Assembly: GCF_001904745.1 (NCBI RefSeq)
Contig: NZ_MRCD01000004.1
Location: forward strand, 62,001-126,000
Direction: 5' to 3'
From: Calothrix sp. HK-06
GTDB taxonomy: Bacteria; Cyanobacteriota; Cyanobacteriia; Cyanobacteriales; Nostocaceae
Length of the DNA: 64,000 bases
Positions 1 to 64,000 of the stretch are shown piece after piece. Below the pieces are notes generated by a model, which did no database searches, was not told the origin of the DNA, and was given only the letters and a program-made list of their open reading frames with translations. Both the position numbers and the translations under genes were made by a program. Numbering within the stretch: the stretch's first letter is position 1; each line of letters starts with the position of its first letter.

Positions 1-810
1 GCCAACACTGGCATTGATGTTGATGTATCTAGTACAACTAGAACTCAGACTCTTCGTCCTGTGGAAGATACAAGCTGGGAAATGGAAGGGGTGACAAACT
101 TTGGTGGCAGCAGTGGACCTCAGATTCTTTGGCGCAATTACAGAACTGGTGATATAGCTATATGGGCATATAACTATGACCCCAACGTTGCTGGAACTGG
201 CGCCCTTACTCTTGACCTCAACAGAAGTAAAACTCTTACTCCAAAGGTACCTACTGACTGGACTATCGAAGGCTGGGCTGACTTTAATAATGACGCTATT
301 CCCGATATTCTCTGGCGTAATTATAGAACTGGCGAAAATGCTATCTGGAAATTAAATAATACTACCACTGGTGACAATCCTTACTTTAATGTCCCTGATG
401 GGTACGTCATTACTCCCATCGCTGACACTCAGTGGGAAGTTGCGGATGTAATTGACTTCGATGCAGATGGTGTTGCTGATATTCTCTGGCGTAATTATAG
501 AACTGGCGAAAATGCTATCTGGGGAATGCAAAGTGGCGGTGACTATAACTTAGCCAAGACAAACCCCATTAATACTCCTCCAGTCACAGATACCCAGTGG
601 CGCCTTGAAGGAACTGCCGACTTTACAGGAGATGGTGTACCTGACTGGGTATGGCGTAACTACCGTACTGGTGAAGATGCAATTTGGCGCATGAAGCGTG
701 ATGCAAACGACGGCAACCGATATGCCTTTGATGGAGGTTCCTTTATTTATCAGGGTATCGATATAACTTGGGAAATTGAAGGCCCTAGCCCATCACGTGA
801 TATAATATAA
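1..810 (+). CDS. FG-GAP/VCBS-like repeat protein, C-terminal part (5' end outside window)
   Basis: The reading frame is open from base 1, so the gene starts upstream; the GTG at 61 is only an internal codon. The protein consists of tandem units of about 57-60 residues. Each has a W-[ED]-[IVL] strand, then a D-F-x-x-D-x-x-x-D loop like the calcium-binding FG-GAP/VCBS loop, then a near-invariant WRNYRTGE-AIW block (four copies). Such repeats build beta-propellers in extracellular or surface proteins, so adhesion or matrix binding is plausible but inferred. A 45-nt stretch is identical in two units (about 304-348 and 478-522), suggesting recent duplication or gene conversion. The enzyme or anchor domain, if any, lies upstream and cannot be seen. 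Confidence 0.8.
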   Translation, partial: ANTGIDVDVSSTTRTQTLRPVEDTSWEMEGVTNFGGSSGPQILWRNYRTGDIAIWAYNYDPNVAGTGALTLDLNRSKTLTPKVPTDWTIEGWADFNNDAIPDILWRNYRTGENAIWKLNNTTTGDNPYFNVPDGYVITPIADTQWEVADVIDFDADGVADILWRNYRTGENAIWGMQSGGDYNLAKTNPINTPPVTDTQWRLEGTADFTGDGVPDWVWRNYRTGEDAIWRMKRDANDGNRYAFDGGSFIYQGIDITWEIEGPSPSRDII

Positions 811-846
811 AAGTACTATACGCGCTGTGTAGTAATTTAATGATTA

Positions 847-877
847 TGCAGAGGCGCCTGACTGAGGTGTCTCTGCA
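847..877 (+). terminator. Hairpin after the FG-GAP-repeat gene
   Basis: Arms at 847-859 and 865-877 pair over 13 positions, two of them as G-U wobbles, around a 5-nt loop. The hairpin lies 37 bp after the stop codon. The T-tract after it is weak, so it may be a terminator or only an mRNA-stabilising structure. Confidence 0.5.
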
Positions 878-1808
878 TACTCTATGTCTTCATATTTAAA
901 TGTCTCCTGTAACACTTTATAAATTCTTTTTAATTTTGCTTCATAATTATTGATTTTTATTTGTGTATTAAGACAATTTTTTCCTAGAAATTCAGGGAAA
1001 AAACGCTTGCTTTACAATTTCTTTATAAAAACTTATTTCTTTCTACACATTAGCTTTACACTAACTATTTAAATTTGAGCAAAATAAAAGATATATTAAA
1101 GCTTGACAATTCGCAGATCTAGGTAGTCACTGTGTCTGATAAATGAGATCGCAGGTCAAGTTGAATACTTTCGCTTTTTCACTCTGAAGTCCTCTGTCAT
1201 GGAGTGTGTTTACTTTGGAGGGATAATGCAATAACTGTGCGTTCCTTTCACCATAGCAGATATCAATGCTGCCTTCCTTGAGATACGTGTAAGCTTTATA
1301 TGTTTATCTTAGGATGAAATCTATTTTGTTTAATTTAAGATTGCTGAGTAGGGATGAATTTTATTTACAAATTCTGCTAGTTGAGGCACCGCTAGAATAA
1401 GTATGTAATATTTCAGTCAAGATAGTTAAAAAATTCTACCTAATGATTGAAGCGCGAATAAAGTTAAACAAAGTTAAATAGGATGTTAAGAGTAAATAGT
1501 TAATACTTCAATCGCCATGAAGCTATGCACTCTGTTTAATTTGATTAACATTAGGAGGACATCAAGTTGATTTAAAATTAACCATTGATTTAAATAGGTA
1601 TTGATAAATCGACACTTATCGTAAATCACGGTGTAACTACAATTGACTAATTTGTAAAAGTATGTGTAGTTTGAGGGATGTCACTATGAATATATAGTTT
1701 TGGCTCAATTTTAATTAATATAAGTTTCGTGTTCCGATTCGACAAGTGGCTAGGCAGGATGATGAGCAAATACGTAAACATTAAATATCACTTGTTTTGA
1801 GAGCGGTG
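878..1808. other. Long A+T-rich intergenic region, no gene recognised
   Basis: About 930 bp with stop codons in all frames at short intervals. It presumably holds the promoter and 5' leader of the polysaccharide locus that begins at 1809. No convincing promoter, riboswitch or small RNA could be assigned by eye. Confidence 0.5.
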
Positions 1809-2642
1809 ATGAGGCAAATAAACTTACTAAATGTCAAAATTCATAACATCACAATGGTGGAGCTTTTAGAAAAGCTTTCTCACGGTGGGGTTGTATTTAC
1901 TCCCAACGTTGACCATATTATGAAATTGCAGGAAAATTACGAGTTTTATGATGTGTATCAGGAGGCTGACTACCGAGTTTGCGATAGTAAAGTTTTGATG
2001 TATGTGTCAAATTTTCTCGGAACCCCAATCCAAGAAAAAATCTCTGGTTCAGATTTGTTTCCAGCATTTTACGATTACTATCGTGACGACAAGAATATTA
2101 AAATTTTTTTGCTAGGGTCTGAACCAGCGGTTGTTGAAAAAGCTCAAATGAGCATAAATTCTAAAGTTGGAAGAAACATTATTGTTGCCGCTCATTCTCC
2201 ATCATATGGGTTTGAAACTAACGAGCAAGAGTGTCAAAAAATTGTTGATTTGATTAATATTTCTGGAGCAACTGTGTTGGCAATTGGTGTTGGCGCCCCA
2301 AAGCAAGAAATGTGGATTGCAAAATATCGACACGCATTAAAAAATGTCAAGATATTCTTGGCAATAGGAGCAACAATTAACTTTGAGGCTGGAGATATTC
2401 AACGTTCACCAAAATGGATGAGCGAAGTCGGTTTGGAATGGTTATATCGTTTAACTTCAGAACCAAAAAGACTTTGGAAACGTTATGTATTAAGCGCACT
2501 TCCATTCTTTTGGCTAATTTTAAAACAGCGGATTCATCTGTATGAAAATCCTTGGTCAGAATGTGAAACGCCATCAGAAAAACCACCAGAAAAAATAACA
2601 CAAAAAGCATTAGCATCGGCAGTTAGGAGTAATAGCATCTAA
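1809..2642 (+). CDS. WecG/TagA/CpsF family glycosyltransferase
   Basis: Members of this family (GT26) transfer ManNAc, ManNAcA or similar sugars to an undecaprenyl-diphosphate-linked acceptor during cell-surface polysaccharide synthesis. Visible signatures are the N-terminal TPNVDH block (about residues 31-36), whose Asp is the proposed catalytic base, the GAPKQE motif (162-167; family G-x-P-x-Q-E) and the C-terminal WLYRL...PKRLWKRY region typical of membrane-associated members. The usual D-G after the ad..v..D stretch is D-S here. The length (277 aa) is normal. The ATG at 1809 is preferred over in-frame TTG 1797 and GTG 1806. It is the first gene of the polysaccharide locus, 70 bp before the Wzc-like gene. 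Confidence 0.85.
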   Translation: MRQINLLNVKIHNITMVELLEKLSHGGVVFTPNVDHIMKLQENYEFYDVYQEADYRVCDSKVLMYVSNFLGTPIQEKISGSDLFPAFYDYYRDDKNIKIFLLGSEPAVVEKAQMSINSKVGRNIIVAAHSPSYGFETNEQECQKIVDLINISGATVLAIGVGAPKQEMWIAKYRHALKNVKIFLAIGATINFEAGDIQRSPKWMSEVGLEWLYRLTSEPKRLWKRYVLSALPFFWLILKQRIHLYENPWSECETPSEKPPEKITQKALASAVRSNSI

Positions 2643-2712
2643 TAAATTACTACCAAAACAAATAATGCATGTGCATCTAAGTTAACCAATCTTTACGACA
2701 TAAATAACCTGT

Positions 2713-4896
2713 ATGGAGCAGCAACACAACCGTTCCGAAGACATTGATATTCGCAGCTACTGGCTAGTTTTAAAACGACGCTGGCTAGTTGCATCAGGGA
2801 TTTTGTTTACATCAATAGCATTATCAGGGTTTGCGATTTCGTTGCAACGTCCTACTTATCAAGCTTCTGGAAAACTACTGTTTCAGGCAAACCGTGCTTC
2901 GCTGCTAACAGGAGTAGGAGAGAAAGTTGGAGATTTAGAAAGTGTAAGACGCGAAGCAAATCCTCTTTCGACTCAAGCTGAAATTTTGCAATCACGTCCA
3001 ATCTTAGAAGAGGTGATTAAAAAGCTTGACTTGCGAGATAAAAATGGTGAACTTTTAGAACCTGAGTCTATCAATATTAAAATCGAACCAATTCCTGGTA
3101 CTGATGTTCTGAACGTGGCGCATATATCTGGCGAATCGAAGAAAGCTGCGGACGTTGTAAATCAAATCATGCGGTCATATGTAAATAGCAATATTCAAAA
3201 TAATCGCCAGGAGACAATTGCCGCACGCAAGTTTATTGAGGGTCAACTGCCACGCGCAGAAGGTCAATTAAATAGAGCAACTGAAGATTTACGCTCGTTT
3301 AAGGCAGCAAATCAAGTTATTAATTTAGAGAAAGAAACAGAGGAAACCGTCAAAAATATTGGTGAGCTTGATAAGCAACTCAACGAAGTCAAAGGACAAC
3401 TAGCAGAAGTTACATCACAGCAGGCAGAGCTTCGTTCTCAAATTAAAATACCCAGTTCAGAAGCAGTAGATAGAACATCGCTGTCGCTAATACCTGGTGT
3501 GCAAGAAGCATTGGGTGAACTACAAAAAGTGCAAACTCAAATAGCTACACAACGAGCGCTTTATACCAGTGACAACCCGATAATGATTACTTTAAGGGAA
3601 AAAGAAGCATCCTTAAATAAATTATTGCAACAGCGAGCTAGTCAGTCTTTAGGTACGAACGTTAAAGTTTCACCAGACAAGTTACAGTTAGGTCAACTCA
3701 AAGAACAGTTAGTTGGAGAGTCAGTAAGACTGCAAGCGCAGCGCTTAGGTTTAGAGAGTAAAGTCCAAACTCTGTCAGGTATCTACGAGCAGTTCAAACA
3801 ACGCGCGCAGGTTTTGCCAAATTTAGAGAAGAAACAAGGTGACTTAGAACGGCGCCTAATAGTGGCTCAAAAGACCTACGAAACCTTACTTGGTCGTCTT
3901 CAAGAAATTCGCGTTGCTGAGAACCAAACTATTGGTAGTGCGCGCATCGTCCAAAATGCGGTTGTCTCGCCAAACCCAGCGCGAATGAGAATGATGTTGC
4001 TTTTAGGGGCAGGTGGAATTTTTATCGGCGCCTTATTAGGAGTTGCTGCTGCGTTTGTAGTTGATGTCATCGATAAATCAATCAAGACTGTTAAAGAAGC
4101 TCAAGATGTTTTTGGTTATACATTGCTTGGCTTAATTCCTAAATTTGATACCAACAGTGCTTCTATACAGCAAACAATGGAAGGCGCCTCACCAAGGGTA
4201 ATTGTAGGAACTTTGCCACGCTCAGTAATTCATGAAGCATATCAAATGCTACAAGCGAACTTAAAATTTATTAGTCATAAAACAGTTCGCACTATTGTAG
4301 TTACTAGTTCAGTTCCAGGTGAAGGTAAATCTGAGGTAAGCGCGAATTTAGCGGCTGTAATTGCACAAGCAGGAAAACGTGTCTTACTTGTAGATTCCGA
4401 CATGCGTAATCCTTCGCAACATCATTTATGGGGAGTGATGAATTTGACGGGGTTGAGCAATGTGATAGTCGGACAAGACCGAATTCGCAATTGTATTCAA
4501 ACGGTAACACGAAATCTATCAGTATTAACGGCTGGGGTAATACCACCAAATCCTCAAGCTCTATTAGACTCTGAAGGCATGAGCGCTTTAATTCAAGCTT
4601 TATCACAACACTATGACTATATAATCTTTGATACTCCACCTTTAGCGGGAACTGCGGATGCAGCAGTTTTGGGTAAAATGGCGGATGGTGTTTTGGTTGT
4701 AGTTCGTCCTGGTGTCGCTGACTCTGCTAGCGCACTTGCAGCTAAAACTTTGCTCATGCGTTCAGAAGCTAACGTTTTAGGTTTGGTAGCTAATGGCGTC
4801 AATATCAAACATGAGCCTGATAGATATTTCTATTACAACAGTACCCGCGATACAGATAATAGTTCGCTTGTAGTTCAGTCATCTGATAATAAGTAG
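2713..4896 (+). CDS. Wzc-like polysaccharide co-polymerase with BY-kinase domain
   Basis: Inner-membrane protein controlling chain length and export in Wzx/Wzy-dependent polysaccharide synthesis. It has a Wzz domain with TM1 near residues 22-44, a long periplasmic coiled-coil region (about 170-400), a GNVR-type segment before TM2 (about 424-452), and a cytoplasmic bacterial tyrosine kinase domain. Kinase motifs are Walker A P-G-E-G-K-S at 535-540, Walker A' V-D-S-D-M-R from 560 and Walker B I-I-F-D-T-P-P from 637. The C-terminus carries only a small Tyr group (R-Y-F-Y-Y), fewer than the Tyr-rich tails of proteobacterial Wzc. 727 aa is normal for the cyanobacterial fused form. The acetyltransferase gene follows after 21 bp. 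Confidence 0.9.
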   Translation: MEQQHNRSEDIDIRSYWLVLKRRWLVASGILFTSIALSGFAISLQRPTYQASGKLLFQANRASLLTGVGEKVGDLESVRREANPLSTQAEILQSRPILEEVIKKLDLRDKNGELLEPESINIKIEPIPGTDVLNVAHISGESKKAADVVNQIMRSYVNSNIQNNRQETIAARKFIEGQLPRAEGQLNRATEDLRSFKAANQVINLEKETEETVKNIGELDKQLNEVKGQLAEVTSQQAELRSQIKIPSSEAVDRTSLSLIPGVQEALGELQKVQTQIATQRALYTSDNPIMITLREKEASLNKLLQQRASQSLGTNVKVSPDKLQLGQLKEQLVGESVRLQAQRLGLESKVQTLSGIYEQFKQRAQVLPNLEKKQGDLERRLIVAQKTYETLLGRLQEIRVAENQTIGSARIVQNAVVSPNPARMRMMLLLGAGGIFIGALLGVAAAFVVDVIDKSIKTVKEAQDVFGYTLLGLIPKFDTNSASIQQTMEGASPRVIVGTLPRSVIHEAYQMLQANLKFISHKTVRTIVVTSSVPGEGKSEVSANLAAVIAQAGKRVLLVDSDMRNPSQHHLWGVMNLTGLSNVIVGQDRIRNCIQTVTRNLSVLTAGVIPPNPQALLDSEGMSALIQALSQHYDYIIFDTPPLAGTADAAVLGKMADGVLVVVRPGVADSASALAAKTLLMRSEANVLGLVANGVNIKHEPDRYFYYNSTRDTDNSSLVVQSSDNK

Positions 4897-4917
4897 TACC
4901 AAAATATAGGCGCCTAT

Positions 4918-5460
4918 ATGGATAATACGGTTAATACAGAATTAAGTTTTTGGGAGCAAATAAAAGAAGATTGGAAGTCACACGGGTGCGACTGGACACT
5001 TCCTGGGTTTCGTGCAGTGGCAGTACATCGATTTGGTGTATGGCGTATGACAGTACAACCAAAGCTTTTACGCGCTCCTTTAAGTCTTCTCTACCGAATG
5101 TTATTCCGTAAAATCCGCAACGGTTATGGTATTGAACTACCTTACACTGTTAACCTTGGGCGCCGTGTAGTTATTGAACACCAAGGAGGTATTGTAATTC
5201 ACGGTTACAGCACAATTGGTGACGACTGCATTATTCGTCAAGGTGTAACTTTAGGAAATCGTTATCTCAACCGTCCGTTAGATGCACCTTGTTTAGGCAG
5301 GCGCGTTAATGTTGGTGCAGGCGCCAAAATTTTCGGTGATGTCACCATTGGTGATGATGTGAATATTGGCGCCAATGCAGTCGTATTAAGCAATATTCCT
5401 TCAGGGTCAACTGCTGTGGGTATTCCCGCAAAAGTTATTCAGAAATCACTCGTTAATTAG
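4918..5460 (+). CDS. Serine-O-acetyltransferase-like hexapeptide acyltransferase
   Basis: Left-handed beta-helix acetyltransferase of the CysE/EpsC group, which uses acetyl-CoA. The N-terminal helical part (E-x-I-K-x-D-W) is followed by hexapeptide repeats from about residue 75 (V-x-I-E-H-Q-G-G-I-V-I-H, then I-G-D-D-C-I-I and I-G-D-D-V-N-I-G). His88 and His95 occupy the positions expected for the catalytic and CoA-site histidines. In this locus it more likely acetylates a sugar or makes activated serine for polymer modification than serves cysteine synthesis, but the family is also bona fide serine acetyltransferase, so the substrate is undetermined. Its TAG stop shares bases with a dispersed palindrome. 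Confidence 0.8.
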   Translation: MDNTVNTELSFWEQIKEDWKSHGCDWTLPGFRAVAVHRFGVWRMTVQPKLLRAPLSLLYRMLFRKIRNGYGIELPYTVNLGRRVVIEHQGGIVIHGYSTIGDDCIIRQGVTLGNRYLNRPLDAPCLGRRVNVGAGAKIFGDVTIGDDVNIGANAVVLSNIPSGSTAVGIPAKVIQKSLVN

Positions 5461-5524
5461 AAACCGGGTTCCTTGTGACAAGTTAAATTTTTTTACCATC
5501 GTTTTTGACAGGAACCCGGTTTCT
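5459..5524. repeat. Dispersed AGAAACCGGGTT palindrome pair
   Basis: Perfect 14-bp inverted arms at 5459-5472 and 5511-5524 with a 38-nt spacer. The left arm starts inside the TAG stop codon of the acetyltransferase gene. The same family recurs at 10353, 16253, 20455 and 20505. It could fold as a terminator-like hairpin. Confidence 0.8.
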
Positions 5525-5562
5525 TGATTAATAAATATTAGGAAATTCGGAAATTCTCCAAT

Positions 5563-6759
5563 ATGTATATTAACCAGTTAGTGCATCTATCAATAGAAAT
5601 AATTCTGCTGATAAGTGCCTTTTTTTTGCTTGTTCTGTGTTCTGTTTTATTAATTGAATGCGTCGCTGCTCTGTTTCCACTCACTCCTACTACTTCAAAA
5701 ATTCAGGCTAATAAGGTAGCAGTCTTAATTCCTGCTCATAATGAAGAAGCTGTAATTCCAAACACATTAAAAAGCTTAAAATCTACGTTATTACCACATC
5801 ATAAAATTGTAGTAGTTGCCGATAACTGTACAGACGCAACTGCTGAAATCGCGTCATGTGCAGGAGTTACAGTTATAGAAAGGCAAGATGAGAATAAGAA
5901 AGGTAAAGGATACGCTCTAGACTACGGATTAAAATTTCTAGAGAATGACCCACCTGAAGTTGTTGTATTTATTGACGCTGATTGTGTAGTTCAAAGAAAC
6001 ACAATAACGCTGTTGACCGAGAAAGCTAATAGTACAGGTAGACCAGCACAAGCAGTCTACTTGATGTCAAAACCTAACGATCCGACTCCTAAAGATTCAA
6101 TATCAGTCTTTGCATTCAAAGTCAAAAATCTTGTGCGTTCAAGCGGTTTAGTACGCATGGGTTTACCCTGTTTGCTGGCAGGTACTGGAATGGCATTTCC
6201 CTGGTCAGTTATTCGTTCGGTTGACCTGGCAAATTCTGAGATTGTCGAAGATATGAAACTCGGAATAGATTTGACAATTGCTGGATATCCACCAATTTTT
6301 TGTCCACAAGCGAGTGTGAATAGTTGTCTACCCAAAAACACGAAAGCAGCTAAAAGTCAACGTACTCGTTGGGAACATGGTCATATTCAAACTTTGCTTA
6401 CTTATGTACCTAAGTTAATTACTAATGGAGTACATCAAAAAAGATTAGACTTGTTTTTCAGCGCACTTGATTTGTGTATTCCACCCCTATCATTATTTGT
6501 CGCAATGTGGTTTGCGGTGATGTGTACTTCACTTCTATTCGCATTTTCGATGTCAATATGGATACCTGTTTGGATTACAGCTTTTGCAGGAACATTTATT
6601 TTGACGGCAATATTAATAGCTTGGGCAAACTTCGCGCGTTCTGACTTACCGTTGTTAGAACTGTTTGCTATACCGTTTTACATCCTCTGGAAAATTCCTT
6701 TGTACTTCAAATTCTTAGTTCAACCCCAAAAAATATGGGTTCGTACTGAACGCGATTAA
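5563..6759 (+). CDS. Membrane-bound family 2 glycosyltransferase
   Basis: Processive-type GT2 enzyme with an N-terminal TM segment (about 11-38), a GT-A domain and two or more C-terminal TM segments (about 305-375). Sugar-nucleotide binding is indicated by P-A-H-N-E-E (58-62), the D-A-D metal site (138-140), an E-D pair near 229-230 that supplies the catalytic base, and the Q-R-T-R-W (QxxRW) acceptor motif at 266-270. These are the hallmarks of hyaluronan/cellulose-synthase-like transferases. It may add sugars at the membrane during polymer assembly; the sugar donor is unknown. Length (398 aa) is normal for cyanobacterial EPS loci. Confidence 0.88.
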   Translation: MYINQLVHLSIEIILLISAFFLLVLCSVLLIECVAALFPLTPTTSKIQANKVAVLIPAHNEEAVIPNTLKSLKSTLLPHHKIVVVADNCTDATAEIASCAGVTVIERQDENKKGKGYALDYGLKFLENDPPEVVVFIDADCVVQRNTITLLTEKANSTGRPAQAVYLMSKPNDPTPKDSISVFAFKVKNLVRSSGLVRMGLPCLLAGTGMAFPWSVIRSVDLANSEIVEDMKLGIDLTIAGYPPIFCPQASVNSCLPKNTKAAKSQRTRWEHGHIQTLLTYVPKLITNGVHQKRLDLFFSALDLCIPPLSLFVAMWFAVMCTSLLFAFSMSIWIPVWITAFAGTFILTAILIAWANFARSDLPLLELFAIPFYILWKIPLYFKFLVQPQKIWVRTERD

Positions 6760-6776
6760 CACCTATAGAAATCCTT

Positions 6777-6804
6777 GTAGAGACGTTACATGTTTAGTCT
6801 CTAC
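6777..6804. repeat. GTAGAGACGT-type palindrome, degenerate copy
   Basis: Outer arms GTAGAGAC (6777-6784) and complementary GTCTCTAC (6797-6804) around a partly decayed centre. It belongs to the same family as the perfect palindromes at 43379-43400, 57446-57467 and 61971-61998. It lies between two glycosyltransferase genes. Confidence 0.75.
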
Positions 6805-6851
6805 AGTATTATCTAAATACCGTGGAGATTTTATACAAAGGTTCTATCTAG

Positions 6852-8045
6852 ATGCAAATGAAAGTTAATAAACGCTTATTAATAGTTCAGTATGCTGGTG
6901 ACTACCGTGAAACCTTTAAGCAAGTTCGAGGAAATGGTATAGAAACATATCATGCTCAAAAGTATGTGGTCGATTCGATCACTGATATCAGTCAAGAAAT
7001 TGAAGAAGCTATTTTAATGTGTTGCCAAACTACAGAAAAATATAACACGCTTTTGCAACCTGGAATGCGCGTGGTAGGCGCCGCAGTTGACCCATACAAG
7101 CAAAGTAAAGAAATTTGTCAAATTATCGCTGAATTAAACCCCACGCACTTAGTCGTTCACTCACCAATTCCAGCTATATTTAGTTGGGCGATTAAAAATC
7201 GCGTTAAAACTATGGCATTACTTGCTGATTCATTTTTACAGCGAGGATTGCCCAATCGTATCAAAAACTCTCTTCTTGCTGCAAAATTAAATAACCCTTA
7301 TATTGAGTGGGTAGCAAATCATGGTGTAAATTCTTGCCTTTCGCTTCAAAATATCGGTGTTAACCCAAATAAAATTATTCCTTGGGACTGGCCGCACTTC
7401 AAAACCCCTAACGAGTTTACACCAAAAACATTACCATCTACTGATGTCTGGAATCTAGTTTATGTTGGTGCTGTGGCGCCTAGTAAAGGTATTGGAGAAA
7501 TTTTTGAAGCTTTGGCTATTTTACGTGATCAAAATATCACAACCAAGTTACATATAGCAGGTAAAGGCGATATTGATTATTTTATTAATAAATCTAAACA
7601 ATTAGGCATAGAGGGTAATATTAATTTTTTAGGTTTGGTTCCTCACAACGAAATAATAGATTTAATGCGACAAGCGCACTTAGTAATAGTGCCTAGTTGG
7701 CATGAATATCCAGAAGGACTACCATTAACAATATACGAAGCTTTGTGCGCGCGCACTCCTATCGTCGCATCTGACCATCCCATGTTCAGAAGAAATTTAG
7801 AAGATGGCATTAGTGCAGTTATATTTCCAGCGCGCGATTCCAAGATATTAGCAAATTCTATACTTAAACTACTAACAAATCCAGAACTTTATCATAATCT
7901 TAGCTGTGCTTCGCTCTTATCATGGAAACAATTACAGTTACCAGTTAAATGGGCTACATTAATTTATACATGGCTTAACAATTCGCAACATGATAGAAAC
8001 TGGCTGTATGAACATAATTTAACTTCTGGACGGTATAAATACTGA
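6852..8045 (+). CDS. Family 4 glycosyltransferase (GT-B fold)
   Basis: Retaining GT4-type transferase. The C-terminal half has the typical order: V-G-A-V-A-P-S-K-G-I near residue 205, L-H-I-A-G-K-G-D near 235, then the E-Y-P-E-G-L-P-L-T-I-Y-E-A-L block (about 283-296) whose E-x7-E pair contacts the nucleotide-sugar. The N-terminal acceptor domain is more divergent (Q-Y-A-G-D-Y-R-E-T start), as in enzymes that build repeat units on undecaprenyl carriers. Start ATG at 6852; an in-frame ATG lies two codons later. 397 aa is a normal length. It is cytoplasmic, probably membrane-associated. Donor and acceptor cannot be told from the sequence. Confidence 0.85.
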   Translation: MQMKVNKRLLIVQYAGDYRETFKQVRGNGIETYHAQKYVVDSITDISQEIEEAILMCCQTTEKYNTLLQPGMRVVGAAVDPYKQSKEICQIIAELNPTHLVVHSPIPAIFSWAIKNRVKTMALLADSFLQRGLPNRIKNSLLAAKLNNPYIEWVANHGVNSCLSLQNIGVNPNKIIPWDWPHFKTPNEFTPKTLPSTDVWNLVYVGAVAPSKGIGEIFEALAILRDQNITTKLHIAGKGDIDYFINKSKQLGIEGNINFLGLVPHNEIIDLMRQAHLVIVPSWHEYPEGLPLTIYEALCARTPIVASDHPMFRRNLEDGISAVIFPARDSKILANSILKLLTNPELYHNLSCASLLSWKQLQLPVKWATLIYTWLNNSQHDRNWLYEHNLTSGRYKY

Positions 8046-8301
8046 CTAAGACATAGCAATAAAATGCACTATTAATTCCGAAATAAGCGTTTTATTATAA
8101 TCGAATATAGTAAAATTTATTGGAAAAATAAGTATTTTCTAAGTATTAACGCTAGGTTAAATAAAGCTAAAATAATATCATTTCGCATTCAGCATTTTTA
8201 TGCTTACTGTGAACATGTGTCCAGTATGTGAGTATTATTACGATTAAATTTACCATCAAAAGCGTGTAATTAGTCACATACAAATATTATGGTGTTCAAG
8301 A

Positions 8302-9501
8302 ATGAAAAAAACATCAAAACAGCTTCGAGTGTTGTATGCAGTTGGACCAGAAGATGTGATTGCAGCATATAAACATTGGAAACACGGAACAGAATCACCT
8401 TTACAAGTATCAATTCCTTATTCAAGTCAGTTTTACGAAGTCTGTCAAAGTTTAAACATTCAAGCTTATGTAATTGCACAGTCTGCAATTAAACAAGTTG
8501 CCAAAGATGACAGGTTCGTAATCGAACGTCTACCAATTCTAGTCAATCGTGCGTCAGGTATTTTTTACCACATTCATCAGATTTGGAATGCACTGTATTT
8601 ACTTGCTTGTGCGGTCAAGTTTAGAGCGTCGGTATGTATTGCATCTAGTGGAACTACGCACTGGTTTATGTGGCGCCTATTTTCTTTGTTTGGAATCAAG
8701 GTAATTCCATCGGTACATTGTGTATTATGGCGCCATTTTGGACATCAAACTCTAGGTGAAAAACTAACTCTCAAATTAGGTGCCAGCTTATTTAGTTCAG
8801 ATTGTACGGCAACTTTAGCGGTATCAAATCAAATCGCAATGCAAATCGCACAACTAACTCAAAATCATCACCAACCAGTTCACGAGTTTACACCTACCTA
8901 CTGTCGTCAAGATTTTGCTCATATTAAAAACCCAAATTTAAATGCATCTCTATTCCGTGTCTTGTATGCAGGACGAATAGAACATGACAAGGGTGTATTT
9001 GATTTACTTCAAATTGTCAAACGATTTCAAAGTGAAGGTTTACAAAATATTGTTTTCGATATTTGTGGTGAAGGTTCGGCATTTGATGAACTGTGTCAAG
9101 AAGTTACAGACTCTCGCTTAGAAGCAAATTATCAATGTCACGGTCACTGTACAAAACCCAAAATGCAGTCTATATTCAGTGACTCACACGTCGTAATAGT
9201 ACCAACACAAACAAAATTTGTTGAAGGTTTTAATCGAGTTGTAGCAGAAAGCATTTTAGCTGGTCGTCCAGTCGTTACATCCGCAGTATGTCCTGCTATA
9301 TCCTACGTGCGTTCTGCTGTAATTGAAGTACCTCCAAACGACATCACAGCATACGGTGATGCTTTGATTGATTTATACAAAAATCGTGTACTATACGAAC
9401 AAAAGCGTCTTGCTTGTCTGAAACTACAAGAACAGTTCTATGATGTAAATAAAAGTTGGGGCGCCAAGCTAAAATCTATACTTATAGATATCCAAGCTTA
9501 A
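8302..9501 (+). CDS. Family 4 glycosyltransferase, paralogue of the 11731-12906 gene
   Basis: GT-B transferase with R-V-L-Y-A-G-R-I-E-H-D-K-G (about 215-227) and a nucleotide-sugar block V-E-G-F-N-R-V-V-A-E-S (about 306-316). It is clearly paralogous to the gene at 11731-12906 along its whole length: shared start LR-YA-G-EDVI-AY, shared C-terminal QEQFYDV-KSWG. One start codon, ATG at 8302, is obvious. The next gene begins 1 bp after its stop, so the two are co-transcribed. The pair probably adds similar sugars at two positions of the repeat unit (inference). Confidence 0.85.
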   Translation: MKKTSKQLRVLYAVGPEDVIAAYKHWKHGTESPLQVSIPYSSQFYEVCQSLNIQAYVIAQSAIKQVAKDDRFVIERLPILVNRASGIFYHIHQIWNALYLLACAVKFRASVCIASSGTTHWFMWRLFSLFGIKVIPSVHCVLWRHFGHQTLGEKLTLKLGASLFSSDCTATLAVSNQIAMQIAQLTQNHHQPVHEFTPTYCRQDFAHIKNPNLNASLFRVLYAGRIEHDKGVFDLLQIVKRFQSEGLQNIVFDICGEGSAFDELCQEVTDSRLEANYQCHGHCTKPKMQSIFSDSHVVIVPTQTKFVEGFNRVVAESILAGRPVVTSAVCPAISYVRSAVIEVPPNDITAYGDALIDLYKNRVLYEQKRLACLKLQEQFYDVNKSWGAKLKSILIDIQA

Positions 9502-9502
9502 A

Positions 9503-10354
9503 ATGCAGGAACTTGATTTTTGCTTAATTACTCCTAGTTATGCACCAGACTATCGTCGATGTCAGCTGCTGGCTTGGAGTATAGAAGCATTCGCACCTGA
9601 AAAGGCAAAGCATTATATAATTGTGCCAAAGCGCGATTTACCTCTTTTTCGTCAAATTAAATATAGAAACACTCAAATAATTACCGTTGAATCAATCTTA
9701 CCTACTTGGATTCAATTACCCTTTATCAATAATTGTTGGTTTAATATCAAGCACTTAGTCGTGCGAGGATGGATAATTCAACAAGTCATCAAACTTGCAG
9801 CAGCGGAATTTTTTAGCGAACAGGTATTTGTATTTGTAGATTCTGATGTTGCTTTTATTCGTCCTTTTGATTGGAACTTTTTTATTCGTGATGGTTTAGT
9901 GCGCTTGTACCGTATTCCTGGAAATCTTTCTCCACAGGCGCCGATTGGTGAAAAATGGAATTGTAATGCTCGTCGTTTACTCAATTTACCGAGTGGTGAT
10001 ATTCCTGTCACTGGTTATATAAGTCAAATCATGACATGGAGAAGCAATAATTTAAAACAACTGTATAAACATATCGAAAAGGTATCAGGACGTAAATGGA
10101 TTGATACTGTATGCAGCAATTGGAATATATCAGAGTATGTAATATATGGTCTTTTTGTCGAGGAAGTACTCAAAGCATCAGGACATTATTTTGATTCTGA
10201 GTGTATTTGTCACGAATACTGGTTTGATGAGCAAATGTCTGATGTTGAGTTGCAGGAGTTTTTTCAGCGTACCCCAAAAGAATATATTGCTGTTATGATA
10301 TCAGCCAAGTCAGGTATGAGAGTGCAGCAATATGAAAATTTCATAAAATCCTAG
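9503..10354 (+). CDS. DUF6492-like GT-A protein
   Basis: The protein starts with F-C-L-I-T-P-S-Y-A-P-D, continues with R-C-Q-L-L-A-W-S-I, has I-V-P-K-R-D-L-P-L-F near residue 42 and carries V-F-V-D-S-D-V-A-F near 110-118. This pattern fits DUF6492 proteins, which have a GT-A-like fold with a D-x-D metal site. It lies one base after the preceding glycosyltransferase and is translationally linked to it, supporting a glycosyltransferase role in the same polymer. No sugar specificity can be given. Length 283 aa; the family assignment is from memory of the motif pattern. Confidence 0.7.
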   Translation: MQELDFCLITPSYAPDYRRCQLLAWSIEAFAPEKAKHYIIVPKRDLPLFRQIKYRNTQIITVESILPTWIQLPFINNCWFNIKHLVVRGWIIQQVIKLAAAEFFSEQVFVFVDSDVAFIRPFDWNFFIRDGLVRLYRIPGNLSPQAPIGEKWNCNARRLLNLPSGDIPVTGYISQIMTWRSNNLKQLYKHIEKVSGRKWIDTVCSNWNISEYVIYGLFVEEVLKASGHYFDSECICHEYWFDEQMSDVELQEFFQRTPKEYIAVMISAKSGMRVQQYENFIKS

Positions 10355-10367
10355 AAACCCGGTTTCT
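10353..10367. repeat. AGAAACC-C-GGTTTCT palindrome at a stop codon
   Basis: A perfect 7+1+7 palindrome whose first two bases belong to the TAG stop (10352-10354) of the preceding gene. It fills most of the 24-bp gap before the next ATG (10379), the place where a Shine-Dalgarno would be expected; none is visible there. Confidence 0.85.
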
Positions 10368-10378
10368 TTCCATTTATA

Positions 10379-11596
10379 ATGCGAATTGGCTATTTAATCC
10401 CTGAATTTCCGGGACAAACACACATTTGGATATGGCGAGAAATTACCCATTTACGTGAGTGGGGAACTCAAATTGAGATTTTTTCTACTAAACATCCTTC
10501 CCCCCATATTAAAGCTAAACACGATTTTGTTGATACTGCACAAACTTACTATCTGTGGAAGCAAAATATTTTCAATAATATAATTGACATTTTTGTTAGT
10601 CTATGTTGGGCACTAACTCGTCCGTTTAGTTTATATAAAGCAATAAAACTAGCTTTAACTATAGATGTAGAGGCGCCACGTTGGCATGTTATTGCTTTAG
10701 TGCCAATTGCTTGTATATTAGCTCGTTGTTGTGTCGCACGCGCAATAAAACATATGCACTGTCATAGCTGTGGAAATTCCGCAATATTAGCAATAATGCT
10801 CAAACAGCTAACTGGTATTTCATACTCACTAACGCTAAACGCGAACTTGGAATGGTGGGGAGGTGGAATGAAGGAAAAGTTTATGAATGCTGCTTTTATT
10901 ATTGCTATAACCAAAAAGCTAGAACAAGAAGTACGACTTAATTACCCACTCAAACAAAACCAAGTACTGTTAGGACGTATTGGTGTAGACACAGAAAAAT
11001 GGAACCCACAGCTTTATGAATCAAATCATAAAACTAATCATAAAACCTTTTACATTCTTACCGTTGGTCGCTTACATACCAGCAAAGGTCACGATACTCT
11101 AATTCAAGCTATTAAATGCCTTGTAGATGATGGTAAATTTGTTCATCTTACAATAGTTGGCGCCGGTTCCGAATTAGAGAATTTGAAAACATTGGCAGCA
11201 CAGCTAGAAATATCTCATCTAATCGAGTTTACAGGAACTTTATCAGAAAACCAAATTATCGAAAAAATGTGTCAAGCAGACGCATTTGTACTTGCTAGTC
11301 ATGCAGAACCATTAGGTGTAGTTTACATGGAAGCGATGGCAATGTCAGTTGCAACAATTGGCACCAATTCGGGTGGTGTTCCTGAAATAATCACTGATTC
11401 TCAAGATGGGTTACTAGTGGCGCCAAGGGATGTTACAGCTTTAACACGCGCGCTAAAACTACTGATTGAAAATCCGACACTCAAAATACAACTAGCACGT
11501 AACGGACGCGCTTCTATTATTGAGCGTTTCGACAGCAGAATTGGCGCCGCAACACTTCGAGACAAAATTATCAATCAAATTAATACGGCTGCTTAA
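10379..11596 (+). CDS. Family 4 glycosyltransferase
   Basis: GT-B enzyme starting M-R-I-G-Y-L-I-P-E-F-P-G-Q-T-H, the pattern of colanic-acid-type GT4 transferases that begin with a P-x-F-P-x-x-S/T stretch. The C-terminal domain shows T-V-G-R-L-H-T-S-K-G-H (about 224-234), V-G-A-G-S-E (about 260-265) and A-E-P-L-G-V-V-Y-M-E-A-M-A (about 308-320), the nucleotide-sugar E-x7-E site. 405 aa is normal. The acceptor is presumably a lipid-linked oligosaccharide. No ribosome-binding site is evident because a dispersed palindrome fills the leader, so translation may depend on read-through from the upstream gene (inference). Confidence 0.85.
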   Translation: MRIGYLIPEFPGQTHIWIWREITHLREWGTQIEIFSTKHPSPHIKAKHDFVDTAQTYYLWKQNIFNNIIDIFVSLCWALTRPFSLYKAIKLALTIDVEAPRWHVIALVPIACILARCCVARAIKHMHCHSCGNSAILAIMLKQLTGISYSLTLNANLEWWGGGMKEKFMNAAFIIAITKKLEQEVRLNYPLKQNQVLLGRIGVDTEKWNPQLYESNHKTNHKTFYILTVGRLHTSKGHDTLIQAIKCLVDDGKFVHLTIVGAGSELENLKTLAAQLEISHLIEFTGTLSENQIIEKMCQADAFVLASHAEPLGVVYMEAMAMSVATIGTNSGGVPEIITDSQDGLLVAPRDVTALTRALKLLIENPTLKIQLARNGRASIIERFDSRIGAATLRDKIINQINTAA

Positions 11597-11730
11597 GTTA
11601 TATTTTATATACAGTTATTAGCTTGATTACTGCTGCACTATGTCATAAAAATTATAAAGTTTCAGTAAATATACGAGAAATGAATATAATCATAATCATC
11701 AACTCTTATATTTAAAACCGAAGTTATAAA

Positions 11731-12906
11731 ATGTCCAAGCAACTGCGGATTGTATACGCAATTGGTACGGAAGATGTAATTGAGGCGTATAGATGTTGGA
11801 CTAAAGGTTCCGATGTTGGGTCACAGGTTTCGATGACCTTTTCAAGTTATTTCTATTCGGTTTGTACAGCATTAGATGCTTTTGGTTACGTTATTGGACT
11901 AGCTAGAAAAACTGAAGTACTTAAAGACGGTCGCTTTATAATCGAACGGCGCCGAGTTTTGTTATATGGTGCCAGAGGTGTATTTTATCATGTCAAGCAA
12001 ATTCTACAAGGAATACAGTTGCTTATTTCAGCCCTTCGTTTTGGCGCCGATGTTGTAATTGCTGATAGTGGTACGACCTACTGGTTTCTATTGTTACCAT
12101 TATCTTGGTTCGGCGTGAAAGTAATTCCATCACTGCACTGCACGTTGTGGCGTAAGTATTCCAAACAAACCCTAGGAGAAAAAATAATTCTTTATTTGAG
12201 TCGTAGTTTGTTTACAAGATGTCATAGTATACACGCGGTTTCTCATGATATTACTGAACAAATTGCTGTATTAACTCAGGGAATACATCCACCAGTTTAT
12301 GAATTTTTACCTGTATATAACAGAAGTGACTTTGCTGATATTCCCCCTCCACCTAAAGAACGTATACCATTACGAATTTTATTCGCGGGTCGCGTCGAGT
12401 ATGATAAAGGCGCCTTTGACTTACTACAAATAGCCAAGCGTATAGCTTCTATGGGTATCAAAGATATTGTTTTTGATATTTGTGGAGATGGTGCAGCACT
12501 ACAACCTTTACAAACATCAGTGAAAACAGAAAGTGTAGAAGACTTGTTCGTATTCCACGGTTATTGTAATAAACAACAAATGCATTTCATGTTCGGCAGG
12601 TCACACGCAGTAATTGTTCCAACACGTACAGATTTTATTGAAGGTTTTAACCGAGTTGTTGCCGAAAGCGTGTTATCGGGTCGTTTGGTAATAACGAGTG
12701 CAGTTTGTCCAGCTACATCTTACGTGCGTGAAGCTGTCATCGAAGTACCACCAAATGATATAGAAGCATACGTAGCAGCTATACTTCAAATATATAATGA
12801 CCCAACAGTTTGTGAACAAAAGCGACTTGCTTGTTTTAATTTACAGGAGCAGTTCTATGATGTCAGCAAAAGTTGGGGTACTGTATTAGAGTTTAGCTTA
12901 AATTAG
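11731..12906 (+). CDS. Family 4 glycosyltransferase, paralogue of the 8302-9501 gene
   Basis: Same architecture as the 8302 gene: start L-R-I-V-Y-A-I-G-T-E-D-V-I-E-A-Y, L-F-A-G-R-V-E-Y-D-K-G-A-F-D-L near residue 215, and I-E-G-F-N-R-V-V-A-E-S-V near 308. The two proteins are similar throughout, consistent with duplication inside the locus followed by divergence. ATG at 11731 is a clear start; 391 aa. It is followed after 20 bp by the polymerase-like gene, so it probably sits in the same transcript. Substrates are unknown. Confidence 0.85.
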   Translation: MSKQLRIVYAIGTEDVIEAYRCWTKGSDVGSQVSMTFSSYFYSVCTALDAFGYVIGLARKTEVLKDGRFIIERRRVLLYGARGVFYHVKQILQGIQLLISALRFGADVVIADSGTTYWFLLLPLSWFGVKVIPSLHCTLWRKYSKQTLGEKIILYLSRSLFTRCHSIHAVSHDITEQIAVLTQGIHPPVYEFLPVYNRSDFADIPPPPKERIPLRILFAGRVEYDKGAFDLLQIAKRIASMGIKDIVFDICGDGAALQPLQTSVKTESVEDLFVFHGYCNKQQMHFMFGRSHAVIVPTRTDFIEGFNRVVAESVLSGRLVITSAVCPATSYVREAVIEVPPNDIEAYVAAILQIYNDPTVCEQKRLACFNLQEQFYDVSKSWGTVLEFSLN

Positions 12907-12926
12907 TATTCATACCATATATTACT

Positions 12927-14117
12927 GTGTATAATATTACATTTTTTGAAAAAATATTTGTTGTTCTTGGGGTGCTATTTTTCTCTGGAGCTTTTTCAGA
13001 ACTATTTAAAGGGGCACCGATCGCACTGCTGCGGTATATTGTTTGGGGTGGTGCAACTGTTTTAATTTGCATACGTTGGCAAGATTCGTTACGAGTAATT
13101 AAATCAGATATATTTTTAGTGCTTTTAAGTGTAATCGCATTCGCATCATTTCTGTGGTCAGATTTCTTTGTTAGCACCTTGAAAGACAGTCGTGAAATTT
13201 TGCAGATGACTTCATTTGGGTTGTATGTTGCTGCGCGTTTTACTATTAAAGAACAAATAGAAACTATTAGTGCTGCTTTTTTCATTGGTGAATTAATGAG
13301 TCTGCTTGCAGGTGTGGCAATGCCAACACTTGCTATTCATGGTAGCGAACACCCAGGCGCCTGGAAAGGAGTATACGGGTATAAAAACTTGTTAGGGGCT
13401 ATTATGGTAATTAGTTCATTTACATTTTTCTTATTACCAAATAGTAATAATAAATTAAAAAAAATCTATAAATGGACTGGTTTGATGCTTGGGATAATAC
13501 TAATGTTGCTCTCAACATCAAAAACCTCATTAGTTGTATCAGTGGTATTATTTTCGGCATTATATTTCTACCGTTATTTTCGGTTTGCGGGTAAAACAAC
13601 GGTAATATTTCTAGATTTATTGATATTAATCGTTAGTGCAGCAATAACTCTCGTTTTAAGTAACTGGACAGAGTTATTAACAGGTATTGGTCGAGACCCT
13701 ACATTAACAGGAAGGACACCGATGTGGGGTATAGCACTCACCCGACTTATGGATAGACCTTTGTTAGGTTTTGGACGTGGTGCTTTTTGGGCACCAGGTA
13801 GTCCATATGCATTAGAAGCGGGTAAAGCAGTGGCGGTTGGTTTTGTACCTCCACATGGACATAATGGATTTATAGACTTAGCTCTTGATGTCGGACTAAT
13901 AGGTATATCACTATTCGCGATTAGTTTTGTAATTGCTTACTTCAGAGCTTTGAAATTAGCATATGCGACTTTGGCGCCGGAGAGAATGTGGTATTTAGCG
14001 TTTCTAATGTTTTTCTTCATGAATAACATGACCGAAAGCTTTATGTTCTTCAAAACCAATATCTATTGGACACTATATCTAACAACTGCACTATCCCTAG
14101 GAAAAAAGAATCCTTAG
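12927..14117 (+). CDS. O-antigen ligase/polymerase-like (Wzy) membrane protein
   Basis: Polytopic inner-membrane protein with about ten hydrophobic segments and a large loop near residues 245-310 containing R-x-P-M-W, L-G-F-G-R-G-A-F-W and P-P-H-G-H-N-G-F-I-D. This arrangement, with a His pair in an extracytoplasmic loop, is typical of the Wzy/WaaL O-antigen ligase family, which transfers undecaprenyl-PP-linked glycans. In this locus it is the best candidate repeat-unit polymerase. The GTG at 12927 is used as start because no ATG lies near. 396 aa is normal. It is convergent with the next minus-strand gene (26 bp apart). Confidence 0.85.
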   Translation: MYNITFFEKIFVVLGVLFFSGAFSELFKGAPIALLRYIVWGGATVLICIRWQDSLRVIKSDIFLVLLSVIAFASFLWSDFFVSTLKDSREILQMTSFGLYVAARFTIKEQIETISAAFFIGELMSLLAGVAMPTLAIHGSEHPGAWKGVYGYKNLLGAIMVISSFTFFLLPNSNNKLKKIYKWTGLMLGIILMLLSTSKTSLVVSVVLFSALYFYRYFRFAGKTTVIFLDLLILIVSAAITLVLSNWTELLTGIGRDPTLTGRTPMWGIALTRLMDRPLLGFGRGAFWAPGSPYALEAGKAVAVGFVPPHGHNGFIDLALDVGLIGISLFAISFVIAYFRALKLAYATLAPERMWYLAFLMFFFMNNMTESFMFFKTNIYWTLYLTTALSLGKKNP

Positions 14118-14143
14118 CACAGGCGAAGAAGGGCTATGCTACG

Positions 14144-15208
14144 CTACGTGTATCTACCGGAGATTGGACGATATCCATGCGCGCGATGATAGTCAGCGTC
14201 TCGTATTGCTAGTTTTTGATTAACTGCTCGCATAGCAAAATTGGCAACTTTACTTATAGAACTGCGCTTACACCAGTTTGAATATAATGAAGCAACTTGT
14301 GTAGATAAAACATTATGCCAACGTAATGCAATTTGTTCTGTAGAAAATTCAAGAGCGCGTTTTTGACCGTTCATAACCATTTGTTCGTATAAACCAGGGT
14401 CATTAATCAGGCGCCGAATTGCTGTAAGAGCTTCTTTATGTGTTTTGACTTCGATATAATCTAAATGCGATTGCCGTAAATGTTGAAAAGCAGGTTCTGG
14501 ACCTAAAAGTGCTGGAACTCCTGCTGTCCAAGCGTTGATTAATTTACTCGCAGGTTTTACAAAAGCATCTCTTTCAGTTAAGTCTCGCACAGCTAAAACT
14601 AAATCAGCTTCACTATAATCATGCCATTGTACTGGTTTATCTTTATGTAAACCATTTATTTCTAACTTAACACCAAGATTTTCTAGCTCTTGAATGAACT
14701 CTGGTGAACGAAATGGTTCATATAAATTTATCTCAGAACCTTTAAAAACTATATTACTAATACGATTTTTACGTGTGCTATCTCGTTTTATTAAGCCAGG
14801 TTGTGGCCAATGAGGTATAAATATATCTGTATCCGACTTAATATTTGCTTGATTTTGAACAATTGCAATATCACACAAAGCAGGTCTTGGACCATCCGAA
14901 CGACAACCAACAACAAATGATGAGAAAGTTTTTTGTTTAATTCCAAAATCTAACGCACTAGCAACACATATATTACCTTCAACAAATTTGTTAGACAAAT
15001 ATACATTCAGGTTCCTTCGTTTTAAATGTAAATAAGTCATAATAATCCAGCATTCCTCGTTTGTAACAATACGTCCAGGAATTGTATTCGGGTCAGGAAG
15101 CTGGTTATCATTGGATAATAAATCAGCCCATTTTTCTAAATAGTGGCAAACGAATGTAACTGGGTAGGGTAACACAGTAAATTTTGTTTCTAGTTGTTGG
15201 GATTGCAT
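14144..15208 (-). CDS. Glycosyltransferase, GT-B-like
   Basis: 354-aa protein with a GT-B-like C-terminal half: W-H-D-Y-S-E-A-D-L-V-L-A-V-R-D (about 196-210), K-P-A-S-K-L-I-N-A-W (about 218-227), G-V-P-A-L-L-G-P-E-P-A-F near 230, and a terminal A-L-E-F-S-T-E-Q-I-A-L-R-W. The K-P-x-x-K-L-x-N-A-W stretch resembles exostosin-like or cap-synthesis glycosyltransferases. The usual E-x7-E of GT4 is not obvious, so the clan is only probable. It is transcribed opposite to most of the locus, 37 bp after the next minus-strand gene, and the two probably form a two-gene unit. Confidence 0.65.
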   Translation of the reverse strand: MQSQQLETKFTVLPYPVTFVCHYLEKWADLLSNDNQLPDPNTIPGRIVTNEECWIIMTYLHLKRRNLNVYLSNKFVEGNICVASALDFGIKQKTFSSFVVGCRSDGPRPALCDIAIVQNQANIKSDTDIFIPHWPQPGLIKRDSTRKNRISNIVFKGSEINLYEPFRSPEFIQELENLGVKLEINGLHKDKPVQWHDYSEADLVLAVRDLTERDAFVKPASKLINAWTAGVPALLGPEPAFQHLRQSHLDYIEVKTHKEALTAIRRLINDPGLYEQMVMNGQKRALEFSTEQIALRWHNVLSTQVASLYSNWCKRSSISKVANFAMRAVNQKLAIRDADYHRAHGYRPISGRYT

Positions 15209-15245
15209 TGCTGTATTTTGTTTTAAAAAACGCCTGATTGGTTTT

Positions 15246-16232
15246 CTAATAGCTTCGACAGAGTTTAGAGTAAGCTAACTCTTTTCGCTTTCTGTAGAAT
15301 TCTAGCATTTTTTTCATCACCCGCGATTGAATCGGCGCCTCTATTTGTATTGGTCCTATTTGTGCTAACCATTCTCCAACCGAAGGATGACTCGCATTAA
15401 CTGCAAAATAAAAAGTATCCCAAAACCAAGGCCACATTGCATCATGATGATGAATGATTTTCGCAGTTTGAAGATACTGTTGAGTATACCAAGTTTGTGG
15501 AACGCATGTACCGATGGCAAAATTATGTGAATACGAAAGAGTGTCCCAAGGAATTTCCATTTTTGCAACAGTTAATCCTAAAGCTACTTGGTCATTGAAA
15601 AAAAATCCTAAGTGATTAGATATAATTTGAGCATCACACAATCGTGTAAAAATTTCTAAATAATATTGAGCAAAATTTGTGCTGCGACGATAAACAAAAA
15701 CACCACTATTAAAGCAAAAGCGCATTGGTGAATGCTGTGGTTCGCTTTTTACCCAAGGTAGTGCTTCTATATCTATATCAACACATTTACATATTTGGCG
15801 CCAGTAAGGGTCATTTGGGTCGTCTGCTCCAGAAGTTTCGTTACTCAATTTATCAGCAGGACAAGCAACAAAGCTAAAATCCTCCTTCATCATAAATTCA
15901 CTTGGCTCATCTACCACAAGTAAATCGCTGTCTAACCAACTAATAAATTCAGTTGCAGCAATTTCTTCCACTGCTTTCAATGCCATTAGTTTGTTCAAAA
16001 ACTTATTCCAAGAATATTTATGTTGATTACTAAAACTAATGTACTGAGCTTGAAGTTGTTCTAATTGAATACGTGTATTTTTAGAGATGGGTGGCCCAAA
16101 GCGGGGTGTAACGGCGTATACTGGACAAGAAGCATAGGCGCCTCCCCATCGACGTAAACTTTGAATCATGCGTATTGTTTGAACTTCGAGCCATCCAGAT
16201 TCTATACAGCAAACAAAAGTAATAGGCGCCAT
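15246..16232 (-). CDS. GT-A-like putative glycosyltransferase
   Basis: 328-aa protein starting A-P-I-T-F-V-C-C-I-E-S-G-W-L-E. It contains a hydrophobic strand ending in S-W-L-D-S-D-L-L-V (about 101-109), a D-x-D metal site, followed by F-C-F-N-S-G-V-F-V-Y-R (about 172-182), which matches the N-S-G-v-f element of GT-A transferases such as family 8 or glycogenin-like enzymes. It lies upstream of and in line with the 14144-15208 gene. No TM segment is seen. The specific reaction is unknown; I do not recognise a named subfamily. Half of an AGAAACC palindrome lies just upstream of its ATG. Confidence 0.65.
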   Translation of the reverse strand: MAPITFVCCIESGWLEVQTIRMIQSLRRWGGAYASCPVYAVTPRFGPPISKNTRIQLEQLQAQYISFSNQHKYSWNKFLNKLMALKAVEEIAATEFISWLDSDLLVVDEPSEFMMKEDFSFVACPADKLSNETSGADDPNDPYWRQICKCVDIDIEALPWVKSEPQHSPMRFCFNSGVFVYRRSTNFAQYYLEIFTRLCDAQIISNHLGFFFNDQVALGLTVAKMEIPWDTLSYSHNFAIGTCVPQTWYTQQYLQTAKIIHHHDAMWPWFWDTFYFAVNASHPSVGEWLAQIGPIQIEAPIQSRVMKKMLEFYRKRKELAYSKLCRSY

Positions 16233-16252
16233 ATTAGCTATTTTTTGGGATG

Positions 16253-16265
16253 AGAAACCGGGTTT
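16253..16265. repeat. AGAAACCGGGTTT palindrome, partial
   Basis: A truncated member of the AGAAACC-N-GGTTTCT family, about 20 bp upstream of the minus-strand start at 16232. Here it lies in a divergent leader rather than at a stop codon. Confidence 0.7.
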
Positions 16266-16462
16266 ATATTGATTATTTTGCAGAAAAATATTATTTTTTA
16301 AAAATAACCTAAAAATCTATCTGAAGTGTGATGTTTTATTCAGAAGGTGGAAAGTGAAAAAATATGAAAAAATGTTGAGGGAAAGGGCTGTTATCCTTAT
16401 TCCATGATGCTTGAGTGTATTGAATAATTGTTTTGTGGTTTTGTTTTGCAGGGGGTTTGGAT

Positions 16463-17461
16463 ATGCAATCGATAGGGGTAGTAGTCATAGGCAGAAACGA
16501 AGGGAAACGTCTCGAACGGTGTTTACTTTCGATATTATCAGAAGGGGTGATTGTTACGTATGTTGATTCTGGTTCTACCGATGGAAGTGTTGCAATGGCT
16601 AGTGCGTTGGGTGTATATGTTGTAGAACTTGATTTAACAATTCCATTTACAGCAGCACGCGCTCGTAATGCGGGTTTTGATAAGCTTTTAAAATTGGCAC
16701 CAAATTTAGAATACGTCCAATTTGTCGATGGAGACTGTCAAATAGCACAAAATTGGCTAAATGTAGCGGCAAAATATCTTGATGAGCATCAAGAAGTAGC
16801 TGTCGTTTGCGGTCGGCGCCGAGAAAAGTTCCCGTCAGAATCGAGATATAATCGGTTGTGCGATATCGAATGGGATACACCAATAGGAGAAACCAAAGCT
16901 TGCGGTGGAGACTCAATGATGCGTGTTAGTGCATTTAAAGCAGTAGGTGGTTTTGACCAAGCTTTAATTGCCGGAGAAGAACCAGAATTATGTTTACGAC
17001 TTCGTACTAATGGAGGTGTAATCATGCGTATTGATGAAGAAATGACGCAGCATGATGCACAAATGACTAATATTGGTCAATGGTGGAAACGTTCTTTACG
17101 TGCAGGTCATGCTTATGCACAAGTAGCTCAGATGCATGGTAACAAGTCTGAACGATACTGGGTAAAAGAATCTCGTAGCATTTGGCTATGGGGATTTATA
17201 TTACCATTAATTGCCATTACTACCAGTTGGCTTACATACGGGTTTAGTTTATTAATACTTACATCATTATATAGCTATTTATTTTATCGGATCTATGAAT
17301 GTGGAAGAACAACTGGTTTAACGGCAAAGGATGCTAGACTATATGCTCTATATTGCGTTTTAAGTAAATTTCCTCAAGCACAAGGTCAAATCAAATTTCA
17401 CTTATCACGTTTACTCAAACGTCAACCGACGTTGGTTGAATACAAAAATGCTACGTCTTAA
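16463..17461 (+). CDS. Family 2 glycosyltransferase with C-terminal membrane anchor
   Basis: GT2 enzyme: G-R-N-E-G-K-R-L near residue 9, V-D-S-G-S-T-D-G-S (about 37-45), and Q-F-V-D-G-D-C-Q-I (about 85-93) giving the D-x-D metal site. A G-G-F-D-Q-x-L-I-A-G-E-E-P-E-L-C block near 170 supplies the catalytic-base region. Two hydrophobic segments near residues 250-290 anchor the C-terminus. ATG at 16463 has an AGGGGG ribosome-binding site about 7 nt upstream and is preferred to the in-frame TTG at 16433. It may start repeat-unit extension; substrate unknown. Confidence 0.85.
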   Translation: MQSIGVVVIGRNEGKRLERCLLSILSEGVIVTYVDSGSTDGSVAMASALGVYVVELDLTIPFTAARARNAGFDKLLKLAPNLEYVQFVDGDCQIAQNWLNVAAKYLDEHQEVAVVCGRRREKFPSESRYNRLCDIEWDTPIGETKACGGDSMMRVSAFKAVGGFDQALIAGEEPELCLRLRTNGGVIMRIDEEMTQHDAQMTNIGQWWKRSLRAGHAYAQVAQMHGNKSERYWVKESRSIWLWGFILPLIAITTSWLTYGFSLLILTSLYSYLFYRIYECGRTTGLTAKDARLYALYCVLSKFPQAQGQIKFHLSRLLKRQPTLVEYKNATS

Positions 17462-17807
17462 GGTATAGATGGGATTTAATAGAAGTCATATATGTACCTC
17501 AGATATCTGCATTCAGATAGAGGTTGTATGCATAAATTTATTAAATCCCCCCAACTTCACTTATCTTTACAAGAATTTCACAAAAAAACAAGGAATTTAA
17601 AGATTAACTTCACATAAGTAATTGATTTTGCATAAAAAAAATATTAATTTTACAAGTAATAAAGTGATAACTCCGTACAGTAAAGCGCTCCTTAGCGTTG
17701 TTTGAAGCTTCCCCAAGTATACAAACGCACACAATATTAAAGATGCTTGGTTTAATTTTATTAGCTAGCCAATTGTTTTGAAAAAATTTGGTGCATTATA
17801 AGCAACA
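17462..17807. other. Intergenic region, no gene seen
   Basis: A+T-rich spacer of 346 bp between two glycosyltransferase genes of the same strand. No open frame of interest. It is large enough to contain a promoter for the 17808 gene, but no element could be assigned with confidence. Confidence 0.5.
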
Positions 17808-19061
17808 ATGAAAGTAGCATACTTAGTCAATAAATACCCGAAGGTAAGCCATAGCTTTATTAGGCGTGAAATAGCGGCTCTTGAAGCTTCGGGTATATCG
17901 GTGACTCGATTTTCGATTCGTTCTTGTGTCTCGGAATTGGTTGACCCAGAAGATAAACTAGAATTTGAGAAAACGCGGGTAATACTAGATATCGGAGTAT
18001 TAAATCTGCTATTATCATTGATTAGTTTTGCGATTTTCAAACCAACAGCATTGCTTAGGGGTTTATTTTTAGCTCTTAAGGTTGGCATAAAATCTGATAC
18101 GGGAATTTTGCACCATATTATATATCTAGCGGAAGCTTGCACTTTGCGACGCTGGCTTGTAGAGTGTGAAGCAACTCATCTTCATGTCCATTTCGGAACT
18201 AATTCGACGACTGTAGCAATGTTATGTCATGCATTGGGTGGTCCCGAATACAGCTTTACAGTTCATGGACCAGAAGAGTTTGACCGTGCAGTTAATATAG
18301 CTTTAACAGAGAAAATCAATCGTGCAAAGTTTGTTGTGGCAATTTGCTCTTTTGGTTTGAGTCAGTTGTATCGTTGGTGTAGTTACGAGCAATGGCAAAA
18401 AATCCATGTTATTCACTGTGGAGTTGATGACGAGTATTTCAACCAACCACAAACAGATATTCGTGATGTCAGTAATTTAGTTTGCGTAGGAAGGTTATGC
18501 GAACAGAAAGGTCAAATCTTGCTATTAAATGCAATTAAACAACTTTGTGATGAAGGTTGGGATTTGCAGTTGACGTTAGTAGGTGATGGTGAAATGCGGG
18601 GTCATCTTGAAGCACTTATCCACGAATATAATTTGCACAACTTCGTAAAAATTACGGGGTGGGCAAGTGGTTCACAGGTACAACAGTATATAAGTAATGC
18701 TCGTGCTTTAGTCTTGCCGAGTTTTGCTGAAGGTTTGCCAGTAGTGCTGATGGAAGCATTTGCGCTGTCTAGACCTGTAATTAGTACTTATGTTGCGGGT
18801 ATTCCCGAATTAGTTCAATCAAATATTAATGGTTGGTTAGTACCAGCAGGTTCAGTTGAAGCTTTGACTACTGCTATGCGTGAATGTTTACGAATGCCTC
18901 CTGAAATCTTAACTCAAATGGCGGACTCAGGCGCCCAATCGGTGATAGAACAACATTCGGTTGCGGTAGAAGCGAAAAAGCTAGCAGTTTTATTTAGTCA
19001 GTCCAACGACCAGAATAATAACCAGGTGTGTGAACCGAAGTTATTGTTGACAACGCAATAG
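17808..19061 (+). CDS. Family 4 glycosyltransferase, colanic-acid type
   Basis: Starts M-K-V-A-Y-L-V-N-K-Y-P-K-V-S-H-S-F-I-R-R-E-I, the N-terminal signature (YP..S.TFi..Ei) of WcaL/EpsD-like GT4 enzymes that act on lipid-linked oligosaccharides. The C-terminal domain has C-V-G-R-L-C-E-Q-K-G-Q (about 226-236), V-G-D-G-E-M-R near 260 and a nucleotide-sugar block F-A-E-G-L-P-V-V-L-M-E-A-F-A (about 305-318). 417 aa is normal. ATG at 17808. The flippase gene follows after 38 bp, so the two are probably co-transcribed. Donor sugar unknown. Confidence 0.88.
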   Translation: MKVAYLVNKYPKVSHSFIRREIAALEASGISVTRFSIRSCVSELVDPEDKLEFEKTRVILDIGVLNLLLSLISFAIFKPTALLRGLFLALKVGIKSDTGILHHIIYLAEACTLRRWLVECEATHLHVHFGTNSTTVAMLCHALGGPEYSFTVHGPEEFDRAVNIALTEKINRAKFVVAICSFGLSQLYRWCSYEQWQKIHVIHCGVDDEYFNQPQTDIRDVSNLVCVGRLCEQKGQILLLNAIKQLCDEGWDLQLTLVGDGEMRGHLEALIHEYNLHNFVKITGWASGSQVQQYISNARALVLPSFAEGLPVVLMEAFALSRPVISTYVAGIPELVQSNINGWLVPAGSVEALTTAMRECLRMPPEILTQMADSGAQSVIEQHSVAVEAKKLAVLFSQSNDQNNNQVCEPKLLLTTQ

Positions 19062-19099
19062 ATACAAGTAGATATAAATAGAATATTTTTACCCAACCC

Positions 19100-20455
19100 A
19101 TGACAACCTTAAAAAAACCGACTCTAAAAAAGCTTGCTATTCGTGGTGCAATGTGGACGATTATTGGTTACGGCGCCAGTCAATTTGCGCGATTAGTGAG
19201 TAATATTATATTAACTCGGTTATTAGTGCCAGAGTTTTTTGGGTTGATGGCAGTAGTGAATACGCTGCTGATGGGTATAGAGTTATTTTCAGACCTTGGT
19301 ATCGGTCAAAGCATTATTCAAAACAAACGTGGTGAAGAACGAGAATTTTTCAACACTGCATGGACACTACAAGCAACACGGGGGTTCTGGGTATGGTTGA
19401 TTTGTTTAGCAATTACATATCCCGCAGCAAAATTTTATAATGAACCGCGACTATTATGGTTAGTCCCAATTATGGGGTTAACATCCATTATCCTTGGATT
19501 CGCCTCACCGGCGCCTCATATACTTAACCGTCGTATGGAAGTTGGTAAAGTCATAATGTTCGACTTTATCGTGCAAATACTATCACTAATAGTATTGATA
19601 ACTTTAGCTTGGTGGTTACGCAGTTTGTGGGCATTCGCAATTAGTGGACTAATTGGAGGTACAATTCGTGCGATTGGTAGTTTCCTCTTAATTCCAGAAC
19701 AAAGACCAAAATTTTCTTGGGACAAAGCAGCACTCAAAGAACTTCTATCTTTTGGTAGATGGATGTTCATAGCCACAGCAATTATGTTCTTAGCAGAGCA
19801 ATCTGACCGATTAATATTAGGTAAGTTACTATCATTTCAAACGGTAGGTGTGTATACTATCGCAGCGACACTAGCAAATATGCCGCGTGAAGTAATAAAA
19901 ACCTTAAGCTATCGAGTCATATTCCCAACAATATCGAATCAAACCGACTTACCAAGAGAAACCTTACGAGCAAAAATAGTTCGTCAACGTCGGTTGATAG
20001 TATTTGGATGTGCAGTATTGTTAGCAATACTAGTAAACATTGGAGACTTTGTTATTGCTCGACTTTATGACCAAAGGTATGCAGAAGCAGTATGGATGAT
20101 GCCAATACTTAGCTGCGGTGTATGGTTCTCAATCTTGTATTACACAACAAGTCCAGCTTTACTAGCGCTTGGGAAACCATTATACTCTGCTCAAAGTAAT
20201 TTACTAAGATTTTTATTGGTAAGTATTGGTATGCCATTAGCGTTTACTACACAAGGAATATTGGGAGTAATTGTTGTGATAGCATTTTCAGACTTTCCAT
20301 TGTATCTTGGAAACCTTTATGGTTTATGGTGCGAAAAACTTTTTTGTTTCATTCAAGATGTCCAAGCAACAATATTGTTTGTGGGAATGTTAGCTTTGTT
20401 CGTTTTGATTCGTAGTTCTCTCGGTTTCGGAACTCCATTTCAAATTTTTATGTAA
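19100..20455 (+). CDS. MOP-superfamily oligosaccharide flippase (Wzx-like)
   Basis: 451-aa polytopic membrane protein. The start T-L-K-K-L-A-I-R-G-A-M-W-T-I-I-G-Y and the following S-N-I-I-L-T-R-L-L-V-P-E-F-F-G-L-M are the standard N-terminus of polysaccharide-transport (RfbX/WzxC) proteins. About 11-12 hydrophobic segments follow. It should flip undecaprenyl-PP-linked repeat units to the periplasmic face for the Wzy-like protein at 12927 and the Wzc-like protein at 2713. The TAA stop at 20453-20455 runs into an AGAAACC palindrome. Confidence 0.9.
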   Translation: MTTLKKPTLKKLAIRGAMWTIIGYGASQFARLVSNIILTRLLVPEFFGLMAVVNTLLMGIELFSDLGIGQSIIQNKRGEEREFFNTAWTLQATRGFWVWLICLAITYPAAKFYNEPRLLWLVPIMGLTSIILGFASPAPHILNRRMEVGKVIMFDFIVQILSLIVLITLAWWLRSLWAFAISGLIGGTIRAIGSFLLIPEQRPKFSWDKAALKELLSFGRWMFIATAIMFLAEQSDRLILGKLLSFQTVGVYTIAATLANMPREVIKTLSYRVIFPTISNQTDLPRETLRAKIVRQRRLIVFGCAVLLAILVNIGDFVIARLYDQRYAEAVWMMPILSCGVWFSILYYTTSPALLALGKPLYSAQSNLLRFLLVSIGMPLAFTTQGILGVIVVIAFSDFPLYLGNLYGLWCEKLFCFIQDVQATILFVGMLALFVLIRSSLGFGTPFQIFM

Positions 20456-20519
20456 GAAACCGGGTTTCTGGTTAAATCTTTATTTTAATTACAATATCGA
20501 TATAAGAAACCCGGTTTCT
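20455..20519. repeat. Two AGAAACC-N-GGTTTCT palindromes
   Basis: Copies at 20455-20469 (centre G) and 20505-20519 (centre C), 35 bp apart. They are on opposite orientations of the centre base, so the pair can also pair with each other as one long hairpin. The first abuts the flippase stop codon. Confidence 0.85.
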
Positions 20520-20600
20520 AGTTTTAATAGCGTTGTATTGAGTTGTGACTTACAGCAACTTATAAAAAAGCGCTGTTTGTTCTTTATCGCTTTTAATATC

Positions 20601-21632
20601 ATGTTAAAGACAGCATCTCTTTGGAAGTGGCAATATTCACATTGGAATAAACCAATCGACGAGCGAATTCTTGGCTATACAATTTTACTACCCGTTCCAG
20701 GTGATTTACCAGTTTTTCTCAAGATTGCTTTAGAAACTTGTTCAAATCAAAAACCAGATGGTTTATTTGAAACCCTTGTCATACCAGACCAACTTGTACC
20801 AGGTTTTTCTGAACTAGTCGAAGAAACGCGCCACAAGTATCATACTCCAATTCGTTTAATTAATCCCAACCCTTTAGAGCAAATAATTTCCCGTTACCAA
20901 AATAATCCGCACAACAACCATTGGTTACAACTTATTCGTGGAGTCAGTGCAACTCAAACGACACACGCACTTCTACATGATGCTGATTTGTTTATTACCG
21001 AAGATAAATTCATGAAGATTCATTACGAAACTTGTGAATCAGAAAATTTAGCATGTCTTGGTGTAAGTCCGGTATGGGATGCTTGGTATAAAGAAAATGG
21101 ATTGAATCATCTCACCGCAACGTGGGAAATGATGTTCAACGTAGACTGGGTCAGAAATTTTCGTCCGTGGGAACATCGTGGACATGACGGAGAAATATTA
21201 GGTCAACTTCATACATTTGATACAACTCTATATCCGCAATGCCAGACTAAACCAGAGTTGATAAGGTATCACCAACAAGAATGGGGATTTATTCACTTCA
21301 ATTACGTCATTTGTACTTATCGTTGGTTTCAAAGAAGTAAAACACCATTTGAAGACGAATGCTTCCGAATTCTTTTAATTCGATTACTCATCGAAGCATT
21401 CGACAAATCAGGGTGGAAATATCAAGTTCCTTCTCTGGATGAATTAATCAAAGGTATAACAGACGAAACAAAAAGAGTCACCTACATCCAAGATAAAACA
21501 AGGCAAAATTACTCCTATTTTCGCAGCAAACTACAAACCCTTATCGACAGTAATCTTTTAGACGAAGAAAAAACCTATATACTCAGTGAAGGCGCCACCA
21601 AATTTGATAAAGTATTTGGGTATAGCATGTAA
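20601..21632 (+). CDS. Unknown protein, GT-A-like, in the polysaccharide locus
   Basis: 343 aa from the ATG at 20601; an in-frame TTG at 20538 would add 21 residues of atypical composition. Features: I-L-G-Y-T-I-L-L-P-V-P-G-D-L-P-V-F (about 24-40), then a strand ending in H-A-L-L-H-D-A-D-L-F (about 128-137), giving a D-x-D metal site as in GT-A glycosyltransferases. A later W-E-M-M-F-N-V-D-W stretch could be the acceptor region. I do not recognise a named family. Its place between the flippase and another glycosyltransferase supports a role in the same polymer; this is inference. Confidence 0.55.
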   Translation: MLKTASLWKWQYSHWNKPIDERILGYTILLPVPGDLPVFLKIALETCSNQKPDGLFETLVIPDQLVPGFSELVEETRHKYHTPIRLINPNPLEQIISRYQNNPHNNHWLQLIRGVSATQTTHALLHDADLFITEDKFMKIHYETCESENLACLGVSPVWDAWYKENGLNHLTATWEMMFNVDWVRNFRPWEHRGHDGEILGQLHTFDTTLYPQCQTKPELIRYHQQEWGFIHFNYVICTYRWFQRSKTPFEDECFRILLIRLLIEAFDKSGWKYQVPSLDELIKGITDETKRVTYIQDKTRQNYSYFRSKLQTLIDSNLLDEEKTYILSEGATKFDKVFGYSM

Positions 21633-21640
21633 CATTGATT

Positions 21641-21673
21641 GTCGGTTGGGTGAAGGAATGTAACCCAACATAC
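21641..21673. repeat. GGTTGGGT...ACCCAAC hairpin
   Basis: Imperfect inverted repeat (GGTTGGGT at 21644-21651 and ACCCAAC at 21663-21669), the same family as the better copies at 23698 and 47965. It follows the 21632 stop by about 10 bp and may act as a terminator. Confidence 0.65.
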
Positions 21674-21716
21674 ATCTACATGTGAATCTAAATTTATAGC
21701 TATAAAAGAAGGTAAT

Positions 21717-22775
21717 GTGAAGTACCACATCGTCTTAAGTCGTGCATTTGACTTAGAGTCCATAGCTCAAAATGCACAAACAGGTAAATCTCCTTGTCAC
21801 GTCATGTGGGAAGCAAGTCAAATTTTACAAGCTGAGATACATCGACCAGGCAAATCTCCACCTGTACAATCAGATACACTGCGTGCATTATTGATAGGTA
21901 ACAAAGAACACTGGGCATTAGCGCGTACACTATCACAAGAATTAACTGAAAACTCAGTAGTATTTTGTACAGGTGAAGACATAGGTATACCATTAGCTAG
22001 TTTATGTGGCGCCAATAAAAAGCGTCCAAAAACAGCAGTATTTATTCATAATATTAATCGATTACGTGGACGCTTGGCATTGAAACTATTCCAGGTGCAG
22101 GACAAAATAGACTTGTTCATGACTTATACATCAGCAAGTGTAGAATTTTTGCGCGACTATTTAAAATTACCAGAAAGTAAAATCAAACTATTTTTAGAAC
22201 AACCGACAGATATTACATTCTTCACACCAGGTAAAATTTCTGCGACTAAAACACGTCCAATAATAGCGAGTGCGGGGTTAGAAAAACGAGACTATCGTAC
22301 CCTTGCTGCTGCGACTCAAGACTTATTAGATATAGAAGTCAAAATTTGTGTAGCATCACCAAATGCCAAAGCAACAAAACGTGCATTCCCAGAAGTGGCG
22401 CCAAAAAATATGTCGTGTCGCTATTACGATTGGCAAGAGCTAGTACAATTATATAGAGATGCCGACATTGTAGTAATACCCTTATTTGAAAACAACTACC
22501 AAGCTGGACTAAGTACCATGTACGAAGCACTAGCATGTCGGCGCCCGGTTATAATTACAAAATCCCCAGGAATAATAACAGAGCTAGAACTTGCAGAGGC
22601 AATTAAAACTGTACCTCAAGGTGATGTACACGAATTACATCAAGCCATAACCGAATTACTAAACAACCCCCAAAAAGCAGACAACCTAGCACAACGAGGA
22701 TACGACTTAGTGCTAAAACACTACAACCACAAAATATATATAGATAAATTTGTAGAACAAATAAGTTCCCTGTAA
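21717..22775 (+). CDS. Family 4-like glycosyltransferase
   Basis: 352-aa GT-B protein. The C-terminal half has I-I-A-S-A-G-L-E-K-R-D-Y (about 183-194), a D-A-D-I-V-V-I-P-L segment (about 247-255), Y-Q-A-G-L-S-T-M-Y-E-A-L-A (about 260-272) for the nucleotide-sugar site and C-R-R-P-V-I-I-T-K-S-P-G next to it. The acceptor domain is short and divergent. Start is the GTG at 21717 with an A-G-A-A-G-G ribosome-binding site 4-9 nt upstream. It is the last gene of the polysaccharide locus on this strand; a 27-bp palindrome lies 15 bp after its stop. Confidence 0.75.
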   Translation: MKYHIVLSRAFDLESIAQNAQTGKSPCHVMWEASQILQAEIHRPGKSPPVQSDTLRALLIGNKEHWALARTLSQELTENSVVFCTGEDIGIPLASLCGANKKRPKTAVFIHNINRLRGRLALKLFQVQDKIDLFMTYTSASVEFLRDYLKLPESKIKLFLEQPTDITFFTPGKISATKTRPIIASAGLEKRDYRTLAAATQDLLDIEVKICVASPNAKATKRAFPEVAPKNMSCRYYDWQELVQLYRDADIVVIPLFENNYQAGLSTMYEALACRRPVIITKSPGIITELELAEAIKTVPQGDVHELHQAITELLNNPQKADNLAQRGYDLVLKHYNHKIYIDKFVEQISSL

Positions 22776-22790
22776 AAACTATATATCCCC

Positions 22791-22817
22791 AAAATGTGAA
22801 CCAATGGTTCACATTTT
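22791..22817. promoter_or_regulatory. 27-bp palindrome, copy 1 (terminator or operator)
   Basis: Perfect arms AAAATGTGAACCA (22791-22803) and TGGTTCACATTTT (22805-22817) around one central base. Copy 2 is at 23545-23567. Flanking A and T tracts let it act as a bidirectional terminator for the glycosyltransferase operon and the DUF2085 gene. The symmetrical TGTGA...TCACA core also looks like a protein-binding site. Confidence 0.75.
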
Positions 22818-22968
22818 AGTTACAGCACCAGAGCCAATCTAAGTATATGCTAGTTAAATATAGTTTACGCCTGGGGATATTACCAAGCAGCAGAAAAACG
22901 GACGCTTGGTTTTGGTATAAGCTCTCTTTCAGGTATGGTTTTACTTATTGGCACCATCATTGGTATAG

Positions 22969-23472
22969 TTACAAAACTTGTTTCTGGTGGAGTATAGGCA
23001 TAGTAAATAAACCCCATGCTAACCCAGTAATGAAACCAAACGGTGTGACAATAAAATTATTAAAGTCCCACCATCCCAACACCTGCACAGCTAGCTCAAA
23101 AGGATAAGCCATCATTAAAATTGCAGCAATCGCGGCGCCGTTCCAACCGTACTGACTCAACCAGTAAAAACCTTTACCACCTGTAAGCGCAAATAAAACG
23201 CGCGAAATGAATAAACCTGTAACAGTACCATAACACCGCATACACACAGCCATAATAAATGGTGGCACCAGCATGACCCCCATATCAGGCTGTGGACACA
23301 CATAATGTCCCATAAAATAAATAATATCGGCAATTATCGGCAACATTGGTAAACCAGACGCAGCAAGGAAAGGAGCAACCAAAGGACCAACTACCATCCC
23401 TGAAAGCAAAAAGTCTCCAATAAAACTTACCCAGTTGATACGTGACTGTTTTTCTAAAATGGCGCCTTGCAT
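22969..23472 (-). CDS. DUF2085 membrane protein
   Basis: Small polytopic membrane protein (167 aa from the start chosen). Its signature is a Cys-containing loop G-H-Y-V-C-P-Q-P-D followed by M-A-V-C-M-R-C-Y-G (about residues 58-85), characteristic of DUF2085 (H-x-x-C...C-x-R-C). Function is unknown; the Cys/His set suggests metal or redox chemistry at the membrane. The frame continues upstream to 23625, but the extra 51 residues are atypical and cross the palindrome at 23545-23567, so ATG at 23472 is preferred. It is monocistronic. Confidence 0.75.
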   Translation of the reverse strand: MQGAILEKQSRINWVSFIGDFLLSGMVVGPLVAPFLAASGLPMLPIIADIIYFMGHYVCPQPDMGVMLVPPFIMAVCMRCYGTVTGLFISRVLFALTGGKGFYWLSQYGWNGAAIAAILMMAYPFELAVQVLGWWDFNNFIVTPFGFITGLAWGLFTMPILHQKQVL

Positions 23473-23544
23473 AGCCTGTTTGTAATAATTAGAGTTTATT
23501 GTAAAGATATTGTAATATTTAATGAATGAAAAATCCAATTGTAG

Positions 23545-23567
23545 AATGTGAACCAATGGTTCACATT
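23545..23567. promoter_or_regulatory. Palindrome, copy 2, upstream of the DUF2085 gene
   Basis: Perfect arms AATGTGAACCA (23545-23555) and TGGTTCACATT (23557-23567), the same core as 22791-22817. It lies 73-95 bp upstream of the DUF2085 start, where an operator would be expected. Confidence 0.7.
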
Positions 23568-23697
23568 TTAATAATGGCGCCAGGACAATATAATTAAGTT
23601 TAGTTAAATTAATGACTTTTGACAATAATAAAATGGTGTATTTAGCTCAATATAAACACGTAAATTGTGATATTGATGTCATTAAAAATACTAGACT

Positions 23698-23730
23698 GTA
23701 GGTTGGGTGGAGGAACGGAACCCAACCTAC
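23698..23730 (-). terminator. GTAGGTTGGGT hairpin after agrE
   Basis: Perfect 11-bp arms at 23698-23708 and 23720-23730 with an 11-nt loop, 5 bp beyond the agrE stop codon. The position suits a terminator. It is also a member of a dispersed palindrome family (21641, 47965). Confidence 0.7.
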
Positions 23731-23735
23731 ATAAA

Positions 23736-25844
23736 TTAGCGTGTGGTTACGTAAGGACTGGTTAGCTTATCGAGTTGCTGTATTAGCAAACTTAGGAATA
23801 ACCCAACGTCTGTGACTACACCAACAGACTCTACAGAACCTCTATCACTTAATTTGGTTACGACTGCGGGGTTAATATCGACGCAAACCATTTTGACTCC
23901 CGCAGGTGTCATGTTACCCACACCTATGGAGTGCAACATTGAAGAAAGCATCAAAATCATTTCGGCGCCGCGAATATGTTCTGTATACTCAACTTGTGCT
24001 TTAATCAAATCCATTTGAGTATCAGGAAGAGGGCCATCATCACGAATCGAACCAGCAAGTACGAAAGGTACGTTATTTTTAACGCACTCGTACATGATTC
24101 CACCTTTAATAATTCCTGCTTCTACGGCTTTAGCAATGCTACCATGACGGCGAATTGTATTTATTGCTTTGAGGTGGTGGCGATGTCCTCCACGTACAGA
24201 AACACCTCGTTTCATATCAACACCTAATGATGTTCCCATCATTGACTGTTCAATATCATGAACAGCGATAGCATTACCACCTAGCAATGCTTGTACATAA
24301 CCTTCACGAATTAAACGTGATAAATGTTCACCACCACCAGTATGAATTACCACGGGTCCTGCGGTGACAACTACTTTACCACCTGCATCGCGAATTTTAC
24401 GTAATTCCCAAGCTACCTGTTCTACAACTAATTCTACACGACGTTCGCTAGAAACACCTGACGACATAAAGCTAAATTCTTCAGCATTACGTTTCTCACG
24501 CGATTCAGTTTTACGAATAGTGCGGATACCTAAAACATCAACAACAACTTCTTCACCAACTTCTAAATCGCGTAATAATTTACACTTGGCAACAGTACCT
24601 TGAGGTGTTCGTGTAATTGCAATGGCGCCATCCATACGTTGATTTTGCACCTGTACCCACTCACCACTAATACGCACTTCAGTTGGGTATATAGTAGTGA
24701 CATAGAAATCATCAGGCGCCACACCGTTTTGCTCAACAGGCTCAAGTTTAGCATCGCGTTCATCTTCGGGTAAATCTACAGCACCCAAATCAATTAAGTG
24801 CGAAAGAATACTTTCCATGACTTCGTGGGAAGGTGCAGAAACTCTGACTTCTGCTGCCGAAGTACTTTGACGCTGTTCGCCCAAGTTAAAGTTTAATACT
24901 TGGAAGCTACCACCGTTATCAATAATTAAATCGAGTGCGCGGTTAATTAAACCTGAATCAAGTAAATGTCCTTCAAGTTTGAGTATACGACTTTCAACAT
25001 ACACACTTGCATGAACTTCATCGCGTACAGGTTCAGTGGTGCGTAATGTCAAACATTTTGCGGCGCCACCTGCCTTAAGAAATTCAGTTAATGGAGTTTC
25101 GAGTATTTGAAAACCAACTTCTTGTAGTCGTGCTTTTAAAGCATCAGAAGCTTTATTCATTACGACAATATGGTCGATGTTAACTGCATTACAAGCAAAG
25201 TTAACTGCGTCAGCTTCTTCAAGAATAATGCGTTTTTCTGCTGCTACACGCATTTCAATTAGGCGGTTTGAGTATGAGTCAAAGGCGCCGGGATAGTAAA
25301 GTAAATACCCGTTAGCCAAAGGACAAAAACAGGTATCAAGATGATAAAATCTATCATCAATAAGACGTAAAGACAACACCTCAATATCAAGCCACTTTGC
25401 TAAATAAGGGTGTGAGTCTAATTCTGAACGAAAACCGTATGCTGCCCAAAGCCAGCGTCCTTCTCGGTCTAGAAGCGCATCGCCGGCACCTTCAAAAGGT
25501 AAATCTTTGGGAAGTTCGTAGACAGTATAACCATTTTGTTCAAACCAAGCTTTAAAAAATGGTTCCTCTCCCTGCCGTTCTTTGTGTAAAAAGCGACTTA
25601 AAACAACATTTTTACCTAGCACTAATCCAGCATTGGCGGTAAAAACCATATCAGGCACACCTTTTACAGGCGCCACCAAATCTACAATTGCGTGTTCTTT
25701 GAGTATATGGTGTAAACCCTGCCACTGTTCAACAGCCTTATCGCGCGAAGACTTATGGATATTTCCCTCCATCCAAGGGTTAATCACATAGTCCACATCA
25801 TAGTGGTCAGGAGCGCACATCAAAAACTTAATCCGAGGAGTCAT
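23736..25844 (-). CDS. agrE: Arginine dihydrolase / ornithine cyclodeaminase-type AgrE (ArgZ)
   Basis: 702-aa two-domain enzyme. The N-terminal arginine-guanidine-removing domain converts arginine to ornithine, 2 NH3 and CO2. It shows F-T-A-N-A-G with Asn71, the residue associated with the dihydrolase reaction, F-Y-H-L-D with His168 and G-G-A-A-K-C with the nucleophile Cys264, all at the positions I recall for Synechocystis ArgZ and Anabaena AgrE. The C-terminal half (from about 280) is the LOR/SDH-bifunctional-enzyme-like region (TIGR00300 type) with G-P-V-V-I-H-T-G-G-G-E-H and G-G-N-A-I-A-V-H-D, assigned to ornithine-to-proline conversion in Anabaena. In heterocystous species this enzyme mobilises cyanophycin arginine. 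ATG start at 25844; divergent from the radical SAM gene. Confidence 0.93.
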   Translation of the reverse strand: MTPRIKFLMCAPDHYDVDYVINPWMEGNIHKSSRDKAVEQWQGLHHILKEHAIVDLVAPVKGVPDMVFTANAGLVLGKNVVLSRFLHKERQGEEPFFKAWFEQNGYTVYELPKDLPFEGAGDALLDREGRWLWAAYGFRSELDSHPYLAKWLDIEVLSLRLIDDRFYHLDTCFCPLANGYLLYYPGAFDSYSNRLIEMRVAAEKRIILEEADAVNFACNAVNIDHIVVMNKASDALKARLQEVGFQILETPLTEFLKAGGAAKCLTLRTTEPVRDEVHASVYVESRILKLEGHLLDSGLINRALDLIIDNGGSFQVLNFNLGEQRQSTSAAEVRVSAPSHEVMESILSHLIDLGAVDLPEDERDAKLEPVEQNGVAPDDFYVTTIYPTEVRISGEWVQVQNQRMDGAIAITRTPQGTVAKCKLLRDLEVGEEVVVDVLGIRTIRKTESREKRNAEEFSFMSSGVSSERRVELVVEQVAWELRKIRDAGGKVVVTAGPVVIHTGGGEHLSRLIREGYVQALLGGNAIAVHDIEQSMMGTSLGVDMKRGVSVRGGHRHHLKAINTIRRHGSIAKAVEAGIIKGGIMYECVKNNVPFVLAGSIRDDGPLPDTQMDLIKAQVEYTEHIRGAEMILMLSSMLHSIGVGNMTPAGVKMVCVDINPAVVTKLSDRGSVESVGVVTDVGLFLSLLIQQLDKLTSPYVTTR

Positions 25845-26193
25845 AAAAATTACCAGCGTTTAGATGCCTAGAGCCTGTATTATATAGACCTGCAAACGCT
25901 ATCGTACCTGAAATAGCAAAAAACGTCTGCTTTTTAATTTTGATTAAATAGCTTGGCGATGCGGTTAATACAAACTGGCAACGGATGCAACGGATGTAAC
26001 GGATAGTTCTCCAGTTGCATCCGTTACATTCGTTACGTAATCCCTTGCCAAGGGCGCCCAATTGGAAACCACTACATCTAGTTGGGTAAAATCCGGTATG
26101 CTCAGTAATTAGGGCAAGTATTATTATAAGAAGTATAGAGATATAGCAACGCTTCTGCTACAAGCTTGAACACAACTCAATATAAGAATAATT
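25845..26193. other. Divergent intergenic region of agrE and the radical SAM gene
   Basis: 349 bp that should hold both promoters. It contains tandem ACGGATGYA units (25981-26005) facing an inverted set (26015-26037), so the segment can fold into a hairpin. No open frame was seen. Confidence 0.6.
25981..26008. repeat. ACGGATGCA-type motif, copy 1
   Basis: 28-nt segment matching 55981-56008 at about 24 of 28 positions. Both lie in divergent intergenic regions. The unit is a 9-bp near-repeat (ACGGATGCA, ACGGATGTA, ACGGATAG). Confidence 0.65.
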
Positions 26194-27258
26194 ATGATGC
26201 TCGCCGATAAAGTTAGTACTTCTAGCACCGAACTGCGTCCAGCGCGCGTTTGGATGCCAGAACGAGTAGTGTTTACACCCGCAGCACTTGACGAACCTTG
26301 GGGACAGAAGATTAAGCAGCGTATCGAAGCGCTCAATTTACCTATTGAAGAGTTGCCACGTAACCGTCTTACTGGTTTACGCGGAGAAACTGAGCGCGAG
26401 ACTTATGATATTTCTAAGCGTACCCTTGCTGTAGTAACGGCGCCACCAAGTCAGTTTAAGCTTAGTCCTATTCCACCTTCTGCTGACTGGCAGTTTCATT
26501 TAGCTGAGGGTTGTCCAGCACATTGTCAATATTGTTATTTAGCTGGCAGTTTAAGTGGCCCACCAGTAATTAGAGCATATGCGAACTTACCACAAATCTT
26601 AGAGAACTTAGCTAAATATGAACGACCTGGAAAGGCTACTAGTTATGAGGTTAGTTGTTATACTGACCCGCTTGGTATTGAGCATTTAACGGGTAGTTTA
26701 GCTGAGTGCATTCGTTATTTTGGTACTCGTGAAGATGGTTATTTGCGTTGGGTATCGAAGTTTGATGCTGTAGAACCACTTCTAGATTTACCGCATAATG
26801 GACATACTCGCTGTCGAGTCAGTGTAAATGCGGCGCCTATTTCTGGTAGGTTTGAAGGTGGTACTGCATCAGTTACATCTCGGTTGATGGGACTGCGAAA
26901 GTTAGCATTGGCGAAGTATCCAATTGGGTTAGTAGTGGCGCCAATTATGCCAATGGAAGATTGGGAAATGCACTACAGTAATTTGTTTGACCAAATTAGC
27001 AATACATTAGATTTTGAATGTGATTTAACTTTCGAGTTAATATCGCACCGCTTTACACCTGGTTCCAAAGAAGTATTACAAACCTGGTATCCCCACTCAA
27101 AATTAGATATGGACGAAGAAAAGCGCAGCGTTAAGCGTAATAAGTTTGGTGGTACTAAGTACGTGTACGATAACGATATTATGAAGAAACTACGCCGCTT
27201 CTTTGAAGGTGAAATTGGGCGCCGTTTCCCCAACGCCAAAATCCTATACTGGACTTAG
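26194..27258 (+). CDS. Radical SAM protein, spore photoproduct lyase family
   Basis: 354-aa protein with the cluster motif C-P-A-H-C-Q-Y-C-Y at residues 107-115 (C107, C111, C114), which binds a 4Fe-4S cluster for S-adenosylmethionine cleavage. L-A-E-G-C-P before it and the C-terminal S-H-R-F-T-P-G-S-K-E block (about 282-291) match spore-photoproduct-lyase-like (SplB) proteins, which in non-sporulating bacteria are of uncertain substrate; repair of UV-induced thymine lesions is only a possibility. ATG at 26194 is followed by a second ATG. It is divergent from agrE and ends at a hairpin shared with the convergent MBL gene. Confidence 0.82.
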   Translation: MMLADKVSTSSTELRPARVWMPERVVFTPAALDEPWGQKIKQRIEALNLPIEELPRNRLTGLRGETERETYDISKRTLAVVTAPPSQFKLSPIPPSADWQFHLAEGCPAHCQYCYLAGSLSGPPVIRAYANLPQILENLAKYERPGKATSYEVSCYTDPLGIEHLTGSLAECIRYFGTREDGYLRWVSKFDAVEPLLDLPHNGHTRCRVSVNAAPISGRFEGGTASVTSRLMGLRKLALAKYPIGLVVAPIMPMEDWEMHYSNLFDQISNTLDFECDLTFELISHRFTPGSKEVLQTWYPHSKLDMDEEKRSVKRNKFGGTKYVYDNDIMKKLRRFFEGEIGRRFPNAKILYWT

Positions 27259-27283
27259 GAACTCAAAAAATAAATTAATTATC

Positions 27284-27314
27284 TTGTGGAATGGGCATCC
27301 TTGCCCGTTCACAA
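27284..27314. terminator. Bidirectional hairpin, GGGCATCCTTGCCC repeat family
   Basis: Inverted repeat with arms from TTGTGGAA at 27284 to TTCACAA ending at 27314 and a TCCT loop. It lies between the convergent radical SAM and MBL genes. The MBL stop codon (27309-27311 on the minus strand) lies inside the right arm. Related copies: 34907, 35491, 35533. Confidence 0.75.
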
Positions 27315-28337
27315 ATCAATTTTACCTTTACACGCAGGATATTTGAACCCAGAAATAATACCTTCATGCTCCGTCTCTGTTTTCAAATCCCATTTACCAG
27401 AAGTTTCAGCACGGATTGTAATTTCTCCTGCACATTGCTGCGCTTTCTCTAATCCTGATTTACCCATTGCAGTACGTTTACTGGCTGAATGAACACATGT
27501 TCTAGTCACTTCTGTACAAACAAATTTTTCCAACTTTTTCGATTTATCATCTTTTTGATCCAACAAAAGTTTAAATAGCTCTGGGACAACATGCCCGTAT
27601 GTATTAGTACTACCTACAGATAGAACAGCCATTTCCGCATCAATTGTTTCAAGCAAATCCTTAAGGTCATCTCCATTCTTTGGGTATGCTCCATGATGCG
27701 GAATTTTTACGATGTTCGCGTTTAATTCATCTGGTTGGCAAATTTCAATACATTCTTTTAGTCCGGCGCCTTCTATATCTGCCAGTAGCAATGCAGCAAA
27801 GGCGCCATATGTAACGCGCAGCACTAGAGAAATTTCATTGAGTTTGGCGCTAGTTTGTGCTAAATGTTTTTCAATAAATAATTGTCTTGGATGTAAAACA
27901 TTAATTTGTAAATTTCCATGTGAGAATTGATTAGAATAGCGAGTAGCAGGTAGAAAGCGGATAATATTTTTTCTATCCCAGTTATCAAGACGATTTAATG
28001 CGAGTTCTAATCGTTTATACTCAGCACTACTTCCTCGGTGGCTTAATAGTTTTTCAACTGCATATTTATAAAAACAGTAAGGGAGACAAAATGTTTCTAC
28101 CTTTCCATGTTTTAGCCAAATATTAAGAAATTCTACAAGCTTTACAAGTGGTGGAACATGGTCGTGATGTGCGTGAGTAATATATATTCGGTTGATATTT
28201 TTTATATTTTTAGTTTGCAACCATTTATCCAGAAGTCGGGGTTTACCAAGGTCAACAACAACTGTTGAATTATCTTCGGTAGATATAACTATACTATCAG
28301 CATTTCCTACAGGTAGAAACACAACCTCGCATGTCAT
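27309..28337 (-). CDS. MBL-fold metallo-hydrolase with C-terminal Cys-rich tail
   Basis: 342-aa metallo-beta-lactamase-fold protein, related to the ComEC C-terminal hydrolase domain. Metal ligands H-A-H-H-D-H at 55-60 are followed by L-L-A-D-I-E (about 207) and K-I-P-H-H-G (about 229-234). A C-terminal segment with Cys at about 278, 284, 304 and 337 could bind zinc. Such proteins cut phosphodiester or related bonds and occur in many defence-type operons; the substrate here is unknown. The start overlaps the end of the upstream gene by 4 bp, so translation is coupled. It is the last gene of a three-gene minus-strand operon. Confidence 0.78.
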   Translation of the reverse strand: MTCEVVFLPVGNADSIVISTEDNSTVVVDLGKPRLLDKWLQTKNIKNINRIYITHAHHDHVPPLVKLVEFLNIWLKHGKVETFCLPYCFYKYAVEKLLSHRGSSAEYKRLELALNRLDNWDRKNIIRFLPATRYSNQFSHGNLQINVLHPRQLFIEKHLAQTSAKLNEISLVLRVTYGAFAALLLADIEGAGLKECIEICQPDELNANIVKIPHHGAYPKNGDDLKDLLETIDAEMAVLSVGSTNTYGHVVPELFKLLLDQKDDKSKKLEKFVCTEVTRTCVHSASKRTAMGKSGLEKAQQCAGEITIRAETSGKWDLKTETEHEGIISGFKYPACKGKIDL

Positions 28338-28933
28338 AGAAAATTCTCCATACTGTCTACCCTCAATTTCTGCTTCAGTTCGTCATTAGTTAAGTATGGA
28401 TATGGTGTATGGCGAAAATGTCGAAGTGCCCAAGGACGTTGAGCAAGTTCTTCAAAGGTTTCAATATCTTCGCTTAATTCAGCTTCAAACACAGTACTAT
28501 CAAGTGCCCAAGCAGGAATTTCTGGAAGAATTGGTAACCATTCTTCTTCGTTATCGTCTAATAAACCACTTAAATATAACTGTATTTGAGTTTTATCTAT
28601 TGAGATGTCTAAAATTTGACCAATCACAGTTAATGTAGGCTTGATTTGTTCCGATTTCCAATCCTTTAATTCTGGAGGTTCTCCTGTACGAGCTATCTCA
28701 ATCAAGCGCGGATTTCCATATGATTCCTCTACAATTTCATCTAATTGCTTGCGAAGTTCATCTGGTTCAAGAATAGGAAGATGATTTTTATCTAGTGTGA
28801 TAATTTGATGTGTAATATCAATAATGCGAGAGTCAACTTTTAATGGTAGAGGTAGTTGGCAAAGTGCGCCTTTAGTTAACCCACGGGTATTACGTCCAAT
28901 TAATGAAAGTTGACCAGCAAGCTTTGATGACAA
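28334..28933 (-). CDS. Fragment resembling the C-terminal part of an N6-adenine DNA methylase family protein
   Basis: 199 aa from a TTG at 28933, but the same frame stays open and protein-like up to about 28998 (G-W-E-T-L-N-Y-E-E-Q-R-L-W), overlapping the end of the upstream gene. The stretch L-G-I-L-S-S-K-L-A-G...G-R-N-T-R-G-L-T-K-G-A-L-C-Q-L-P-L-P and the later I-V-E-E-S-Y-G resemble the C-terminal target-recognition side of Eco57I/type II methylases (l-n-S-x-l-a ... g-x-l ... i-P-l-P ... i-D-x-x-V-y-x-x-Y-g-l). No S-adenosylmethionine or N-P-P-Y motif is present. An alternative ATG at 28962 with a good GAGGAG site is one base out of frame. Likely a decayed or frame-shifted gene; identification is tentative. 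Confidence 0.5.
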   Translation of the reverse strand: MSSKLAGQLSLIGRNTRGLTKGALCQLPLPLKVDSRIIDITHQIITLDKNHLPILEPDELRKQLDEIVEESYGNPRLIEIARTGEPPELKDWKSEQIKPTLTVIGQILDISIDKTQIQLYLSGLLDDNEEEWLPILPEIPAWALDSTVFEAELSEDIETFEELAQRPWALRHFRHTPYPYLTNDELKQKLRVDSMENFL

Positions 28934-28986
28934 AATTCCTAGTAGCCATAACCTTTGCTCCTCGTAATTTAAAGTTTCCCATCCTT

Positions 28987-29742
28987 CTATTCTTCTAGCG
29001 CCTTTTTAAAAAAACCATTTACGCGAGGGACTGTACGATTTAGTAAAGCACGAGGGTCGTTAGTTGGAATCTGTAAATTTGAACCAAAAAAACCTTTGTC
29101 CTCTAAAATTCGTGCTGCCATAAATGCTATTGCAACACGAATTCCATGTCCTGCTATTTCTGCACGAGAGGATATATAAGTAGGTGGGCGTGTTTGTTGC
29201 TTAGGAAGACCAACATCTTCAAGAACCCCCTGAATCGCTGTTTGAAATGCTCGATCCAGTTCCGCCCTTTGTCGAAGTAGAAAAGATAAACTACGCTCGG
29301 TAATTGATTCTTCTAAATCAGCGAGCGTTAGTTGACCAGTACGAAATTCTGCTAAAGCTTTTGGTGTAAATAGTTTGCTTCTTGGTTCTGCAAGCTCAAC
29401 TGCTAGAGACTCAGGCTCAATTTCTCGTTCTTCCAACCTACCAGATGGGTCAAGATATTGAAGTAGGATGTAGGATGATTCTGAAATTAACAGTCCTGCA
29501 CGAATAGGATAATGATTTAGCCTTTGTTTCCATTGTTCGATATTTGACTGCGAAACCAATTGCACCATAAATGCCAAGTTCGTTACGCTTGGACGAAGTG
29601 CATAATCCGTCCATAAGGCATCAATAGGTATTGGTTCGCTGTCACTATTTATAACTGGGGGAATACGCACATCTCGGTGCGGCGCCATGTTCCACACCCG
29701 ACAAGCTGTTTCAATTACATAATCAAGTCCCCGTCCAGCCAT
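28987..29742 (-). CDS. Fragment resembling the N-terminal part of a DNA methylase/restriction protein
   Basis: 251 aa, ATG start at 29742. The segment K-L-F-T-P-K-A-L-A-E-F-R-T-G-Q (about 130-144), the helix rich in R-A-E-L-D-R-A-F-Q-T-A-I-Q, and A-A-R-I-L-E-D-K-G-F-F near 215 resemble the helical N-terminal region that precedes the methylase core of type II-like N6-adenine enzymes. The frame stops directly after a T7A5 run (29009-29020) and the sequence continues in the -1 frame in the next gene. The expected catalytic core between the two parts is absent. It could instead be an intact protein of unknown family. It heads the operon with the MBL gene. Confidence 0.5.
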   Translation of the reverse strand: MAGRGLDYVIETACRVWNMAPHRDVRIPPVINSDSEPIPIDALWTDYALRPSVTNLAFMVQLVSQSNIEQWKQRLNHYPIRAGLLISESSYILLQYLDPSGRLEEREIEPESLAVELAEPRSKLFTPKALAEFRTGQLTLADLEESITERSLSFLLRQRAELDRAFQTAIQGVLEDVGLPKQQTRPPTYISSRAEIAGHGIRVAIAFMAARILEDKGFFGSNLQIPTNDPRALLNRTVPRVNGFFKKALEE

Positions 29743-29800
29743 GTTTCTATCAAATGTACTACATCAGAAGTAATTATTGACGTGCCATAATATTATCACT

Positions 29801-29832
29801 TTATTGTACAAAATAAGCTTTTTGTATAACAA
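29801..29832. promoter_or_regulatory. Dyad in the divergent promoter region (putative operator)
   Basis: Arms TTATTGTACAAAA (29801-29813) and TTTTGTATAACAA (29820-29832) match at 11 of 13 positions around a 6-bp spacer. A related half-site (TTGTACA) lies at 29875-29881. The dyad sits between the minus-strand operon and the MerR-like regulator gene, so autoregulation is plausible. Confidence 0.5.
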
Positions 29833-29962
29833 AAGTTTAGTTAAAGAAGTTTAAGCATACTAAATTGTACATATTTAGAGCTTTGGTATAATGCAAGGCA
29901 AGGTCTAGTTAAAAGAATTGTTAAAAAGCTAAGTAGAGCAAGCAAGTAGACAGGTAACGAGT

Positions 29963-30469
29963 ATGAACCAGGTGTCAGGTTTTACAAGACAAGAGACAAT
30001 ACATCTGGCTGGCTGCACATCAAGCAGACTTGCCTATCTAGAAAAAGTAGGTCTCATCATTCCCTATCGGTTTGGTAATAATGCAAGACCAACTGTGATT
30101 TTCAGTTGGGAGCAACTTCTAGAAATAAGGGCGATCAAAAATCTGAGAAAGGATGTCTCTCTACAAACGGTTAGAAAGTTAATTAAATTTTTAGACGATA
30201 GCGGCTATGACAACAGTTTACGGGATAAGCAGCTAGTTGTTGTTGGCGAAGAAATCTTTTGGGTTAAGCAAGACTGGTCAGACTTTGGGGAAAATCTGCC
30301 CACTGCCGTGAAAGTTGCAGGAAAAAGCGGTCAACAAGTGGGTCAGTATGTTTTGATTGTGATACCACCATTAATAGATATTGTGAACGAGATTTGGGAA
30401 GCCGCAAGAAAATCGAAAGTTGTAGATTTTAAAAGCTTTGAGAGAAGGGCTAAAGCTTTACCAGGCTAG
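29963..30469 (+). CDS. MerR-like DNA-binding regulator
   Basis: 168-aa protein. The first 75 residues read as a MerR-type winged helix: T-R-Q-E-T-I-H-L-A-G-C-T-S-S-R-L-A-Y-L-E-K near 8-28, K-V-G-L-I-I-P-Y (about 28-35), and an S-L-Q-T-V-R-K-L helix near 67. A degenerate domain rich in beta strands follows. Similar proteins often accompany toxin or antitoxin genes (DUF433 type), but no partner toxin is obvious. It is divergent from the methylase-like operon with a dyad in the shared leader, and convergent with the exonuclease gene (4 bp apart). Confidence 0.65.
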   Translation: MNQVSGFTRQETIHLAGCTSSRLAYLEKVGLIIPYRFGNNARPTVIFSWEQLLEIRAIKNLRKDVSLQTVRKLIKFLDDSGYDNSLRDKQLVVVGEEIFWVKQDWSDFGENLPTAVKVAGKSGQQVGQYVLIVIPPLIDIVNEIWEAARKSKVVDFKSFERRAKALPG

Positions 30470-30473
30470 TCTT

Positions 30474-31271
30474 TCACCCTCTGTTCTCCCAAACCTGTTT
30501 AATTACTCTTTTAGTAAATATCGAAAAATTTGCTTCCATCATCCAGTGGTAGTATCCAGGGTTTTTCAAAAGCACATCTACGATAGGTTGCCCTTTATAC
30601 TGACCAAAATTGAATATAAGATTACCTTGCTCGTCGGTAATTATTTTATTAGTAGGGTCAACCAAATTAAACGGCGTAAAATCAGCTAAACTATCTATAT
30701 TATTAGTTACAGGGTAAGATATATTTCCATCTTTGTCTTCATATGCTACATTCTCATACCGCAAAAGTTGAGCTTTGAGAACTTCGTATGTAGCAACAAT
30801 ATCATTTTCTGCATCATGGGCGCCCACTAATTCTTTTCCGCAGTATAATTTATATGCGGCTTTTAGTGTACGAGGTTCCATTTTATGAAATATTGTCATG
30901 ACATCGATAAATTTTTTGTCTTCAATATTTAATTGTATACCCACACGTGAAAATTCTATTACTAGCAAAGGGATATCAAACTTATTAGAATTAAACCCCG
31001 CAAAATCACCATCTTTAATATATTCTGCTAATTTTACAGCTATTTGGGCAAAAGTCGGCGCCTCTTTTACATCTTCATCATGTATATTATGTATCTTTGA
31101 GGCTCCTTCAGGAATAGAAATAGTTGGATTGAGTAGAAATTTTTTTATTTCCTGAGTTCCGTTAGAATATACTTTTAAAATTGCGATTTGTACAATTCTA
31201 TCTTGATTTATATCTACACCTGTTGTCTCTAAATCAATAAACACTAACGGACGTGTTAAATTTAACTTCAC
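30474..31271 (-). CDS. DEDD-family 3'-5' exonuclease
   Basis: 265-aa DnaQ-like nuclease. Motif I is F-I-D-L-E-T-T-G with Asp13 and Glu15; motif II is F-A-G-F-N-S-N-K-F-D (about 91-100); motif III is H-D-A-E-N-D (about 153-158), so it is of the DEDDh type. The last 60 residues (F-N-F-G-Q-Y-K-G-Q-P-I-V ... N-P-G-Y-Y-H-W-M) are the exodeoxyribonuclease X C-terminal domain found in many stand-alone exonucleases. Role in DNA repair or clearing of foreign DNA is inferred. The GTG start at 31271 has an AGGAG site 9 nt upstream. It lies next to the Dpd cluster but on the opposite strand. Confidence 0.88.
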   Translation of the reverse strand: MKLNLTRPLVFIDLETTGVDINQDRIVQIAILKVYSNGTQEIKKFLLNPTISIPEGASKIHNIHDEDVKEAPTFAQIAVKLAEYIKDGDFAGFNSNKFDIPLLVIEFSRVGIQLNIEDKKFIDVMTIFHKMEPRTLKAAYKLYCGKELVGAHDAENDIVATYEVLKAQLLRYENVAYEDKDGNISYPVTNNIDSLADFTPFNLVDPTNKIITDEQGNLIFNFGQYKGQPIVDVLLKNPGYYHWMMEANFSIFTKRVIKQVWENRG

Positions 31272-31508
31272 TCGGTATCTACTCCTAATAATTAATGCTA
31301 CTGTCGGCGCCTATTTTATTGTAATTTTTATAAGTACAAAGGAATATATTATTTGTAACAAATATGACTAATATTACTTTAGTAAAGTTATACGAAACGT
31401 TGCGTTATTAAGATTTGTTGAATAGCACGGGTGTGCAAGTTGATTAAGGGTTATTAAAGAGATATCTTATTTAAGGTTTAATGCAAAAGTACATGTGGGA
31501 CTACCGCT

Positions 31509-34500
31509 ATGATTCAAATTGGTTCACTAGTACGTTCGCTTGATAATGAACTAGGTACGGGAAAGGTAGTTCAACATAGTAATCAAGACGTAGTAGTTGA
31601 GTATTTCTGCTCAGTAGGACAATGTATTGAGGAAACAGTACCTTTAGATGAGTTGCGTCGGGTAACACTTCAGCGTCAAACTCGGTGCTATGTAAAGTCA
31701 GAGAGTGATAGATGGCTGATAGGAAGAGTTTTTGGTTGGGATGATTCGCACGGCGCCTATCAAATTGATTTGCCTGACAGTAAAACTTTGTTTGCTAGGG
31801 AGCGGGATGTATATGTTCGCTGCAATTTGCCTATCGAAGACCCTATCGATATATTGACCTATAAGGGTCAAGAAACGCCTTATTTCCACCAAAGACGTTT
31901 TGCGCTGGTGAAAAACCTAACTTCGCAACGCGCGGTTAGTCGGGGAATGACGGGGTTAATTTCTGCGAATATTGAGTTGCTGCGTCACCAGGTTGAAGTT
32001 GTACGTCGGGTACTTGAAGACCCTATTCAACGGTATTTGTTAGCTGATGAGGTTGGACTAGGAAAAACGGTTGAAGCAGGCGCCATTTTGCGTCAATATT
32101 TACTTGATGACCCAGAGAGACGCGCGATAGTATTGGCGCCGCAGTATTTACTCGAACAGTGGCGTACTGAGTTAAAGAATAAGTTTTATCTGTCGCATTT
32201 TCCCGATAGGGTAGTATTAGCAGCGGTTGAGGATGTTCACAAAGTTAATGCAAAAGCTGATATTGGGCTAATAATTATAGATGAAGCTCATCACGTAGCA
32301 GCAATGGCAAGGTCAACGGATGCAACAAAGCGCAGCAGCTTTGGAGCTTTTAAGAAGCTTGCTCACCAGTCAGAGCGGTTGTTACTACTTTCTGCGACTC
32401 CTGTCGTCAACAACGAGGAAGATTTTTTGTCAATGTTGCATTTGCTCGACCCGACAAACTATAAATTAGATGATTTGGAAGGTTTCCGTGACCGAGTGGC
32501 AAAGCGTCAAGATATTGGTCGAGTATTATTGTCGTTTCAAGAGGGTGCAAATCCTTTCGTTCTCAAAAATCAGGTTACACAACTTTGCAGTTTATTTCCC
32601 GAAGATAAATATTTATCAGATTTGGCAGAAAAGCTACAAAATTCTTTACAAGAAAAAACTGGTAACGAAAATAAAATAGTTAGAGCGATTCGCACTCATA
32701 TTAGCGATACTTATAGACTTTACCGTCGAATGCTGCGTAATCGTCGCGCTTCTGTAGAGGATGTAATTTTTGACAGGAATGTAGCGCCGAAAGCTGAGTA
32801 TGATTTAGATGAGCGTGTTTACGACATTCATGAGTTAATGGAAGAATGGCGTGGACTGGCGCCTGATAACTCAAACTATCACCGCATCTTTTTACTATTG
32901 TTCCGTGCCAGTGGTACTTGGTTAGGAATGTTACAGCAAGTTCTCGAAGCGCGTTTGAAGGGTAGTTTTCCTCAAGCGTTGACGAAAGAGTTTGACACAG
33001 ATAGTTTGAATATTCTGGCTGAAACTCCCAAATTCGACAAGGAAGAGGAAATTTTACAAGGTTTGCTAAAAATTCTTGAAAAACCCTCAGAAGATGGCGA
33101 CCGTTTGGTGTTATTGAGAATAGTAATACTTTACAAGCTCTCAGAAAACTTTAAACTCCAATCGTTCCGTAGTAATTTACCTAAGTTACTCGAACAAGTG
33201 CAATTACGGTTAAGAAGACCAATACCTGGAGATAAGCTACCAAAAATAGTGATATTTACCAGTTACGTGCAAGTTTGCGCTCAAATCATCAAGTTTTTGC
33301 GAGATAGCTTTGGAGAATCATGTATTGCGAGTCATTTACTTGGAGAACCACGAGCGCAAGTAGAAAAGAGTCTTGATAGATTTAAAAATGACCCTAACTG
33401 CTTTATTCTCGTTTGCGACTATTCGGGTGAAGAAGGTCGTAATTTGCAATATGCTGACTCGATGATACATTTTGACTTGCCTTGGTCTCCAAATCGTTTA
33501 GAGCAACGAATTGGTAGAATTGACCGTATTGGGCGCCAGTTGAATGTAGAATTTACAGTATTTGCAGGCGCCGAGATAGATGACAGTCCCCACGATGCAT
33601 GGTATCAATTGTTGAAAGATGGATTTAATATCTTTGAGCAGTCGATAGCAAGCTTCCAGTTTTATGTTGATGGGAAATTGCCAGAGCTAGAAGCAACTTT
33701 GTTTAAATCTGGGGCAAATGGGTTGTTAGAGAGTGTAGAGCAAGTTAAACAAGAAATAGGCGCCGAGCTTGTTAAAATAGACGAGCAAAACACCTTAGAT
33801 GAAATTAACGCTCTTGATGAAATAGCTAGTGAGTACTTTGAAAGCTTAGATAACTTTGACGCTCAACATCAAGAAATCGAGCGAGTCACCGAAGACTGGT
33901 TGTGTAACGCTTTACGGTTAAAGCAGCTAAATGACCCAAATGTCTCAGCAGCACAGCGTTATGAACCAACGCAGAAAACCCTAATACCCATTGACGATTT
34001 GAGAACTTACTTCGTGGGATTAACAAACGATGTAGGTACATATAACCGAAGAGTTGCCAATCAAAAACCCAACATCAACCTGTATCGAATTGGTGAAGGT
34101 TTAATCGACTCATTATCATCTTATATACATTGGGATGACCGAGGTCAAGCATTTGCCATGTGGCGAGTTGACGATACTTGGGACAAGGGCGAAGGTGCTG
34201 AATGGTTTGGTTTTAGATTTGACTACATTATTGAAACCGACCTAAGTAGTTATAAAATAGACCCAATCAAGTACAAAACACTACAACGTCGTGCAGATAG
34301 CTTATTTCCACCAATAATCCAAAGTATCTTCATCGACGCACGCAACGAGCCAATGAGCATTGTTGAAGACGAAGCACTGTTAGAAATATTACAACGCCAG
34401 TACAAAGGCAAAGGTAAACCGCCAATTAAACCGCCAATTAAAGCTGCCGATAAAGCTGCCGCCAAAACCGCGAGCAAAACACCTCCACCTGGCGCCAACA

Positions 34501-34895
34501 ACCAAGATTACAACCTAGCAAAAAGTCGTTTGCCAATACTAGATAACTTTATACACCCAGACGATTGGCAAGATTTTTGTCGCGACGCGCGTAACGCATC
34601 TGTAGAGTTACTAATTAGCCAAGATAACTTTATAGAAATGTGTGACAAAACAGCAGCAAGCGCAGAACAAAAACTAGGAAGACGACTCGAACAACTGCGT
34701 TTACGTCTCAACCGCATCAAGCAACAAGAAAAAATGATCGACAAATCACTAACCCAAGAAGTAATAGAAGAAGCCAAACTCAACCAAGCAATAATAGAAG
34801 GTATCCGTCACCCAAATATTCGCCTTGACTCCGTAGGCTTCATTATCGTTTCTGGGCGCCCTCCCGCTCAAGGAGGAGAAGTAGAAGACTGGTAA
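31509..34895 (+). CDS. dpdE: DpdE-like SNF2/RapA-type helicase
   Basis: 1128-aa Swi2/Snf2 helicase. Signatures: N-terminal SH3-like part (1-60), Walker A D-E-V-G-L-G-K-T at 180-187, D-E-A-H at 258-261, S-A-T-P near 297, and the helicase C motif Q-R-I-G-R-I-D-R-I-G-R near 670. A Pro/Lys/Ala-rich linker with repeated P-P-I-K near residue 980 precedes the C-terminal coiled coil. Its length and its place before a RecQ-like helicase, an ATPase, a giant helicase and a PLD protein match DpdE of the 7-deazaguanine DNA restriction system, which is also related to DrmD of DISARM. Role: translocation on DNA during restriction of unmodified DNA (family knowledge). Confidence 0.78.
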   Translation: MIQIGSLVRSLDNELGTGKVVQHSNQDVVVEYFCSVGQCIEETVPLDELRRVTLQRQTRCYVKSESDRWLIGRVFGWDDSHGAYQIDLPDSKTLFARERDVYVRCNLPIEDPIDILTYKGQETPYFHQRRFALVKNLTSQRAVSRGMTGLISANIELLRHQVEVVRRVLEDPIQRYLLADEVGLGKTVEAGAILRQYLLDDPERRAIVLAPQYLLEQWRTELKNKFYLSHFPDRVVLAAVEDVHKVNAKADIGLIIIDEAHHVAAMARSTDATKRSSFGAFKKLAHQSERLLLLSATPVVNNEEDFLSMLHLLDPTNYKLDDLEGFRDRVAKRQDIGRVLLSFQEGANPFVLKNQVTQLCSLFPEDKYLSDLAEKLQNSLQEKTGNENKIVRAIRTHISDTYRLYRRMLRNRRASVEDVIFDRNVAPKAEYDLDERVYDIHELMEEWRGLAPDNSNYHRIFLLLFRASGTWLGMLQQVLEARLKGSFPQALTKEFDTDSLNILAETPKFDKEEEILQGLLKILEKPSEDGDRLVLLRIVILYKLSENFKLQSFRSNLPKLLEQVQLRLRRPIPGDKLPKIVIFTSYVQVCAQIIKFLRDSFGESCIASHLLGEPRAQVEKSLDRFKNDPNCFILVCDYSGEEGRNLQYADSMIHFDLPWSPNRLEQRIGRIDRIGRQLNVEFTVFAGAEIDDSPHDAWYQLLKDGFNIFEQSIASFQFYVDGKLPELEATLFKSGANGLLESVEQVKQEIGAELVKIDEQNTLDEINALDEIASEYFESLDNFDAQHQEIERVTEDWLCNALRLKQLNDPNVSAAQRYEPTQKTLIPIDDLRTYFVGLTNDVGTYNRRVANQKPNINLYRIGEGLIDSLSSYIHWDDRGQAFAMWRVDDTWDKGEGAEWFGFRFDYIIETDLSSYKIDPIKYKTLQRRADSLFPPIIQSIFIDARNEPMSIVEDEALLEILQRQYKGKGKPPIKPPIKAADKAAAKTASKTPPPGANNQDYNLAKSRLPILDNFIHPDDWQDFCRDARNASVELLISQDNFIEMCDKTAASAEQKLGRRLEQLRLRLNRIKQQEKMIDKSLTQEVIEEAKLNQAIIEGIRHPNIRLDSVGFIIVSGRPPAQGGEVEDW

Positions 34896-34906
34896 ATAAC
34901 AAGTGG

Positions 34907-34929
34907 AACGGGCATCCCTGCCCGTTTTT
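34907..34929 (+). terminator. Rho-independent terminator after dpdE
   Basis: Perfect stem AACGGGCA (34907-34914) / TGCCCGTT (34919-34926) with loop TCCC and then a T-run, 12 bp after the dpdE stop. It uncouples dpdE from the rest of the cluster. It is a member of the same repeat family as 27284 and 35491. Confidence 0.85.
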
Positions 34930-35026
34930 AACATTCAAATGTGGGGTGGAATGGCGCTTACTTAACGTATTAATGGTGCATGAAAGCACTGTATTTTACG
35001 TTACATTGATTGAAAGGGCTGCTTTC

Positions 35027-35098
35027 ACGCACCCTACCGAATGCGCGTTGGCACCTTAAAATGCTCTTTGTAAATGATATTCCAATGTAGGGTGCGTG
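35027..35098. repeat. Inverted repeat with 12-bp CACGCACCCTAC arms
   Basis: Perfect 12-bp arms 48 bp apart, with a degenerate third half (GTCACGCACC) about 40 bp further on. It is typical of small non-coding mobile elements in cyanobacteria, but no terminal direct repeats were verified. Confidence 0.65.
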
Positions 35099-35490
35099 AT
35101 GCCACGAAAAAATTTCAACGTAGTTATAGACTGATAGCGTCACGCACCAACTATTATTTTTTACCACAAAGACACTCTCAACACAGAGAAAAAAGCAAAG
35201 TACGGCACCTTGAGTATGGGCAAAAGCCATGTACAGCAATACGTTTATAAAAATTATAAGCAATTATCTACTTACATGACCCTTGTGGCAAAATTACAAC
35301 AGTACATGTTAGACTCATGGGAATACGATAATTTTTCTTAGCTGCTAGTGCATTTAAATTTTACTTATTGTTGATAAGCCCGGATTAGTACGTTTGCCTT
35401 ATCAAAATAACTGGCGCACGTAATCAGTTCATATAAAATTTTGTATTCCCTATTTTATCTTGTTATCTTATTTATCTTGTTCTCTTGTGG

Positions 35491-35547
35491 AACGGGCATC
35501 CTTGCCCGTTTGTAATATTGAAATTTATAGGACGGGCAGGGATGCCC
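35491..35547. repeat. Two GGGCATCC-type hairpins facing each other
   Basis: Hairpin at 35491-35510 (AACGGGCA/TGCCCGTT) and a reversed copy around 35533-35547 (GGGCAGGGATGCCC), flanked by TTGTGG at 35485 and CCACAAG at 35551. The whole segment is an inverted pair of the family seen at 27284 and 34907. Confidence 0.75.
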
Positions 35548-35843
35548 ATCCCACAAGATGCATCATAAGATGTATAATTACTCCCCAAGATTACTATTTT
35601 ATTTTCACAAATATTAAACTGCTGGCGCCGTTATCATTGTCAAACCATTCAGTATAAGTAGTATTACGAGTACGAAAAATTACAGTTGGCAAGTTGAAAA
35701 ATAAAATGTTACAAAAAATTGACTGGACTTAATCCGGATTTAATATTTTTTTGATGAATAGACTTGGCTAATATTAATCGTATTAGTTAAATTACTTAAT
35801 ATAAATAGATAAATATTATACATAAATGAAGCAGTGATAATTT

Positions 35844-38393
35844 ATGACAGATTCGTTTGCGGAACTGCAAGAAATTCTCGAAACAGGTAACATTCCTGAA
35901 GATACAAGACATATTACAGAACCTTGTCATCGGCGCCTTCTCGATGCATTACTTAATAATGCTGCTGCGGGAGATATTGCGAGTTTAGTACGTCATGTAC
36001 TGCGACGAGAAGATGAAAAACAGGGTGGAAGTTCTTCGACTTTTATAAAAGTATCTCGTAAACCTCTTTTTCCAAAGCGTGAAGTTTGGGAAAAAAGTAG
36101 TATAACAATTTTCAATGGTGACGATGATAAATATTACATGATTAGCGCGCGTCCTTGGAAACCAGAATGGCTAGATATTGTAAATGAATCTCCAGATAAA
36201 GCTGTTTTTAAAGAGGAACTTCGGCGAAATTATGATTATGTCGCAGGAGACCCGTTTTTAAAGCTTATGGGTTTAGATAATTATCGCAGTGTTGGTCAAC
36301 GAAGTGCGATTCATAATATTTTGACGGCGCCTGTTGACGCTACTTTAATAATTAATCTACCTACTGGTTCAGGAAAAAGCCTTTGCGCGCAGTTACCAGC
36401 TTTGTTAAATTCGGAACATAGAGGTGTAAGTATAGTAGTAGTGCCAACAACAGCACTAGCGATAGACCAAGAAAAAGGATTGAAGTCTATTATTAAGCAT
36501 GATACGGCTTATTACAGTGATGATAGCTTAGAGGGGAAAGAACGACGTGAGGCAATACGCACACGAATTCGTGAAGGTACTCAAAGGATTATTTTTACCT
36601 CTCCTGAAAGTTTAATGGATTCACTGGCGCCTGCGTTATATGAAGCGGCAAAACAAGGAATTTTAAAGTACTTTATCATCGACGAAGCGCACATAGTTGA
36701 GCAGTGGGGAGATGATTTTCGTCCTGCTTTCCAAGAAATTCCAGGTTTGCGAAAAGATTTATTACGTCTTGGTTCTTTTACAACACTACTACTAACTGCG
36801 ACTTTAACCGAATCTTGTTTAGAAACCTTAGAATCATTATTTGGGAAAGACCTAAAAGTAATTTCTGCCGTACAGTTACGTCCAGAACCTTCGTACTGGT
36901 TTAAGCAGTGTAGAAACGAAGAAATTAGACAAGAAAGATTAATTGAAGCAGTATATAATCTTCCCCGTCCATTAATTATTTATGGAACTAAAGTTGAAGA
37001 TGTTCAAAAATGGAAAAAGGAACTTGCATGTGCAGGGTTTACAAGATGCGACTTGATGACAAGTAAATCTAGTCCTAAAGAGAGATTACAGCTAATTGAA
37101 AAATGGCGAAATAGAAAAATAGATATAGTAGTAGCAACTTCTGCATTTGGGTTAGGTATCGACCAAGCAGATGTACGTGCGGTTATTCATGTTTGTGTGC
37201 CTGAAACTATTGATAGATTTTATCAAGAAGTAGGTAGAGGTGGAAGAGACGGTAAAGCTTCAATCTCATTGATGCTGTATACAGAGAACGACATAAAAAT
37301 TGCTCGTGGTATTAATGATAATTCAGCCATCACTGTTGAAAGAGGTTTACAACGTTGGCAAACAATGTTTAATAATAAGCAAAGGGTTGATGATGGAAGT
37401 GGCAGGTATCGTGTTCCTGTCGATACACCCCCTACTTGGACAGAAAAAGATATTGATATGAGGGGTGGTGATAAAAATACTGCTTGGAATATTAGAACTT
37501 TAACTTTAATGAGTCGAGCAAATTTGATTGAAATCGATTTTGAAGAACCACCGTTAAAAAAAGACTTTGAGTTTGAGTCAGAAGAAGCATATCAAAAAGC
37601 ATGGCAAGATTACCGTAATCATAGAATCATTCGTATTTGTAATGATTCACATTTAGATAAATCTATCTGGGATTATGAAATTGAACCAATCCGTAAGCAG
37701 CGTCAAAGCAGTAGCTTTAAAAATATTAAGCTAATGGAAGAAGCTCTAAATGCAGAACGATGTATTTCAGAAATATTTGAAGAAGCATATGCAATTCCTA
37801 AACGTGGCATAGAAAAAGTTACAAATAGTGTGACTGTCTCTCGCGCTTGTGGGGGTTGTCATGTTTGTAGGAAAATTGGAAATCAACCGTTTCCAGGGAT
37901 TATGCCTGAACCAGGTTTGATATGGGAAAAACCCAATACATCATTAGGTGAAGAACTTGAACGCTTGTTATGGGATGAAAAATTATTGCTGATTTTTTAT
38001 GACTCGTTGAAAAATAAAGGCACTAAGAAGCGTCAAATAATTCGACTTTTTAAATGGTTTATTGAGCAGGGTATTAAGAATATTATTATTTCTGATGATA
38101 ACTTACAAGAAAGTTTCATTCAAGAATTAGACCAAGTATCAAGTAATTTTGTATTCACATGGCAAAAATATCAACCGATTAAAATGCCACGTGTACCAAC
38201 ATTAATTTTTTATCCTCAAAAGGGAAAAATACAGTCTATTAATTTTTTAAAAAATAGTATGTCTGAAACATTCAAAGTAATTTTATTATCTATAGATACA
38301 CCTGATCCCGCTAGGCAAGATAGAAAGTTAATTGACATGTCTAATGAGCGCTATTTTAAATTTGATGCATTCTGCACGGAGATTGGCATATGA
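35844..38393 (+). CDS. dpdF: DpdF-like RecQ-type helicase
   Basis: 849-aa superfamily 2 helicase. Walker A P-T-G-S-G-K-S at 173-179, D-E-A-H at 280-283, L-T-A-T-L near 315, and the RecQ-type Q-E-V-G-R-G-G-R-D-G motif VI near 472-481. A Cys cluster (R-A-C-G-G-C-H-V-C, about 668-676) marks a zinc site, and the C-terminal domain (690-849) is specific to DpdF. It is fixed in the Dpd cluster between DpdE and DpdG. The stop overlaps the dpdG start by 4 bp. Role: DNA unwinding in restriction of unmodified DNA, by family knowledge; no biochemical detail can be read here. Confidence 0.78.
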   Translation: MTDSFAELQEILETGNIPEDTRHITEPCHRRLLDALLNNAAAGDIASLVRHVLRREDEKQGGSSSTFIKVSRKPLFPKREVWEKSSITIFNGDDDKYYMISARPWKPEWLDIVNESPDKAVFKEELRRNYDYVAGDPFLKLMGLDNYRSVGQRSAIHNILTAPVDATLIINLPTGSGKSLCAQLPALLNSEHRGVSIVVVPTTALAIDQEKGLKSIIKHDTAYYSDDSLEGKERREAIRTRIREGTQRIIFTSPESLMDSLAPALYEAAKQGILKYFIIDEAHIVEQWGDDFRPAFQEIPGLRKDLLRLGSFTTLLLTATLTESCLETLESLFGKDLKVISAVQLRPEPSYWFKQCRNEEIRQERLIEAVYNLPRPLIIYGTKVEDVQKWKKELACAGFTRCDLMTSKSSPKERLQLIEKWRNRKIDIVVATSAFGLGIDQADVRAVIHVCVPETIDRFYQEVGRGGRDGKASISLMLYTENDIKIARGINDNSAITVERGLQRWQTMFNNKQRVDDGSGRYRVPVDTPPTWTEKDIDMRGGDKNTAWNIRTLTLMSRANLIEIDFEEPPLKKDFEFESEEAYQKAWQDYRNHRIIRICNDSHLDKSIWDYEIEPIRKQRQSSSFKNIKLMEEALNAERCISEIFEEAYAIPKRGIEKVTNSVTVSRACGGCHVCRKIGNQPFPGIMPEPGLIWEKPNTSLGEELERLLWDEKLLLIFYDSLKNKGTKKRQIIRLFKWFIEQGIKNIIISDDNLQESFIQELDQVSSNFVFTWQKYQPIKMPRVPTLIFYPQKGKIQSINFLKNSMSETFKVILLSIDTPDPARQDRKLIDMSNERYFKFDAFCTEIGI

Positions 38394-39268
38394 GCGTTTT
38401 AAAAACTAAACTAGCGCATCCCAGCCGAATGCGAGGAATATTTAGATATTTACTAACCATAAAGGGACAGAGAGAAAATATAGAAGTACTAAAGAAAATT
38501 ATTTCTCCAGATAAATTAGTAGAAGGTAAAAAGACACCTCGTCCAATGTTTAATAGTTCACTTAGGGAAGGTATTAAGTGTGGTCTCTTTATTGAAGACG
38601 ATCAAGATATTGCGATTAATCCAGACTTGCCAGAAGATGCAAAAAATCCTCAACTTGGTGACAAGTTACTGCCAGATACTCTAACTCGTCTATTGTTTGC
38701 TAATGATAACGAAGATGAAGAAGATTTTGGTCGAGTATGTGCCTGGTACTTAGCACAAGACATATATGATGCACCCGGAACTGAGCAAGAAGTTCAATCA
38801 TGCGTTAGTGAGCAAAAGGTTGGTGATTTTTTGAAAATGACTAGCGATGTTCTGTTTGACCAGATGGATGATTGGATGTTTTACTTGGGTTTAACGTGGC
38901 GCCATGCATTGGATAAGAAAACAGTATCTGTTCCTGACCCAACAAATTATTTAAAACGAAACATTAAAACTTTATTTAATGGTGGCAAAGAAGTTTTAAT
39001 CAAGGATTTTATTGCAAGATTATCACATCAATGTCCTTTATTTGAAACAGGTAAATTCCGCAATGAAGTAGAAAATATAATCGGTGCGCGTCTGCCTAGT
39101 TATCTATCTAGTAGCACAGCTTTTGCTTTATTTCGTCTCAGGGACGAAGGTTACATAAAACTTGCTCGAAAATCTGACGCTGACTTAATGATTCTGCCTA
39201 AGATAAATAATCAAGTGGATGACGACGGGCGAGTTTCTCATCTTATTTTACAGGAGGAAAATGTATGA
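38390..39268 (+). CDS. dpdG: DpdG-like protein
   Basis: 292-aa soluble protein without a recognised catalytic motif. The N-terminal part (R-M-R-G-I-F-R-Y-L-L-T-I-K-G, about 13-26) looks like a winged-helix segment. The identity rests on position: it overlaps the DpdF-like gene by 4 bp (ATGA) and the DpdH-like gene by 4 bp, exactly as in Dpd clusters. Its biochemical role is unknown; as a small adaptor for the DpdH ATPase it would fit the coupling. The overlaps imply equimolar production of F, G and H. Confidence 0.68.
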   Translation: MSVLKTKLAHPSRMRGIFRYLLTIKGQRENIEVLKKIISPDKLVEGKKTPRPMFNSSLREGIKCGLFIEDDQDIAINPDLPEDAKNPQLGDKLLPDTLTRLLFANDNEDEEDFGRVCAWYLAQDIYDAPGTEQEVQSCVSEQKVGDFLKMTSDVLFDQMDDWMFYLGLTWRHALDKKTVSVPDPTNYLKRNIKTLFNGGKEVLIKDFIARLSHQCPLFETGKFRNEVENIIGARLPSYLSSSTAFALFRLRDEGYIKLARKSDADLMILPKINNQVDDDGRVSHLILQEENV

Positions 39269-42200
39269 CATTTAAAAACTTTGTTTGTTGGGACTTGAAA
39301 AGAGTGCGTCAAGTAATGGATATTGAGGCAACCCAACCCGCAAATCATTTGTTCTTAGCAACTCATTATCCAATTACAATGTATCGGCAGGACTTGATAC
39401 AAAACAGTAATGCATCACAAATGCAATATGATGAAGAACAGTTTCTAAGAGATTTTATTGCAGAAAAAGATTTTGCCTTCGTTCCTGTACTAGGAAACTC
39501 TGGAACAGGAAAGTCCCATTTGATACGTTGGTTAGCGGCTAATATTAAATCAACAGATAAGCGTAAAGTATTGCTAATTCCTAAAATTGGAACCAATTTA
39601 AAAGACATTATCACCCTAATCTTAGAAGGAATGGAGGGAGAAAAATTTAATGAATATCGTCAAAGGGTAAATGAAGCAACGAATATAGAAACAGAAACTG
39701 AAGCAAGAGTACAACTACTAAATCAACTAGCGGCAGAGGTTGGAGATAACGGTAAAAAAGATAAAAATAAACTTACTGACGAGCAAATTTATCTTGTTGA
39801 AGAACTGGATTCATTTTTATATGACTCGCTTTTTCGCGAGTACTGGTTAAGAGATTCCGGTATTATTCACCGTCTAATTATTCATATTTTAGGTTATACA
39901 GAAAAAATAGAAATTATTGAAGAGAGGCGCCAATTTTCACTAGAAGACTTGCCTGTTGATATTCCCAACTTACAAGACGCTGGAAAAAAAGCTCGAGACT
40001 TTTATGGTTTTCTTATTGGTAACAGTAGTATTCAGAAAGCTACGGTTGATTGGTTAAACCAGCACTTAGATGAAGCGGTTACAAAAGTACTAAATTTAGG
40101 ACGAGAAGACTTACTTAGGTTGATGCGCGAAGTTCGGGAAACTCTAGCAGAGCAAGGTATCGAATTAATTTTGCTAATTGAAGATTTTGCTAAATTGCAA
40201 GGAATTGATAGAGAAGTACTAGAAGCAGTATTAGCGCGTCCTCAACAACCAGGAAGTACACCATTATGTGCAATACGAACAGCCTTAGCTTGTACAACAG
40301 GTTATTTTGAAGGATTAACAAATACATTCGATACTGTTAAACAGCGCGTTACTTTTAGCGTCAATCTTGATGTTGGTACAGTTAGTGAGCAGTCTATAAT
40401 TACCCAAGCTAGCCTTCAAAAATTTGTTTCTAAGTATCTTAATACTGTTCGCTTAGAGGATGAGGTTATACTTAGTTGGGCAAATTTAAATAATCAGGAA
40501 GTAAATTCTCAAAGCAAGCCCTTGATGAGCGCTTGTGATGAATGTGAACACCGTGAAGCTTGCCATAATGGATTTGGAAGTATCTCTGGAATCGGCTTAT
40601 ATCCTTTTACTCCAAAAGCTATAGAACAAATGTCAAAGAGAGTTAACGCAGGTAACTTTAACCCTAGAATTTTAATTAAGGACGTACTTAAATATGTACT
40701 GGAAAATGGATTAGAAGATATTAAAAAAGGAACTTTTCCATCAAGTAGTTTGCAAGAACACTTTGGCAAACAAAGACTAGACCCTTTTACTCAAGAAGAT
40801 ACTAGAGCTAAAGATCCTTATAATTTTAAGCGTCGTGAGACACTTATAGATTTATGGGATGATAGTAATCAGCTTATAGATTTATCACCTGAGTTACATA
40901 CTGCTTTTAACTTACCTTTGTTAGGAATTAAAAATCATTATACAGAAGTTACAAAGGTTACACAGCAACGTTATCTTAGTGATATTAAAAATACAACACC
41001 AGTAACAAAAAATGATGGTGCAAAATATAAAGTAGAAGTACGAGAAGTTGTAGAAATTCAAGAAAAAGTTATTCCAGATAAATTAGCAGAACAACTTCAG
41101 CAACTTAAGGATTGGAATAATAAAGGAGACTTATCTCAAGAAATAGCTAAAATATTGCGCGAATTTATTTATCCTGCTATTTTTGATAGAATTGATTGGG
41201 ATGCAGAAATGCTGCTAAAAAGAAGTTTTGCACGCGCGCCAAAACGTGCGAATAAACAAGACGAAGATGAACAAGAAGATAATTTAAACGATGAGAAAAG
41301 CAAGAAAATTTTTAAACAGAAAAACGTTATTTTTTATAGTCGCAGAAAAACTAATGATACTTTCTATGGAGTTGTATTAAAACTTCCTCTTAATCCTGAA
41401 GATGAAAAAGATTTCCGCGAAACAACTATAGCCTTTCAAGGCATTTTACAATATCAGCAATATAAAAACTGGAAGTTTCCTAACGGAGACCGTTACTTCC
41501 GTGCGTACAGCAAGCTATTAGATAAATGGAGCCAATATGTGCTAGATGCAATTCGTCTTTACCCACGCGAATCTGGAGATATTTGGAACCCAGTCCCTAC
41601 AGCAGTAGAATTATTAGCAATAACTACTACAATCACTGGGCATACAACTAATTCTTTAGAAAGCTTAATAAATGCTTTATTTCTTGAACCAGATAAAAAT
41701 AATAACACAACGCGCACAACAAGCTGGAAAGAACTCTCTGATTCTCTTAAAAAATGCCGTCCGGACTTATTAGAAATTGTCCAAAGCAGAATTGCTTGTA
41801 CTAAAGGCAGTTCAACTCAATTTCAAATTATTGATACTATTCAAATTATTGAACCTTTAGAAAAAATTAGAAAGTCCTGGCAAATTCAACATCATATTCC
41901 AGATGATATCTACAAAAAATTTCTGGAAAATCGTAATAGTTCATCTGAGTTTCATAAGCTTTGTAAGGCTTATCAGCAAGTCAATGAACTTTTGGAAGTA
42001 GCTATTCGAGAAGAATACAAGCGTCAGTTTGATATTTATGAATCATTAATACGAGATTTTGGCGAAAATATGAATAAAGATGGCGTAATTGATAGTTTAA
42101 AATTATCATTAGAAAATGCAGGGTATGCTGGAGTTGTACGTGGATGGAAAAAATTTGATGAAATGACGAAGATTATAGCCCAATTTCGACGTACTTCAAT

Positions 42201-42486
42201 TAGTGAATACCAAAAAACAATGAAGCGTGTTCAAATAGAAATGGAAACAAACAAGAACCTAGGTAAAGTTTTTCAGTTACTAAGTGAAGATAATGAAAAG
42301 GTGATTATAGAATCATCAGATTTTATACGTTATACAAATAATTTTCTTGACGCTTCTATTTTAGAAGCGCAAAACCAAATTTCTAATTTAAGCCAATCAG
42401 GAGGAGGTTTGGTCGAATCTTGCCAACAAGAAATTAAAGAAGGTTTGATAAATTTACAAAAATTCCTTAACGAAATCAAAGAATAA
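39265..42486 (+). CDS. dpdH: DpdH-like ATPase
   Basis: 1073-aa protein with an AAA+-like N-terminal domain: Walker A G-N-S-G-T-G-K-S at 77-84 and Walker B L-I-L-L-I-E-D-F near 301-308. A C-x-x-C-x5-C set (C424, C427, C433) in S-A-C-D-E-C-E-H-R-E-A-C suggests a zinc site. The C-terminal third is rich in coiled coil. This composition is that of the ATPase of the Dpd restriction module. It contains only one GGCGCC hexamer, near its N-terminal third, while the window average is one per 530 bp. The next gene follows after 5 bp. Substrate recognition is not visible. Confidence 0.78.
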   Translation: MTFKNFVCWDLKRVRQVMDIEATQPANHLFLATHYPITMYRQDLIQNSNASQMQYDEEQFLRDFIAEKDFAFVPVLGNSGTGKSHLIRWLAANIKSTDKRKVLLIPKIGTNLKDIITLILEGMEGEKFNEYRQRVNEATNIETETEARVQLLNQLAAEVGDNGKKDKNKLTDEQIYLVEELDSFLYDSLFREYWLRDSGIIHRLIIHILGYTEKIEIIEERRQFSLEDLPVDIPNLQDAGKKARDFYGFLIGNSSIQKATVDWLNQHLDEAVTKVLNLGREDLLRLMREVRETLAEQGIELILLIEDFAKLQGIDREVLEAVLARPQQPGSTPLCAIRTALACTTGYFEGLTNTFDTVKQRVTFSVNLDVGTVSEQSIITQASLQKFVSKYLNTVRLEDEVILSWANLNNQEVNSQSKPLMSACDECEHREACHNGFGSISGIGLYPFTPKAIEQMSKRVNAGNFNPRILIKDVLKYVLENGLEDIKKGTFPSSSLQEHFGKQRLDPFTQEDTRAKDPYNFKRRETLIDLWDDSNQLIDLSPELHTAFNLPLLGIKNHYTEVTKVTQQRYLSDIKNTTPVTKNDGAKYKVEVREVVEIQEKVIPDKLAEQLQQLKDWNNKGDLSQEIAKILREFIYPAIFDRIDWDAEMLLKRSFARAPKRANKQDEDEQEDNLNDEKSKKIFKQKNVIFYSRRKTNDTFYGVVLKLPLNPEDEKDFRETTIAFQGILQYQQYKNWKFPNGDRYFRAYSKLLDKWSQYVLDAIRLYPRESGDIWNPVPTAVELLAITTTITGHTTNSLESLINALFLEPDKNNNTTRTTSWKELSDSLKKCRPDLLEIVQSRIACTKGSSTQFQIIDTIQIIEPLEKIRKSWQIQHHIPDDIYKKFLENRNSSSEFHKLCKAYQQVNELLEVAIREEYKRQFDIYESLIRDFGENMNKDGVIDSLKLSLENAGYAGVVRGWKKFDEMTKIIAQFRRTSISEYQKTMKRVQIEMETNKNLGKVFQLLSEDNEKVIIESSDFIRYTNNFLDASILEAQNQISNLSQSGGGLVESCQQEIKEGLINLQKFLNEIKE

Positions 42487-42491
42487 ATATA

Positions 42492-43199
42492 ATGCTTATA
42501 GAAAAATCCAAGCAACTGATTCAATTATCTCAAGATAAGTTAAATCAAGAAAAAATCGCTAAGAATTTGCAAGTATTTCAATCAAGGCAAAAGCAAATCA
42601 CAGAAGCTGTTGCTACAACTCAAACAATTGTTGAGGCATTGCAAGGCTTTCGGAATAGAGGCATTATGATTACAGGAGGTTTACAAAAAGTAAATGATTT
42701 GCTATCTATAGTTGTTAATGCTGAAGCCGAATTTCAGAAAAACCCCGAATGGATTATTGGGGATGACAAATTTAAAGGTAATGAACTAAAATCTAATGTA
42801 GCAGCCCTAAAAAGTATAATTGAGCAGCAATTAAGCCGAGCCTGGAAGAACTATCTTGAAGAAAAAAAAATTCCTAATGCTAATAGTGAGATGTTAACTG
42901 TTTTAGAAAAAGTTAAAGGTTTTAAATTTACTATTCAACAAATTAGGAGTTTAGACGAAGATATTAAAGAAATTAAATTTCCTAAAAATAACGTTGACTT
43001 TGAAAAGTACGAACGAAAAATAGAACAGTTAAAGCAATGTTGGGGCAACCTTAATTCGGATGACGTACCTTTGGGTGTATTAGAATTGCTTAAAGCTGCT
43101 GCAAACCAAGGCGCCTCTTTAGAACTTCTGACTGATGAAGTTAAAGACTGGATTAAGAAGTATAATATTTCTGATTCGCTAAAAATCCGCTTGGTTTAA
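42492..43199 (+). CDS. Coiled-coil protein in the DpdI position
   Basis: 235-aa, highly charged, helical protein (K/E/Q-rich from residue 1 to 45 and 140-180) with no catalytic motif. It starts 5 bp after the DpdH-like stop and lies immediately before the small ORF and the DpdJ-like gene, which is where DpdI sits in known Dpd clusters; the identity with DpdI is inferred from position only. A structural or scaffold role is likely. Start codon ATG at 42492 follows closely on the preceding TAA without a strong ribosome-binding site. Confidence 0.5.
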   Translation: MLIEKSKQLIQLSQDKLNQEKIAKNLQVFQSRQKQITEAVATTQTIVEALQGFRNRGIMITGGLQKVNDLLSIVVNAEAEFQKNPEWIIGDDKFKGNELKSNVAALKSIIEQQLSRAWKNYLEEKKIPNANSEMLTVLEKVKGFKFTIQQIRSLDEDIKEIKFPKNNVDFEKYERKIEQLKQCWGNLNSDDVPLGVLELLKAAANQGASLELLTDEVKDWIKKYNISDSLKIRLV

Positions 43200-43201
43200 A
43201 C

Positions 43202-43369
43202 ATGGATAGAACTATTGCACCAGCCGAAGTAAGAGCTAAACATCTTGAAAATCTTAGAAAAACTCGTGCTGAGGTAGCAGTTGCAAACGAGATGATGGAT
43301 AAACTCATAGCACACCTTGATGCTCAGATTGCAGATCAACCTCAACGAACAAAACATTCGTCTTGTTAA
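43202..43369 (+). CDS. Small helical protein, 55 aa
   Basis: Reads M-D-R-T-I-A-P-A-E-V-R-A-K-H then E-N-L-R-K-T-R-A-E-V-A-V-A-N-E, ending at the TAA at 43367-43369. It begins 2 bp after the stop of the preceding gene, in the operon phase expected for a real gene, and has amphipathic helix character. No family is recognised. It could be a subunit interacting with the coiled-coil protein upstream. A 22-bp perfect palindrome follows 9 bp after its stop. Coding potential rests on context and composition. Confidence 0.6.
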   Translation: MDRTIAPAEVRAKHLENLRKTRAEVAVANEMMDKLIAHLDAQIADQPQRTKHSSC

Positions 43370-43378
43370 TTACAATGA

Positions 43379-43400
43379 GAGACGCGAAATTTCGCGTCTC
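43379..43400. repeat. GAGACGCGAAA perfect 22-bp palindrome
   Basis: Arms GAGACGCGAAA (43379-43389) and TTTCGCGTCTC (43390-43400) without a loop, between the 55-aa gene and the DpdJ-like gene. It is a member of the GTAGAGACG family; it could act as an intra-operon terminator or attenuator. Confidence 0.8.
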
Positions 43401-43463
43401 TACAATGCGCGATTTTATAAATAATTCAGGAATTATTCCCTGTTATAGAGAGTTTTGCGTTAT

Positions 43464-46400
43464 ATGGTTACAGATGGGGATAAATTAATTAGGGAATTTC
43501 TCGATACTATAGAGCGCAAAGAGGTGCAACTTCTCTCGTGGGGTATTGTTGACGGTGGGTTTTCTGAAGACGAAATTGAGGAATTCGCTCAAGAATTTCT
43601 TGATAATAATGATATTGATGAGGATGCTTGGGATTTAGTCGAGTTAATGCTGGAACGGCGCCTTCTATTCGATTTTAACATCAGAGGTCGGCGCCTATAC
43701 CGCAGTCGCATGGCTGAAGCGGTGAGACTATTTGCGCGTCTTCGTCAGCTTTTCCCTAGCAATAATTGGCAAACTGCCCCTACAATGGTTGCCGATTATC
43801 GTTTACAAATTACCCCTAGAGTTTATCCTAGAAGACACATTACGTTACAAACTGTAATTGAAAATTTACAAGACGACAAAGTATTAACCCCCATACGGCA
43901 ACAAGCAATAACAGCTATTCTTGATTCCTCTACAGATAATAATCAAATTTTATTAGCTGATTTTCAATTACGCGCGACGAGTAGAATGTTGCGCGATTTG
44001 AATAGTACAAAAAGTCGGGGGATGATTGTTTGTGCTGGGACGGGAACAGGGAAGACTTTGGCTTTTTACTTGCCTACATTGGCACATATTGCTGGTTTGG
44101 TAAAAAAAGATGAGTATTGGAGTAAGGGTTTAGCTATTTATCCTCGTAATGAACTGCTCAAAGACCAATTTTCGGAGACTTATCAACAAGCACGGCGCCT
44201 TGATAGTGTTTTAGGTAATAACAAGCGTAAAATTATTATCGGCGCCTTTTTTGGTTTAACTCCCCGAAGCGCAACATTAGAAGACGTAGATGAAAAATGG
44301 GATTATGAAAGCGGTGGTTATACCTGTCCTTATTTACGATGTCCTGAATGTGATAGTGCTTTATCTTGGCAACGCACTGACTTAGAGGCAAAAAAAGAGA
44401 AGCTTACTTGTTTAAATTCAAGTTGCCGCAATATTATCCATGAGTCGGAAGTAATTCTCACGCGCGATAGAATGGCGAAAACTCCCCCTGACCTGGTTTT
44501 TACTACGACGGAAATGTTAAATCGGTCGATGGGTGATTCAAAATATGGTCATGTGTTTGGAATTAGGGCGCCTTTAACTCCTCAAATAATATTACTCGAT
44601 GAGGTACATACTTATACGGGAATACATGGTGCCCAAGTTGCTTATTTATTGCGACGTTGGCAACACATCATTCAAAATAAAGTTCAATATACTGGACTTT
44701 CGGCAACGTTAGAAAGTGCAGCAGAATTTTTTAGCCAACTTACTGGTTTAAATTTAGGTCGGGTTGAAGAAATATATCCTGGTGATGACTTAATTGCTGA
44801 AGGGATGGAATATCAACTTGTTCTCAGGGGCGACCCGGTATCAGGTACTACTTTGTTATCAAGTAGTATATTAACAGCAGTATTATTAAGACGTGTACTA
44901 GACCCTAATGTTGAACCACTTAGCAAAGACTTTTATGGTTCGCGCATTTTTGCTTTTACTGATGACTTAGATGTTACAAATCGATTGTTTCATAATTTAT
45001 TAGATACTGAAGCACAAAATAGTTGGGGGCGCCCAATTAGAGGAAGATTACCTTTGGCAGCTTTACGCGCGCATGGTGCATCTAATAGTAGAGAGCGTTT
45101 AGTTTATGGTCAATCTTGGTTTATGTGCCAAGAAATTGGTCATCGTTTAGAAGTTCCCTTGAGTATTGGACGCACAAGTTCCCAAGATACAGGAGTCGCT
45201 TTAGATGCAGATATAATCGTTGCTACCGCATCGTTAGAAGTCGGATTTAATGACCCAGATGTTGGAGGTGTTATTCAACATAAAGCACCGCGCGATATGG
45301 CTTCTTTTCTTCAGCGAAAAGGACGTGCAGGACGAAAAAGAACGATGCGACCTTGGACTGTAGTAGTACTTTCTGACTATGGACGCGACCGTATAGCTTA
45401 TCAAAATTACGATATGCTATTTAGTCCAATCCTAGAAAAACGCTTTCTACCAATTGCCAACCGCTATGTAATTAGAATTCAAGCTGTTTATGCTTTTATG
45501 GATTGGGTTGCTATGAAGCTAGTTAATACAAATAGAGGCAGTGTTTGGAACGACTTTGCATCACCAGCATTATATGATAACAAACGTCAACAGTTAGAAA
45601 TCAACTTAATAAAGAATATCCTTGAAAATGAAACAACGCAACGTGACTTAGAGTTATATCTACAAGCAACACTAAATTTAACTAAAGAAGAAGTCGAAAC
45701 AATACTTTGGGAACCACCAAGGGCATTAATGATGGCAGCAATTCCTACTTTGCTGCGTCGTTTAGAATCTGGTTGGAAATGCTTTCCTGTTAACCCTAAT
45801 GATACAGAAGAAGATTATCAAATTCCCTTTGCACCCCTACCAGATTTTGTTACTTCTAATTTATTCAGCGATTTACTATTGCCCGAAGTCATAATTACAA
45901 CACCTCCCCAAACCAAAAACAGCACCCCAGATATTAACATAATGCCTATGGTTCAAGCGCTGAAAACCTTTGCACCAGGGAGAGCATCACGACGTTTTGG
46001 AGTACAACACATCCGTGCTAGTCACTGGATTGCTCCGCTAAATTTTGAAGATAGAGAACAAATATCACCAATAACACAATACTGTACAGAACTTGAAGCA
46101 GTTGGAAATTTTCAGATGTGGCAACATGGGAAAATTGTAGATATACCAACTTACCGACCTTGGGCAATAAATCCAACTCAAATACCAGGAAATATTTCTA
46201 TAACCTCAAATGCAATATTAGAATGGCATAGCCAAATAATACCACCTTCTGGAATTCTTCTTGAAATACCCAAAGGTTCGTCTTGGAGCAAACTTATTAC
46301 AGAAATTGCTTGTTTTACCCATACTCAACAATCTCCAATTGAGGTGCGAAGATTTGCAATAGCATCTCATGCCACTATATATTACCAAAAAGGTGAGGAA

Positions 46401-47963
46401 TTTAATACTACTATTGACTTTGTTGGTAATGATAATAGTCCCGCAGCAGTGGGGTTCGCTCAATCTGTAGACGGTTTAGTATTTCGTTTTCGCATTCCTT
46501 CACCCCTTACCCACACATCTGGGTCATCTCGTACAGCATATTTTCGATATTGCGTTTTGGCCGACGTGAAACTATTTTATTTCACAAACTACTTTCAGCG
46601 CGAGTGGCTATATCAAATATATATATCAATGCTGACCGCACGTGCGCTTCAAGACCAAATTTCTTTACAACAAGCATGGGAGATTTTACAGGAAGAAGAT
46701 ATCGGTCTACAAATGGCAAACGTTTTAGAAAATATCTTCCAAACTTTAAATATTGAAGAAACTTTGCTTGAAGATGAGCAAACAGACGAAGATAGAGTAG
46801 AAGGGCGCCAGAAAATACATGATAAACTGTTAGTACTTTGCAACACTGATGAAATTAAAAGTATATTAAACAACCTGGCGCCAGTTTTATGGTTAGAATC
46901 TGATGAACAATGCCAACAATGGCTAGCACTACGTTTTAAGTCAACATTAGGAGGAGCATTACTCGATGCATGTAGACAATTATGTCCTCAATTTGACATC
47001 GACGATTTAATTTTAGATATAGATGCAGGCGCCCCTACTATTGATAAACTTGATAATACAGAAGAAATACACGAAATTTGGATTACCGAATCTACCATAG
47101 GTGGTGGTGGAGTTATTGAAGAAATACTAGCAAGGTATGCAATAGACCCAGCTAACTTTTTCCGTTTGGCAACAAGCGCATTAGAACCTTCAGACTTTGA
47201 AATAGTAGACTCAGAACTTACCCGGTTACTTGAATTAATAGAATCTAACGATGAAATTAATTATGCAGTTGCAGAAGCACGCGCAGCTTCGGGATATAGT
47301 GAATTAAAACAAGCAAGTGATAATCTACGTAAAACTTTATCTGAGCAAGGAATATTAGTTACACATCCTGTTATCACATCAATCAATGCTAGAATTTTAC
47401 GTCCAGGAAGTACACCTCAGACCGATAAACTACTACTAGATTTAATACATTTGTGGCATCAAGAAGAAACACGCTTAGGTATTGAAATTGATGCACGAGT
47501 ATTTGCTTATATAGCTAGTAATGATAACAACTTAGACCAAGCATTACAGCATCTTGGTTTAGTACAGCCTAATCCATATTGGCGTTTTCAAGTAATTTAC
47601 GGGCTATTATGGGCAAGAGGAAACACCATTCGTTCGCGCGCTTTATCCTCATATAATCCCTTCATAGTACTCCCCGAACCCGATAGAGAAATTTTACTCA
47701 ACGTACTACAAGCCTCAGAATGTATAATTATGCTTGACGAAACTGACTGGCGCCAACAAATAGAAACAGCGTTTAATTGCGGTATGTCAGTACTGTTAAT
47801 GGGGCGCCCAGAAGCACTAGGAGAATTGAAACTAGCTATCTTACAATTAGTAGCAGAACCAATAGAACTAGGTTTTTTACAAGTGTACCCACTCGTAGAA
47901 GGAGTCATTAGATATTCACAAGGATTTGCAGTCAGATTAAGAGTACAAGAAATAATACAATGA
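43464..47963 (+). CDS. dpdJ: DpdJ-like giant DEAD/DEAH helicase with DUF1998-like end
   Basis: 1499 aa from ATG 43464 (in-frame TTG at 43455). Walker A G-T-G-T-G-K-T near 192-198. A zinc ribbon-like insert C-P-Y-L-R-C-P-E-C ... C-L-N-S-S-C follows near 290-325, then D-E-V-H in motif II near 380, and G-R-A-G-R-K in motif VI. The C-terminal region has E-S-T-I-G-G-G-G-V-I-E-E near 1210, resembling the G-G-x-G of DUF1998, the domain of DISARM DrmB. DpdJ therefore combines what DISARM carries as DrmA and DrmB (inference). Length matches the family. It should remodel or translocate DNA in restriction. The K gene follows after 188 bp. Confidence 0.78.
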   Translation: MVTDGDKLIREFLDTIERKEVQLLSWGIVDGGFSEDEIEEFAQEFLDNNDIDEDAWDLVELMLERRLLFDFNIRGRRLYRSRMAEAVRLFARLRQLFPSNNWQTAPTMVADYRLQITPRVYPRRHITLQTVIENLQDDKVLTPIRQQAITAILDSSTDNNQILLADFQLRATSRMLRDLNSTKSRGMIVCAGTGTGKTLAFYLPTLAHIAGLVKKDEYWSKGLAIYPRNELLKDQFSETYQQARRLDSVLGNNKRKIIIGAFFGLTPRSATLEDVDEKWDYESGGYTCPYLRCPECDSALSWQRTDLEAKKEKLTCLNSSCRNIIHESEVILTRDRMAKTPPDLVFTTTEMLNRSMGDSKYGHVFGIRAPLTPQIILLDEVHTYTGIHGAQVAYLLRRWQHIIQNKVQYTGLSATLESAAEFFSQLTGLNLGRVEEIYPGDDLIAEGMEYQLVLRGDPVSGTTLLSSSILTAVLLRRVLDPNVEPLSKDFYGSRIFAFTDDLDVTNRLFHNLLDTEAQNSWGRPIRGRLPLAALRAHGASNSRERLVYGQSWFMCQEIGHRLEVPLSIGRTSSQDTGVALDADIIVATASLEVGFNDPDVGGVIQHKAPRDMASFLQRKGRAGRKRTMRPWTVVVLSDYGRDRIAYQNYDMLFSPILEKRFLPIANRYVIRIQAVYAFMDWVAMKLVNTNRGSVWNDFASPALYDNKRQQLEINLIKNILENETTQRDLELYLQATLNLTKEEVETILWEPPRALMMAAIPTLLRRLESGWKCFPVNPNDTEEDYQIPFAPLPDFVTSNLFSDLLLPEVIITTPPQTKNSTPDINIMPMVQALKTFAPGRASRRFGVQHIRASHWIAPLNFEDREQISPITQYCTELEAVGNFQMWQHGKIVDIPTYRPWAINPTQIPGNISITSNAILEWHSQIIPPSGILLEIPKGSSWSKLITEIACFTHTQQSPIEVRRFAIASHATIYYQKGEEFNTTIDFVGNDNSPAAVGFAQSVDGLVFRFRIPSPLTHTSGSSRTAYFRYCVLADVKLFYFTNYFQREWLYQIYISMLTARALQDQISLQQAWEILQEEDIGLQMANVLENIFQTLNIEETLLEDEQTDEDRVEGRQKIHDKLLVLCNTDEIKSILNNLAPVLWLESDEQCQQWLALRFKSTLGGALLDACRQLCPQFDIDDLILDIDAGAPTIDKLDNTEEIHEIWITESTIGGGGVIEEILARYAIDPANFFRLATSALEPSDFEIVDSELTRLLELIESNDEINYAVAEARAASGYSELKQASDNLRKTLSEQGILVTHPVITSINARILRPGSTPQTDKLLLDLIHLWHQEETRLGIEIDARVFAYIASNDNNLDQALQHLGLVQPNPYWRFQVIYGLLWARGNTIRSRALSSYNPFIVLPEPDREILLNVLQASECIIMLDETDWRQQIETAFNCGMSVLLMGRPEALGELKLAILQLVAEPIELGFLQVYPLVEGVIRYSQGFAVRLRVQEIIQ

Positions 47964-47964
47964 A

Positions 47965-48021
47965 CCGTAGGTTGGGTCTCCCTTCGGGAAAACTACGTTT
48001 ACGTTCCTCGACCCAACGGTT
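47965..48021. repeat. Imperfect GGTTGGGT hairpin with internal stem
   Basis: CCGTAGGTTGGGT (47965-47977) faces ACCCAACGG (48011-48019). Between them lies a perfect small stem CTCCC...GGGA (TCCCTTCGGGA). It begins 1-2 bp after the dpdJ stop and is a good terminator candidate that would separate J from K and D. Confidence 0.7.
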
Positions 48022-48151
48022 GCTCAGTTTGATTTTGATAGTAATGATAAGTATGGCCAAATGAAAGCTTATATTAGAAATTTAGACTACCTGCGTTTAG
48101 TTATTCTTGAATTTTTACGTCCATAAATTTAAAAAATGAATATAAAATAAA

Positions 48152-48661
48152 ATGCCTTCTCGATATATTCACTCTCGCTTAAGTTCTCGTCAAGTTCCTA
48201 ACTTACTACAAGCAATCTTTGTTGCCGAACTTCTTACTCCTAGTAAATGTGTATGGCTTGTTTCACCGTGGATATCTGATATCCAAGTTATAGATAATAC
48301 CAGTAATTCGTTTATGTGCTTGGAACCGTCTTGGAGCCGTTCACGTATTTTACTTTCTCAAATTCTTACCACCCTGACTCAACGCGGAACCATAGTACAT
48401 GTTGCAACTCGTCCAGATACCCACAACCGCAGTTTTCTAGAAGCACTTCGCGTCAAAACTGATGGTGTTAACTGTTATGTCCATAGTACTGATGAGCTTC
48501 ATTCTAAAGGTATTTTAGGAGATGGGTATTATCTAGCTGGTTCTATGAATTTTACTTATAACGGTATAACTGTAAACGAGGAAGCGTTAACTTATGATAC
48601 ATCCCCAGAAGTAATTGCCGAGCAAAAGTTAATTTTTGGCAGTCGTTGGGGAGTTGTGTAG
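48152..48661 (+). CDS. dpdK: DpdK-like phospholipase D family protein
   Basis: 169-aa single-HKD protein: H117-S-K119-x4-D124, followed by G130-S-M-N-F, the H-x-K-x4-D-x6-G-S-x-N of the PLD superfamily. One HKD motif means activity needs a dimer. PLD-fold nucleases cleave phosphodiesters without metal. It is the same family as DpdK and as DISARM DrmC. ATG at 48152. It lies 9-12 bp before the DpdD-like gene. Candidate effector nuclease of the module (inference). Confidence 0.72.
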   Translation: MPSRYIHSRLSSRQVPNLLQAIFVAELLTPSKCVWLVSPWISDIQVIDNTSNSFMCLEPSWSRSRILLSQILTTLTQRGTIVHVATRPDTHNRSFLEALRVKTDGVNCYVHSTDELHSKGILGDGYYLAGSMNFTYNGITVNEEALTYDTSPEVIAEQKLIFGSRWGVV

Positions 48662-48673
48662 GATAAAACAGTG

Positions 48674-50926
48674 ATGAATAAAAGCAATGCGAGTACACGT
48701 AGCTTTCTAGAACAATTTTTCGGCGGCAGTAATCAGCTAGATTTAGGCAAGATTGAACGTGCTGAAGGAAGTCAAGCAAAAATTCGTCCTTGGGTAGAGT
48801 TGTTGACGCAAAATGAACCTCTGCCTACTATCCTTCCGTGTTGGCGCCCAAACAGTAAGCATGTAGATTGGTATGGCATTGCTTTTTCACCAAAACAGTT
48901 ACGTCGTTTGAGCGAAGAATTAATGGCATTTGTTGGCCCAACGTACTCCACATATCGGGGACAAACTGCACAACTAAATTTACAAGATCCAATAGAAGCG
49001 GCAGTTAATGAATTTACACAAGGTCATGCAATCAAATTTAACGCAGAATCTTCTCAAATTTGGCAAGCGCTTGAACGAATGCGCCAAGTAAGTGCGCGCT
49101 CTGTCAAACATAATAGAGAAATACCCCGTCCAACAGGTCGAGTACTGCGGGATTTTTATATGGCGCTACAAGCAGGCGCCCGCAATATAGCAGAAAAAGA
49201 ACTACAGTACCTCGCCAACCAACGCCGCTTAGATGCGCTCAATCTTTTATTTTTACATGTACAGCTATTAGCAGAGTTAGAACAATGGAATGAATTACTG
49301 CGACTTCCAGAACTTAGCAACCTTTTACAGGTAAAAAGACCGTTTGGCGTTACAATCGCATTATTAAAAGCAGTATACCAAGTTGAACTTCTGCACTTTG
49401 AAGAAAAAAACACTCCTAGTAGCGCAATAGCTTATTTTAAAGAATTTGTTTTTCCCCGTTATCAAAATCTTTTTGCTGCCCGTGCTGGTAGTAAAGTTCC
49501 AGAAGTATTAAAGTTATTTATGCTGCTAGCTGTAAGCGTAGAACCAAAAAAACCAGCTTTACGTGATGAGCTACTAGCAATTGAGACAGAAGAGGACCGT
49601 AAATACTTAGAAAAATTAGCTGAATCTTTACCAGATATTACACCTTATAATGAAGAAAACCCTTTACAACAAGCCGAAAAATTAGCGTCTGAAGCAGATT
49701 TTGACTCCTGTTTTTTAGTTTTACGCGATATTCCACCATCACAGCGTAAAGTTAGCTTACTGTTTCAAGGCGCCTACGAGTTACAAACATTAGAAGCAGA
49801 AAAAACCGCATTACAAGCTTTTGATGAGCTTACGATTGAAGAACAAACAGCCTTTTTGAAGTTACGTTGGAACCAAGATTGCTTAAACCGTTTGCGAGGA
49901 AGCACCAAAGAGGTAACAAATACACAATTAGCTGAAACAGTTCCAGCAAGCTGGTTAGAATGGTTATCACAACTAGATAAACAGCCAACTTGGGAGCGCG
50001 CGCTATTTACTGCACGTCAGGGTTATAGCGAATGGGATGTTGCTAGTTTACTCGCACAACCAAATGCTGTATACGAATTTGAGGAATTACTAAGTACAGT
50101 TGGCTCAAAAGCTGAATCTGTTCTACACAATGCAATTCCTTATTTATTGGGATTTTTCCAAAAGGATGAGTTATTCCCTCGGAGTGAATTTTTTAACCTT
50201 TACCAATTGTTGTTAGAAATATTAGTTATAAGTACCGAAGGTGGAGATGCCGATTTAGTATTGTTTAACGATTTAGTAATTGCACTGTTAACTCTTGGTT
50301 TAGATGCTACAAAGTATACAGATATAATCAGCTGTGCTTTAGATCTTTGGAAGCGCTATGAATCTCCAAAAAAAGTTGATTGGGCATTAGATTTACTCGA
50401 TATACTAGTATTAAATTACAGTTCAAATATGAGCGTGCGCGAGCAAACTTTATTTACTGTAGCCGAAAGCTTACGAAATTTTGCAGGGCGCATCGACAAA
50501 GAACAATGGGGAATTTTGCGCTCTTTAGTTAAAGACTTAAAGTTAGAAGAAGCATTTTCATGGTTATTTGATAAACAAATTGTAGAACAAGAAAGTGAAG
50601 TAGATGTTTTTCAAAAACTCAATGGCAAATCAATACTTATTTATACTCTTACTGAAACCGCAGCGTTAAGGGTTAAAAGCATTTTAGAAGCTGCTTCTAA
50701 AGTAAAAGTTAATATCAGTCATGATAAAGGTGGTACTGATAGACTAGGACAGTGGGTTAAAAACTCTGACATTGTTTTAATGGTGACAGCTAGCGCAAAA
50801 CATGCAGCAACTAATTTTATTGAAGCACATCGTCCATCACATTTGGCGCCGATTCTTTTAGTCAATAGTAAAGGTAGCGCAAGTATGCTGCGGATAATTA
50901 AAGAGTACTTAACAAAAACAAATTAA
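48674..50926 (+). CDS. dpdD: DpdD-like protein with DUF2325-like C-terminal domain
   Basis: 750-aa protein (ATG at 48674; an in-frame GTG at 48671 is also possible; an AGGA site lies about 12 nt upstream). Most of it is helical and repeat-like without a catalytic motif (TPR-like in appearance). The last 100 residues form a Rossmann-like domain with I-S-H-D-K-G-G-T-D-R-L near 685-695 and S-D-I-V-L-M-V-T, resembling DUF2325. Its place directly after the PLD gene and the overall set fit DpdD of the Dpd cluster. Function unknown. It is the last gene of the cluster; a CHAERSEA-type repeat array follows. Confidence 0.6.
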   Translation: MNKSNASTRSFLEQFFGGSNQLDLGKIERAEGSQAKIRPWVELLTQNEPLPTILPCWRPNSKHVDWYGIAFSPKQLRRLSEELMAFVGPTYSTYRGQTAQLNLQDPIEAAVNEFTQGHAIKFNAESSQIWQALERMRQVSARSVKHNREIPRPTGRVLRDFYMALQAGARNIAEKELQYLANQRRLDALNLLFLHVQLLAELEQWNELLRLPELSNLLQVKRPFGVTIALLKAVYQVELLHFEEKNTPSSAIAYFKEFVFPRYQNLFAARAGSKVPEVLKLFMLLAVSVEPKKPALRDELLAIETEEDRKYLEKLAESLPDITPYNEENPLQQAEKLASEADFDSCFLVLRDIPPSQRKVSLLFQGAYELQTLEAEKTALQAFDELTIEEQTAFLKLRWNQDCLNRLRGSTKEVTNTQLAETVPASWLEWLSQLDKQPTWERALFTARQGYSEWDVASLLAQPNAVYEFEELLSTVGSKAESVLHNAIPYLLGFFQKDELFPRSEFFNLYQLLLEILVISTEGGDADLVLFNDLVIALLTLGLDATKYTDIISCALDLWKRYESPKKVDWALDLLDILVLNYSSNMSVREQTLFTVAESLRNFAGRIDKEQWGILRSLVKDLKLEEAFSWLFDKQIVEQESEVDVFQKLNGKSILIYTLTETAALRVKSILEAASKVKVNISHDKGGTDRLGQWVKNSDIVLMVTASAKHAATNFIEAHRPSHLAPILLVNSKGSASMLRIIKEYLTKTN

Positions 50927-50937
50927 TTAGATTTATA

Positions 50938-51120
50938 CAGTGTCATTCTGAGCGTAGCGTAAACGAAATTTTCCCGCAGGGTAGAATCTAGATGCTTCAC
51001 TGCGTTCAGCATGACATTTTAAAATATAGAATCTAGATACTTCACTGCGTTCAGCATGACATTTCAAAATATAGAATCTACATGCTTCACTGCGTTCAGC
51101 ATGACATTTTAACATCAGCA
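50938..51120. repeat. CHAERSEA-type dispersed repeat, three tandem units
   Basis: A unit of about 57 bp with core TTCACTGCGTTCAGCATGACA occurs at about 50996-51016, 51032-51062 and 51084-51106. This is a common non-coding repeat that gives a false minus-strand reading frame (its translation repeats C-H-A-E-R-S-E). A shorter copy lies at 60888-61015 and a fragment near 63803-63835. Confidence 0.85.
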
Positions 51121-51137
51121 TGGCATTGAGAAATCCT

Positions 51138-51989
51138 TTAAGATTTTTCTGAGCGCCGCATGAATGGTAACAAGTCTTGTAAAATGGTTTCGTGATAGTG
51201 TTCTTGTGGGTAGTGACCGACGTTATTAAGTTTTACTAACTCACCATTGGATGTTGCTTTAGTAAATGTTTCTGCCATATCTACAGATAACCAAGGGTCT
51301 ATTGCTCCCCATTGTACTAATACTGGTTGCTTCCATTCTTTAAACCCAGTTTCGATTTCTTGCATGGCTTTGTCTAGTTGCAAGTTACGAATAGTTGCTA
51401 AAAGCGCGCGTCCTGATGATGAACTTTTTAAATATGGTTTGCGATAAATATCTAAGTGTTGGTCATCGATACGATAACGGGCGCCTCCTTCTAAGGTTCT
51501 ATCAACTAATAATGGGTCTTGGGTCATCATTTCACCTGCCAATGGTAAACCCAGTTGCTGAATTTTCCAAGGTACTTTGGCAGTTGGAGAAATTGGTGCA
51601 TTCAAAATTGCTATATTAGCGATTTGCTCAGGATGACGTAAAGCGTATTGTAAGCCAACTGAACCTAGAAAACCCTGAACGACTAAAGAAAATCTTTCCA
51701 GCTTTAGTTCTGTGATAAATTTTTCTAATGCAGTAACAAATACATCGGGTGTATACGCAAAGTCACGTTTTTCTGGTTTAGATGAAAAGCCGTATCCAAT
51801 CCAATCTGGTGCTATTGCGTGGGTTCCCTGTTGTGCTAATGCTGGAATAATATTTCGCCAACTGTAACTTTGTGATACTAACCCATGCAGTAATATTACA
51901 GGTAATAAATCACTGCGACCAATGGGTTCAGATTCGCGGTAAAACCATTCTAATGAGTCGATTTTTATCTTTTTTTCTGCTATTGACAC
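51138..51989 (-). CDS. Alpha/beta hydrolase-fold protein lacking a nucleophile
   Basis: 283-aa protein with a canonical oxyanion segment L-L-H-G-L-V (33-38) and D-W-I-G-Y-G-F-S near 62-69, as in haloalkane-dehalogenase/epoxide-hydrolase-like proteins. At the nucleophile elbow the sequence is V-V-Q-G-F-L-G-S (103-110), where Ser or Asp would be expected; Gly106 and Phe107 occupy the elbow. A C-terminal N-V-G-H-Y-P His is present. Either the protein is non-catalytic or it uses another residue; similar cyanobacterial and plant homologues may share this (from memory, not verified). The neighbouring oxidoreductase gene lies upstream on the same strand. Confidence 0.75.
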   Translation of the reverse strand: MSIAEKKIKIDSLEWFYRESEPIGRSDLLPVILLHGLVSQSYSWRNIIPALAQQGTHAIAPDWIGYGFSSKPEKRDFAYTPDVFVTALEKFITELKLERFSLVVQGFLGSVGLQYALRHPEQIANIAILNAPISPTAKVPWKIQQLGLPLAGEMMTQDPLLVDRTLEGGARYRIDDQHLDIYRKPYLKSSSSGRALLATIRNLQLDKAMQEIETGFKEWKQPVLVQWGAIDPWLSVDMAETFTKATSNGELVKLNNVGHYPQEHYHETILQDLLPFMRRSEKS

Positions 51990-52022
51990 GATTTTTTATG
52001 TGCTGCTTGTATTTTAGTTTTA

Positions 52023-53138
52023 TTAAATAATCATCTCACGAATTGTTACCGCAGTTGCAGGCGCCAGTAAAACACCGTTACGATAATGTCCTGTAGCAAC
52101 AAGAATATTACTATACCCAGGTAGTTTTTCAATAATTGGAGCAGGGCGCCCTTCGGGACGGGGACGTAAACCTGACCATGTGCGGGTAATAGTCGCGTTT
52201 TTAAGTTCGGGACAAAAAGAAATAGCTTGCTGTTTGACTGACTCTAATAATTCAACGTCGGGAGGTAAGCTATATCCTTCTGTGTTGGGAAACTCTACAG
52301 TGGCGCCTACCCAATAATCTGTTGCGGGTACAATGCCGGCACCGCATGGAACAATATGGACATCATCCCCTGTAATAGCTGGCTGAAAGTCTGGGTTGCC
52401 AAGTGCGTGTCCAACATGAAAGTGTATAGCTTGCCCTAATACAGGACGAATATCTATTTTTTGATTTAACTGCGCTGTTAATCCAGTTGAACCTAGCCCA
52501 GCAGATATAATCACTTTGTCTACAGATATTTTACCTGCGCTTGTCTCGACATATTGACACACTTCTTCTGAGTTCATACTTAGAGGACTAAACCCATTAA
52601 CTTCTACGCCAAATTTGAAACTGACACCATTTGACATTGCTGCATCTACCAAAGCTAATGTCAATGTCGTTGGGTCGAGTTGACGGTCACATGGTGAATA
52701 TACGGCGCCAGTAATTTGTTCAGTATTTAGCTGCGGACATGCTTGCTTGAGTTTCGCTGTGTCCCATACTTCTAATTGCCAACCTTGTTTAGCACGAATT
52801 GCTGCTAAATTTTCCCATTGTGATTCCCCTTTAGAAATTTCTTCAGGAGTGAGTAACATCAAGATTCCCTGACGATTAAAAGGTATTTTACGCCCAGAAA
52901 CAGCCTCTAGCTTGGGAACCCACTCAGAGTAAGTAGCAATACTCTGTTCTCGCATTCGCCACGCTTTACCCTTAGTCTTGTGGCTAATAATGCCCATTAA
53001 TACACCTAATGCCGCCCCTGTTGAAGCTTGTGCTGGCGGTTTTTGGTCGAAAACTGTAATTTTTAATCCCGGAACTTGACTCAGTTCGTATGCTATTGCG
53101 GCGCCGACAACGCCACATCCAATAATTGCTATGTACAT
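52023..53138 (-). CDS. FAD-dependent oxidoreductase, DAO (glycine oxidase-like) family
   Basis: 371-aa flavoprotein. N-terminal dinucleotide-binding G-C-G-V-V-G at 7-12 (G-x-G-x-x-G), F-D-Q-K acidic end near 30-33, and a C-terminal T-G-H-Y-R-N-G-V-L-L-A-P stretch (about 347-358) that closes the FAD site in the DadA/ThiO group. R-T-W-S-G-L-R-P-R-P near 320 is the substrate Arg region of D-amino-acid or glycine oxidases. ThiO-type glycine oxidation for thiamine synthesis is possible but not certain. It lies 33 bp before the alpha/beta hydrolase gene on the same strand. Confidence 0.85.
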   Translation of the reverse strand: MYIAIIGCGVVGAAIAYELSQVPGLKITVFDQKPPAQASTGAALGVLMGIISHKTKGKAWRMREQSIATYSEWVPKLEAVSGRKIPFNRQGILMLLTPEEISKGESQWENLAAIRAKQGWQLEVWDTAKLKQACPQLNTEQITGAVYSPCDRQLDPTTLTLALVDAAMSNGVSFKFGVEVNGFSPLSMNSEEVCQYVETSAGKISVDKVIISAGLGSTGLTAQLNQKIDIRPVLGQAIHFHVGHALGNPDFQPAITGDDVHIVPCGAGIVPATDYWVGATVEFPNTEGYSLPPDVELLESVKQQAISFCPELKNATITRTWSGLRPRPEGRPAPIIEKLPGYSNILVATGHYRNGVLLAPATAVTIREMII

Positions 53139-53188
53139 GATTTGAGAGTAAGAGACCAGGGACTAATCCCTAGCCCCTTTATTCCAGA

Positions 53189-53656
53189 TTAACCTTCTTC
53201 ACTAGAATTAAGCTTAGACGGCATTAAATTCAGGAATTTGTCAATATCCGAATATACCGCTTCAAAGTTGCTGGCAGCAACAAGCTGATTACCAGAAGAA
53301 GCTGCTTGGTCAACTTTGACTAAGTGGTCGAACACATCGCGTGCAACTTTACGCGCAGGCGCCTGTTCAGATGACAGCAAGTTAGGAACAATATATGTCA
53401 TGTCCAAACGCGCTTCCGCCATTGGTCCATGTATAAAATTACCCACCTTAATCCATTGTTTAGAGTCAATTAACTCTCCAAGTTCTGATTTACGCTCACG
53501 TACTGCTTTGATATCAGTTAAATATCCCTGAATCTTTACCAGTTGCGCTTGCGTATAGGTCGGAGGTGGAGTGGCAACGGTGGGTCCACCACAACTCATT
53601 AAGAAAGTTGCCAAAAATACCAGTATTAGAGAAATTATGCTCCGTTGACGCGCCAT
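53189..53656 (-). CDS. psbQ: Photosystem II lipoprotein CyanoQ (PsbQ)
   Basis: 155-aa lipoprotein. From ATG at 53656 the N-terminus is M-A-R-Q-R-S-I-I-S-L-I-L-V-F, then a lipobox L-M-S-C (Cys22), as in cyanobacterial PsbQ. The mature part forms the four-helix bundle, with Q-G-Y-L-T-D-I and W-I-K-V-G-N-F-I-H-G-P near 70-80. It attaches to the lumenal side of photosystem II and stabilises the water-splitting complex. In-frame ATGs at 53665 and 53695 would add 3 and 13 residues before a plausible signal; the former are less likely. This is direct evidence of a photosynthetic cyanobacterium. Confidence 0.9.
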   Translation of the reverse strand: MARQRSIISLILVFLATFLMSCGGPTVATPPPTYTQAQLVKIQGYLTDIKAVRERKSELGELIDSKQWIKVGNFIHGPMAEARLDMTYIVPNLLSSEQAPARKVARDVFDHLVKVDQAASSGNQLVAASNFEAVYSDIDKFLNLMPSKLNSSEEG

Positions 53657-54031
53657 AAGCTGCATACGATTTGATAGCCATATAACAGTTGTCATTTTAG
53701 ATCGGAGCGGCCTTGTTTACGAGTGCTTATTGGTAATTCTTGTTTTATGAACATACCTGATTTTACTAGCTCATAACTTACATACTACAAAACTGGCAAC
53801 TTTTATCACTTACAAGTAAAATTGAGTATAATTGCTCAATAAGCCTCTATAACTCAAAAATTTTTGTATCAAAAGTTTCAAAAAATACAATTAAGGACAC
53901 AAATATTATAAAATGCTAATTTTTAAGTTGATTTCTTTGTGTAGTATTGTTAAGCTGTAACACCAATAAAGCAAGTTTAGTGTCGTCATAAATTCGGGAA
54001 TCATCGATGCAGTAAGAATGGAGGACAATTC
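53657..54031. other. Divergent intergenic region upstream of psbQ
   Basis: 375 bp, A+T-rich, between psbQ (minus) and the unknown gene at 54032 (plus). No frame of interest. It should contain both promoters; none could be defined by eye. Confidence 0.5.
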
Positions 54032-54451
54032 GTGAACGCAGCTGAAATGGCAACCAGTCTTGAATTCACTAGTAAAATAGCCACGGTAGTTAATTTATTC
54101 AAGCGCGAATTTCCAGATGCTAAGTCTGACCTTAAGCCTTGGCACAATGACCCCGATACTCGCGAGTTAATTGACCCTGACTCGATTGATATTGGTTTTC
54201 ATTTTCCCGGTATTAGTCGGTCGTGGCGTGTTCGCAGTTTACTGTTTCAAATTCGTTTGCACTTAGACCCAGAAACTAATTCGCGTTTTTGCGTTGGTGT
54301 TGAAGTCGCTGGTTTCGACCATCGTGGTGAAGCTTGGCGCCTTTCTACAGTAGAAAACTGGAAATTTGTAGGCGCCACCATGCCATCTGAACAAGTCGGA
54401 GAACGACTCAAACAAATTTGTCGCCAAATACTAGAAATTTTTAATAGTTAG
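54032..54451 (+). CDS. Conserved-looking protein of unknown function, 139 aa
   Basis: GTG start at 54032 with a strong GGAGG ribosome-binding site 9 nt upstream; the choice of start is well supported. The protein contains D-P-D-T-R-E-L-I-D-P-D-S-I-D-I-G-F-H-F-P-G (about 42-62) and S-L-L-F-Q-I-R-L-H (about 69-77). I do not recognise a family; it has the look of a small soluble cyanobacterial protein. It is divergent from psbQ and convergent with the protease gene. Confidence 0.7.
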   Translation: MNAAEMATSLEFTSKIATVVNLFKREFPDAKSDLKPWHNDPDTRELIDPDSIDIGFHFPGISRSWRVRSLLFQIRLHLDPETNSRFCVGVEVAGFDHRGEAWRLSTVENWKFVGATMPSEQVGERLKQICRQILEIFNS

Positions 54452-54475
54452 GAGTTAAAAGTTAGGAGTTAGGAG

Positions 54476-55738
54476 TTATTGCGGTGCCGAACTTTCACAA
54501 CGTAGCAATTTATCCAAAGTCGCAATTTCTAAACGCGAACCAGATTTACGAATATGACTTTCCATGCTGATATCTATAAGTTCCATACCCAAACGTTTTA
54601 AATAAGCTTGTTTCTCTTCGGTATCATACTCCGAAGCGCTTAAGTGGTCGTAATTATCAGCATAAGACTTGGTAGAATTCCAATTAAACATTTTGACTAT
54701 CGAATTAACTACATACTTTTGCTCTGGACGCGCAGTTCTAATAATTTCGCTTATCGGTTGCTGCATTATTCTTTCTATATCAAGAGAGCTAGCTTTTTCT
54801 TGTAACCAAGATTCTGAAGTCGAAATAGGTAAATCCATTGTTTGCTCGTCAACTTTAGCAAAAGCATGAGCCTCAGCATAAGAAACTTTATTATCTTTGT
54901 TATAATCTGCTGAAGCTACAGGTTGTCCAATTCTATTTTTACCGCTCAACCCAGCAAAAAAGCTTGAACTATAATCTTTGTAATCAGCTTCGTTAACAAG
55001 TGGTGTACATCCTACCGAAGGTCGTGTTTTAACAGTCGCAAAGAAACCACACCGTGTTTGTAGTGCAACTGGACGCTGCGGATTACCCCCAGTATAGATA
55101 AAATTGGTAAAAGAACCAGAAAAACACTGCGCCATTACTACCGCTACAGGTGTTTCTTGCGGCATTTTATCAAGCATCGTCGAAAATTCTTTAACGCTCA
55201 TTGATTTACGGTTCCAAAGCGTCAACGCATTATTGTTTAAATCTTGTTTGTTAAGAATTCCATGTCCTGTAAAATACATTAATATTGGTTTTTTCGGAGT
55301 TTGGCTAGCTTGTTGTACCCAGCTACTTAAATTATCTAAAGTTGAGGCGCCTTTAAGTTCAGGAATAGCTGGCACTTTAAATTTCTCGTTACCCGCATCA
55401 TCTATATACCGAATAGTCGCTTCACCATCATTACCATTGGCGAAGTATACCGATGCGTCCTTTTGGTCGTATCCCAATAAACTAAGCGTTCGTTGAAAAT
55501 AAAGAACGTTCTTTTCTAAAGCTATTTCATTATGGTCTGGGGCGCCACCACCTGCCAAAACCAAAAAATTTAACTTATTCTTCTTATCCCAGTTTGCTTT
55601 TAACTGCTTTACATCATGCTGCATCGAACAACTACTCTTAGTCACTGCAAAATTGGGAGCCATTTCGAGTAGTGATGTAGTAACTATTACAGCAAAAGCA
55701 GTACCCGAAAAAAGCTGGCGGTGCATAAAATACCTCAT
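54476..55738 (-). CDS. Secreted caspase-like (clan CD) peptidase
   Basis: 420-aa protein. The N-terminal 30 residues are a signal peptide (M-H-R-Q-L-F-S-G-T-A-F then A-V-I-V-T-T). The catalytic pair is His159 in M-Y-F-T-G-H-G and Cys205 in V-V-M-A-Q-C-F-S-G, as in caspase/legumain-type clan CD peptidases. At 278-289, D-Y-N-K-D-N-K-V-S-Y-A-E fits an EF-hand-type calcium loop (D, N, D, K, S, E). Calcium control of proteolysis, as in orthocaspases, is possible but this protein is exported. Target unknown. It is separated from the next plus gene by a divergent region. Confidence 0.75.
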   Translation of the reverse strand: MRYFMHRQLFSGTAFAVIVTTSLLEMAPNFAVTKSSCSMQHDVKQLKANWDKKNKLNFLVLAGGGAPDHNEIALEKNVLYFQRTLSLLGYDQKDASVYFANGNDGEATIRYIDDAGNEKFKVPAIPELKGASTLDNLSSWVQQASQTPKKPILMYFTGHGILNKQDLNNNALTLWNRKSMSVKEFSTMLDKMPQETPVAVVMAQCFSGSFTNFIYTGGNPQRPVALQTRCGFFATVKTRPSVGCTPLVNEADYKDYSSSFFAGLSGKNRIGQPVASADYNKDNKVSYAEAHAFAKVDEQTMDLPISTSESWLQEKASSLDIERIMQQPISEIIRTARPEQKYVVNSIVKMFNWNSTKSYADNYDHLSASEYDTEEKQAYLKRLGMELIDISMESHIRKSGSRLEIATLDKLLRCESSAPQ

Positions 55739-56053
55739 GATAGACTCTTAAGCCTGATTTGTCGTCTAACTTACTTAATTTTAGTGATTTTTATTTCATA
55801 TTTCGTAAGTACTTTTTTAAACTTGTATAAAAAAGTATACTGTTATGGACAGCACCTTACACCTAAAACCTTGACAATTTATTAGTACTATAGTATTATA
55901 TAATTATTCACGGCGCCGCTACGACTGTAAATATAGGGCGCATAAGTGTAGAGTAAACATTTTGTAATATCTGCATTGCAACGGATACAACACATGTAAC
56001 GGATGGTTTATTCGTTTATTCGTTCATAAAATATATCCAGGGAAGCTAGAAAT
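55739..56053. other. Divergent intergenic region with ACGGAT motif
   Basis: 315 bp between the caspase-like gene and the unknown gene at 56054. It contains the second copy of the 28-nt ACGGATRCAAC motif (55981-56008), 46 bp before the plus-strand start, and no coding frame. Confidence 0.55.
55981..56008. repeat. ACGGATGCA-type motif, copy 2
   Basis: Matches 25981-26008 at about 24 of 28 positions. It sits in a divergent promoter region, like copy 1. Confidence 0.65.
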
Positions 56054-57454
56054 ATGGAAATTAAAACAGGCGCCAAAATATCCCTGCTCGAATTGGTTAA
56101 AATCTTAGAAGAGCATCGCAACAGTATAATTATCAACTTTAAGCATTTACACGAAAACTACCAACATCAAGGAATTAAGCGTATAAAAGGTGTACGTAAT
56201 ACTAAGGGAGACTTGATAGAACCTTGGTTGAAAACTCAATATATTGATGCAGGTGAGTATGTTGATATGGGGACATTTGAACTTAACCGCAATACTGCCA
56301 CTATTAACATGTTGATAAAACGTCGAGTTAAATTGGTGACAGCAGAAGATAAAACACCAATTATTGAAGTAGCAGGTTTACTAGCAAATGACCTTTACAC
56401 GTTTAATAATTATACGGTTGTAAGTGATGGTGAAGTTAATATCAGGTCGTTACGAGTGAAAATAAGTGCCAAGAATACTTTTGATATACTTAAAGCTAAG
56501 GGTGTAATTCTAGCAGAAAAATTTGATTTTCGCTCTGAGTATGAAATTTTATTCGATAATTTACCATTGGTAACATTTGATGCACATTTCAATAATGTAG
56601 ATGGGTTATTTTATGAACTTGCTCAGATGAAAGTGCTATTAAGTATTATCAGGGCACATCTCAAGCAGAAATCAGATGTATATATCCCTGACCAATTAGA
56701 TGAATTGCAAAAACATTATTTGTCAAAAAATGTGTATCTTAATTTCCCAACGACAAATGAGTATACTGATATTAACACAGCGCTAGCCACGGGTGTAATT
56801 GATACACGTGTTAGCTATAAAATTGATATCGGTAATCGAGATATTCTCAACTTTAGTAAATTAATGAGCGCGAATCAATTCCTTGATAGAATGTATTGTG
56901 CTTACAATATTCAAACGGGTGAAGCGTTCCAAAAGGCAAAATTTGAAATGACGTGGGAAGAAAACATTAGCTTCCGACGTAAGTCACCATCCGCGCGTAT
57001 GAAAATTACAGCAGTAGATGATTTGATGGCGCCTATTTTTGATGACTTTCTTGGCTTTGAGAATAACGGTATCGTTAGTGCAATACTTAATAAAGTTGGT
57101 GCAGGCGCCGACTATAAGATATTAGAAGCCAAGCGAAACGGTATTTCGGTAAATAAAGAAGAAACGGTAGCAGCTTTTACAGCGGCAAATACCAAGTTGA
57201 GTCATCATATAGATAGGGTTTACCGCGAAAATATTTCACCGCTTATTTTTTACATCGGTTCCACAGGAAGTTTACCCGACCAAATTGATGGCAAAGCGCT
57301 TTCAGCTATTGAGCTTGCAGCAAAATATCCAAATTTACAGTTTAGTGAGGATGAAAAAAATGGCACATTTTTTGAAGTAGGCGACAGCATTATTGGAGTA
57401 TATGCTAAGACCGAGTATTACAGCACGCGAATTCCCACAAATGTAGAGACGTGA
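56054..57454 (+). CDS. Protein of unknown function, 466 aa
   Basis: No recognised family. It is soluble, without signal peptide or TM segment. A helical N-terminus (residues 1-40) contains L-E-L-V-K-I-L-E-E-H-R-N-S; residues 45-160 look beta-rich; the middle is mixed. The terminal codons (N-V-E-T-stop) are contributed by a dispersed GTAGAGACGTGAT palindrome (57446-57467), so the original end of the gene may have been changed by insertion of that repeat. The ATG at 56054 is the first available start. Confidence 0.7.
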   Translation: MEIKTGAKISLLELVKILEEHRNSIIINFKHLHENYQHQGIKRIKGVRNTKGDLIEPWLKTQYIDAGEYVDMGTFELNRNTATINMLIKRRVKLVTAEDKTPIIEVAGLLANDLYTFNNYTVVSDGEVNIRSLRVKISAKNTFDILKAKGVILAEKFDFRSEYEILFDNLPLVTFDAHFNNVDGLFYELAQMKVLLSIIRAHLKQKSDVYIPDQLDELQKHYLSKNVYLNFPTTNEYTDINTALATGVIDTRVSYKIDIGNRDILNFSKLMSANQFLDRMYCAYNIQTGEAFQKAKFEMTWEENISFRRKSPSARMKITAVDDLMAPIFDDFLGFENNGIVSAILNKVGAGADYKILEAKRNGISVNKEETVAAFTAANTKLSHHIDRVYRENISPLIFYIGSTGSLPDQIDGKALSAIELAAKYPNLQFSEDEKNGTFFEVGDSIIGVYAKTEYYSTRIPTNVET

Positions 57455-57467
57455 TTTATCACGTCTC
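57446..57467. repeat. GAGACGTGAT palindrome overlapping a stop codon
   Basis: Arms GAGACGTGAT and ATCACGTCTC around TT. The TGA stop of the upstream gene (57452-57454) is inside the left arm. A second hairpin of the same family follows at 57496-57515 (AGACGCGATATATCGCGTCT). Confidence 0.8.
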
Positions 57468-57495
57468 CTGTTTATCACGTTTGTAGAATAAATGC

Positions 57496-57515
57496 AGACG
57501 CGATATATCGCGTCT
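57496..57515. repeat. AGACGCGATA perfect 20-bp palindrome
   Basis: Arms AGACGCGATA / TATCGCGTCT without loop, 28 bp after the previous palindrome. Together they may form a strong bidirectional terminator after the 466-aa gene. Confidence 0.75.
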
Positions 57516-57835
57516 TTACAATTTTGGTGCCCAAATTTTTACGCGATGGAAGAAAATAAATAAAAGTTTGAGAATTTTCCGTAATTCAGATTTTAAGAGT
57601 GTATTAGTACAAAACACCTGAATTGAGTTCTGTAAACCTTGCGATTTAACTTCTAATTAAACTCTAGCGAAGGGTAATTATACTTACTAGTTTCAAACCA
57701 AAACCCTGTTCCGAAATTGATACGAAAGATACAAATATTACTAGTGGCAAATAAAATGTAAGCTCTTTGTTACCTAGAAAAAATCCAGGATGCAGAACCA
57801 TGACAATTGCAGCTTCTTTCTAGCGTTTCATAGTC
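57516..57835. other. Intergenic region, no gene seen
   Basis: About 320 bp, A+T-rich, with no believable frame. It probably contains the promoter of the HEAT-repeat gene. Confidence 0.45.
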
Positions 57836-58798
57836 ATGAAAAATCTTGTGAAGCAATCGCTTATGGTTATTAAAAAATGGCAACTTAAATCATGGGGTTG
57901 TTCGGATGCTGTTAAGACAACTTTACCGCCAATGGAACAAGATAAACAGACCGTTTCTGAGTTGATTACTTTATTAAAACATGACAACGTGACGGTTCGC
58001 ATCAACGCGATTGAGTCACTTTGCAAAATTGGTGACTGCAAAGCGATTCCAGCACTAATTAATGCTTTACAAGATACAGACTCGCAGGTGCGCGCGACTG
58101 CTGCGTTTGCACTTGGTTGTTTTCGTTCTCAAGCTATAATTGCTGTTGAACCACTAATTATGAGTTTGGAAGATTCTGATGAATGGGTACGTGCGAAAGC
58201 TGTAGAAGCTTTAAGTCATATTCGTCATCCTAAAGCTACTGTACATCTAGCTGCTGCTCTACACGATAACTATCCAGGAGTACGTGCAAAAGCGGCTTTA
58301 GCTTTACCTAATATCGCTGAAGCTAGTTTTGCTGTACCACTATTAATTGCAGCATTAACAGATACAGATACGCGAGTGCGTGCTGCTGTTGCTGACGGTT
58401 TAGGTATGTTTGGTACATTAGCGAATTCAGCGGCGCCATATTTAGTAAACGCTTTGCAAGACGAGGACTTACACGTTCAAATCAATGCAGCTAAAGCATT
58501 AATCAAAATCGGCTCGCATACCACTCATAGTATGAATATTTTGATGCAGATGCTTGAAAAAGAAGACACCAATACTCGCATCACTACGGCTTTAAATTTG
58601 GGTATTATTGCTCTACACTTCCAAGATAAAGCAAATTTTTTATCTGTGTTGGAACTAGAACAGGTGATATACGACTTAGAAACAGTAAGCCAGTTGTTAA
58701 AAACAAACTCTGACTTTGACGCTGCACAATTTGCACTTGTTTCTGTCAACAATGCATTATGTTCTTTGAAAAAAGAACGAAAAAGTCGTAATAATTAA
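57836..58798 (+). CDS. HEAT-repeat (PBS-lyase-like) protein
   Basis: 320-aa all-helical protein with about seven HEAT-like units of about 31 residues. Recurring V-R-x-x-A-A-x-A-L-G or V-R-A-K-A-A-x-A-L patterns: residues 54-64, 85-98, 116-129, 148-161, 178-191 and 209-221. Related repeats occur in phycobilisome lyase CpcE/F-type proteins and in many scaffolds, so a protein-binding role, not enzymatic, is the safe inference; a bilin-lyase role is not supported by context. ATG at 57836. The C-terminus is K/R rich. It stands alone in its transcription unit. Confidence 0.8.
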   Translation: MKNLVKQSLMVIKKWQLKSWGCSDAVKTTLPPMEQDKQTVSELITLLKHDNVTVRINAIESLCKIGDCKAIPALINALQDTDSQVRATAAFALGCFRSQAIIAVEPLIMSLEDSDEWVRAKAVEALSHIRHPKATVHLAAALHDNYPGVRAKAALALPNIAEASFAVPLLIAALTDTDTRVRAAVADGLGMFGTLANSAAPYLVNALQDEDLHVQINAAKALIKIGSHTTHSMNILMQMLEKEDTNTRITTALNLGIIALHFQDKANFLSVLELEQVIYDLETVSQLLKTNSDFDAAQFALVSVNNALCSLKKERKSRNN

Positions 58799-58938
58799 AA
58801 TGAATCACTAAATCAGGGCGACGATTTATTTTGTTAGACGCTTGAGCTAAAAATAACGTTAAAATTTGGGCAGTTAGTTACAAAGTACAATACATATCGG
58901 CATATAAGAACCATACTTACGCTCTGGTACTAAATTTT

Positions 58939-59763
58939 TTAGGAATTAGCAGCTATTGGCTGAGATTGCATCATATACATCAAATCTTGAATGCCTTTTT
59001 GCAGATATCGCGTTACAGTCATTGGACTTGTGCCAATTTTTTTAGCTGCGTCTTTACGCGAAAGCTCTTTTAAGAACACTAGTTCTACTGCCATCCGAGG
59101 TTTATCTTCAAGCTGTGTAATGGCGCCTTGTAACTGCTGACGTTCTTCTTCTTCTTGCTGTACAGAAGTGGAACGTGGACAGGGTAATGCTTCACCCAAG
59201 GTAATTTGGCAGTCTACATAGTGAACAACGGTAGCATCTAAACTCAATGGCATCCGATTTTGGGCAGCGAGTTTTGTTTCTTGCCATTCGTGTAATGGTA
59301 CATCAAGTAGGTCAGCAATTTCTGAATCTTTAGGTGGGCGCCCTAAAGACTCCGCCAAATCTTTGCGAACTTTCTGTCCTTCGTTATATAATTCTTGCCA
59401 ACGACGAGGAATTTTTAGTAAAGTGCTGCGGTCACGTAAGAAGTGCAACATTTCACCGCGAATGTAAGGTACAGCGAACGAGCTAAAAGCATAACCTTGA
59501 CTAGGGTCAAAGCGTTCAATTGCGCGAATTAAACCAAAGTAACCAATTTGTTCCAAATCCTCATAAGGTTCATTACATTGATGGCTAAACTTATGCGCCA
59601 TTTTACGAACCAAACCAGTGTGTAGCTGGACTAATTCATTACGAAGTTTTATAGAGGGATTTTGATGATAAGTGAGCAATAGCTCCATGCTATCAGAAGG
59701 CATTGTAGAGCGATTTCCGCTTTCACAATTGCCGTACCGCATATACGACTGATTGGCGACCAT
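58939..59763 (-). CDS. sigF: Group 3 RNA polymerase sigma factor (SigF-like)
   Basis: 274 aa from ATG 59763, which has an AAGGA site 9-13 nt upstream; the frame continues upstream through ATG 59865 and GTG 59904. Region 2 is clear: Y-E-D-L-E-Q-I-G-Y-F-G-L-I-R-A-I-E-R-F-D, then A-F-S-S-F-A-V-P-Y-I-R-G-E. Region 4 has the helix-turn-helix T-P-M-T-V-T-R-Y-L near the C-terminus. It lacks the region 1.1 of primary sigma factors, so it is a group 3 factor of the SigF/B/G kind. In cyanobacteria such factors control pilus, stress or motility genes; the specific role here cannot be read. Subfamily assignment within group 3 is less certain. Confidence 0.8.
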   Translation of the reverse strand: MVANQSYMRYGNCESGNRSTMPSDSMELLLTYHQNPSIKLRNELVQLHTGLVRKMAHKFSHQCNEPYEDLEQIGYFGLIRAIERFDPSQGYAFSSFAVPYIRGEMLHFLRDRSTLLKIPRRWQELYNEGQKVRKDLAESLGRPPKDSEIADLLDVPLHEWQETKLAAQNRMPLSLDATVVHYVDCQITLGEALPCPRSTSVQQEEEERQQLQGAITQLEDKPRMAVELVFLKELSRKDAAKKIGTSPMTVTRYLQKGIQDLMYMMQSQPIAANS

Positions 59764-59904
59764 ATAATATATCCTTTTAATTAACCCCGATACTGATTTA
59801 TCGAAGTCGCGTAATTTTTCATCTAAGCTGTAATTATTTTCCTTACTGACGCTTTTAGACACCATTCGTTGTTCTACTGAACTTGCTGGAGGGGTCAAAC
59901 CCAC

Positions 59905-60391
59905 GGTCAGTATTTATACGGTTATCTTTTCCGGGATATTCTGTTCTAAGCAAATTTTAGTTTGAGCGTTGTGGATGAATAATTTGAAGTGCAATTCGCC
60001 TCAATCGCTTATCATTCCAATCTTCTAGCGTTTTATTATAAGTCCCACAAGCATCATTCAACTCTGCTTATTCTTGTTGTACCCAAAATGGAGCAACAAT
60101 TTTACAATGTGGGAAAAATTTATGTCTTTTTCAAAAAACTCTGCCTATAACTCGAAATTTCAGTAATTTATCACAAAAATTAAGGGGCGGTAGAATTTTA
60201 CACTATAGAGCTACATTATTCAATAACGTAATATTATGTAACACTCAGTCAAAAAATTTTACTCGAACAGCAAAATTTTGCCAAAACATTACCTATAGTA
60301 TTATACACTACAAAATCATCAGTTTTCATAATAATTTCTGCGATTGAAACAACACAACCGCAGCAATGGGTAAAAGATTTATGGCGAATGT
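59905..60391. other. Divergent intergenic region, no gene recognised
   Basis: 487 bp between sigF and the next plus gene. Very A+T-rich, no believable frame, no repeat family member. It would contain the sigF promoter and leader. Confidence 0.5.
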
Positions 60392-60487
60392 ATGATTACT
60401 GGAATCCACCGATGTAAGCGAATCAACTCAAATATCAGTACGATAGTACAGATTACGCACTTTGCAGCAGTCGAAGTTATCCCTGTT

Positions 60488-60874
60488 ATGTCAAATGATT
60501 TATTAATTCAAAAACAGGATTTAGATATAAGTGGTTGGTCATGGCGCCATGTGAAGAGCAAGTATGATAGGTTTGATACGGGTGTACAGGTCATTCACAA
60601 GCGAACAAAGTTAGAGGCATTCTGTAACGGCGCCTTTGAACTTAAAATGAATCAAGAAAACGCTTTGAGAATTCTTAAAAGTAAGCTAAATATAATTATG
60701 CACCTTAAAGGTGTGAAATTAGATGAGATTATACCAACAGATGTGGCGCCGAAGCTTAAAACTGTTCGAGAATATCTTTTTTACTCCAAAGAGGTGGTAA
60801 AAGATTGGCGTACAAAAAGAAAGACTAATGCGATTAGAGATGTTTTAAATGGTAATATTGATTTCTTTACATAA
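60488..60874 (+). CDS. Protein of unknown function, 128 aa
   Basis: Small soluble, basic protein with a W-S-W-R-H-V-K-S-K-Y pattern near residue 17 and a Lys/Arg-rich end (K-D-W-R-T-K-R-K-T-N-A-I-R). No family recognised. Two starts are possible: ATG 60392 (adding 32 residues of uncharacteristic composition) or ATG 60488; the latter is preferred. It lies immediately before a CHAERSEA-type repeat (60888-61015). Confidence 0.5.
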   Translation: MSNDLLIQKQDLDISGWSWRHVKSKYDRFDTGVQVIHKRTKLEAFCNGAFELKMNQENALRILKSKLNIIMHLKGVKLDEIIPTDVAPKLKTVREYLFYSKEVVKDWRTKRKTNAIRDVLNGNIDFFT

Positions 60875-60887
60875 TTTGAAATTTGTC

Positions 60888-61015
60888 ATTCATCGCGTAG
60901 CGTAAATGGAGTTTTCCCGCAGGGTAGAATCTCTTTTAACTTTGAGATTTATTAGATACTTCACTACGTTCAGTATGACAATTTTAAGATTCGTTTAGTA
61001 TGACAATTTTAAGAT
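60888..61015. repeat. CHAERSEA-type dispersed repeat, second locus
   Basis: Shares TTTTCCCGCAGGGTAGAATC and TTCACTACGTTCAGTATGACA with the array at 50938-51120 (first block at about 60912, second at about 60960). It directly abuts the end of the AraC-like remnant on the minus strand, as if its arrival removed the 3' part of that gene. Confidence 0.75.
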
Positions 61016-61416
61016 TTTAAGTAAAGAAAACAATTTGTAATTAAAACCGTAACGATTGAATAAACAAATTGTTGACTTAAGAGATTTGGATATTGAATCT
61101 CGGTTATAAGCAAGTTTGCCATATGTAGTATTGAGGGGTCGGTAATTTTGGTTTGATGAATATAAGATTGATTTAAGCAAGTTATTATTTGGTCAGTCAT
61201 TTGCTCAAATCGAAATCGACTCAAAGTAAAGAGCAGATATTCTTTCATGTGGTTAATACAGGCGCCGTGAATCCCATCAAATTGTTCTAAGGTATTATCA
61301 AGTATCACAACACCCACAATTAAACTATCACCGTCCATTAGAGGAATTCCTGCGTTTAGATATTTTATATCAAGTCCATCCCATGAAGCGTTAAGGATAA
61401 AAGTTTTAGAGTGCAT
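61009..61416 (-). pseudogene. AraC-family regulator remnant, DNA-binding domain missing
   Basis: A minus-strand frame (ATG 61416; open to 61461) of 135-150 aa. E-Y-L-L-F-T-L-S-R-F-R-F-E-Q near residue 60 (counted from 61416) and I-T-D-P-S-I-L-H-M-A-N-L-L-I-T-E near 95-110 match the N-terminal and linker parts of AraC-type regulators, but the reading ends before any helix-turn-helix and the N-terminal beta domain is shortened. The stop lies in a CHAERSEA repeat. This looks like a truncated, inactive gene next to a SnoaL-like gene and an aldo/keto reductase, which are frequently under AraC control. Identification is tentative. Confidence 0.5.
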
Positions 61417-61427
61417 AATCAAATTAA

Positions 61428-61955
61428 TCAACCGGGACGAGTACCTTGTTCCCAAGTCCATGTCATTTTCATTTCTGTAACTTTCCAGCTTCCATTAATA
61501 CGGGCAAGGGTATGATTATAATATCCGCCAAGTGTCCAACTACCTTTGGCGCCATCTAAATAAACATGGTGTGCTTGAAAATGCGAAGTACATGTAGCTG
61601 TATTTGCGTTTACCTTGACAGCATGGTTGGTAATCATATGCTGTGTAGTTTTAAAGGTTTTACTAAAAAAGTATTGCCATCCAGCAATTAATGTATCTGC
61701 TTGGGTTGTATTAGGTGTACCACCATTAAGAGAAGTGTAATCTGTTAATACTTTATCGGCAAAAGCTGCACGGCATAATTTCCAGTCGCGTAAATCGCCA
61801 CCTAAACCAATAATATTAACAGCATCGATTATTTCTGCACGGTCTATTACCATTTTTGCATTATCTACTTGCTTGGCTTGGGTTTTGCTAAGGGTTAAAA
61901 GTCCTGATAGTCCAGCGATGGCGCCAAATATAGCTGTTCTTCGTAATTTATCCAT
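61428..61955 (-). CDS. SnoaL-like (NTF2-fold) protein with signal sequence
   Basis: 175 aa. The N-terminus M-D-K-L-R-R-T-A-I-F-G-A-I-A-G-L-S-G-L-L is a twin-arginine-like or ordinary signal sequence. The rest fits the SnoaL-like NTF2-fold: A-E-I-I-D-A-V-N-I-I near 40-50, W-K-L-C-R-A-A-F-A-D, H-M-I-T-N-H-A-V-K-V and G-S-W-K-V-T-E-M-K-M-T-W near the end. Such proteins are often polyketide cyclases, isomerases or of unknown role. It lies 58 bp after the aldo/keto reductase stop, with a perfect 28-bp palindrome in between. Confidence 0.75.
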   Translation of the reverse strand: MDKLRRTAIFGAIAGLSGLLTLSKTQAKQVDNAKMVIDRAEIIDAVNIIGLGGDLRDWKLCRAAFADKVLTDYTSLNGGTPNTTQADTLIAGWQYFFSKTFKTTQHMITNHAVKVNANTATCTSHFQAHHVYLDGAKGSWTLGGYYNHTLARINGSWKVTEMKMTWTWEQGTRPG

Positions 61956-61970
61956 ATGGGATTTATTTGT

Positions 61971-61998
61971 GTAGAGACGTTACATGTAACGTCTCTAC
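61971..61998. repeat. GTAGAGACGTTACA perfect 28-bp palindrome
   Basis: Arms GTAGAGACGTTACA (61971-61984) and TGTAACGTCTCTAC (61985-61998). Best copy of the GTAGAGACG family in the window, between the aldo/keto reductase and the SnoaL-like gene. Confidence 0.85.
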
Positions 61999-62012
61999 AT
62001 TTAATTGTTTAA

Positions 62013-63125
62013 TTACGAGACACCTGCACCAGCAGATTCAATTAGTACATTTGGCTGATATCCCGCAGGTTTATCGCCAACTTTTACACCACCATGAATC
62101 ATTCCTTGAATTTCGGCGCCAAAGAAACTGTAAGGAAACTGTGGTTCTGGACGACTAACAGTTTCTAAGCGGTTTGCTAATTCTATGGGAATTTCAAAAT
62201 CTAATGCTTGGATATTGTCTTCTAATTGGGATAATTTTGAGGCGCCGACTATAACCGTTGCGACACCAGGACGGTTAGCAGTCCAGTTTACAGCTACTTG
62301 TGCCATGCTGCGTCCAAGTTCTTTAGATACGCTTTCAAGTTCTGTGACAATTTTCCAGTTGCGTTCACTAATTTTTTGAAATGCTGGGTTACTAATACCG
62401 CGTGTAGTATCAAGGCGCCCTTCTCCAGTAAATCCAGATTCGCTTGGTTTATATTTACCACTAAGTAAACCACTTGCCAATGGACTCCATACCATTGTTC
62501 CCATTCCTAGCTGTTGACCAAGAGGGATAAGTTCGCGCTCAATATTGCGTTCAACTAAGGAATATTCTAGTTGCAGTGCAGAAATTGGTTCATAGTTACG
62601 GTATTCAGCTATAGTTTGCGCGCGTGCTGCATACCAAGCAGGAGTATCGCTCAACCCAATATGTCGCACTTTGCCAGCAGAAACTAAATCATCGAACGTC
62701 CGCATTACTTCTTCAGCAGGTGTAATTGTATCCCATGTGTGAAGAATATATAAATCTATATAGTCAGTACCGAGTCTTTTCAATGAACCTTCTACCGCGC
62801 GTAGAATGTTTTTACGTCCGTTACCACCTGCGTTAGGGTTTCCCAATTGAGCATTGTAAGTAAATTTAGTGGCAATTACGACCTTATCACGGAGATTATG
62901 CTCAGTAATAAATTTGCCAACCCAAGTTTCGCTGGTACCATTGGTGTACAAATCAGCGGTATCAACAAAATTACCACCTGCATCTATATATGTATTAAAC
63001 AACTGACGTGCGCTATCTTCGTCGGCGCCCCATCCCAATTCGGTACCAAAAGTCATGGCGCCTAATGCTAGAGGACTTACGCGCAGTCCAGAACGTCCAA
63101 GTGTGTAATAGGTGTTAAGAGGCAT
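62013..63125 (-). CDS. Aldo/keto reductase
   Basis: 370-aa TIM-barrel oxidoreductase. The catalytic tetrad is present: Asp55 (F-V-D-T-A-D), Tyr60, Lys87 (I-A-T-K) and His129 (L-Y-I-L-H). NADPH-binding region S-P-L-A-S-G-L-L-S-G-K-Y lies near 213-224 and G-A-S-K-L-S-Q-L near 299-306, which fits the AKR family of potassium-channel-beta/YajO type. Substrate not known. Upstream it has a repeat-rich region; downstream lies the SnoaL-like gene. ATG start at 63125. Confidence 0.9.
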   Translation of the reverse strand: MPLNTYYTLGRSGLRVSPLALGAMTFGTELGWGADEDSARQLFNTYIDAGGNFVDTADLYTNGTSETWVGKFITEHNLRDKVVIATKFTYNAQLGNPNAGGNGRKNILRAVEGSLKRLGTDYIDLYILHTWDTITPAEEVMRTFDDLVSAGKVRHIGLSDTPAWYAARAQTIAEYRNYEPISALQLEYSLVERNIERELIPLGQQLGMGTMVWSPLASGLLSGKYKPSESGFTGEGRLDTTRGISNPAFQKISERNWKIVTELESVSKELGRSMAQVAVNWTANRPGVATVIVGASKLSQLEDNIQALDFEIPIELANRLETVSRPEPQFPYSFFGAEIQGMIHGGVKVGDKPAGYQPNVLIESAGAGVS

Positions 63126-63194
63126 TTCTTTAATTCCCTGTTTGTGTGTTACTTACACTTTAGGGAATTTTGGTTTGTAAAGCATACTCAATTT

Positions 63195-63221
63195 TTGCGC
63201 GGTTATATCAAAATCTTGCTT
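63195..63221. repeat. Duplicated segment, copy of 63621-63647
   Basis: 27 nt identical at 26 positions to 63621-63647. On the minus strand both encode K-Q-D-F-[DY]-I-T-A-Q, so the left copy is a remnant of the coding element on the right. Confidence 0.7.
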
Positions 63222-63289
63222 TACTGTTTTGTGAGATGGGCGCCTATATTGCCCGTTTCATCTTCATTCTCGACATTTTTGCTTCTTAT

Positions 63290-63510
63290 GGTCTATATCA
63301 TTAATTTTGGGGAGTTGGCGCAAATTCAAACCCCACCCCCAGCCGCTCCCCTTTCCAGGGGAGGTGAGCAAAATTCTATAAACTTTTTTCCCTTTGCTCA
63401 TTGCGGGGAGGGAGCAAAATTCTATAAACTTTTCCCCCTTCCCCGTTGCGGGGAGGGGTAGGGGGTGGGTTTAATTCTGCAATAACTACCCAAAACTAAT
63501 GACATAGACT
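63290..63510. mobile_element. MITE-like element with about 50-bp imperfect terminal inverted repeats
   Basis: Left end GTCTATATCATTAATTTTGG (from 63291) and the complement of the right end at 63461-63509 share about 41 of 50 positions. Inside, two copies of GCAAAATTCTATAAACTTTT (about 63368 and 63413) alternate with G-rich/C-rich runs. No transposase is coded, so it would be a non-autonomous element. No target-site duplication was checked. Confidence 0.6.
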
Positions 63511-63548
63511 ACTAGTACAGCATTTTTATTTGCTTTTAACCAGCTAAT

Positions 63549-63776
63549 CTAAGCTCTACTGGACTTAAATTTTTCCATAGCTTCTTGCGTAGATTTAGCA
63601 GCAGAGTATATACCCCATTCTTGCGCGGTTATATAAAAATCTTGCTTAGATGTGCAACTGCCGTGATAAGCTGAATTAAGTTCATTTGTTCCAGCGTGAG
63701 ATGGTAATTCCACATCCAGTACAATATCAAGGAAGTAAAAAAAATCTGGCGCCTGACATTTTAAAATTTCTACCTG
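63549..63776 (-). pseudogene. Gene fragment or small gene encoding KQDFYITAQEWGIY
   Basis: Minus-strand frame of about 75 codons after a TAG at 63777-63779: Q-V-E-I-L-K-C-Q-A-P-D ... D-V-E-L-P-S-H-A-G-T ... H-G-S-C-T-S-K-Q-D-F, ending S-S-R-A-stop at 63549-63551. Composition is clearly protein-like. No ATG is near; a GTG at residue 22 would give 54 aa. A partial copy of the segment is at 63195-63221. Truncated by the repeat at about 63800. Confidence 0.45.
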
Positions 63777-63833
63777 CTACAGTGGAAAGGCACAGAGAAA
63801 TAGAGATGCTTCACGCGGCGTGACTGATGACAA

Positions 63834-64000
63834 TTAGGGGCAATTTGTTATATTTGTAAAACTATCTTTACCTGGTAGAAAAGTCGCAGCGCCTATATTA
63901 TCGCGGTCAACTACCAAAAAGTCGCCACTATTACGTTGAAGCACAAAACCTGTAGTAGTTTTATTATTCCTTAATGCTAAACACATTGGTTTATCGCTGT
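63834..64000 (-). CDS. Partial gene at the right edge, C-terminal end only
   Basis: Minus-strand frame from the window edge (63998) to the TAA at 63834-63836 reads S-D-K-P-M-C-L-A-L-R-N-N-K-T-T-T-G-F-V-L, then Q-R-N-S-G-D-F-L-V-V-D-R-D-N and ends T-N-C-P. It looks like the end of a secreted or soluble beta-rich protein; the remainder lies beyond the window, so no family can be given. Confidence 0.5.
   Translation of the reverse strand, partial: SDKPMCLALRNNKTTTGFVLQRNSGDFLVVDRDNIGAATFLPGKDSFTNITNCP

Follow-up and report, generated by a model that had tools for sequence, protein, structure and literature searches.

In a stretch of 64,000 nucleotides from Calothrix sp. HK-06 (hereafter the window), two neighbouring frames located beside a cluster of Dpd genes look like the two ends of a DNA adenine methylase whose middle is missing. 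This raises the question of whether they form a new kind of two-part protein or are what is left of a single gene, and, if so, which function that gene and its neighbours may have had.

The two frames are the ends of one methylase gene

Both frames described in a previous sequence-only reading are real, with 251 and 199 aa, respectively (Table 1). The upstream frame ends with a TAG stop at 28989-28987, 13 nt past a T7A5 run, and the plausible protein reported beyond this stop, G-W-E-T-L-N-Y-E-E-Q, is indeed encoded in the -1 phase, which follows from the coordinates. No family of Pfam, NCBIfam or PADLOC matched either fragment at E ≤ 1, so that the methylase family call could be tested on intact relatives only. 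By using a methylase profile of 915 positions, we found that positions 1-249 (E 1.4e-128) and 702-915 (E 1.0e-106) match the fragments, in order and on one strand, and that among the best two candidates scored in the HK-06 genome the profile gave these two blocks only. The connection between the two fragments is thus far beyond chance. The reported lack of an S-adenosylmethionine (SAM) motif and of an N-P-P-Y motif between the frames also holds: the window's own copy has neither the SAM motif nor NPPF, both of which fall in a deleted segment of 1,366 bp described below.

The remnants are without visible erosion so far. The few changes that we could assign to the window branch were, as silent/replacement, 4/4 in the N part, 4/1 in the C part and 4/2 in the downstream MBL-fold gene. 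A scan for promoters and terminators returned sites that were no more numerous than in shuffled sequence.

Table 1. Features of the window around the split methylase gene
Feature	Position	Strand	Remarks
Spore photoproduct lyase family protein	26194-27258		Pfam SPL, 320.6 bits
Intact ComEC-like MBL-fold gene	27309..28337	-	342 aa; start codon overlaps the end of the methylase remnant by 4 bp
C-terminal methylase remnant	28334..28986	-	profile positions 702-915, E 1.0e-106; inside the 97.0% DNA block
199-aa frame with TTG start	28334-28933	-	contained in the C-terminal methylase remnant
Deletion junction	28988..28989		base-by-base comparison with L007: 1,366 bp (L007 6752-8117) absent in the window
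N-terminal methylase remnant	28987..29742	-	251 aa, residues 1-251 of ~920; TAG across the deletion junction; 95% protein identity to the intact L007 gene
Divergent MerR-like gene	29963..30469	+	168 aa; methylase neighbour in L007-L011, too, and on a plasmid of Pseudanabaena
DEDDh exonuclease, ExoX-like C-terminus	30474-31271		between the MerR-like gene and DpdE
Dpd genes D to K	31509-50926		

Relatives carry a single uninterrupted methylase gene

Searching 100 genomes (the strain's own and relatives) with the N part gave matches in six of them: the strain itself, four genomes in which the match is part of a 924- to 933-aa open frame (G003, G005, G018 and G033) and one, G020, in which the match is interrupted. 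By scanning genome contigs, we found 13 methylase loci. Twelve of them (L007-L018, with L007, L008, L009 and L013 belonging to G005, G018, G003 and G033, respectively) are uninterrupted genes that carry DPAAGSG and ANPP and that have, counted from the aligned start, 905 to 926 codons and no internal stop. The thirteenth, L019 (from G310), sits at a contig end and is broken, at points that differ from those of the window. The closest relative, Calothrix sp. PCC 7103 (L007), has a single ORF of 923 aa followed by an MBL-fold gene with the same 4-bp overlap as in the window; the methylase of Candidatus Viridilinea shows 36-38% identity. Hence the comparison with intact orthologues proposed in the sequence-only reading reveals one uninterrupted gene of about 920 codons in relatives, and a search for orthologues made of two separate core-less proteins found none.

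D335-P-A-A-G-S-G and N431-P-P do not vary across the alignment of the 12 intact sequences, and both lie within the part that the window has lost. The intact L007 protein passes the N6_Mtase family (PF02384, 30.4 bits for a cut-off of 20.4) but fails Eco57I (PF07669, 20.5 bits for a cut-off of 25.3). The earlier label "Eco57I-type" is therefore imprecise. The best PADLOC match of the intact methylase was a type I methyltransferase model. Since the AlphaFold model obtained from the 12 sequences was of low confidence (mean pLDDT 65, pTM 0.42), its fold matches were used as support only; the 50 listed by Foldseek were to CamA, M.BseCI, BpuSI, DrdV, BrxX/PglX, MmeI and one further MTase. Judged by family and fold, the intact gene is an N6-adenine DNA methyltransferase with a C-terminal target-recognition region.

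One deletion accounts for the stop and the frame change

At the DNA level, the window aligns to L007 in two blocks, one of 1,312 bp (95.6% identity) and one of 1,989 bp (97.0%), each of which takes in neighbouring genes, and the step between them is 1,366 bp. The breakpoint is 28989|28988, with 28989 being the last base of the left flank and 28988 the first of the right flank, and the TAG stop is made of one left-flank base and two right-flank bases. As 1,366 is 3n+1, that is leaves a remainder of 1, the frame changes in the window gene. These data show that the 1,366-bp deletion by itself accounts for both the frame change and the TAG stop, and the "core-deleted" reading can now be placed to the single base against L007. 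With L007 standing in for the ancestor, the edges of the deletion share no base. About 455 codons were taken out, including both catalytic motifs (DPAAGSG and NPPF), so that the window copy cannot methylate DNA. The missing 1,366 bp had no match in the strain's own assembly, where an earlier search with slightly wider core edges and without a control had likewise been empty; the same query was positive in four out of four control genomes.

Taking these observations together, the two frames are very probably the stumps of one N6-adenine methyltransferase gene after a single internal deletion of 1,366 bp, and the methylase half of the window is a recent pseudogene.

Other explanations of the split gene

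We weighed four other explanations against this reading. The sequence-only reading had considered a frameshift at the homopolymer and, as the stop comes 13 nt after the T7A5 run and is followed by a -1 frame, a slip in this run, either real or due to a sequencing error, could have split the gene. However, T7A5 is unaltered and in frame in L007, L008, L009 and L010, whose genes have no internal stop, and close variants of the run are found in the six further loci compared, all of them uninterrupted genes. Besides, the stop and the frame switch sit at the deletion junction, which leaves a slip next to no probability. The core might also have been lost during contig building, since the assembly is a draft of 243 contigs. 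Yet the junction lies within a contig of 217,586 bases, the core is in no contig of an assembly with a listed completeness of 99.98%, and similar lesions occur in other genomes, so that an artefact of assembly is very improbable. Heterocyst formers are known for excision elements in other genes and the host is close to Calothrix, which would fit a programmed excision with the core kept elsewhere, as in heterocyst-specific rearrangements. But the missing piece is not an insert, being the gene's own coding sequence in the 12 intact relatives, the edges (judged from L007) have no base in common and searching the assembly did not turn up the core; the chance of such an excision is negligible.

The alternative that would matter most for annotation is a functional two-part protein, in which a separate N part and a C recognition part would assemble into a methylase-free DNA-binding module guiding the MBL protein. 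Indeed, each stump still has an open frame (251 and 199 aa, respectively), and the C part, with its recognition region retained, continues into an MBL gene that is intact. On the other hand, the arrangement was found in no relative: 12 of the 13 loci are single uninterrupted genes, the remaining one (L019) is broken at other points, and so are broken copies elsewhere. Moreover, the C frame only has a TTG start and the change counts are too few for showing selection. We consider this assembly highly unlikely, and the "new two-part protein" offered in the sequence-only reading is unsupported; the split protein most likely reflects decay of the methylase gene.

The methylase is part of a MerR-methylase-MBL module

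The MBL gene of the window is intact. A gene of this kind lies directly downstream of the methylase in 11 of the 12 full-length loci, Candidatus Viridilinea included, and in all six genomes with an uninterrupted methylase match in a draw of genomes from the order (see below). L012, from Dolichospermum circinale, has the mirror lesion of the window, with an intact methylase and a core-deleted MBL in which approximately residues 1-27 are joined to 304-338 (L012 8760-8940). The MBL protein is closest to the beta-lactamase-like domain of ComEC, both by fold (9ic4, E 2.4e-12) and by profile (6e-19). Residues H55, H57, D59, H60, H149, D187 and H249, which we take to be metal ligands, are invariant in 12 sequences, including that of the window.

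A MerR-like gene adjoins the methylase in L007-L011, in the window and on a plasmid of Pseudanabaena galeata. It was not detected in L012-L018, of which L017 offers only 1.2 kb upstream. On the plasmid, MerR, an "N-6 DNA methylase" and the MBL gene (annotated "hypothetical protein") stand in one row, near a Tn3 transposase and an integrase. This is the one plasmid on which we found relatives; phage records and viral contigs gave none. As a separate observation, L013 has at 4784-5671, upstream of the methylase and where other loci carry the MerR-like gene, a 295-aa frame for which neither Pfam nor PADLOC gave a family at E ≤ 0.001; L014 and L015 have equally long frames.

From the observed gene order and the predicted functions, we infer that the ancestral methylase belonged to a small module made of a MerR-like regulator, a methyltransferase and a ComEC-like MBL-fold hydrolase. 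We found no name for this module among family models or in the open-licence literature, as far as listings and abstracts tell. The mildly novel part of the locus is this module and not the split gene.

Broken methylase genes elsewhere in the order

A methylase match (E ≤ 1e-30) was found in 11 of 388 genomes drawn from the order, a lower bound given that scoring was limited to the two best candidates of each genome. The gene is full length and uninterrupted in six of them (G305, G033, G195, G318, G185 and G112) and broken in the other five, namely the strain itself (G000), G310, G184, G020 and G398. In G310, residues 1-36 run into 196-414 and residues 416-470 into 821-923, on two short contigs; in G184, 275-605 lies beside 802-896, with stops; G020 has scattered pieces with stops. 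The G398 gene starts at a contig end and its match ends around residue 350, with the contig continuing for at least 4.7 kb.

The MBL profile matched nine of the 388 genomes, again a lower bound (best five candidates per genome scored). The protein is full length in the six genomes with an intact methylase as well as in the window; G310 and G020 have a partial match, G184 and G398 none. The window is therefore the sole case in this draw of a full-length MBL gene with a dead methylase. That a cell lacking a working methylase carries a full-length MBL gene hints, if weakly and in a single genome, that the MBL protein by itself does not act as a nuclease that freely attacks unmarked DNA.

The Dpd neighbourhood

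In the window, Dpd D, E, F, G, H, J and K score above their NCBIfam cut-offs, and DpdI below (46.9 bits for a cut-off of 150). DpdA is the base-inserting enzyme of the Dpd system. It had no match in the strain's own genome, and the window set thus differs from a Dpd system as defined by DpdA in the genome. This is the rule in the order, where DpdA was above cut-off in six of the 71 genomes having DpdE. Dpd-like restriction sets without the base-modifying enzyme are worth study in their own right.

Within the flanks fetched around the 12 full-length methylase loci (up to 6 kb, shorter at contig ends, e.g. upstream in L011 and L017), DpdE was present in two, L007 and L009, both from the genus of the window, and adjacency of methylase and Dpd was seen only in this genus. 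At the genome level, DpdE is if anything slightly commoner with the methylase: it is above cut-off in 71 of the 388 genomes and in five of the 11 with a methylase match (2/6 uninterrupted, 3/5 broken), for a hypergeometric P of 0.033 that ignores the relatedness of the genomes. DpdJ is above cut-off in eight of the 388, one of which, the strain's own, has a methylase match. With scoring again limited to the two best candidates of a genome, these counts of DpdE, DpdJ and methylase are lower bounds.

We looked at the state of the Dpd genes in four of seven genomes of the genus. Two same-genus relatives have damaged ones (L061 and L063, in G005 and G006, respectively). In G005, DpdJ is matched from residue 409 only (1-408 unmatched) and DpdD to 245; in G006, DpdJ ends at 723, DpdF is split and only a MerR remnant stands at the place of the module. 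In G003, the 19.9 kb retrieved beyond DpdE, in the direction in which others carry their Dpd genes, contained no further one. Such damaged sets could suggest that the module and Dpd may not keep well together. We dropped this conflict reading because an intact methylase coexists with Dpd genes in three genomes: G018 has the intact methylase and MBL pair (L008) alongside Dpd frames (L064, as fetched) of which E and J are open and enclose matches to F to I, and G033 and G318 have an intact methylase together with DpdE.

Two further genes recur around the region. L007 and L009 also have the DEDDh exonuclease of the window, and G006 has it in two pieces. A spore photoproduct lyase gene, here in a cyanobacterium, adjoins the region in L007, L009 and G006 as well.

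Comparison with known systems

With DPAAGSG and NPPF, the intact relatives resemble N6-adenine methyltransferases that carry a recognition region of their own (M.BseCI, CamA) and type IIG/IIL enzymes (BpuSI, DrdV, MmeI), with all of which Foldseek aligns the low-confidence methylase model. They differ from them in being paired with a separate MBL-fold gene, and the window copy in having no core; no nuclease motif was spotted by eye in the N part of the methylase. As for PglX/BrxX of BREX, DISARM class 1 and ARMADA, a large methyltransferase stands near two helicases, one RapA-like (here DpdE) and one YprA-like (DpdJ), and such sets have been described for DISARM and ARMADA (PMC12458937). However, the PADLOC PglX match of the intact methylase reached only E 0.028, and DpdE was in the fetched flanks of just 2/12 loci.

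The MBL protein has both its best fold match and its best profile match in the beta-lactamase-like domain of ComEC but, unlike ComEC, it is a stand-alone protein of 342 aa and the partner of a DNA methyltransferase. We rejected the 6A-MBL anti-phage system as the identity of the intact pair. Its MBL model (NF058524) matches the window protein weakly, at 31.1 bits for a cut-off of 220, and its own partner model is 6A-MBL_cap2_3, a Cap2/3-like protein and not a methylase. Among six genomes, this partner (NF058523) was above cut-off in G005 only, on contig C1 with the methylase on C7, and it had no match on contig C178 of the strain's own genome. The best PADLOC match of the MBL protein was the LmuA effector of Lamassu (PDLC03854, E 9.6e-16). 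Unlike in Lamassu, neither LmuB nor LmuC turned up among the neighbours covered by a general family scan.

A possible restriction-modification-like mechanism

The methyltransferase of the intact module would read and mark a DNA site, and the MBL protein would cut DNA when directed or licensed by it. In this mechanism, loss of the methylase is survivable despite an intact MBL gene because cutting by the MBL protein would depend on the methyltransferase, a survival argument drawn from one genome. MBL-fold proteins act on many substrates besides DNA. The pairing of the methyltransferase and MBL genes is observed, and the nuclease role of the MBL protein is predicted. A restriction-modification-like mechanism is the candidate that we favour for the intact module, at somewhat less than even chances. 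It is unlikely, though worth stating, that the module is an undescribed restriction-modification-like defence whose ComEC-type MBL nuclease cuts when guided by the methyltransferase and not by itself. If so, the window would be a natural methylase knock-out with its cutter left without a guide.

What the locus means

The split gene is a case of ordinary gene decay, and its annotation as a two-part protein is unwarranted. The intact module of its relatives, which ties an adenine methyltransferase to a ComEC-like MBL protein, is perhaps worth following. With its methylase naturally knocked out and its MBL gene intact, the window bears on whether the MBL protein alone attacks unmarked DNA: if this protein were an independent restriction enzyme, the genotype of the window should be hard to survive.
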